Virus record (IMG/VR): IMGVR_UViG_3300011009_000009
Location: 1-28,671 of that record
Length of the DNA: 28,671 nucleotides
From: a virus
Direction: 5' to 3' (one strand)
In this document: one piece after another, positions 1-28,671 of the stretch
Layout of the letters: every line of letters begins with the position of its first letter
Position numbering within the stretch: position 1 is the stretch's first letter
Translations under genes and position numbers: made by a program
The notes under the pieces: generated by a model
What the model was told of the DNA's origin: nothing
The model's input: the letters and a program-made list of their open reading frames with translations, nothing else
Databases searched by the model: none

Positions 1-1
1 A

Positions 2-1459
2 ATTTGTCCAATACATGGTGAGTTCAGACAAGCTCCGGGCAAACACCTAACAGGTGGTTGTAGTAAATGCGGAGCTGATTTTCTCAAGATAGGTGGGTTA
101 GAAAGAGCCAAACTATCCATAGACGCAAGGAAAGAAGAAATACTTAAAAAATTTATAGAGACTCATAGTAACAAATATGACTACTCGTTAGTAAAGTATA
201 CAAGTAATAAGAAGAAAATCCAGATAATTTGCTCAGAGCATGGAGTCTTTGAACAAATACCAATTCACCATCAATTGGGTACTGGATGCCCGGAGTGTAG
301 CAAGGAAGTAGGTCTAGAGGTTAGAAAAATAACACTGGAAAATACTCCTGCTGATATTATAGCCGAAAGACAAAGAAAATCTAGGGAGAATCGAACCCCA
401 ACTCCAATATTGGATCAATACCTAGTGTTCGAAAGAGCATCTAAAATTCATGACGATAAGTACAAGTATATAGATTACAACGGAATGTCTAATGGAATGG
501 ATATAATCTGTCCAAAACATGGTATGTTCAACCAGAGAGCAGTAAATCATGTTAATGGACAGGGTTGTCCGAAATGTTCTGACTCTGATGCAGAGCTAGA
601 AGTGAGTGAATTTATTCAAAGCATCAGTGGTAATGTCATTAGCAGAAGCAAAAAATTAATACCACCATACGAATTGGACATTTATTTGCCCAACCATAAA
701 TTGGCTATTGAATATAATGGGCTTTACTACCATTCAAGTTATGGACCAAATTTAAGAAAACCAAAAATACCCGGTTATCATCAGAAAAAGATGTTGCTTT
801 GCCGCGAAGCGGGTATTGAATTACTACAGATTTTTGAGGATGAATGGGTAAACCCTGTTAAACAGGAAATATGGAAGAGTATAATTCGACACAAACTAGG
901 ATTAACCATCAATAAGATTTATGCAAGGAAATGTCAAATAATGGAATTAGACTTTAAAACTTGTAGCCAGTTTTTAGATGAAAACCATTTAATGGGTAAA
1001 GACTCTAGTCCGATTAGATACGGGTTGACGTTTGAGGGTAAATTAGTCTCGGTTATAACTTTTGGTAAACCTAGTATTGCAGGTGGAAATCAAAAATATG
1101 ATTTCAACATTGGTAGGTTTAGTGTACTCAAAGACACCACCGTGGTCGGGGGATTCAGTAAATTGCTTAAACATTTCCTAAAATACCATCCCAACGTCAC
1201 TCTTAGTACCGCCGCTGATTTAAGATACAGCACTGGTGATGTTTATACTAAAAATGGATTCAAGCTTACTCATGAAACCCGTCCTAATTACTGGTATACC
1301 AAAAGTCAAACCCGATTCCATCGTTTTGGTTTTAGAAAGCAACTATTGGCTTATAAGTTGGAGTTTTACGACTCGTCATTAACCGAGAAGCAAAATATGA
1401 TTTCTCACAAATGGAACATCATCTATGATGCAGGCAATGCGATGTTCGAATTATTCTAG
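2..1459 (+). CDS. Zinc-repeat / Vsr-like (EDxHD) homing-type endonuclease, 5' partial
   Basis: The reading frame is open from base 2, so the gene starts outside the window; a TTG at 275 is internal to a repeat and is not the start. Visible residues: about 485. The N-terminal part has three repeats of an 'ICPxHGxF...GCxxC' type (about nt 5-70, 230-298, 508-577), each with paired Cys/His that could bind zinc and contact DNA. Next (about nt 590-850) comes a Vsr-like nuclease region with 'ELDIYLP', 'LAIEYNGLYYHS' and 'IFEDEW', which fits the E, D, H and D positions of EDxHD homing endonucleases such as I-Bth0305I. The C-terminal part (about nt 900-1370) resembles the GNAT/Mom-like domain often fused to these enzymes ('FLDENHLMG', 'GGFSKLLKHF', 'YTKNGF'). 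It overlaps the convergent minus-strand gene by 9 bases. The likely role is a selfish free-standing endonuclease; the nuclease call is fairly firm, the GNAT-like call is inference. Confidence 0.72.
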   Translation: MCPIHGEFRQAPGKHLTGGCSKCGADFLKIGGLERAKLSIDARKEEILKKFIETHSNKYDYSLVKYTSNKKKIQIICSEHGVFEQIPIHHQLGTGCPECSKEVGLEVRKITLENTPADIIAERQRKSRENRTPTPILDQYLVFERASKIHDDKYKYIDYNGMSNGMDIICPKHGMFNQRAVNHVNGQGCPKCSDSDAELEVSEFIQSISGNVISRSKKLIPPYELDIYLPNHKLAIEYNGLYYHSSYGPNLRKPKIPGYHQKKMLLCREAGIELLQIFEDEWVNPVKQEIWKSIIRHKLGLTINKIYARKCQIMELDFKTCSQFLDENHLMGKDSSPIRYGLTFEGKLVSVITFGKPSIAGGNQKYDFNIGRFSVLKDTTVVGGFSKLLKHFLKYHPNVTLSTAADLRYSTGDVYTKNGFKLTHETRPNYWYTKSQTRFHRFGFRKQLLAYKLEFYDSSLTEKQNMISHKWNIIYDAGNAMFELF

Positions 1460-2233
1460 AAAAGTTTGAGGCTTTGACGAGTCAAAGAGTGCAACACGAT
1501 ATGCCGGATCATGTACGAAAGAGTTTTCGATCGCTGATATTCCATGCACATTACGAAATACTAACGATTTGCTACCATCTGCTTCCAGCAGTTCGTAGAA
1601 GTCGTAAGATGCTCTAGTATTAAGATGATCACATTGACCAAATTCAGCACCACAGTATCCACAACTGTAGCTTTGAGTGTAAGCTCCCATGCTCGTGCTG
1701 TTAAGTTGTCCGCTTAGTATCTTTTCGGTCAGTTCCAGATCTTTAGTTCTATCCAAGGCCATCATAGCTACCACCTTCCAGAGCTTATTTTGACTATAGC
1801 CTTTAAGCTGAGAAAGATGGGTATCAGCTATCAGTCCAAAAGCTGGATCTTTTTTCTCTGCATAACCGTTGGCGTGCTCCACACATAAACCCATTCCGTT
1901 CCATGTTTTGTAGGATTGTGCTCCTCTTTCTGGATTCCATCTAACTAATTCTTTAAGTGGAAATGCTACACCATTTCTATTGGGCAAATCCGAAGTCATC
2001 ATAATTACAGGCCAGAGCATGTAGTCTTTAATATCGGAAGAAATGTCTAGTTCTTTAGCAGCAAATGGTAAAATAGACTCGAAGTCCAATGTTATTTCTG
2101 GTGTTTCTGGTAGGAAAGAACTGGATTTCAGAACACCAGCCGTTATTGAACCGGACCTTCTGGACTCAGCGTAAATATCTACTGGCTTGCAATAGAACGG
2201 CGAGGTATTTATTATCTTAATTTTATTTGACAT
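1451..2233 (-). CDS. Prohead (capsid maturation) protease-like protein with zinc-binding insert
   Basis: 260 residues from the ATG at 2233; a longer frame reaches upstream but would overlap the preceding fibre gene, and 'GGAAAG' lies before this ATG. The layout matches phage prohead proteases (T4 gp21 and S78/S80-type serine peptidases): 'NGVAFP' (88-92), a candidate catalytic His in 'CVEH' (H120), 'FGLIADT', then 'ILSGQLNSTSMGA' (172-184) with Ser candidates S179/S181. A closing segment 'ISAIENSFVHDPAY' recalls the 'ELSFVDDPA' end of the family. Between them C191, C194, C201 and H203 form a CxxC...CxH set typical of a zinc-binding insert in large-phage members. If correct it cleaves scaffold and capsid proteins during head maturation. 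It follows the tail-fibre gene by 4 bases, so it may be the first head gene of the next module. A non-protease virion protein of the same fold is the alternative. Confidence 0.55.
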   Translation of the reverse strand: MSNKIKIINTSPFYCKPVDIYAESRRSGSITAGVLKSSSFLPETPEITLDFESILPFAAKELDISSDIKDYMLWPVIMMTSDLPNRNGVAFPLKELVRWNPERGAQSYKTWNGMGLCVEHANGYAEKKDPAFGLIADTHLSQLKGYSQNKLWKVVAMMALDRTKDLELTEKILSGQLNSTSMGAYTQSYSCGYCGAEFGQCDHLNTRASYDFYELLEADGSKSLVFRNVHGISAIENSFVHDPAYRVALFDSSKPQTFLE

Positions 2234-2237
2234 AATG

Positions 2238-3512
2238 TTAATTGCTTTCCGCCAAATCACCAGACAGAATCCATCTATTACCACCCAAATAAATAAGGGT
2301 AGCTATTGAATTAGCAGTACGTAACTTAGATATTTTATCCGGAGGTAGTAAAATTTCAACGAATGGATCACCACCGGTGATGCTAAACAATTCAGTATCC
2401 AGGTTCTCGTTTGCAGCGAAAGTATACCAGTGGCCGGGAGTGTAAGTCTCGGTTGGATTATATTCCTCGTCATAACTACTAATGATTATATTTATGTAAC
2501 CGAATCCACCGGAGTTGAAGTCTGTTTTCTCACGCAGCAATTTGTACATAAACTGAGTGTGGTTCTCTGGGGTTATATAAAAATCACCGTATTCGTTGGC
2601 CAGTGGCGTAACGTCTATCTCCGGTAGACTTTTATCAACAGGAGCAGAAGATGGTGGAGGTGCTACGGTGGACCCACCTATGGTCTCCAACCTCTGGTGC
2701 AATATGAATTGACTACCATTAGGAACACCAGTGGAAACAGGGCTAAATAACGTAACTAAGCCGGAAGCACTAATAGAAGACACTTCCCTTAGGACACCTA
2801 CCAAAGCACCTTGCGTAAACTGAATTAGATATTTGCCTGGTGTGTTAGTTAGAAAAGCAACATCCAAATTAGTGATGAGAGATGTGGAATTTGAAAGAGC
2901 CGTGGTTGAATTGGTTGCTATTTTAGCATATCCGACTGGTGACCAAATGTTTAGATCACCACGCACTAGTGTACAGGCCAGTTGATTGTAACGATTAGTC
3001 GTAACGCCGACTAGGTTATAGTCTGCAATGTTAGCGGCTGGTGGTACTAAGTCAAAGTTAGGATAGGTTTTGATTTCACGAAGACTGAGCGAATCATTTG
3101 GAATATAACTTATGGCATTATAGATACCGTACATTGATAGATGGGCCTCTAACCCAATTGTGTTCCCCAATTGAGTACCAGTAGTATCACCAGCTTTATC
3201 CTTTATAACGGGATTTGGCAAAACATCGATAGCAAACATATCACCATTAGATAAAAACAAACCAATTTCACCGAAGGCAAAATGACCTATTGATGTATCC
3301 AAATTAATGATGTATTTGATATTATTTGGGTCTATGACTACAGCACCCTCGAGTGCTCCAGTATGCAGAGTGAGACCAGTGAGACCCATCTGATTAATAA
3401 CCGGGGTGTAGCCAAAATTGGACCCCAACTTATAATTAGATATGATGACTGTTGTATTATTGGCTACGGCATTCTCTATAGCTACCTGGCCTAAAGCAGT
3501 AATTAGAAACAT
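2238..3512 (-). CDS. Tail-collar fibre-like protein (short paralogue)
   Basis: 424 residues from the ATG at 3512; an in-frame TTG 18 bases upstream is possible, but the ATG matches the start of the paralogue at 10606-12402. Residues 1-130 follow the tail-collar fibre N-terminal pattern: 'ITALGQVAIENA', 'YKLGSNFGYTP', 'GHFAFGEIGLFLSNG', 'MFAID'. This region normally attaches a fibre to the baseplate. Residues 227-274 ('KYLIQFTQGALVGVL...GSQFILHQ') match residues 229-277 of the paralogue, so two modules are shared. The remaining C-terminal half differs and ends 'TLIYLGGNRWILSG', a phrase common at the ends of phage fibre and hub-associated proteins. It probably acts as an adhesin or adaptor at the tail tip. 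It lies at the left border of the glycosylation block and is divergent from the plus-strand trio. Confidence 0.7.
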   Translation of the reverse strand: MFLITALGQVAIENAVANNTTVIISNYKLGSNFGYTPVINQMGLTGLTLHTGALEGAVVIDPNNIKYIINLDTSIGHFAFGEIGLFLSNGDMFAIDVLPNPVIKDKAGDTTGTQLGNTIGLEAHLSMYGIYNAISYIPNDSLSLREIKTYPNFDLVPPAANIADYNLVGVTTNRYNQLACTLVRGDLNIWSPVGYAKIATNSTTALSNSTSLITNLDVAFLTNTPGKYLIQFTQGALVGVLREVSSISASGLVTLFSPVSTGVPNGSQFILHQRLETIGGSTVAPPPSSAPVDKSLPEIDVTPLANEYGDFYITPENHTQFMYKLLREKTDFNSGGFGYINIIISSYDEEYNPTETYTPGHWYTFAANENLDTELFSITGGDPFVEILLPPDKISKLRTANSIATLIYLGGNRWILSGDLAESN

Positions 3513-3552
3513 TTTTATGGATCTCGACAATTAATGTAAAATAAAATTACTT

Positions 3553-4116
3553 ATGATTGACTTACATATACTTCGTTGGAGACACACCAATCCTTGGTGG
3601 CATGAATGCATCAATTCAGTGCCATCGGACTATTTCAAAGTGCATATTATAAAGTCTAAAGAAATGAATTATGGCAAAGCCAGACAACTAGGATTTGAAT
3701 CCGGACATAATGATTTTGTGTCTTATCTGGATGATGATGATTATCTGACCAACCAAGCCGGAATTGAGGCTAATAATATAGTCATTATGAATATGGATGC
3801 TACCTACACCAATTCAATATTATTATATGATAATGGTATTAAAAGGGAGTATAATCCGGTCTGGCCTCACCAATTGATAATTACTAGAAGATGTATTGCC
3901 ACATTAGCCAGTGTTCAGTCTAACGAACTTATAAAACAAAAAAACTGGAATCCGTTGGTTTTCGATGTTGTATTTCAAAATATCATTCAGAATGCGTTTG
4001 GCTGGCACTATATAGACAAGTTGTTGTACGTTTACAGATATCATAAACATGGTATTAGAAACGATAAAGATATACGCATTGAATTTAGGAAAGTGAGAGA
4101 ATACTTTGGGTCATAA
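3553..4116 (+). CDS. GT-A fold glycosyltransferase-like protein (paralogue A)
   Basis: 187 residues. The N-terminus 'MIDLHILRW', then 'NPWWHECINS' (13-22), then 'VSYLDDDDYL' (56-65) with a run of four Asp (60-63) form the DxD-type metal/nucleotide-sugar site of GT2-like transferases. The protein is small for a GT2 enzyme (usually above 220 residues) but keeps the nucleotide-binding half. The same skeleton occurs in the gene at 5158-5769, so the two are paralogues. It is the first gene of a plus-strand trio inside a minus-strand region, and starts 40 bases from the divergent fibre gene. No purine-rich ribosome site is visible before its ATG. The donor sugar and acceptor are not predictable; context suggests it uses the product of the next gene. 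Confidence 0.68.
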   Translation: MIDLHILRWRHTNPWWHECINSVPSDYFKVHIIKSKEMNYGKARQLGFESGHNDFVSYLDDDDYLTNQAGIEANNIVIMNMDATYTNSILLYDNGIKREYNPVWPHQLIITRRCIATLASVQSNELIKQKNWNPLVFDVVFQNIIQNAFGWHYIDKLLYVYRYHKHGIRNDKDIRIEFRKVREYFGS

Positions 4117-5164
4117 AATACTTATACTGGGCGGCGATGGATACATTGGTTGGCCTCTGTCACTTAGACTGGCCAGTCTTGGGAACGATGTTAGAATAGT
4201 GGATGATTTATCTCGTAGGACGTTCGACTCTAAGCATGGTTTTAAATCTAATATAGCCCATTCGTGGCAAAGAGAATCTGTATCCGGTATAAAGTATCAT
4301 AACGTAAATCTTATTCATAGCAATATAGGCGACATACTCAAACGATATAAACCGGATATTGTCATTCATGCAGCCGGACAAAGATCAGCCCCAGTTAGTC
4401 ATACAAGCAGATACAAGCAGACAACATTTCTAAACAATATTATAATGCTTAACGCATTGGAATCAATCAAAGAAGTAAATAGAGATATCAGGCTGATACA
4501 TTTTGGCAGTATGGGAGTCTATAATAGCTATTCAGAATCTGTTGGGCATGACACGATTGGCAATTTATTGCCTATGGCACCAAAAAGTTTATATCATTTA
4601 ACTAAGTGTCATGACTTATTAACATTGGAATTCTACAGTAGGACTTATGGACTGGATATAACTGAGATTCACAGTGGTACAGCTTGGGGCAGTCAAACCG
4701 CAGAAACATCTAGCCACCCATTTCTGAGAAATAGGCTGGATTATGATTACTATTATGGCACATTCATTAATAGATTCATGTGTCAGGCAGCCATTGGAGA
4801 GCCAATAACTGTATATGGAGACGGTGTTAGTGAAAAATCAATAATCCACATTGAGGATTCTATAATCAATTTAGTCGAAATAATTAATAAAAAACATAAC
4901 ACGCAAACCATTAAAATCAGAAACCACTATACAGAACTAATAACACCAATGATCGCAGCCGATAGAGTCAACTCTGTCTATGGGTTAGGAATCAATAGTG
5001 TTTTTGATAATAGACTTGAAGCTACTACGCAATACAATCCTGTGAGCAGTCATTCTATAATTCAAAGTAAGACTATTTATGATGATTTAATCGCTGAATT
5101 TGATAATATAGATGCGGCCAATATTAGTAAAAAACAGATGAAAATTCAAAATCATAAATGGTAG
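4106..5164 (+). CDS. UDP-sulfoquinovose synthase-like (SQD1-like) SDR enzyme
   Basis: 352 residues from a TTG at 4106; no ATG occurs before residue 114, a purine-rich 'GTGAGAGA' precedes the TTG, and it overlaps the previous gene by 11 bases. It is an extended SDR (NAD-dependent epimerase/dehydratase family): Rossmann 'GGDGYIG' (9-15), 'IVDDLSRR' (31-38), 'GQRSAP' (91-96), 'FGSMGVY' (133-139) and catalytic 'YHLTK' (Y163, K167). Several stretches are hallmarks of SQD1/UDP-sulfoquinovose synthase rather than ordinary epimerases: 'GGDGY.GW', 'QRSAP.S', 'G(T/S)MG', 'NRLDYDYYYGTFINRF' (208-223) and 'CQAAIGEPITVYG' (226-238). SQD1 converts UDP-glucose plus sulfite to UDP-sulfoquinovose. Substitutions to note: Ser for the usual Thr before MG, and Val where SQD1 has Glu after MG. 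These may alter the chemistry. Family assignment is strong; sulfite use is inference. Confidence 0.82.
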   Translation: MGHKILILGGDGYIGWPLSLRLASLGNDVRIVDDLSRRTFDSKHGFKSNIAHSWQRESVSGIKYHNVNLIHSNIGDILKRYKPDIVIHAAGQRSAPVSHTSRYKQTTFLNNIIMLNALESIKEVNRDIRLIHFGSMGVYNSYSESVGHDTIGNLLPMAPKSLYHLTKCHDLLTLEFYSRTYGLDITEIHSGTAWGSQTAETSSHPFLRNRLDYDYYYGTFINRFMCQAAIGEPITVYGDGVSEKSIIHIEDSIINLVEIINKKHNTQTIKIRNHYTELITPMIAADRVNSVYGLGINSVFDNRLEATTQYNPVSSHSIIQSKTIYDDLIAEFDNIDAANISKKQMKIQNHKW

Positions 5165-5769
5165 ATATTCACATACTAAGAAGTCTAGTTAATAATCCTT
5201 GGTGGAATCAATGTATCAATTCCTTTGTGGGACTGGAAACGGTTATTAAGCCCATAGTTGTTGATAATTTTGGTAGGGACCTAATAATGGGACGGAATAT
5301 TGGTTATAATTTAGGAGAAAACGAATATGTTAGTTTTGTTGATGATGATGACTATCTATGCGCTGATTCAGATTACATCGAGAAAATAGTTGATGATGGT
5401 AATCCAGCCTCGTTCACCAATTCGGTGGTATTATCTGATTCTGGGAAAATACATAACTGGATAGATAGTATACATACCAAATGGACAATAAAGACACGAA
5501 GTATTGTTAGATGTCATCAACTTATGATAATGAAGAGAGGGCTGGCTATTAATACCTGCTCGGAAACTACAGCACTAATAAAATTGAAGGGGTGGCACCC
5601 AATGGTTTTTGATTATGTGTTTATTACCTTAATGGCTATAAATCATGGCTGGACTTATTATAATAGACCACAGTATGTATGGAGGTTTAACGGAGCTAGA
5701 AATAGACGATTTGGCTCCATAGATAGTCAAGCGGCAAAAGCTTATTTCAATAAGTTAATCGAATGGTAA
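5158..5769 (+). CDS. GT-A fold glycosyltransferase-like protein (paralogue B)
   Basis: 203 residues; its ATG overlaps the stop of the SQD1-like gene (7-base overlap), so translation is probably coupled. It repeats the skeleton of the gene at 3553: 'VDIHILRSL', 'NNPWWNQCINS' (12-22), 'VSFVDDDDYL' (58-67), 'FTNSVVLSDSG', a 'H(Q)LMIMKRG' segment matching 'HQLIITRR', and 'KGWHPMVFDYVF' matching 'KNWNPLVFDVVF'. The Asp run at 62-65 is the expected metal/nucleotide-sugar site. Its 3' end overlaps the convergent minus-strand gene by 15 bases. With its paralogue it brackets the sugar-nucleotide enzyme, which suggests two successive transfers of related sugars. Specificity cannot be read from the sequence. 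Confidence 0.66.
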   Translation: MVDIHILRSLVNNPWWNQCINSFVGLETVIKPIVVDNFGRDLIMGRNIGYNLGENEYVSFVDDDDYLCADSDYIEKIVDDGNPASFTNSVVLSDSGKIHNWIDSIHTKWTIKTRSIVRCHQLMIMKRGLAINTCSETTALIKLKGWHPMVFDYVFITLMAINHGWTYYNRPQYVWRFNGARNRRFGSIDSQAAKAYFNKLIEW

Positions 5770-6225
5770 AACCCATTGACTTGGCAAGTCTGGCATATTT
5801 CTATAGTTATCCATGTATGGACTAATATAGGTCCATAGGTCTCTGTGTCCAAACCCATAGTAAGAGTCTCTAATAATGTCTGACTCGGAGACCGGAATAG
5901 TTGGATTTCTTTCTATTCTTTTAAGGTAGTTTTTACTCTTAACGAATCTTTTCTCTTTTAAGTCCAGATCAAATTTATCAGCCAAAGACACTATGCTATC
6001 GGGTATTTTGAAGTCATTAGGTACAATAGCTATGAAATAAACTACGTTATCTAGATAATTATCACTAATTACGCCTAGATGATACATCAATGAACTAAGA
6101 GCCTCACTATTGGTGGTAGCCACGGATAGCTTACTAATAGATTTAGTCTTTGCTTTTATAATAGACTCAGTCCAGACTCCAATTATCTCTCTGTCTATGT
6201 ATGGTAAATAGGTGGCTATGTGCAT
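5755..6225 (-). CDS. Unrecognised protein at the end of the minus-strand glycosyltransferase operon
   Basis: 156 residues, not recognised. Mixed alpha/beta composition with a hydrophobic core strand 'NVVYFIAIVPNDF' and an aromatic C-terminus 'SYYGFGHRDLWTYISPYM'. No signal peptide, membrane span or Cys pairs are seen. It begins 13 bases after the stop of a glycosyltransferase gene and is the last minus-strand gene before the convergent plus-strand trio, so co-transcription with the glycosyltransferases is likely. No strong ribosome site precedes the ATG. It could be a divergent transferase fragment or an accessory factor, but nothing in the sequence decides this. Confidence 0.55.
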   Translation of the reverse strand: MHIATYLPYIDREIIGVWTESIIKAKTKSISKLSVATTNSEALSSLMYHLGVISDNYLDNVVYFIAIVPNDFKIPDSIVSLADKFDLDLKEKRFVKSKNYLKRIERNPTIPVSESDIIRDSYYGFGHRDLWTYISPYMDNYRNMPDLPSQWVLPFD

Positions 6226-6238
6226 TCTATTAAAATAC

Positions 6239-7006
6239 TTACCAATTCTCCGAGTATATATTTGGTGGAATGGGCCAATCGAAATTGAATTCGTTATTCA
6301 GTAAATGTCTAGCAGCAGAAACAAACCTAATAAAGTTTGGTTCAATAAACACATTCTCATTTTGAAATTGTTCTCTCAAATAATCCAAATCGTTTATATT
6401 CGTATTAATACCCCTAAACCCGTTGTAATATCCATAAAGAAACGCGTCTGATACCTTTCGTGTGGTGTTTTTGTACCACCCGTTTATTCTTTTTAGATCG
6501 CAGTTTTTTAATAATCCGAATTTGTACCCTTCTCTAAAAGCCGCACGGCACCCTTGCCAGATTTCAGAATGATCATTATGGGAATAAACATTAGCCATCG
6601 TTTTTGAATCTACATCCCTAAATTCTATGGAACTGGTCCTAGATGCTTCATGAGTATTCATATTAATGGCTATATTTTTGGACCACATTTTAAGTGAACC
6701 ATTTCCATAGGCTAGCCTAGTAGAGGGATTCCAAGAATTCCAATGATAGTTTATGTTGTTAAGCATCACATGATCTGGTATTTCTATGTCCCCAAAATTT
6801 TTATCAATCCAAATAGTATCGGCGTCTATAGTTATAAATCTAGGAGTAATGGATAATATAGCTGCCTGCTTGTGTGCTGCATTGAATCCCTTAACACCAT
6901 TAACACGCTTGACATCATTTTTTAATTTATGAACAATCTCGTAATTATTATCTGATTGTGGCTCATCGTAACTAATAAAGAACCAATCCAGGTCATAAAT
7001 TTTCAT
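6239..7006 (-). CDS. Phage-type GT-A glycosyltransferase ('GVKGxxxAHK' family), copy 1
   Basis: 255 residues from the ATG at 7006, chosen because 'AGGAAA' stands at good spacing; the frame reaches 9 codons further up. The motifs are those of a glycosyltransferase family common in large and marine phages: 'DLDWFFISYDEP' (5-16), 'RVNGVKGFNAAHKQAA' (34-49), 'FITIDADTIW' (57-66, with the DxD at 61-63) and 'AYGNGSLKMW'. The DxD should hold the metal and nucleotide sugar. It overlaps the upstream GT gene by 14 bases. Paralogues lie directly upstream at 6993-7961 and 7958-8851, giving a tandem array of three. Acceptor unknown; a virion protein or a cell-surface or DNA-linked glycan are all possible. 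Confidence 0.7.
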   Translation of the reverse strand: MKIYDLDWFFISYDEPQSDNNYEIVHKLKNDVKRVNGVKGFNAAHKQAAILSITPRFITIDADTIWIDKNFGDIEIPDHVMLNNINYHWNSWNPSTRLAYGNGSLKMWSKNIAINMNTHEASRTSSIEFRDVDSKTMANVYSHNDHSEIWQGCRAAFREGYKFGLLKNCDLKRINGWYKNTTRKVSDAFLYGYYNGFRGINTNINDLDYLREQFQNENVFIEPNFIRFVSAARHLLNNEFNFDWPIPPNIYSENW

Positions 7007-7961
7007 ACTTTTTCCTAATGTGTTCAAAATCATTTATTAGGTCTGATGTTAAAAGTGATGTCAAGTCTTTGCCGAATCTAGTTGTTATGATTGCGTCAGT
7101 CCACTGGCGAAGACGCTCCATAGAATCTTCATCTTTTTTTACATAAAGTTTAGACATTTCCCTAATAGCGGTTTTATATATACTATATTCAGAGGTATCA
7201 AAAGCGTGTATATTTGTTATCTTGTCCATGAAGATATTATGACCTAACGAAGTAGTTATATCTACATTTTCATCACCACAGCTAGATGCAGGAAACAGGC
7301 TCTTATGCATTAGTTTAATAGCTCCGTGACCATATGGAGTAATCCCCAGTGGGTTTTCAGCTTTCCAAAAAATAGTAGAGGGCCTAAACATGTCAATATC
7401 CACTAAATCTTCTGACGGTAATTTGTTTAGTAAATAACAATCTCCATCTATAACCCAAAACCAATCGGTCGAAGATAATTCGGAAGCTTTCTTGTGGGAT
7501 TGATATATAGTTCCAGCGTTTCTGACTATTTTGAAATCATCATAACCTAGGTCTATTAGTCTTGAAATGTTTCTATATGAGTGGTCTTCATCAGTACATA
7601 TATACATAACATCAAACAATGTTGAAGTAGGTATTCTAATAATATCATTAAATAAGTTTAAATAATGGTCTTTAGATATTCCATAGTCTCTATGAGCTAT
7701 TCCAAACCCGATTGTCCTACTATTTATTATGGTGTTGGTCTCATTTCTGTTAATAGCATAGTTCCTAATAACATTCCCTAAATCTGGGATGGTTATACTA
7801 TTACCATGTAAATACCAAAAATGAGTAGTTGTGGAAGACTTCGCAGCTAATTGAATACCACCCAGAAAATCGTCGGAAACTATCTCGCTAGCCCATGGTA
7901 CTTCTTCTGTAATCTTATCAAAATTACCACTTCCATCATGAATATACATTAAATCTATCAC
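6993..7961 (-). CDS. Tandem-domain glycosyltransferase-like protein with a degenerate first domain
   Basis: 322 residues from a GTG at 7961 that overlaps the previous stop as GTGA; an ATG four codons later is the alternative. The second half has the family motifs: 'FDVMYICTDED' (116-126), 'RNAGTIYQSHKKASEL' (147-162), 'WFWVIDGDCYL' (167-177, DxD at 172-174) and 'PYGHGAIKLM'. The first 60 residues echo the same order: 'IDLMYIHDG' (2-10), 'GGIQLAAKSSTTTHFWYLHGN' spread over 34-54. There the DxD position reads 'HGN', so the first copy lacks the metal-binding acids. This looks like an internal duplication with one inactive or specialised domain. It is the middle gene of the three-GT array and is probably coupled to both neighbours. 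Confidence 0.62.
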   Translation of the reverse strand: MIDLMYIHDGSGNFDKITEEVPWASEIVSDDFLGGIQLAAKSSTTTHFWYLHGNSITIPDLGNVIRNYAINRNETNTIINSRTIGFGIAHRDYGISKDHYLNLFNDIIRIPTSTLFDVMYICTDEDHSYRNISRLIDLGYDDFKIVRNAGTIYQSHKKASELSSTDWFWVIDGDCYLLNKLPSEDLVDIDMFRPSTIFWKAENPLGITPYGHGAIKLMHKSLFPASSCGDENVDITTSLGHNIFMDKITNIHAFDTSEYSIYKTAIREMSKLYVKKDEDSMERLRQWTDAIITTRFGKDLTSLLTSDLINDFEHIRKKYENL

Positions 7962-8851
7962 GACAGTATGTTTCTTGTTTCTTGGTCGGTTAAATTGGGA
8001 TTTGTTCTTATTACTGTTGGTTTGGTCATGTTTGATTTGAAGAACTCCGAAGCCATGGCATCCAAATTGAACAGGTAATCTGGATACTTGTGCTTTATAG
8101 AATCATTAACAAGTTGTTTCTCATTATTTGAGTTCATGTATAGCTGGTAATGTTCCTCCAAAATGCCATAATTAGAAACGTTATTTATATCAAAATCTCT
8201 GTTAAATCTAGACTGATAGAATCCGTATCTAGCTCCCATCATTGCATCCACACCATATTCTACATCAGCACCAATCGACATCCATATTTTTAATTTTGAT
8301 AAAGAATATTGACTAATTGTGTCAGACTTGAAACCTTTATCTGTGGTTAGTTTAACACCCTCCCTAAATCCGGCATAAAAAGCTTGTCTCTGGGTTGAAT
8401 TGATGACAGTTTCTGAATAACATCCAGGCATCTGAACATACCAATCATAGAAACAGAACTCCACTCCTTGCGATGAATTATCGCTGTTTTCATGGCTACA
8501 CATGGTTAAGGCTCTGGATTTGTTCCAAACCTTAAGACCACCATTTCCATATATTAGACCATTGATAGAATTGATAGAATTAAAAGATAATGTTTTGAAT
8601 TCAAATTTGAATTCTAAATCTAGATTCAGATTAAAGAACGAAGCATCGGTAATGATAGTGTCCCCATCTACTAGCACAAAATATGAGCTAGTAGACAAAT
8701 TAGCAGCCGCCTTATGAGCACTATCAATACCTTTGACACCGTGAACACGTTTTATCTTTTTATTGAGCAAGTAGCACAAATGTGCATGATTTTCATCAGC
8801 ATTTGGCTCCTGATAAGACAGAAAAATAACATCTAAATCATTTAGTTTCAT
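7958..8851 (-). CDS. Phage-type GT-A glycosyltransferase ('GVKGxxxAHK' family), copy 3
   Basis: 297 residues. Motifs in order: 'DLDVIFLSYQEPNADEN' (5-21), 'RVHGVKGIDSAHKAAA' (35-50), 'YFVLVDGDTIIT' (57-68, DxD at 62-64) and 'IYGNGGLKVWNK'. This is the clearest member of the family here. The C-terminal 100 residues ('FREGVKL', 'MMGARYGFYQ') are related to copy 1 ('FREGYKFGL', 'FLYGYYNGF'), so the genes arose by duplication. The start overlaps the upstream gene by 14 bases, and only a weak ribosome site is visible. Likely a soluble nucleotide-sugar glycosyltransferase; donor and acceptor are unknown. Confidence 0.72.
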   Translation of the reverse strand: MKLNDLDVIFLSYQEPNADENHAHLCYLLNKKIKRVHGVKGIDSAHKAAANLSTSSYFVLVDGDTIITDASFFNLNLDLEFKFEFKTLSFNSINSINGLIYGNGGLKVWNKSRALTMCSHENSDNSSQGVEFCFYDWYVQMPGCYSETVINSTQRQAFYAGFREGVKLTTDKGFKSDTISQYSLSKLKIWMSIGADVEYGVDAMMGARYGFYQSRFNRDFDINNVSNYGILEEHYQLYMNSNNEKQLVNDSIKHKYPDYLFNLDAMASEFFKSNMTKPTVIRTNPNLTDQETRNILS

Positions 8852-9260
8852 ATATTCTAGTGTTCTTAATATTGGTAGTCAAGAAAATCTCATCGTGTGA
8901 AAAATTTTGATACTCGGTTGTTAATATTATGCCATTTATGATTAATCCACGTTTTGAAACAAGCAGCCCAATCCGTGTTTCACCCGTTTCACCAGTTAAT
9001 TTATAGTTATCACCTAATTTGGTTATTGCTGAGAGTTCCTGCCGGTCTGTCCTCAATACTTCTGATAAATTCATCCTTGGTACATTATTATCAATCTGTG
9101 GAACGATAGAACCATTCACTATTCTAAAACTAGATATTAATTCAAAACAAGACAAAAAACCACTATACAATAGATGTTTGAAATTTAAGTTTATCTCATC
9201 TATAAAATAAGGCTCAATACCTAATATGTATCCATCCTTATCGTAATATATTATTTGCAT
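8838..9260 (-). CDS. Unrecognised small protein between glycosyltransferase genes
   Basis: 140 residues, not recognised. It opens 'MQIIYYDKDGYILGIEPYFID', an alternating hydrophobic pattern suggesting beta strands, and has a central 'YKLTGETGETRIGLLV' strand pair, so a small beta-rich domain is likely. No membrane span, Cys pairs or catalytic motif stand out. It overlaps the upstream glycosyltransferase by 23 bases and the downstream one by 14, so it is translated as part of the same operon. It might be a small virion decoration that receives the glycan or an accessory subunit, but this is only context. Confidence 0.55.
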   Translation of the reverse strand: MQIIYYDKDGYILGIEPYFIDEINLNFKHLLYSGFLSCFELISSFRIVNGSIVPQIDNNVPRMNLSEVLRTDRQELSAITKLGDNYKLTGETGETRIGLLVSKRGLIINGIILTTEYQNFSHDEIFLTTNIKNTRIYETK

Positions 9261-10002
9261 TTTTGTGAAGATTTATTAAATTGCAGAGTTGACGTTTCTG
9301 CATAAAGTGAAGATCGCTAGATATTAATTGGTCATCCATTACTAGTGGATGTAGTTTATTGATGTAATTACTATCATCAACACACTGAATAGAATCCACT
9401 ATTGAAGGGGGTGATAAGCCAAGGATTGAAAGAGCCATAGAATAGGCATAGTCGTTCCTCCATAGAGGAACCGGTATGTTGTAATAAGACCAGTATAAGT
9501 CTTTCTTACTATATATTTCTTTAACCAAATCAAAAAATATTTGCTTGGACTTGTGAAACCAAACCAGAGTGGACCAATAAAATTTATCACCAAGAGAATT
9601 CATATAATTACTAATTGGCTTGTTACCATTAGCCAAATGCGCAATTTGTCCTATTCTTAATTTCTCGGTAAAAGTTTCTTCGAATAAATATACAAGACTC
9701 CTAGTTCTGATTATATAATCGACATCCATCAACAGAGTGTAATCAAACGGTGATATGTCACAGCAATCAAGTCTTAAGTTTTTAAAATTGGAAGAAGTTC
9801 CGTCTCTGTACAATCTAGTGTTATTCTGGTTGTTTACTGTTTTAATAATATGGTCTACTCCAATTATGTCCATGTCAGTTATTAAACATATGGGAACTTT
9901 CGGTAGAAACTTTTTTAGATTGAAAATGCAATATTCAGTCAATGCATAATAATCAATGTTATCATTGTAGAAAGCATACAGCAGTATACCGCGAGTGGTC
10001 AT
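9238..10002 (-). CDS. GT8-like / nucleotide-diphospho-sugar transferase-like protein
   Basis: 254 residues. 'RGILLYAFYNDNIDYYALTE' opens the protein, as in phage proteins of the GT-A nucleotide-diphospho-sugar transferase group. 'PICLITD' (37-43) and 'SPFDYTLLMDVDYII' (84-98) follow, with the DxD at 93-95. 'NLRLDC' (75-80) stands where GT8-type enzymes have their Asn/Arg/Asp donor-binding region. The ATG overlaps the upstream stop as ATGA and has 'GGTGA' before it. It is unrelated in detail to the other five transferases here, so the block contains three distinct glycosyltransferase subfamilies. It could act on the first sugar of a glycan; specificity is unknown. Confidence 0.66.
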   Translation of the reverse strand: MTTRGILLYAFYNDNIDYYALTEYCIFNLKKFLPKVPICLITDMDIIGVDHIIKTVNNQNNTRLYRDGTSSNFKNLRLDCCDISPFDYTLLMDVDYIIRTRSLVYLFEETFTEKLRIGQIAHLANGNKPISNYMNSLGDKFYWSTLVWFHKSKQIFFDLVKEIYSKKDLYWSYYNIPVPLWRNDYAYSMALSILGLSPPSIVDSIQCVDDSNYINKLHPLVMDDQLISSDLHFMQKRQLCNLINLHKNANNILR

Positions 10003-10373
10003 AGTTCACCGATTATAGATGGAATACGGGATTTCAAACTTTTAAGTTTACTATGGGTGTCAAATAGTAGCAACATGGATTCGTTCCATCTACTATGGTA
10101 GTCTTTTATGATTTCTTCGGTTATTACCATTTTGAATGGTTTACCCTCTGTATCTTGACAAACCACAGAGGTCAACCCAGCTATACCAAAAGCAGAAGAA
10201 ATAAAGGAAATGAAAGTTCTATCCACTCTAATACAGTGGAGACCATACTGAATTAGTAGACCTTTATTTATGGTGGCCTTTAGTTCTTCATACAGAAGAG
10301 TTTCTCTGTGTGTCTCTTCGAGTAGAAGATCATGTTCTTCAATTCTACCTAAGATGGTCATGTCTTCTGTCAT
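9999..10373 (-). CDS. Unrecognised protein downstream of HNH endonuclease
   Basis: 124 residues (or 120 from a second ATG at 10361, which has the better purine-rich lead 'AGAAGAC'). Not recognised. The N-terminal third is charged and helical ('HDLLLEETHRETLLYEELKA'), with a hydrophobic stretch 'FISFISSAFGIAGLTSVV' in the middle. The length fits a small structural or chaperone protein. It overlaps the HNH gene upstream by 29 bases and the GT8-like gene by 4. Before the HNH insertion it may have directly followed the fibre gene, which would suit a fibre assembly chaperone; this is speculation. Confidence 0.5.
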   Translation of the reverse strand: MTEDMTILGRIEEHDLLLEETHRETLLYEELKATINKGLLIQYGLHCIRVDRTFISFISSAFGIAGLTSVVCQDTEGKPFKMVITEEIIKDYHSRWNESMLLLFDTHSKLKSLKSRIPSIIGEL

Positions 10374-10605
10374 GGTGCAATTCGCATAGTGTTATTAAGT
10401 TGGTTTTTACACTACGTCCTCCGCGGCTTAGGGGTATAATATGGTGAACTTCAAGCTTAGAATTTCTATTGGTGTTAGTACATCCATTGTGCTGACATGA
10501 GTAATTGTCTCTCTCAAGTATACATTGCCTGATATCGAACCAAGATGTGAGGGTGGTTGAATAGGAGGGCCTATTCAACTTCTTGACCCCGTTTCTTGAC
10601 CCCAT
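10345..10605 (-). CDS. HNH endonuclease (small, probable homing type)
   Basis: 86 residues. The HNH core is plain: 'CILERDNYSCQHNGC' (28-42), 'LEVHHIIPLSRGG' (51-63) with the catalytic His pair, 'NLITLCELHHDRRH' (69-82) with the Asn and terminal His. Cys in 'SCQHNGC' and 'LCELHH' could form a structural zinc site. The ATG follows the stop of the tail-fibre gene with no gap (TAAATG), and its first codons lie in a 13-base tandem repeat. It likely nicks or cuts DNA and spreads as a free-standing homing endonuclease; a terminase-associated HNH role is unlikely because no terminase gene is nearby. Confidence 0.78.
   Translation of the reverse strand: MGSRNGVKKLNRPSYSTTLTSWFDIRQCILERDNYSCQHNGCTNTNRNSKLEVHHIIPLSRGGRSVKTNLITLCELHHDRRHDHLR
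10580..10603 (-). repeat. Short tandem repeat at fibre/HNH junction
   Basis: The 11-mer TTCTTGACCCC occurs at 10580-10590 and 10593-10603 (plus strand), period 13. It lies in the first codons of the HNH gene, directly after the stop codon of the fibre gene. It may be a trace of the insertion event or simple slippage. Confidence 0.6.
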
Positions 10606-12402
10606 TTACCAAGTAGACCCATTATCTATGATAATGGGAGAAGCTACAGGTGGATCATTCAAAAAAGAATTATTGGATTTCTGAAACCCCATATAGCTTC
10701 TTGTAGAGGCGGAGGCGGAGGTATTGGAATAAGGATAAGCACCCGAACTACCACCAGCACCAGCACGATTTCTACCGACTAGCGAACCAACTATCTGAAC
10801 GGCATTGGCGAAGGGACGACTAGCGAATAGAGAATAAGACTTTGGTCCTAGTGGACTAGAAGGTCCTGGTGTGTTTAGTATTTGAACCAAACTAGAACCT
10901 AGGTCATAAAATCCAATGCTTGATGTAATTAAGTTTGATCTAGTTCTATCGTACCCCAGATACACTATACCTATGTTGGCCACCATGTTGCTCCATTCTA
11001 CATCATCTACGTCTATTGAATTAATAATAGACATAGCATGTTGAATAGAACCACCAGCGTTGAAGAAAGCTTTCATGCTATCCGAGTCCGGAAATTGAAA
11101 CAGTGCTGAATGTTGAATAGAGGTACTCCAGCCGGTGGTCCTAATTCTCGTTCCTGATGGTGGTATGGTGACTTGCAAGTCTGCAGCAGCACTTCTACTG
11201 GAAGTCATGAGGCTAATACTAGCATCTAAATTATTGTATCTAGTAATGGTAGTAGCCAAGCCCTGACCACTGGGGTTGGAATTAGAAAATTGGAAGTAAT
11301 CGACTGGAGTTGGAGTGAAGACGGGTGCTAATGGAAGACTAACCGCTGGTATCTGGTGTGCTCTACCCGCATCTAGTTTGTTGTATAATAAATCCCACTG
11401 TGGTCTAGAAGGTCTTTGCGGAATTGGTATTAATGGTATAGGAACTTGGCCATATCCAAAATTATCAGTATCAGTAGACCCGGTGGGTGCTCCGATCACT
11501 CTATTTATTCTGGTGGCAAATGCATTGTATTCCAAAGCCCCAGCGAATAGCAGCGAATTATCTCCACAACATATGGACTTGTGTACTATAAATTGATCAC
11601 CAACAGCCGCTGTACCTGCTGTTGCCGGATTTACTAATATAGTGGTACTGCTAATCCTGCTATCTATATATTTTAAAGTTCCTTTTAAAGCACCTGTGGT
11701 GAATTGTAGGATGTATTTTTTTGGTATTATAACATCAGTTTCTGATATATTATCATAAGTTAAAGATGATGAAACAATACTAGTATTAGTAGTGCCAGCG
11801 CCAATTGTGCCAACAAAATTACATAAATGGGTACTAAAACTCCATTCAAAGTTATTATGTCTGTAAGCTATTCCGGAGTTCCCACAATCATCAATATCGT
11901 GCACAATAAATACGTTAGACCCAGAGGTTGAAGGTGTATCGAGTAGTTGTAAATTAGCGATTTCTGGTATTAGCTCATTAGAATTTGAGTTAATAGGAAA
12001 CTGAAAAACAGCGGTCACATTAGTAGTTAGGACAATTCTGCACTCGATTTCTACTATGTTACCAACTTGCGGACCGAGAGACCTAATTTTCGGTTGTAGA
12101 GTTTCTAAGGCAGCTATAGCAAATAAAACTCCAGAGGCTGTATATAACCCGATCTCTCCAAAAGTAAAATCGCCGATAGATTCGTTTGAGCGAATGATGT
12201 ATTCAACCGTATTGCTGTCGATGACCCTATAATTAGCCAGTGGACCCTGAGATACAGTGGTTCCATTTAATCCAGTTTGAGTTAATAATGGAGTATAATT
12301 AAAAGCACTACCAAACTTAAAGGAAGTTAGATTTATATATGGTCCATTAGGACCACCAGCGGCTATAGCAGCTAAACCAGCATCAGTTATTGTGAAAATC
12401 AT
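10606..12402 (-). CDS. Tail-collar fibre protein (long paralogue)
   Basis: 598 residues. Residues 1-135 match the tail-collar fibre N-terminal domain: 'ITDAGLAAIAAGG', 'FKFGSAFNYTPLL', 'GDFTFGEIGLYTASG', 'LFAIAALETLQPK'. Such domains fix fibres to the baseplate. Residues 229-277 ('KYILQFTTGALKGTL...GDQFIVHKS') repeat a module of the fibre at 2238-3512. A later part has 'FPDSDSMKAFFNAGGSI', a phrase seen in large-phage virion proteins, and the C-terminus is rich in Gly, Ser and Ala ('GRNRAGAGGSSGAYPY'), a possible receptor-binding tip. Its promoter-proximal neighbour is the gpI-like baseplate gene, which is the usual gpJ-gpI-fibre order. The 64-base leader has a weak 6-bp hairpin and no strong ribosome site. 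Confidence 0.75.
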   Translation of the reverse strand: MIFTITDAGLAAIAAGGPNGPYINLTSFKFGSAFNYTPLLTQTGLNGTTVSQGPLANYRVIDSNTVEYIIRSNESIGDFTFGEIGLYTASGVLFAIAALETLQPKIRSLGPQVGNIVEIECRIVLTTNVTAVFQFPINSNSNELIPEIANLQLLDTPSTSGSNVFIVHDIDDCGNSGIAYRHNNFEWSFSTHLCNFVGTIGAGTTNTSIVSSSLTYDNISETDVIIPKKYILQFTTGALKGTLKYIDSRISSTTILVNPATAGTAAVGDQFIVHKSICCGDNSLLFAGALEYNAFATRINRVIGAPTGSTDTDNFGYGQVPIPLIPIPQRPSRPQWDLLYNKLDAGRAHQIPAVSLPLAPVFTPTPVDYFQFSNSNPSGQGLATTITRYNNLDASISLMTSSRSAAADLQVTIPPSGTRIRTTGWSTSIQHSALFQFPDSDSMKAFFNAGGSIQHAMSIINSIDVDDVEWSNMVANIGIVYLGYDRTRSNLITSSIGFYDLGSSLVQILNTPGPSSPLGPKSYSLFASRPFANAVQIVGSLVGRNRAGAGGSSGAYPYSNTSASASTRSYMGFQKSNNSFLNDPPVASPIIIDNGSTW

Positions 12403-12466
12403 TCGTTGTCCAATGTATACATTATTGTGTTTACAATAAAAATTAGTTCGGTCTCTTGTTATTAAA

Positions 12467-13087
12467 TTATGCGTACCAAGTATTTAGACGACCTACCATG
12501 GATATACCAACTGGTTGGGAATAGGCCACAGATTTTGATTTAACTGCTTTCAGTACTAAATTATAAGGATCAATGTAGTAGAAAAACTCAACTACCTTGT
12601 AGAAAGAAACCGGAAATTTTATAGCATCATAAGATATTTCAACATGAGTAGTTGGATACCAAGTGCCACCATCATATATGGTATTTCCTATTAGTGGGTC
12701 GCCCTCAGACAGGAATGTTACGTAGTCTTGAGTCCAAGTATTTACTATCTCGAAGGGTGAATTGAGCATTAGACTGAAAAAATCTATAAAAGATTCGTTT
12801 CCAGCATTATACCAGTAATTCGGCAGATTTCTAAGTATTCGTAGATAGTCTTCGTCAGCCAGATCTCCTGAGTTTCTAAAAGTAAATCCGACTAAATTGG
12901 CCAATTTAATTAATAAAACTCTATCGTAATCATTAAACGAGCTTAGGGAAAGCATCTGGCCAGCTTCCACTCCCTGCCTCATGGCTTCATCTTGAATAAA
13001 ATAGTCGCGAATCCACTGTATGTATCGAGTTGGGTCATCAATCTTATCAGCAAAACTACGTCTATAGCTGAAGACATGTCTGACCAT
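12467..13087 (-). CDS. Baseplate protein, P2 gpI-like
   Basis: 206 residues. It follows the gp6/gpJ-like gene and precedes the fibre gene, which is the place of gpI in contractile-tail gene orders. The region 'LRILRNLPNYWYNAGNESFIDFFSLML' (about 84-110) matches the gpI-type 'LP.yW...G' helix, then 'DYVTFLSEGDPLIGNTIYDGGTWYPTTHVEIS' (about 121-152) is a phrase typical of large-phage baseplate members. It should link the wedge ring to fibre attachment. A 6-bp hairpin with 3-base loop ends directly before the ATG and could cover the ribosome site. Assignment rests on position plus weak motif similarity. Confidence 0.6.
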   Translation of the reverse strand: MVRHVFSYRRSFADKIDDPTRYIQWIRDYFIQDEAMRQGVEAGQMLSLSSFNDYDRVLLIKLANLVGFTFRNSGDLADEDYLRILRNLPNYWYNAGNESFIDFFSLMLNSPFEIVNTWTQDYVTFLSEGDPLIGNTIYDGGTWYPTTHVEISYDAIKFPVSFYKVVEFFYYIDPYNLVLKAVKSKSVAYSQPVGISMVGRLNTWYA

Positions 13088-13102
13088 ACTTGACTATCAA
13101 GT
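13088..13102 (-). promoter_or_regulatory. Hairpin at the ribosome site of the gpI-like gene
   Basis: ACTTGA-CTA-TCAAGT is a perfect 6-bp inverted repeat with a 3-base loop, ending at the base before the ATG at 13087. In the mRNA it would occupy the ribosome-binding position, and no clear Shine-Dalgarno sequence is seen. It may lower or time translation of the gpI-like gene. The stem is short and A/T-containing, so the effect is uncertain. Confidence 0.35.
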
Positions 13103-13134
13103 AGATATTTTGGTAGTAGTAAAGACCGATTCAT

Positions 13135-14868
13135 TTATAGATTTCTACTAGTATACAACATAGTCAGGTCTAGATTACCCAAGGAAGTATAATGTGTACC
13201 ACTGGTATCCACACTAGTGTAAGTAAAAGCAGGATTTGGGATAAGTGTTCCGTTATCCGTAAACGTTGATACAGATAATGGTAAAATAGTTATTAATTCA
13301 AAAGCTGAATTAGATCTACCGTAAATCCTATATGTTAATCCGTTATACACTGGTTCCCAGTCCAGTTTTATAGAACCGCTAGACGGTATTGTTACAGATA
13401 TTGGTTTTATTTGGGTCTCACCAGTAGCATTTGTAACACTGATTCCATACTCATAGGTACCAGACACCAAACCACCTGTTGGTATATAGGTGGATGTCAG
13501 AACACTTGGAGGACTAACACCCGCAAATATGTCATTCTCTGGAGTAAATAGTCTAATATATCTAATTGATGAATCAGCAGCATAAATAGTATCTATTATG
13601 TCTGATTTATAGAAATTAGTTCCTAAAATTTTAAACCTGGGTCTAAGAAGATTGGCTAGGGCCAGAGACACCTTGGTTTTAACAGATATTAAATCAGCTG
13701 AATCATCACACGATATTTCTGCTCTTATATCCAATAGGGTTTGAATTGGTGGTTCAAAGTAGAAGCGAGTTGAATAAATAGACCTAGCTGTGTACCACTT
13801 TTCAAATGCATCATATTGAGACTGACTCCAGGGTGAACTTGTTAGTAAGACGATTTTTACTAAGTTCATGTACCTGAGGTCGGTGGTTGACAGTTCTCTT
13901 TGGGCGAAAGTTTTTATATCTATAACACCCGGATACTGCCCAACAGGTAAAGCCCTATATTGGGAACCAGTAACAGCCGACTCAAACGCCCCCCATAATA
14001 TGGGAGCAGTTTTCTTAAGAGTATATGCATTGGTTTCGTCTCCACCCCCACTAAGGCCAGATGTTATGACACCTGTTATAGCTGGATTCAAATCAGTGGT
14101 AAGCTTTTTACCCGTGGCTGAGGTATCGTTGCCCAATAGTCCTTTAGTAGCGACATACTGAATTGTTATTACATCATTAACAGTCGGCTTGCTACCATAG
14201 AGTTCGTTACCGAACATTAAAAATAATTGACCTGTTTTTAATGTTCTATCCCAGACAGCCTCTTTTATGAGTCCTTTTCTCTCCCAGAGTTTATTTGTCA
14301 CTAGGTCCACAATAGTATTGTTCTTTCTAACAACCACATCGTTATCGGATACTACAAAGGATTGCTCAGTAGATATGAAAGTCTGAAAATCTTCACCGGT
14401 TCCGCTAACAGTCTGAGTCACTACCTCCCCTTGATACAGATCAGTAACGAATGTGGAAGTGTTGGCTGGTATTAGAAAAGAGGTTCTGTTGTACAGTAAA
14501 ATACCACCCTGACCCACAAATTGAGTATAAGCTGGAATGGCTATTGGATTGGTAAATGTCGGGGTTATTTTAAGCTCGACGGAACACTGACTTGATGATT
14601 TACGTGCTATCCTAATGCCTTGACCTATGGCCCAAGCATAGACACTAGAATCGTTCTTAGCGGCTTCCAAGGTGGCTTCTTCCAAAGCTGAGGCAATGGC
14701 ATACTGGGAAAAGGCACCAATAGCCGCTATATGAGAAGTCAGAGTATTGCCTGTTGAAGACTGTAGCAGACCATCCTTCCATACTTCTCTAGTGGTCAAC
14801 TCCGCCTGAAGTTGTTGGAATATAGTTTCGTAATCAGGTTTTACAGTTGATAATTGTACGGTGGTCAT
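13135..14868 (-). CDS. Baseplate wedge protein, T4 gp6 / P2 gpJ-like, with FN3/Ig-like insert
   Basis: 577 residues. The order after gp25 and before gpI, and the features 'EEATLEAAKNDSSVYAWAIGQGIRIARKSS' region (63-92), 'IPAYTQFVG' (111-119) and 'IDIKTFAQRELSTTDL' (317-331) match the Baseplate_J/gp6 family, whose dimers form the wedge ring and drive sheath contraction. Residues about 455-547 are an extra FN3/Ig-like domain: 'GGLVSGTYEYGISVTNATGETQ', 'IKLDWEPVYNGLTYRIYGR', 'STFTDNGT'. The same domain type occurs in the tail sheath (27079-26759). Start overlaps the gp25 gene stop as ATGA. The family call is firm; the domain insert is unusual and might be exposed on the particle surface. Confidence 0.78.
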   Translation of the reverse strand: MTTVQLSTVKPDYETIFQQLQAELTTREVWKDGLLQSSTGNTLTSHIAAIGAFSQYAIASALEEATLEAAKNDSSVYAWAIGQGIRIARKSSSQCSVELKITPTFTNPIAIPAYTQFVGQGGILLYNRTSFLIPANTSTFVTDLYQGEVVTQTVSGTGEDFQTFISTEQSFVVSDNDVVVRKNNTIVDLVTNKLWERKGLIKEAVWDRTLKTGQLFLMFGNELYGSKPTVNDVITIQYVATKGLLGNDTSATGKKLTTDLNPAITGVITSGLSGGGDETNAYTLKKTAPILWGAFESAVTGSQYRALPVGQYPGVIDIKTFAQRELSTTDLRYMNLVKIVLLTSSPWSQSQYDAFEKWYTARSIYSTRFYFEPPIQTLLDIRAEISCDDSADLISVKTKVSLALANLLRPRFKILGTNFYKSDIIDTIYAADSSIRYIRLFTPENDIFAGVSPPSVLTSTYIPTGGLVSGTYEYGISVTNATGETQIKPISVTIPSSGSIKLDWEPVYNGLTYRIYGRSNSAFELITILPLSVSTFTDNGTLIPNPAFTYTSVDTSGTHYTSLGNLDLTMLYTSRNL

Positions 14869-15257
14869 ATCGTTTTAGATAGTGTTGGTTTTAAGACATT
14901 GAAGTCCACAGTAGCTAATTGGCCAGTAGCTCTTATTTTAACAACTAGAAAGACAGCATAGCCATCTTTAGTAGGTAAAACAGTTACTCTAGTTTGAGAC
15001 CTTATAACTTCTACCCTTGGTTCCCATCTTTCTATTTCTTGAAGAGCTGAAATCTCTATTTTGAAGGCCGTTTCTTCATCCACTGGTTCATGGATGTACG
15101 ACATCATTGATGAGCCATAGTCATTTAAAAATAGTCTGGTTCCAATTGGACAACGCAGTAGATTTCTAATACTATTGGATACGGCATCATAATCAGATAC
15201 TAATTCTGGTCGTCTATCTGAACCTATGAGTGTGTTTACATCTATATATCTTTGCAT
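14865..15257 (-). CDS. Baseplate wedge protein gp25 (GPW/gp25 family)
   Basis: 130 residues, the normal size. 'VSNSIRNLLRCPIGTRLFLNDYGSSM' (26-51) and the 'IERWEPRVEV' helix (75-84) with the conserved EPR motif identify the gp25 family. gp25 starts sheath polymerisation at the baseplate and forms the wedge core with the gp6-like product encoded directly downstream (ATGA overlap). The gene upstream is the PAAR protein, 9 bases away. No anomaly. Confidence 0.88.
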   Translation of the reverse strand: MQRYIDVNTLIGSDRRPELVSDYDAVSNSIRNLLRCPIGTRLFLNDYGSSMMSYIHEPVDEETAFKIEISALQEIERWEPRVEVIRSQTRVTVLPTKDGYAVFLVVKIRATGQLATVDFNVLKPTLSKTI

Positions 15258-15266
15258 GATCTGAAA

Positions 15267-15557
15267 TTACCCACCAGCAAAAACATTAGGAGAACCAGCA
15301 GCAACAGCAGTACACCCACCAATGCCATCGCCAACTCTTCCTACTCCCATTCCATTAACAAAAACACTACTGGAACCAGATGATATGCTAGCTGAATGCA
15401 CTGGACACGGATCACCAGGTAACAGATGAGGAGTATTGGAGTCCCCTTGTCTAGAGACACCAACACCATTGCAGAAAACGTTTGAAGAACCACCAGCACG
15501 AGTCATCGGTGAGCAGTGTGGTACATCCGCATCACCTATTCTAGTCACGGAAGGCAT
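15267..15557 (-). CDS. PAAR-domain spike tip protein
   Basis: 96 residues, typical for a stand-alone PAAR protein. Repeated 'GSS(S/N)VFxNGxGVxRxGD' units (about 23-39 and 61-78) form the short beta-strands of the PAAR cone. His and Cys at 'PHCSP', 'TPHLLPGDPCPVHSAS' and 'GGC' are the expected zinc ligands. It caps the gp5-like spike and pierces the outer membrane during contraction. Its 5' end overlaps the upstream gene by 13 bases. The position beside gp5- and gp25-like genes agrees. Confidence 0.9.
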   Translation of the reverse strand: MPSVTRIGDADVPHCSPMTRAGGSSNVFCNGVGVSRQGDSNTPHLLPGDPCPVHSASISSGSSSVFVNGMGVGRVGDGIGGCTAVAAGSPNVFAGG

Positions 15558-15955
15558 CTAGACTTTTCCCTTCTTCTAAGCTCATATAATCTATCTAGCC
15601 ATCTGGTGGATTCCCTATGGACATATATTGTTGCAGTGTCTTTGTCTGTCTCCACAGTAAAAACCACATGATGACTGATATCAGGCATAAAACTGATGAC
15701 GTTATCTATATTATCGGGTATATCTTCGAATCTAGTATATATTTTCATCTCGTTGTTAACTATGATTTGAAATTTGTTATCACTAAAAACATCAAAGCCA
15801 AAACATCCAGTAAGCGTGCAAGTGCCACAGTTGTTATCATCAATTTTAAGGTCTGTGGGCAAAAACGGTCTGATAGATTGGAATTTACCATCTATGCCAA
15901 TATTAACCGGTTCAAATTGAGTCGTTTTATGGTCTGCTGCGAGTTTAGCGAACAT
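15545..15955 (-). CDS. Unrecognised baseplate-associated protein
   Basis: 136 residues between the spike gene and the PAAR gene, 6 bases after the former and overlapping the latter by 13. Not recognised. Beta-rich, with Cys at 'DDNNCGTCTLTGCFGFDVFSD' (about 40-60), which could hold a metal, and a basic C-terminal helix 'WLDRLYELRRREKSRC'. In T4-like gene orders small wedge or hub-accessory proteins sit here. A structural role in the hub is likely from position only. Confidence 0.55.
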   Translation of the reverse strand: MFAKLAADHKTTQFEPVNIGIDGKFQSIRPFLPTDLKIDDNNCGTCTLTGCFGFDVFSDNKFQIIVNNEMKIYTRFEDIPDNIDNVISFMPDISHHVVFTVETDKDTATIYVHRESTRWLDRLYELRRREKSRCLP

Positions 15956-15961
15956 TTTTGT

Positions 15962-16516
15962 CTAATTCCAATCAATTCTAGTGGCATTGAATTTCATATT
16001 AGCAGAGGAAGTAATATCTATGTCTCCACCAGCTACTAATGAAAATTTGCCTGGAGTATTAAGACTAATATCTCCAGCTTGATTTATTTTAATTGTAGCA
16101 CCAGAAGTGTGGACTATTTCCATGTCTTTTGTCATTTTATCAACAAAAAACCAATTACCAACCGAGTCTTTGAACCCATATCTATTTGGATAATTTGTAT
16201 TGGATACAGATGAAGGACCTGTAGATGGGTTTTTAGCACCCCCATGATACACGGGATAGTGAATATCACCTTGTTGAAACTCGACGTAAACAAAAGAACC
16301 AACATCGGGTGGACCAAACGAACCATAATCGGGACCCTGGTGAGATAGCCCAAATGGGATAGCCCATGGAAATTCACCCGTCTTGTGCTCACCATCGTCT
16401 ATTACGTTCGGTATTGATATTCTAATTCTTCCTAGTTTAGACGGGTCATCGTTAGCCATAACTTTAGCAACAAAATATTTACCAACAAAATCCTCCTTAT
16501 TAATAGAACCCAACAT
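15962..16516 (-). CDS. Baseplate central spike protein (gp5/gpV-like)
   Basis: 184 residues. The N-terminal OB fold is shown by 'GKYFVAKVMANDDPSKLGRIRISIPNV' (about 12-38), 'PWAIPFG' and 'GPPDVGSFVYVEFQQGD', the standard gp5-OB/gpV signature. A short beta-prism/helix follows: 'DMEIVHTSGATIKINQAGDISL' and 'GGDIDITSSANMKF'. It forms the trimeric needle under the hub, with the PAAR protein as tip. No lysozyme domain is present, unlike T4 gp5; peptidoglycan cleavage is supplied by the two enzymes encoded upstream. It overlaps the hub gene by one base. Confidence 0.88.
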   Translation of the reverse strand: MLGSINKEDFVGKYFVAKVMANDDPSKLGRIRISIPNVIDDGEHKTGEFPWAIPFGLSHQGPDYGSFGPPDVGSFVYVEFQQGDIHYPVYHGGAKNPSTGPSSVSNTNYPNRYGFKDSVGNWFFVDKMTKDMEIVHTSGATIKINQAGDISLNTPGKFSLVAGGDIDITSSANMKFNATRIDWN

Positions 16517-17667
16517 TATGACTGCACTCCTGATACATCGGAGTTGAATCCGTTTCTGATGAGGTCAAGTTTAGTGAAGACATTTGACCCAGATATCTGA
16601 ATCATTTTGCTCTTGACTATGTATCTACCTGAATACATATTTATTGATGCTACATCGTTAGTAGCGTCAGGAGTATCATATTTAACAACACAGGAATCTG
16701 TTATTTCATCGGGGGATATTCCTGGAGTTAGGATTTTAATACCATTATTATACATGCTAAATATGCGTTGATTCTGATATTTGGCTTTATAACTGGATGC
16801 ATGTACGTTACCGCAATCTATAGGACCAATGACGAATTTGGATTTATCAACTATATTTTTAATAGTAGAATTAGAGGAAATGGTATCAGCCATATTAATT
16901 AAAGATACTTTTGTGGCGGTATTGACAGTATCCGTAAGCGAAGATTGCTGAATCATCATTGAAGCATACCCACCATTGGCGTTCGAGGCACCAGTATCGG
17001 AAACTATTTTAGCGTCATGTATCTGAATCGAATCTGCGGTATTGTTTCCAAAAACATATTGTTGATCATTAACATCATCAAAAACAATACGTGATAAATC
17101 TATATATTTAAATTCAGACTTGCTACTAATAGCTACCACCATACATGAAGTATCAGAAGCATACCCAGATTTAGCTATTTCACTTATAAATTGATTGTAT
17201 CGTCGGTTCCTTGGCAACCATATTTGTGAATCATTAGTAGTATCGATAGTCATCAAATTAGAAGCGAACCCACAGTCTTCGGCTAATTTGGCTATCACAT
17301 TACTTGAGGTACCTGTTCTTGGTTCTGTAATACTTTTGTTGAAATATACTGGGAATGCCAGATATCCATCGATTACGTATGACGATATTCCATTAACATT
17401 CCCCTCTTTAAAAGCAAATATAACGAAGCCATAGGTTTTAAGATTATCCTGGTTTTCACCTAAATTGATAGTAAAAGTATTACCATCGGATATAGTCCAT
17501 TCTTTCTTAAAAAACGCTGTCTCGTCCGTAACAATCAATCTGCACATTGGTAGTCCCATATTTATACCAGACGATATTTGGAGAGACACAAAGTTTCTTT
17601 CCAAATCAAGAACGTTTGATTCAAATGATACGGATATAGCTACTCTGTCTTTAACAATATATGTCAT
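16516..17667 (-). CDS. Baseplate hub protein (gp27/gpD-like)
   Basis: 383 residues. Position directly before the spike gene and the size agree with gp27/gpD hub proteins, which form the trimeric adaptor between tube and spike. Sequence support: beta-rich N-terminus, 'SNVIAKLAEDCGF' (about 121-133), 'RNRRYNQFISEIAKSGYASD' (about 152-171), the region that in hub proteins reads 'q.tdwefl..la...G', and a C-terminal 'SGRYIVKSKMIQI' close to the usual 'G.y.I.~~~h'. The start overlaps the LysM-like gene stop as ATGA. Confidence 0.75.
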   Translation of the reverse strand: MTYIVKDRVAISVSFESNVLDLERNFVSLQISSGINMGLPMCRLIVTDETAFFKKEWTISDGNTFTINLGENQDNLKTYGFVIFAFKEGNVNGISSYVIDGYLAFPVYFNKSITEPRTGTSSNVIAKLAEDCGFASNLMTIDTTNDSQIWLPRNRRYNQFISEIAKSGYASDTSCMVVAISSKSEFKYIDLSRIVFDDVNDQQYVFGNNTADSIQIHDAKIVSDTGASNANGGYASMMIQQSSLTDTVNTATKVSLINMADTISSNSTIKNIVDKSKFVIGPIDCGNVHASSYKAKYQNQRIFSMYNNGIKILTPGISPDEITDSCVVKYDTPDATNDVASINMYSGRYIVKSKMIQISGSNVFTKLDLIRNGFNSDVSGVQS

Positions 17668-18035
17668 ATTACAGTTATAGTACCTATTCTGCTGTTTGTT
17701 TTATTGACTGAATTTTGCAAATAAATAATCAGTTCTTGATATTTTGGTATCTTGATTTCAAGACCGACATATAGGTCTTCCAGAGGATTTACAACACCAT
17801 TAAACTGACATATGATCCACCAGAGTTCCTCAGTCCCATAATATTTCTTGGATATGATATCCGATCTATTTTCTTCAACCGAAGTTATAATAGCAATACT
17901 ATAAGTTTTTATAGAGTCTCTTAGGTTTATATATTTAGCAGCCAGCAAATCCGGATATACCGATTCCACATCTCTAAACGCTGAGGTATTAGTCGGTATG
18001 AAGTTAGCTCTAAGATAGGGTTTAGTTTTAGCCAT
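17664..18035 (-). CDS. LysM-like baseplate wedge protein (gp53-like)
   Basis: 123 residues. The C-terminal half 'NRSDIISKKYYGTEELWWIICQFNGVVNPLEDLYVGLEIKIPK' region (about 56-98) has the LysM-type order 'D.Is...yGt..lWW.I...Ngi.~P...l..G..i.IP', which defines gp53/Afp7-type baseplate proteins and phage tail protein X relatives. These stabilise the baseplate around the tube initiator. It overlaps the hub gene (ATGA) and the previous gene (1 base). The LysM fold here is structural; peptidoglycan binding is not implied. Confidence 0.8.
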   Translation of the reverse strand: MAKTKPYLRANFIPTNTSAFRDVESVYPDLLAAKYINLRDSIKTYSIAIITSVEENRSDIISKKYYGTEELWWIICQFNGVVNPLEDLYVGLEIKIPKYQELIIYLQNSVNKTNSRIGTITVI

Positions 18036-18679
18036 TAGAAAGACCCGGGTCCACCACCAAATATTTCATCCAAGTCTTCCTTAACAGGAGTGAAAAAGGT
18101 TTTAAAACTGATGTTAACAACAGCTCTAATGGGAAGACCTTCAGCATCCATCTTAGTATCATAAGTTGAATCAACATCAGTTATGACTACAGATTTGTAG
18201 TAGATAAACCTACCGATATGTAACGATATATTATCTTTAAGCTTTGGTTTATCACTGTAGCTCTCAGGTCTGAAAAATTCACTAAACCCTTCTATCTTAG
18301 GACCGGGAGAAGTTAGAAACCCATTAGTCTTTGAGGGCATCACCAGCTTCATCAGGTCTCTAATTTTATTTAGCACATCGGTTCTAGCAGATGTATCGGC
18401 TATCAAAATAAATGGTAATTGAAATTCAATCGGAGCTGATCCCTGCCATATTTGTGCAGTAGCTGCCTGTGGAGCTGTTGATATACCAGTGGCAGCACTA
18501 TATCCGCTAACTATTTTACCCAGTTTATCGGGGAGTATGGATGAAGGAAGACCCTGAGCAAATGGAGTATCGTACTGCGAACGAACATTTAAGTTAAAGG
18601 ACTCAGGTAAATACAAGTCAATTGGTGGCAGACCATCAGCTTTAATATAAGCTTTATAATTTTGAACAGTGGTTGCCAT
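18035..18679 (-). CDS. Tail tube initiator / baseplate tube-associated protein
   Basis: 214 residues. 'IWQGSAPIEFQLPFILIADT' (about 77-96) and 'VLNKIRDLMKLVMPSKTNGFLTSPGP' (about 100-126) follow the pattern of phage tube-cap or initiator proteins that precede the LysM gene (in the range of T4 gp48/gp54 and related proteins). 'AVVNISFKTFFTPVKEDLDEIF' ends the domain. It should connect the tail tube to the hub. It stands 3 bases after the transglycosylase gene and overlaps the LysM gene by one base. The family relation is judged by pattern and position, so the exact counterpart is open. Confidence 0.55.
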   Translation of the reverse strand: MATTVQNYKAYIKADGLPPIDLYLPESFNLNVRSQYDTPFAQGLPSSILPDKLGKIVSGYSAATGISTAPQAATAQIWQGSAPIEFQLPFILIADTSARTDVLNKIRDLMKLVMPSKTNGFLTSPGPKIEGFSEFFRPESYSDKPKLKDNISLHIGRFIYYKSVVITDVDSTYDTKMDAEGLPIRAVVNISFKTFFTPVKEDLDEIFGGGPGSF

Positions 18680-18682
18680 GTA

Positions 18683-19990
18683 TTATGTTCTTGTTATATC
18701 GCTGTCATTAACTACCAATCTACCAGCCACAATGTCATACTTTGGCTTAGCTGATGGCTCGTTAGTTGATGAATTAGTAGAACTAGGCTGAGGATTTGCT
18801 CCAGCTACCACAACTTGTTTATTTTTGTCAAGGACTGTTTGTCTATTATATTCGGCAACAGCAACAGAATTAATGGTAGTGTCTTGCTGTATGCTTGCTG
18901 CATAAGCTGCAGCATTTGGGGCTATCTTATTAGTAAGCCAAGCATACAGTTCGTTGGTTGATCTTGGTGTTCCATCCCTATTGTAGAATACATTCCGATT
19001 TGATTTTGCTGCGCTGGGTAGGATACTAGCAGCTAATATTGAGTCACTCAGATTAGACAATAATTTTCTAGCCCCTGAGGAACCCAAAAAATGAGCCGCA
19101 TACATTTCGGTATATCCGATTTTAGTAATACCGTTTCTGGTAAGTGAAGCTATATTGTCTCTCAGAAGATATGCAGCCATTAATGAGTTGGCTGCTGGAT
19201 CATTGATTTGACTTAATGTTACTCCGGTAGACTTACCATATTTACCAACTAATTCTTTCCAAGTAGCCTCAAGCGGTTGAAACAATCCTCTTGCAGATGA
19301 AGTTGATGCTTTGGCGTTTGGATTGAAACCGGATTCCTGCTTGGCCATAGCCAACATAAAACCAGAGGAAACACCCAAGGCATTTGCTGCCTTTATGATT
19401 AGTTTACCTATTGAACTAGTGGACTCTTCTTTAATAGTAGTTGCTGGCATAATAGAGGTTCCGGGTAGTGGTGTTCTTAAATTACTGTCCGAGCTGGCTG
19501 GTGTTTTTTCACTAATTAGGGTAGTAGGATTTGGCTGGGATGGACTTGGTGGACTTGATGGACTTCTCTGTGGAGTTTTAGAAACAACTCCCTCAGTATC
19601 GGCTGTTATGGGAGTATTTGGCGGTACTGATGCGTTGATGAGCTTGGGTGATGCCTGACTGACAGTAGGTTGGTCGGTTATCTCCTGAATCTCCCCCGGT
19701 GGTATGGAAGAGACCTGCGGAATTTTGGTGTCTAATCCAGCTGGAGTTTTACCATCTTTACTACTTTTTTTGAAAAAGGAAGAAATAGTATTGAAGGCTG
19801 TATATATGGCGGCTACAGCAGCAGCAGCGACTATGGCGGCAATTATTAGTGGAATAGAGGAGAGCAAACCTGATATACTGTTCCTATCACTCTCATCTTT
19901 TTCCCTTTCAGATAAAGCTTCTAATTTCCTCAACAGAAGTTCATTATTGTCCGTTTTTAGTCTTTTTATTGTCTGAATATTGTCTAACAT
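18683..19990 (-). CDS. Virion lytic transglycosylase (SLT domain) with membrane segment
   Basis: 435 residues. Residues 42-66 are a strongly hydrophobic Ala/Ile helix. Residues 80-190 are a Pro/Ser/Thr-rich linker. The SLT domain spans about 193-330: 'ANALGVSSGFMLAMAKQESGF' region with catalytic E219, 'SSARGLFQPLEATW' (231-244) and the helix 'AANSLMAAYLLRDNI' (266-280). It would cut the glycan strands of peptidoglycan during injection. Gene order places it two bases after the M15/tape-measure candidate, so both travel in the tail tube or at the hub. The hydrophobic helix may insert in the host inner membrane. The remaining 100 C-terminal residues are low in complexity and unassigned. Confidence 0.85.
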   Translation of the reverse strand: MLDNIQTIKRLKTDNNELLLRKLEALSEREKDESDRNSISGLLSSIPLIIAAIVAAAAVAAIYTAFNTISSFFKKSSKDGKTPAGLDTKIPQVSSIPPGEIQEITDQPTVSQASPKLINASVPPNTPITADTEGVVSKTPQRSPSSPPSPSQPNPTTLISEKTPASSDSNLRTPLPGTSIMPATTIKEESTSSIGKLIIKAANALGVSSGFMLAMAKQESGFNPNAKASTSSARGLFQPLEATWKELVGKYGKSTGVTLSQINDPAANSLMAAYLLRDNIASLTRNGITKIGYTEMYAAHFLGSSGARKLLSNLSDSILAASILPSAAKSNRNVFYNRDGTPRSTNELYAWLTNKIAPNAAAYAASIQQDTTINSVAVAEYNRQTVLDKNKQVVVAGANPQPSSTNSSTNEPSAKPKYDIVAGRLVVNDSDITRT

Positions 19991-19992
19991 TC

Positions 19993-22020
19993 TTATATAC
20001 TTCCAGTATTTAGTAGTATCATGTCAAGATTTTCTACCATCATGGGTATTGAATCCAGTGAAGTCTTGCTAGAATTGCTAGAGCTGGATTGAGATTGTTG
20101 GGGTGGTGTATTCACCACAACACTAGTAGTAGGTTCCTCATATGAAGACCTATCATATGAACCCGCAGAAATAGAACTAGCTATTGCTGGTGCTGATGAA
20201 GTACCACCACCTGATGCGTTTGCAACCGAGGCAGCTCCCGCGCTCACAGCGGCCATTGGTGAGCTACTGGGTGAGCTACTAGAGGCAGATGAAGAAGAGG
20301 CCACGGAGGCCGTTTTGCTACTTGAACCGGATGGAGTTGCCCCCTCTGTATCGGAGGATGTTGGAGATGCTGAGGGGGGTGTCACGGAGGATGCAGCAGA
20401 TGCTAGTCCACCACCTTGTCTTATAGCACTTTTCTGTCCCTGTATCCCAGCAGGTTCCACATGCCATGGTTCTGGTTTACTAGCACCAAGTAGGGGACGA
20501 GTAAACCCATACTTTGACAGTAAACCCATACTAGATAATTGATCAGCATCAGCCGGGTCAATATCCACAGCATATCCAAATTCATGCATAGATTGACCCG
20601 GTGGCGCTGCCCATCCCGGACCCTTTTCCTTGTAAAGTCTTTCCTGCTCAGCTGCTGACCTCTTGGCCGAATTGATTCTAAGTTTCTTGCCTGTTTGTTG
20701 ATAATATTCGGTAGCCATCGATGAGAGATTAGTTTTAACTCCATCGTTGAGACCATTCAAGTCAACTCCTGGCCTAATGTTAACCAAATCAGTAAGTTTG
20801 GCAGATAAGGCGGAGGTACTAACTGCAGCTGGATTGACAGTTACTGGTTTGCCATCAAAAGTCGTTTTACCCAATGCCTTAGACTGCTCTGTAGGTGCTA
20901 CATTAGCTACTTTACCAAGAGAATCACCAATTAGACGTGAGACAGAAGCGCTTTTATCGGACCCCTTATTATTAATGTACTCGTCAAATTCTTTGGAAGC
21001 TATATCTCGTACGTTAAATTCACCCGTCCCATATTTGGGGTCAGCATTAAGCTCAGGCATCCGCTTCTTGATATACTCCGATTTAAGTTTATTAAGTGTT
21101 TTACGACTGTCGGAGTTACCAGCTAATGATTGATTTGAGGCTGCTTTGTTATCAGCCAGCGTAGCAGCGGTTATAGCACTTGCTTTCTGGGCATCAGTTA
21201 ATCTCTGGTCAGCTGGTTTAGCAGCTTCTCTTGCTTCTATATCCGCTTTATTTTTAGCCCTATTTGCATCGTTGTTTTTGTCTTCTTCACGAACTGTTTT
21301 GTAGAGACTGTAGGCAAAGGCGGAAAGACTACCAACAATAGCAAGACCAGCAAGAAGGGGGAGAGCAGATGTAGCAAATCCAGCCAATCTACCTAGCATC
21401 CCGACAGGGAACATTCCAGATGAATCACCCTTATCTCCGGATATTTTTCGAAGCAGCTTGTTAGTTTCTTTATGTTCACTTAATTCTTTATTGATGGCTA
21501 CAGCATTTCCATCATCCTCCCCATTGGTCAGTCTTCTTATTTGGTCTACTAGTCCGCGTCTGTCTGACTCTTTAGATTTTAATTTGTCTTTGTATTCATA
21601 GGCATTTTTACCAACAGAGGTGGATTCTAGAACACCCCTAACTATTCCTTTGAAATAGGTGTCTTCTTTGCCCTTTAATTTTTCCTTAGTATCTTCTACT
21701 TTTTTCTTAACCCAGGATTTATTAAGTTCAGATAACTGCACATTTAGTTTCTTTAATTCATCCTCATTGTATTTAACTGGATTATCTTCGATTATTTTAG
21801 CTATTTTTTTCACCAAACTAGGAGAATTGTCTTTCGAGGAAATAATAGAGGCTATGAAATCCTTGAGTTCCTTCAGTTGTTGAACAAGATTGGAGGTAGA
21901 AATGTCACTATATTTTTTGATTTGTTCGTCTAGACTTTTATAATATGACTCAAGTGATACCCTAAAATCATCTGGAGACTTCAGAAGAGAAGCTGTAGAA
22001 CCAATGGTGTATTTAATCAT
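19993..22020 (-). CDS. Tape-measure-position protein with M15 (VanY-like) peptidase domain
   Basis: 675 residues. Residues 1-200 are charged helix/coiled coil; 209-237 is a hydrophobic membrane-type segment ('FATSALPLLAGLAIVGSLSA'); 240-400 is helical and charged. Residues 420-525 form an M15/VanY D-Ala-D-Ala-carboxypeptidase-like domain: 'SAKRSAAEQERLY' (451-463), 'QSMHEFGYAVDID' (476-488) with zinc ligands H479 and D486, and 'EPWHVEP' with E517 (catalytic) and H520 (ligand). The tail end is Ser/Ala/Pro-rich. It is the only long gene between tail chaperones and hub, the place of the tape measure protein, and T4 gp29 is of like length (about 590). A combined ruler and peptidoglycan peptidase is therefore proposed; the enzyme domain is seen, the ruler role is inferred. 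Confidence 0.8.
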   Translation of the reverse strand: MIKYTIGSTASLLKSPDDFRVSLESYYKSLDEQIKKYSDISTSNLVQQLKELKDFIASIISSKDNSPSLVKKIAKIIEDNPVKYNEDELKKLNVQLSELNKSWVKKKVEDTKEKLKGKEDTYFKGIVRGVLESTSVGKNAYEYKDKLKSKESDRRGLVDQIRRLTNGEDDGNAVAINKELSEHKETNKLLRKISGDKGDSSGMFPVGMLGRLAGFATSALPLLAGLAIVGSLSAFAYSLYKTVREEDKNNDANRAKNKADIEAREAAKPADQRLTDAQKASAITAATLADNKAASNQSLAGNSDSRKTLNKLKSEYIKKRMPELNADPKYGTGEFNVRDIASKEFDEYINNKGSDKSASVSRLIGDSLGKVANVAPTEQSKALGKTTFDGKPVTVNPAAVSTSALSAKLTDLVNIRPGVDLNGLNDGVKTNLSSMATEYYQQTGKKLRINSAKRSAAEQERLYKEKGPGWAAPPGQSMHEFGYAVDIDPADADQLSSMGLLSKYGFTRPLLGASKPEPWHVEPAGIQGQKSAIRQGGGLASAASSVTPPSASPTSSDTEGATPSGSSSKTASVASSSSASSSSPSSSPMAAVSAGAASVANASGGGTSSAPAIASSISAGSYDRSSYEEPTTSVVVNTPPQQSQSSSSNSSKTSLDSIPMMVENLDMILLNTGSI

Positions 22021-22056
22021 ATTAAATGAAAATACTGCTAAATTGCAGTTATATGA

Positions 22057-22233
22057 TTATTTGTGGGTTTTCTGAGCCTTTTGTCTCATGTCTTCTTCTA
22101 ATTTATTGGATATGTATATGAAACTTCTGAAGTCCATATCCATGGACATCAATATACCCAATTTAGCTGCTACAGAATAAACTCTATTTAATAAATTTTC
22201 TTCATCGTATATAGGGTAGAAAATCGAGCGCAT
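22057..22233 (-). CDS. Small downstream tail-chaperone frame (possible recoding product)
   Basis: 58 residues from the ATG at 22233 (a TTG five codons up is the alternative). It overlaps the end of the chaperone gene by 32 bases in another frame and lies before the tape-measure candidate, the place of the lambda gpT or T4 gp51-like product. No good ribosome site precedes the ATG. The frame is closed by a TGA just upstream of the TTG, so any fusion to the upstream frame must take place inside the overlap; CCC-T at the 'LPY' codons offers a +1 slip site. Sequence is helical ('EENLLNRVYSVAAKLG'). Expressed either by coupling or by frameshift. Confidence 0.6.
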   Translation of the reverse strand: MRSIFYPIYDEENLLNRVYSVAAKLGILMSMDMDFRSFIYISNKLEEDMRQKAQKTHK

Positions 22234-22972
22234 TGAGGGAAATGGCAACTTCCCTCAATGCGCCGCACTCCTTGCATTTAACTTTAACTTGTTCATTTAT
22301 TCCATGCTTAATTAAATCAGCATAGACATCTATGTCAATCATGTCGTCTGGAGTTAACTCATCCAAAGCTTTGTCATATCTATCCTTTAGTTTTATCCCA
22401 TGGTCCGGGTGAAGGTGAGCAGCATATTTGGTGAAAAAATCATCATTTTCTTCAATAACTTTAGCATCCATCAGGTCAACTGCTTCACATGTGTCCCCAA
22501 TAGTTGACGGATTTAATTTAAATCTAGATATAACACCCAGTGATAATAAGGCTGCGTCTAATTTGTCGGTATCTAGTTGTACTTCCTCTATTAGAGTTTT
22601 ATTAATTATATCGTGATTATTAAGAGATTTAGGCTCCAGAGTACCAGCATTAACTTGCTCAATATGTTTCTCATCCCTGCATTCCCATGTCACCTGAATT
22701 GGAGACTTAGTAAAGCTATTTAGTTTTAGCCAATACATAACAGACCAAAAATCACCAATAGTTAATTTCATTATATCTTTATCGATGCACGGAGCTATGG
22801 CTTGAACCAACATCAAAAAGGAGTTGGTTCTACTTGCTTTGTAGATCTTTAATATCTCTTTGGCTTTCAGAGGTCTAATAGACAAGGTTTTAAAATCATA
22901 AAAGTGAAAATTAGATGGCAAACTAATATTGACATAATCAGCATCGATGTTCGCTAGATTTTCGGTAGTCAT
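22202..22972 (-). CDS. Tail assembly chaperone (T4 gp26-like baseplate/tail assembly family)
   Basis: 256 residues. The order 'SLPSNFHFYDFKTLSIRPLKAKEIL' region (18-42), 'LTIGDFWSVMYWLKLNSFTKSP' (about 70-91) and 'VTWECRDEKH' matches the gp26-like proteins of T4-type and other large phages, placed between tube and tape measure like gpG-type chaperones. The C-terminus has 'KVKCKECGALREV', a CxxC pair that could bind zinc. It should hold the tape measure during tube assembly. The 3' end overlaps a second small frame, with a perfect inverted repeat in the overlap. Family membership by pattern, role by position. Confidence 0.62.
   Translation of the reverse strand: MTTENLANIDADYVNISLPSNFHFYDFKTLSIRPLKAKEILKIYKASRTNSFLMLVQAIAPCIDKDIMKLTIGDFWSVMYWLKLNSFTKSPIQVTWECRDEKHIEQVNAGTLEPKSLNNHDIINKTLIEEVQLDTDKLDAALLSLGVISRFKLNPSTIGDTCEAVDLMDAKVIEENDDFFTKYAAHLHPDHGIKLKDRYDKALDELTPDDMIDIDVYADLIKHGINEQVKVKCKECGALREVAISLNALDFLPYIR
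22228..22263 (-). promoter_or_regulatory. Perfect 14-bp inverted repeat at the chaperone frame overlap
   Basis: Arms GCGCATTGAGGGAA (22228-22241) and TTCCCTCAATGCGC (22250-22263) are exact complements, with an 8-base loop. In the minus-strand transcript it folds 15-25 bases before the stop of the upstream chaperone frame and covers the ATG of the downstream frame. No T-run follows, so it is not a terminator. It fits an mRNA structure that controls the second frame by coupling or recoding. Confidence 0.7.
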
Positions 22973-23014
22973 GTTTTGTATAGTAGTGAATTTAAAGTGA
23001 TTTTTTACAGTGTC

Positions 23015-23758
23015 TTACCTAAACTTTATTTCTAGTCCATCAGTCGAAAAAGACGCACCCATGACCACTCTATCATTACTTGAGGAACTCAAATTAATTG
23101 GATCAATATCAGTTGGAAAACACCCGGTAAAAATAAATGTTCCAACCGGAATACCAGCCGAGTCCAGAGTCTTAACGATTATCTTTCTTTTATATGCAGC
23201 CGATGGATTGAAATTACCTTTATCATCATGTATTGATTTTCTCCAACCCCATAAATACCTGAGTACTTTATGTCTTCTGTCTTCATAGAATTTGATGTTC
23301 AGACCTGATATATCATAATTTCCAGCATAATAAGTGTTAGTACCAGCTCTGAAGTTAGCTATGGCCTCAATTTTGTCCATTGGAACTGTAACATCCTCAA
23401 CGTAAATATCATCCAGTCCAGGTAATTCAGCAGAGAAGTCAAAGGAGAAAAGAGGATCCACCCTTTGATACATTTTCGACCTACTGGTTCTCCCGCCAAG
23501 CGACAAGCCAAGTCCCGGAATTCCTGTCCCACCAATACTGTTTGGTATCAATCCGCCAATATTAGGTGGAACTAGACCACCAATACCGGATAGGTTTAGA
23601 CCACCCAACCCAGGTACATTAGGGATTCTAATATCATCTAGTTTTTTCTGAATTTCACCAGTTACGAAGCCAGCCACATCGGGTTTTGTAAAACTAGGTG
23701 GAGTAAAACTAGGTGGAGTAAAACCAGCTAAAGACGCTATTGAGGAAAAGGTGATCAT
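23015..23758 (-). CDS. Second tail-tube-like (gp19/gp54-type) protein with Gly/Pro-rich N-terminus
   Basis: 247 residues. Residues about 95-247 follow the T4 gp19-like tube fold: 'ANFRAGTNTYYAGNYDISGLNIKFYED' region, 'VLRYLWGWRKSI', 'YKRKIIVKTLDSAG' and 'FTGCFPTDIDPINLSSSS'. Residues 1-90 are unusual: 'PSFTPPSFT' and a Gly/Leu/Ile-rich run with 'GLGGL', 'GIGGLVPP' and 'IGGLIP', likely flexible or a polyproline-like surface. It may be a baseplate tube-initiator (gp54/gp48) or a minor tube subunit. It follows the tube gene after a strong terminator, so it is probably made at lower level. Confidence 0.65.
   Translation of the reverse strand: MITFSSIASLAGFTPPSFTPPSFTKPDVAGFVTGEIQKKLDDIRIPNVPGLGGLNLSGIGGLVPPNIGGLIPNSIGGTGIPGLGLSLGGRTSRSKMYQRVDPLFSFDFSAELPGLDDIYVEDVTVPMDKIEAIANFRAGTNTYYAGNYDISGLNIKFYEDRRHKVLRYLWGWRKSIHDDKGNFNPSAAYKRKIIVKTLDSAGIPVGTFIFTGCFPTDIDPINLSSSSNDRVVMGASFSTDGLEIKFR
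23688..23729 (-). repeat. 15-bp tandem repeat in the tube-like gene
   Basis: Two exact copies of GTAAAACTAGGTGGA (23688-23702 and 23703-23717, plus strand) and a partial third copy. They code for the repeated PPSFT peptide near the N-terminus of the tube-like protein. Copy number could vary between relatives by slippage. Confidence 0.8.
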
Positions 23759-23798
23759 GCAACAAACACTTTTTTAATACATATATATTCAAATAAAA

Positions 23799-23824
23799 TT
23801 ACGGGCACTATATAGTGCCCGTAA
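23799..23824 (-). terminator. Palindromic intrinsic terminator after the tail tube gene
   Basis: A perfect 26-base palindrome with stem core ACGGGCAC...GTGCCCGT and a TATA loop lies 25 bases after the tube gene stop. In the minus-strand transcript it is followed by AATTTTATTT. GC-rich stem plus U-rich tail is the form of a Rho-independent terminator. It would reduce readthrough from sheath/tube into the tape-measure and baseplate genes. Confidence 0.85.
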
Positions 23825-23849
23825 AAAGTCTAAATTGTTATTATTCTTG

Positions 23850-24347
23850 TTATTGGAAGTAATCGTAGGATAGAGTTAGGTTATATGAAACAATAGTACT
23901 AGAGGAGCTTTCAAGAGGAGCATCAGAAAGTGTCTCTGGATAAACCCCGAACAAATTAAAGGTTTTAACAGCTGTTGGGATATCATCATACAGTATTAGT
24001 TGAACTGTCGATGAATAATCGGCCTTATAACTACCCGTGTTAGCTACTGGATTACGAATAGTATCAAACCAAGACTGAATAGCATTATAAGTGGACATAT
24101 CACGTGTTTCTGTGATGCTGGCCTCTAGGGTCTTAGTATACATTCTGCGACCAGCATATTTTGCCTCTGCACCTTTTAGAGATAGAGTAACTGATTCTAT
24201 CTGCATACCTGGAATAGAGGTAGATTGACACTTGACAGTCAAAGGTCTGCCATTTCCACCACCTTTTGGTCTTATAATTAAGTCGAAATTATAGGAAAGT
24301 AATGGATCAGGTAGCGATCGAATATCTTGAAGGTGTGTACGAGCCAT
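23850..24347 (-). CDS. Tail tube protein (gp19-like)
   Basis: 165 residues, normal for a gp19-like tube subunit. 'LLSYNFDLIIRPKGGG' (16-31), 'VKCQSTSIPGMQIESVTL' (38-55), 'AKYAGRRMYTKTLEASITETRD' region (62-83), 'IQSWFDTIRNP' (90-100) and the final 'NLTLSYDYF' agree with tube proteins of large myoviruses. Hexamer rings of it make the inner tube inside the sheath. The gene lies downstream of the sheath with two unknown genes between. A strong terminator directly follows, in keeping with high expression. Confidence 0.88.
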   Translation of the reverse strand: MARTHLQDIRSLPDPLLSYNFDLIIRPKGGGNGRPLTVKCQSTSIPGMQIESVTLSLKGAEAKYAGRRMYTKTLEASITETRDMSTYNAIQSWFDTIRNPVANTGSYKADYSSTVQLILYDDIPTAVKTFNLFGVYPETLSDAPLESSSSTIVSYNLTLSYDYFQ

Positions 24348-24385
24348 TTTTGTTTATACCTGTGTTAATATATTTCTTCGTACGC

Positions 24386-25201
24386 TTAGGCAACCGAGTG
24401 ACTATCAATTATCTTAACCAGTTGCTGATAATATTCGGGAGCGTATGAGAACATTTTCTGGTAATACTCTTTCATTTTTTCCGGATTAACCAAATTAGCT
24501 GTAGTAACCACTTTGGAACATTCCATCACATCCTCTTCATTCAGATCAACTGCCTCGATGACATCATCCGTATCAATATTCATGACTTCATCTTCGGTTG
24601 ACAGAACCTCCAAGGAATCAGCATCTGCTTTGACTACGTAACCATAGCCAACTTCACATTTGGCTTTATTAATGAAGGCCACAAATTCCATAGACTTAGT
24701 CTGGGTGGTAGACAGAGTGCGAATTTTTGGTGAGTTAGTATCACGAACTTTGGCTAGAGCAACTAGTTGACTCAGGTCTTCTGTGCCATGACGGGCCAAA
24801 TATTTAGAACCATCCGGGGAAGATTTAATTTCCCATAGGGATTGGTCAGTATCCATGAGTAGATTATTAGCCATGGTCTTCATAGAGGCCTTGACTACTT
24901 TTTCATCATAGTCACGTACCTGATGACCGGCATAGATGTAGCCCACCATGACATTATGAGCCAGCGTGCTGTGCTCAACTTCTCTAAAAGAGTTCTCCAC
25001 GACCAAGCCACGACCACTCAGCAGGGTAGCAATAGATTTCTGTAGATTATCTTTAGTTACATTTGTGCCAATTTTGGCAAATGTACACACCACTTTTATT
25101 AGCTTATCATTGATCAGCTCATAATCATGGATAGCAGCTACCACTGCGTTTTGTCTATCGGCGAATTTGCTATAAACTTTGTTTAGGTCTAGTTTGGTCA
25201 T
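24386..25201 (-). CDS. Unrecognised protein between sheath and tube genes
   Basis: 271 residues, not recognised. Helical N-terminus, 'VVAAIHDYELINDKLIKVVCTFAKIGT' (about 20-46), a mixed core, and an acidic segment 'NIDTDDVIEAVDLNEEDVMEC' (about 208-228). No signal peptide, membrane segment or enzyme motif. Its position between the sheath and tube genes suggests a structural or tail-assembly role. 53 bases separate it from the gene upstream, with no terminator seen in that gap. Confidence 0.55.
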   Translation of the reverse strand: MTKLDLNKVYSKFADRQNAVVAAIHDYELINDKLIKVVCTFAKIGTNVTKDNLQKSIATLLSGRGLVVENSFREVEHSTLAHNVMVGYIYAGHQVRDYDEKVVKASMKTMANNLLMDTDQSLWEIKSSPDGSKYLARHGTEDLSQLVALAKVRDTNSPKIRTLSTTQTKSMEFVAFINKAKCEVGYGYVVKADADSLEVLSTEDEVMNIDTDDVIEAVDLNEEDVMECSKVVTTANLVNPEKMKEYYQKMFSYAPEYYQQLVKIIDSHSVA

Positions 25202-25254
25202 TTTATATCAGGTCCAAGTATAATGTGAAATTATTTAAATGAAATGTTGTAGTA

Positions 25255-25641
25255 TTATTTCCAGCCCATCTGGTTAAAGAGTTTTTCTCTTTTCCTGATA
25301 TCGGATAAAGTTACAGCTATAGTAGACATAGAAATCTTCTTGGTGATAGAAGCAGTATCGTAGTCGGCAGAGCCAATACCAGCTTGATCTAGCTCATTGG
25401 CCAAATGTCGTCCTATAGTGGAATCTAGCAAATCAATAGCTTGATTTTCTGCAAGATTATAGTTTTTCACTAACTCTGCTACTACAGCAGCAAAAAAATG
25501 TGTTGTTATTGCTTTAAAGTGTTTTTCGTTGTCCTGCTCCAAGTTATTTATACAGGTACCGAAAAAACCATTCTCAAAATTTCTTGAAACTGGAGACGCT
25601 TTGGTTATTCTAGCAATTATGGTTTTCATTTTCATTTTCAT
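25255..25641 (-). CDS. Unrecognised small protein after the tail sheath
   Basis: 128 residues, not recognised. It begins with three ATG codons in alternation ('MKMKMKT'), so the exact start could be any of them; the first lies one base after the sheath stop (TAAAATG), which indicates translational coupling. The body is helical ('HFFAAVVAELVKNYNLAENQAIDLL'). No known domain is seen. It may be an assembly factor for the sheath or a minor tail protein. Confidence 0.55.
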   Translation of the reverse strand: MKMKMKTIIARITKASPVSRNFENGFFGTCINNLEQDNEKHFKAITTHFFAAVVAELVKNYNLAENQAIDLLDSTIGRHLANELDQAGIGSADYDTASITKKISMSTIAVTLSDIRKREKLFNQMGWK

Positions 25642-25642
25642 T

Positions 25643-27556
25643 TTAGAATCCAGTTAGGTAATCAAAATTAGCGCCAGCCTTAGTTAGGATAAAGGTAGCT
25701 TCAATAACCTGGATTGGGTAGACAGGCTCGACATATATGTGAACGTTTAGCTGACCCAATGTAGTCAAATATCCTGGATTGTTGGTTTCATCTGCTACCA
25801 CTCTGTACTTAGTAATAGCCCTTTGGGTAACCCAAAACTCTAAATATTCTTCTATGCTCTGTACAATTTGTCTACGAGTAAAATCATCATTAGGCTCATG
25901 CACTGAGTATTTCAGAAACTTCTTGGTAGCCACTTCTAAAACGTCAAAAAGACGACGAATAGATACAAAAGAGAAACCGGAGCGTTTGGCCTGCATGGTT
26001 AGGGCTTCCCAGGGGACAATACCTTCACCAATAAATGACACGATAGGGTTAATTTGCACTGGTGATGTTACATCACGTACTTCCTGATTATAGGGATAGC
26101 GTACACCGAGTACATTCAAAATGCCTCGGTTTAGACCAGCAGGTTGCCAACCAGGATTCTTAACGAAATCGGTAAACGCGTAGATACTAGCTGCGTGCCC
26201 AGAAGGTGGAATATAGATGGCTTTGCCGTTGTAATTATCAGCATATAGAATGTCCGGACTATAAATAGCAGACCGGTTTGAATTTAAATTCAAAATCAGA
26301 CGACGATAATCAATGGCTTGCTGATATTGCTGTTGATTGGATGGAATATCAAGCACAGCCATGGCGTCACCACGCTTGTGGGCTAATGTATCCATGGCCT
26401 TTTGAACTATGGGATTAGAATATCCACCATTTATCAGAATCTTAACCGTAATGGCTTCTGTGTCACTGAATGTATCCAGCCATGCTTGAGCAATTTGGAA
26501 GTTAGTAACAGCAGCTCCGCTTGAACCACCGGAAAAATATACAGGAGCTATAGAACGAACGACAGGTGGAGTAACAAAAGCGATGATATTCGAAATGACA
26601 CGAATATAGCTGGAAAAAGCATTAATCTTCTGTTCGACTTCGAGCTGCTGGCCATTTCCATCCAGTTGTTCGGTTAGAGTTACATCAAACGACTCAACTG
26701 GTGTAGCAGACACCAAATCATCATAAATATTAACAGTAAACTGATTAGTTGATTCAACAGTAGTGGGTGGAACTGCACCAACTGTTGGTACAATAGTTCC
26801 GGTGTCTGTATAACTTGTAGTCCCACTGCCAACTGTGGCAATCAAGGCAGCAGTACCAGCAGTTGTTCTGCCATAGATCTTGTAACCCGTAGCCCCAAGT
26901 AATAGTGGCCATACAATGGTGTTCGAATTAGTTAATGTAGAACCAGTTACAATCATCACTGCAGTGTTTGATGCAGTGGTTTCTGTGATACTATTAAAAG
27001 CAGTAACCACGTATTCGTAGGTTCCGGATGGGAGCACACCACCAGTGGTAGAACTGGAAACCGTAACCCTTTGAAGTGCTGGTAGATTGTCCGACCTAAT
27101 ACCTACTCTAATATTATTAGAATAAGAACCCGGTCCAATAGCGTAGAAGGCCAAAATATTTTCCGATGGACTCGTAGCACCAGCGAAGGTACCAAAGTTA
27201 AGCAAAGCAGTGGGGCTTGGTACTGGACCACCAACCAACACTGGAAACGGGTCTACAGCTTTTTGTTGTAATGCCATACCGCCATAGGTCGCACCAGCGC
27301 CTGCCACACGCCTAACCCAAAGCTGCTTGCCCTTTTCCAGAAAAGCCAAACTTGAATAATGCATGAACGAAACACCAGCATCAGGAACACCAAAAACATC
27401 AATCAACTGTTTAGTGTTATTGATTAGTACTGGTCTATCAATAGGACCCTTTTTAGAGGCACCAACGATACCACCAATAGAAGACGATTCCGATTGTATG
27501 ATTTGAGATAAATCTACTTCTTGGATGTATACTCCAGCAGAACTGTAGAGAGGCAT
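25643..27556 (-). CDS. Contractile tail sheath protein with FN3/Ig-like insert
   Basis: 637 residues. The N-terminus 'SAGVYIQEVDLSQIIQSESSS' region and 'GGIVGASKKGPIDRPVLINN' (28-47) are the sheath signature; 'WVRRVAG' (80-86) and the C-terminal 'AKRSGFSFVSIRRLFDVLE', 'FVTQRAI'-type segments and 'VHIYVEPVYPIQVIEATFI' complete the sheath domains. The donor-strand ends join neighbouring subunits. Residues about 160-266 are an extra FN3/Ig-like domain ('GGVLPSGTYEYVVTAFNS', 'GATGYKIYGRTTAG', 'TTSYTDTGTIVP'), replicated in the gp6/gpJ-like protein. Similar surface Ig-like inserts occur in other phage sheaths. 'AAGGAAAC' precedes the ATG, a good ribosome site. Forms the contracting outer tail. Confidence 0.93.
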   Translation of the reverse strand: MPLYSSAGVYIQEVDLSQIIQSESSSIGGIVGASKKGPIDRPVLINNTKQLIDVFGVPDAGVSFMHYSSLAFLEKGKQLWVRRVAGAGATYGGMALQQKAVDPFPVLVGGPVPSPTALLNFGTFAGATSPSENILAFYAIGPGSYSNNIRVGIRSDNLPALQRVTVSSSTTGGVLPSGTYEYVVTAFNSITETTASNTAVMIVTGSTLTNSNTIVWPLLLGATGYKIYGRTTAGTAALIATVGSGTTSYTDTGTIVPTVGAVPPTTVESTNQFTVNIYDDLVSATPVESFDVTLTEQLDGNGQQLEVEQKINAFSSYIRVISNIIAFVTPPVVRSIAPVYFSGGSSGAAVTNFQIAQAWLDTFSDTEAITVKILINGGYSNPIVQKAMDTLAHKRGDAMAVLDIPSNQQQYQQAIDYRRLILNLNSNRSAIYSPDILYADNYNGKAIYIPPSGHAASIYAFTDFVKNPGWQPAGLNRGILNVLGVRYPYNQEVRDVTSPVQINPIVSFIGEGIVPWEALTMQAKRSGFSFVSIRRLFDVLEVATKKFLKYSVHEPNDDFTRRQIVQSIEEYLEFWVTQRAITKYRVVADETNNPGYLTTLGQLNVHIYVEPVYPIQVIEATFILTKAGANFDYLTGF

Positions 27557-27577
27557 TTTTAGTGTTTCCTTATATGT

Positions 27578-27754
27578 TTAACGTTCTACTTGTTGAATAC
27601 TGGTATTCAAGAAGCTGGGGTCTATCTTCCACCCACTTGGTACCTCAGCACCACGACTGGAATTTGGCATTACCTGAATGGAGTCTTTATCGCCCCTATC
27701 ATTTACGATAGGTGTATCAATAGCCACTTTTGACTTGTTTACTAGATATAACAT
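27578..27754 (-). CDS. Small 58-residue protein upstream of the tail sheath
   Basis: 58 residues from the ATG at 27754, stop TAA at 27580-27578. A purine-rich lead (AAGGAAGATAAAGAAG) stands before the ATG, and the gene fits exactly between its neighbours (14 bases after the upstream stop, 21 before the sheath start). The product starts 'MLYLVNKSKVAIDTPIV' and ends 'PSGWKIDPSFLNTSIQQVER'. Function unknown; position between neck-like genes and sheath suggests a small virion or neck protein. Too short for many gene callers, but the ribosome site and fit make it convincing. Confidence 0.72.
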   Translation of the reverse strand: MLYLVNKSKVAIDTPIVNDRGDKDSIQVMPNSSRGAEVPSGWKIDPSFLNTSIQQVER

Positions 27755-27768
27755 CTTCTTTATCTTCC

Positions 27769-28125
27769 TTAGGCTTGAATCACAAAAACTTCAGCGCTTA
27801 CCATAGTACTCAGGTTTTCTAGGAGTAATCCGGTAATGTTGTCGCTTATGGCAAAAATATTCGACGTGTTAATCACAAAAGAACCACTACTATTGGTCAT
27901 AGTAATCTTTATGGGTCTATCTGTCTTAATAAAAGTAAAATTGTTGCTAGCAGTAACCGGCAAGACACTACTGTCGTTTGGACCTAGTACCAATGTGTTC
28001 TGAATAATGTTAGCATCAGTGGCCAACGCTACTGCACGAGTTGATAAAACACTTCTTCTAATGTTGTTATCAACTATATACGCTTTTACATCCAGCTGAA
28101 TTGCTTTGTTACTGATGGTTGGCAT
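27769..28125 (-). CDS. Small virion structural protein, neck/tail region
   Basis: 118 residues. Beta-rich without a recognisable motif: 'KAIQLDVKAYIVDNN', 'NNFTFIKTDRPIKITMTNSSGSFVINTSN', 'TMVSAEVFVIQA'. It looks like a beta-sandwich of the type used in decoration, neck or tail proteins. It is followed closely by the 58-residue gene and the sheath gene, and its ATG is 24 bases from the upstream stop. Structural role from position; the exact part is open. Confidence 0.5.
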   Translation of the reverse strand: MPTISNKAIQLDVKAYIVDNNIRRSVLSTRAVALATDANIIQNTLVLGPNDSSVLPVTASNNFTFIKTDRPIKITMTNSSGSFVINTSNIFAISDNITGLLLENLSTMVSAEVFVIQA

Positions 28126-28149
28126 TATATTTCCTTATTATTAAATTAT

Positions 28150-28671
28150 TCAGGTGGGCCAATTCGATGTAATTACTAACTCACCAATATCTTGTCCCTC
28201 TATTCCAAGACTAGTTACCTGCTCCTTAATAGCTATATCCTGATTCTCGAACAAGGAGGATGTATACCCAGAAACGGTCAGGGTTGATATTATCTCGTAA
28301 TGACTGGGTAGGTCTATAGAGTTTTCTTTTTTGGGTACGGATATATCATTTGCCATCCCTATCTTAACATCATAATGCATGCCTTGATATACTTGGGTAA
28401 AATTTAGATGATTCCCAACCGCATTAAGTATCCAGTTATTAATATAGTTCATAGTACCTATAAAATCATTGGTTATCATGGTTATTTCGAAAACCGTATC
28501 TGTCGGTACTATCGTGTATCTAGGAACAGATGTATTACCCTCATCTGGATTTCCATAAGCGCCTCTTCTATACATTGATTTATGATTATATGCATCTACC
28601 TTTATAGCTACTGATTCTAGAGATACGAATACCATTGGATAAGTTATCTTTTTGTCCTTATTAGATATTAT
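28150..28671 (-). CDS. Probable neck / tail-terminator protein, 5' partial
   Basis: The frame is open through to base 28671 (12 more residues 'IISNKDKKITYP' precede the ATG at 28635), so the true start is probably outside the window. Visible residues: 173. Features: 'YNHKSMYRRGAYG' and 'VFEITMITNDFIGTMNYINNWILNAVGNHL', followed by 'YEIISTLTVSGYTS', a mixed alpha/beta pattern seen in proteins before the sheath gene (tail terminator or neck) of large myoviruses. It should join the tail to the head. Assignment rests on position and general shape. Confidence 0.5.
   Translation of the reverse strand: MISNKDKKITYPMVFVSLESVAIKVDAYNHKSMYRRGAYGNPDEGNTSVPRYTIVPTDTVFEITMITNDFIGTMNYINNWILNAVGNHLNFTQVYQGMHYDVKIGMANDISVPKKENSIDLPSHYEIISTLTVSGYTSSLFENQDIAIKEQVTSLGIEGQDIGELVITSNWPT

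Follow-up and report, generated by a model that had tools for sequence, protein, structure and literature searches.

Sulfoquinovose occurs in sulfolipids and in archaeal N-glycans. Of the UDP-sulfoquinovose synthases (EC 3.13.1.1), SQD1 of Arabidopsis thaliana has been solved (PDB 1i24, 1i2b and 1qrr), and SqdB of Alphaproteobacteria (Rhodobacter sphaeroides, Sinorhizobium) is encoded within sqdBDC; in R. sphaeroides, deletion of sqdB abolishes the sulfolipid (PMC11346425). Agl3 of Sulfolobus acidocaldarius makes UDP-sulfoquinovose for protein glycans rather than a lipid, and nine of its residues produce a defect when mutated (PMC4388408). A putative UDP-sulfoquinovose synthase has been published in a Mu-like virus from the Cariaco Basin (PMC7785012), which we liken to the present gene by its name, its virus type and context being different. 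Here, a divergent member of this lineage lies in a glycosyltransferase operon within the virion-gene region of a phage. This is new, as are the wide spread of the family among phages and its glycan setting without the lipid arm (sqdD).

The window, meaning the whole stretch of DNA that was analysed, is 28.7 kb long and is part of the genome of an uncultured phage with a contractile tail (an IMG/VR record). Besides the following features, a tail tube, a baseplate and tail fibres are recognisable.

1451-2284, minus strand: head maturation protease (phrog_18299, 1.7e-57)
2238-3530, minus strand: tail fibre protein at the left edge of the island, paralogous to 10606-12402
3553-4116, plus strand: glycosyltransferase-like gene with a YLDDDDYL motif (phrog_19440)
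4106-5164, plus strand: extended SDR of the SQD1/SqdB lineage, 352 aa, TTG start (ORF call, family search, fold match and trees)
5158-5769, plus strand: glycosyltransferase-like gene with an FVDDDDYL motif (phrog_14775)
6239-7033, minus strand: member 1 of a paralogous family, DxD-type motif IDADT, no family match
6993-7961, minus strand: member 2 of the same family, IDGDC motif
7958-8851, minus strand: member 3, VDGDT motif, 40% identical to 6239-7033
9238-10002, minus strand: putative GT-A-like ORF, read from the sequence by its LLMDVDY motif alone, no family match
10606-12402, minus strand: tail fibre or tail collar protein at the right edge of the island
25643-27556, minus strand: tail sheath, 40% identical to those of the Burkholderia phages BcepSauron and BcepSaruman and the Achromobacter phage Motura

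The tail sheath shows that the contig comes from a contractile-tailed phage with BcepSauron, BcepSaruman and Motura as distant relatives, and the head maturation protease shares 40% identity, along 208 residues, with a region of BcepSauron. Searching for sister phages with the head protease as query found none. The sugar-transfer-like island sits between the two paralogous minus-strand tail-fibre genes, and its plus strand holds three overlapping genes: the SQD1-like gene shares 11 bases with 3553-4116 and 7 bases with 5158-5769. Virion-type genes around the gene and an overlapping glycosyltransferase-like gene on each side agree with the phage origin and glycan context put forward by the first-pass annotation. 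The two flanking genes are paralogues (34-36% identity) that share the DDDD motif; the product of 5158-5769 is predicted to adopt a GT-A fold (pLDDT 83), with GT2-type enzymes as best matches and a Foldseek value of 1.5e-7 to chondroitin polymerase. Relatives of these flanking genes (L231-L245) had no SQD1-like gene within the stretches fetched. The three tandem minus-strand paralogues at 6239-8851, for which sequence searches of Pfam, PHROGs and the PDB gave no match, are probably a new family with a putative glycosyltransferase-like role. A promoter and terminator scan gave results barely distinguishable from shuffles.

The SQD1-like ORF is intact, with no internal stops, lies just downstream of a purine-rich aggaaagtgagaga, and has a third-position GC of 0.31, the same as the phage structural genes. 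The SQD1 motifs initially quoted for it (GGDGY.GW, GQRSAP, G(S)MG and others) were all located in the 352-aa protein: GGDGYIGW begins at residue 9, HAAGQRSAP at 88, GSMGVY at 134, YHLTK at 163, RNRLDYD at 208, YGTFINRF at 217 (NRF being 222-224) and CQAAIG at 226. The NAD-binding GxxGxxG is present as G9, G12 and G15, and the [ST]MG...YxxxK fingerprint (PMC8987622) appears as S135-M136-G137, Y163 and K167.

Homology searches returned the same family. The protein matches the UDP-sulfoquinovose synthase model NF041015 of NCBIfam with an E-value of 6.2e-57, the next family reaching 2.6e-14; its 193 bits fall below the equivalog cut-off of 575 bits, as do the scores of other SQD1-like rows, bacterial and phage (299-488 bits). 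In a PDB sequence search, SQD1 was found at 1.8e-46 and the runner-up, UDP-xylose synthase, at 1.5e-8. The AlphaFold model (pLDDT 84, pTM 0.88) matches SQD1 with a Z-score of 42.5 and an rmsd of 2.1 over 347 residues, compared to 30.0 or less for any epimerase or dehydratase, a result that is partly circular and supporting only because an SQD1-like alignment went into building the model. Arabidopsis SQD1 is therefore the best solved match by both sequence and fold, sharing GxxGxxG, QRSAP, S/T-M-G and YxxxK, but the identity is 36%, Glu148 is replaced by Val, the protein has 352 aa compared to chains of 394-404, and the phage gene is probably not for sulfolipid. With alphaproteobacterial SqdB the window protein has in common its lineage, the catalytic triad, the NRLDYD/NRFDYD motif, the Val at SQD1-148, and His208, Trp213 and Thr185. 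It differs from SqdB in its identity of ~35%, a shorter loop near 150, changes at R263, Q209 and Q261, the lack of SqdD and SqdC partners, and its place in a phage between glycosyltransferase genes.

Trees were calculated with GalE, RfbB, Gmd, Fcl and phage epimerases as outgroups, and all SQD1-like proteins, including the window's, fell on one side of a branch with 99-100% SH-aLRT support. A place among 4-epimerases or dehydratases had been named in advance as the outcome that would speak against the SQD1 lineage, and the AU tests did not refute that lineage. Joining the window protein to GalE (UDP-glucose 4-epimerase) was rejected with P = 4.3e-5, to RfbB (RmlB, dTDP-glucose 4,6-dehydratase) with P = 3.9e-6 and to the phage epimerases with P = 6e-107. 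Together with the family, PDB and fold scores, these trees confirm that the nearest relatives of the gene are the UDP-sulfoquinovose synthases SQD1/SqdB.

We gathered relatives from IMG/VR, GTDB genomes, an alphaproteobacterial sample and plasmids, and found that the SQD1/SqdB family divides into two clades. The E-type clade carries Glu at SQD1-148 and contains plant SQD1, Actinomycetota, Chloroflexota, Bacillota and some phages; the V-type clade, mostly with Val at this position, contains most phages and the Alphaproteobacteria. In Sinorhizobium sp. M103 (L259) and two alphaproteobacterial genomes (L251 and L253), on which the assignment of sqdBDC to the V-type is based, a GT8-like gene and then an SDR gene come immediately after the V-type gene, as in sqdBDC. 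In our sample, 2 of the 18 V-type cellular loci lie in sqdBDC, and the remaining 16 lack SqdD, at 61-66% identity to Sinorhizobium SqdB. A Pelagovum pacificum plasmid has a phosphoadenylyl-sulfate reductase gene, which would supply sulfite, directly after its V-type gene. In two Hyphomonas MAGs (L005 6143-8081 and L046 4053-7575), a divergent V-type gene occurs apart from sqdDC and adjoins a conserved glycosyltransferase gene (66%) and a sulfotransferase-like gene (68%).

These clades change how the active-site substitutions are read. The first-pass annotation had proposed that Ser-for-Thr and Val-for-Glu could mean different chemistry; both substitutions are real, but neither is unusual for the family. 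Ser falls within the [ST]MG fingerprint (PMC8987622), and Agl3 T144A retains full activity (PMC4388408). Val is the usual residue in the SqdB clade and is found in all SqdB rows linked to sqdBDC, so that V138 is specific to the clade and does not define the family. Since sqdB of R. sphaeroides is required for its sulfolipid and V-type SqdB occurs in sqdBDC, Val is compatible with sulfoquinovose synthesis, and we dropped it as a sign of altered chemistry. The normal occurrence of Val in this clade also argues that the Glu proposed as a catalytic acid of Agl3 is not universally required for UDP-sulfoquinovose synthesis.

Compared through published residues only, Agl3 and the window protein share eight of the nine defect positions (PMC4388408). 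His95, Arg101, Met145, Tyr148, Ser180, Tyr182, Thr185 and Lys186 of Agl3 correspond, in this order, to H88, R93, M136, Y139, S161, Y163, T166 and K167, which includes the essential His95, Arg101, Met145, Tyr182 and Lys186; the ninth, Glu147 (SQD1 E148), is V138. The features that are truly odd, judged from the alignment and trees, are a long branch and changes at family-conserved columns, neither of which the earlier reading had mentioned. Among the 58 columns conserved at 95% or more in both clades, the window protein keeps 44 and departs at 14, including R263K, Q209S, Q261S, Q293H and P326N in SQD1 numbering; E99G is likewise a marked change. The Lys at R263 stands where every other aligned row has Arg, and the loop near SQD1 150-160 is missing. 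Where the V-type (SqdB) and E-type (SQD1) clades differ, at 20 columns, it resembles the V-type at 8 and the E-type at 3.

The window protein's terminal branch is correspondingly long (2.4-4.6 changes per column). It lies outside the E-type clade with 99.9% support, and placements inside the V clade, beside it or basal to it all have p-AU values of 0.36 to 0.59, the value for branching outside the crown of known synthases being 0.59. In some trees, its nearest row is a paralogue on the Rhizobium rhizogenes plasmid pC6.5b (WP_174048986.1, L260), a join of two long branches that is not starred. This SQD1-like gene likewise lies between two glycosyltransferase genes and, like the window's, lacks the family Glu at SQD1-99; it differs in keeping Q209, Q261 and R263, in its 42-44% identity to SqdB and in being on a plasmid instead of a phage.

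Our preferred explanation, to which we give nearly an even chance, is that the gene encodes a divergent SDR of the SQD1/SqdB lineage that modifies a UDP-hexose, the sugar then passing to a virion or host-surface glycan by way of the overlapping glycosyltransferases. The long branch and the changes at 14 of the 58 conserved columns make the product uncertain, and that it is sulfoquinovose has about an even chance; we class the gene as a divergent enzyme of the SQD1 lineage, short of a proven UDP-sulfoquinovose synthase. A serious competitor, which we consider possible though clearly short of an even chance, keeps the lineage and changes the product: an SDR derived from SQD1, or sister to it, that lost sulfite addition or never had it, and that supplies the phage glycosyltransferases with a UDP-sugar in the form of a 4-epimer, a 4-keto sugar, a 5,6-ene or a product carrying another nucleophile at C6. 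The altered near-invariant positions and the very long branch speak for it, as do the deepest SQD1-like placement, which the AU test does not reject, and the plasmid paralogue, which sits between glycosyltransferase genes and not in sqdBDC. Opposing it are the retention of every Agl3-essential residue but Glu147, the [ST]MG and NRLDYD motifs and the whole-fold match to SQD1, and the join to the plasmid paralogue, which is not starred, unites two long branches.

The same rapid divergence, with its lost loop and conserved residues, would also be expected of a captured sqdB gene that survives as a relic, decaying or without catalytic activity. We regard this as unlikely, as the ORF is intact and overlaps glycosyltransferase genes in an operon, the catalytic triad and NAD-binding glycines are kept, the third-position GC equals that of structural genes and the model is confident. 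Less probable still is a nucleotide-sugar epimerase or 4,6-dehydratase of the common kind annotated in many phages (phrog_540). The protein does have a generic SDR fold, it matches phrog_540 at 1e-24, and its matches among the 50,697 phage records of INPHARED are weak and epimerase-like only (~25% identity). However, the SQD1-specific scores are better by many orders of magnitude, the AU tests reject GalE, RfbB and phage epimerases, and the Asp-Glu pair of dehydratases is absent from the sequence at the TMG site. Lineage aside, the window enzyme could have acquired an epimerase- or dehydratase-like activity by convergence.

If the divergent enzyme modifies a UDP-hexose as we prefer, then its most likely reaction would convert UDP-glucose and host sulfite into UDP-sulfoquinovose inside the infected cell; for this protein the lineage, the fold, the kept residues and the gene order are shown, and substrate, sulfite use, product and acceptor are inferred. 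According to the scheme established for SQD1 and Agl3 (PMC4388408, PMC8987622), NAD would oxidise C4 of UDP-glucose through Y163 and K167 with S135 assisting, water would be lost across C5-C6, sulfite would add at C6 and C4 would finally be reduced. The two glycosyltransferases encoded by the overlapping genes would next attach the sugar to a glycan rather than a lipid, the glycan being carried by proteins of the phage tail or the rest of the virion, or by the host surface. The role proposed here is of the same kind as that of Agl3, whose setting, cellular N-glycosylation in an archaeon, is unlike that of a phage. Phage-encoded glycosylation of virions has a precedent in mycobacteriophages (Freeman et al. 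2023, as cited in PMC12619734). If phage genes do make a sulfonated sugar, phage glycans would gain a new kind, one that is strongly acidic and chemically stable and that mass spectrometry would readily detect.

The window gene belongs to a family that is common on uncultured phage contigs, where we aligned 79 distinct viral SqdB/SQD1-like proteins after removing duplicates (47 clusters at 75% identity; about 36 V-type and 9-10 E-type). INPHARED gave only generic epimerases, so work on isolates would miss the family. An exact-peptide search of IMG/VR for close relatives of the window protein found none, the pattern GDGYIGW returned six stretches that were all unrelated, and a BFVD fold search gave dehydratases and epimerases as best viral models (~20% identity), with no SQD1 among the matches listed. 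Dozens of other uncultured phages carry proteins closer to UDP-sulfoquinovose synthase than the window's, and phages may therefore decorate something with a sulfonated sugar. One V-type gene (L098) groups very closely with Sinorhizobium sqdB in the tree; the 20-kb contig that carries it, classified as viral, may be host DNA or a provirus.

The immediate gene neighbours of the V-type phage genes (123 proteins) include GT8, GT1, GT2 and TET-associated glycosyltransferases, FkbM and other methyltransferases, epimerases and sulfotransferases; those of the E-type include NeuB and cytidylyltransferases. Several of the E-type phage genes L211, L216, L219, L224, L225, L227 and L228 adjoin NeuB, cytidylyltransferase and UDP-GlcNAc 2-epimerase genes, which would place a putative nonulosonic-acid pathway beside the sulfosugar enzyme. 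SqdD is absent from the window's ORFs and from the phage loci, and SqdC gave weak SDR matches only in phages and none in the window; the neighbourhood of phage SqdB-like genes suggests a role in glycans rather than lipid. A role in DNA modification is also conceivable, because TET-associated glycosyltransferases flank some V-type phage genes. We tentatively propose, as an idea somewhat likelier to fail than to hold, that many uncultured tailed phages, including the window's, carry their own sulfosugar branch. It would combine a synthase with glycosyltransferases, and in some cases with sulfotransferases or NeuB-type enzymes, to place sulfoquinovose or a related sulfonated sugar on virion proteins or the host surface, and the window enzyme would be a fast-evolving member with shifted specificity.

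Sulfite would need to be supplied by the host, since PAPS reductase was found in none of the 30 phage records with homologues; the 28.7-kb fragment likewise contains no gene for sulfur metabolism or sulfite supply. In just one of the homologue-bearing records (L002), a cysteine dioxygenase-like gene, which might provide sulfite, adjoins the SqdB-like gene, and a TET-associated glycosyltransferase gene lies on the other side of the latter (6-467 and 1743-2522).

Virion-like ORFs with poly-Thr tracts of 9-36 residues lie upstream of the cluster in other phages (L003 2032-14652, L094 291-3911, L095 4600 and L096 1884-4908), and these clusters hold SqdB-like, glycosyltransferase, methyltransferase and sulfotransferase genes; the tracts are possible O-glycan acceptors. 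In the window, a tail-region protein (19993-22020) has long Ser-rich stretches near its C-terminus that may be linkers or O-glycosylation sites. An HNH-like ORF (10345-10605) adjoins the glycosylation island and a homing-endonuclease-like ORF (275-1459) lies near the left end; both are read from the sequence alone, and they may have helped the island to move.
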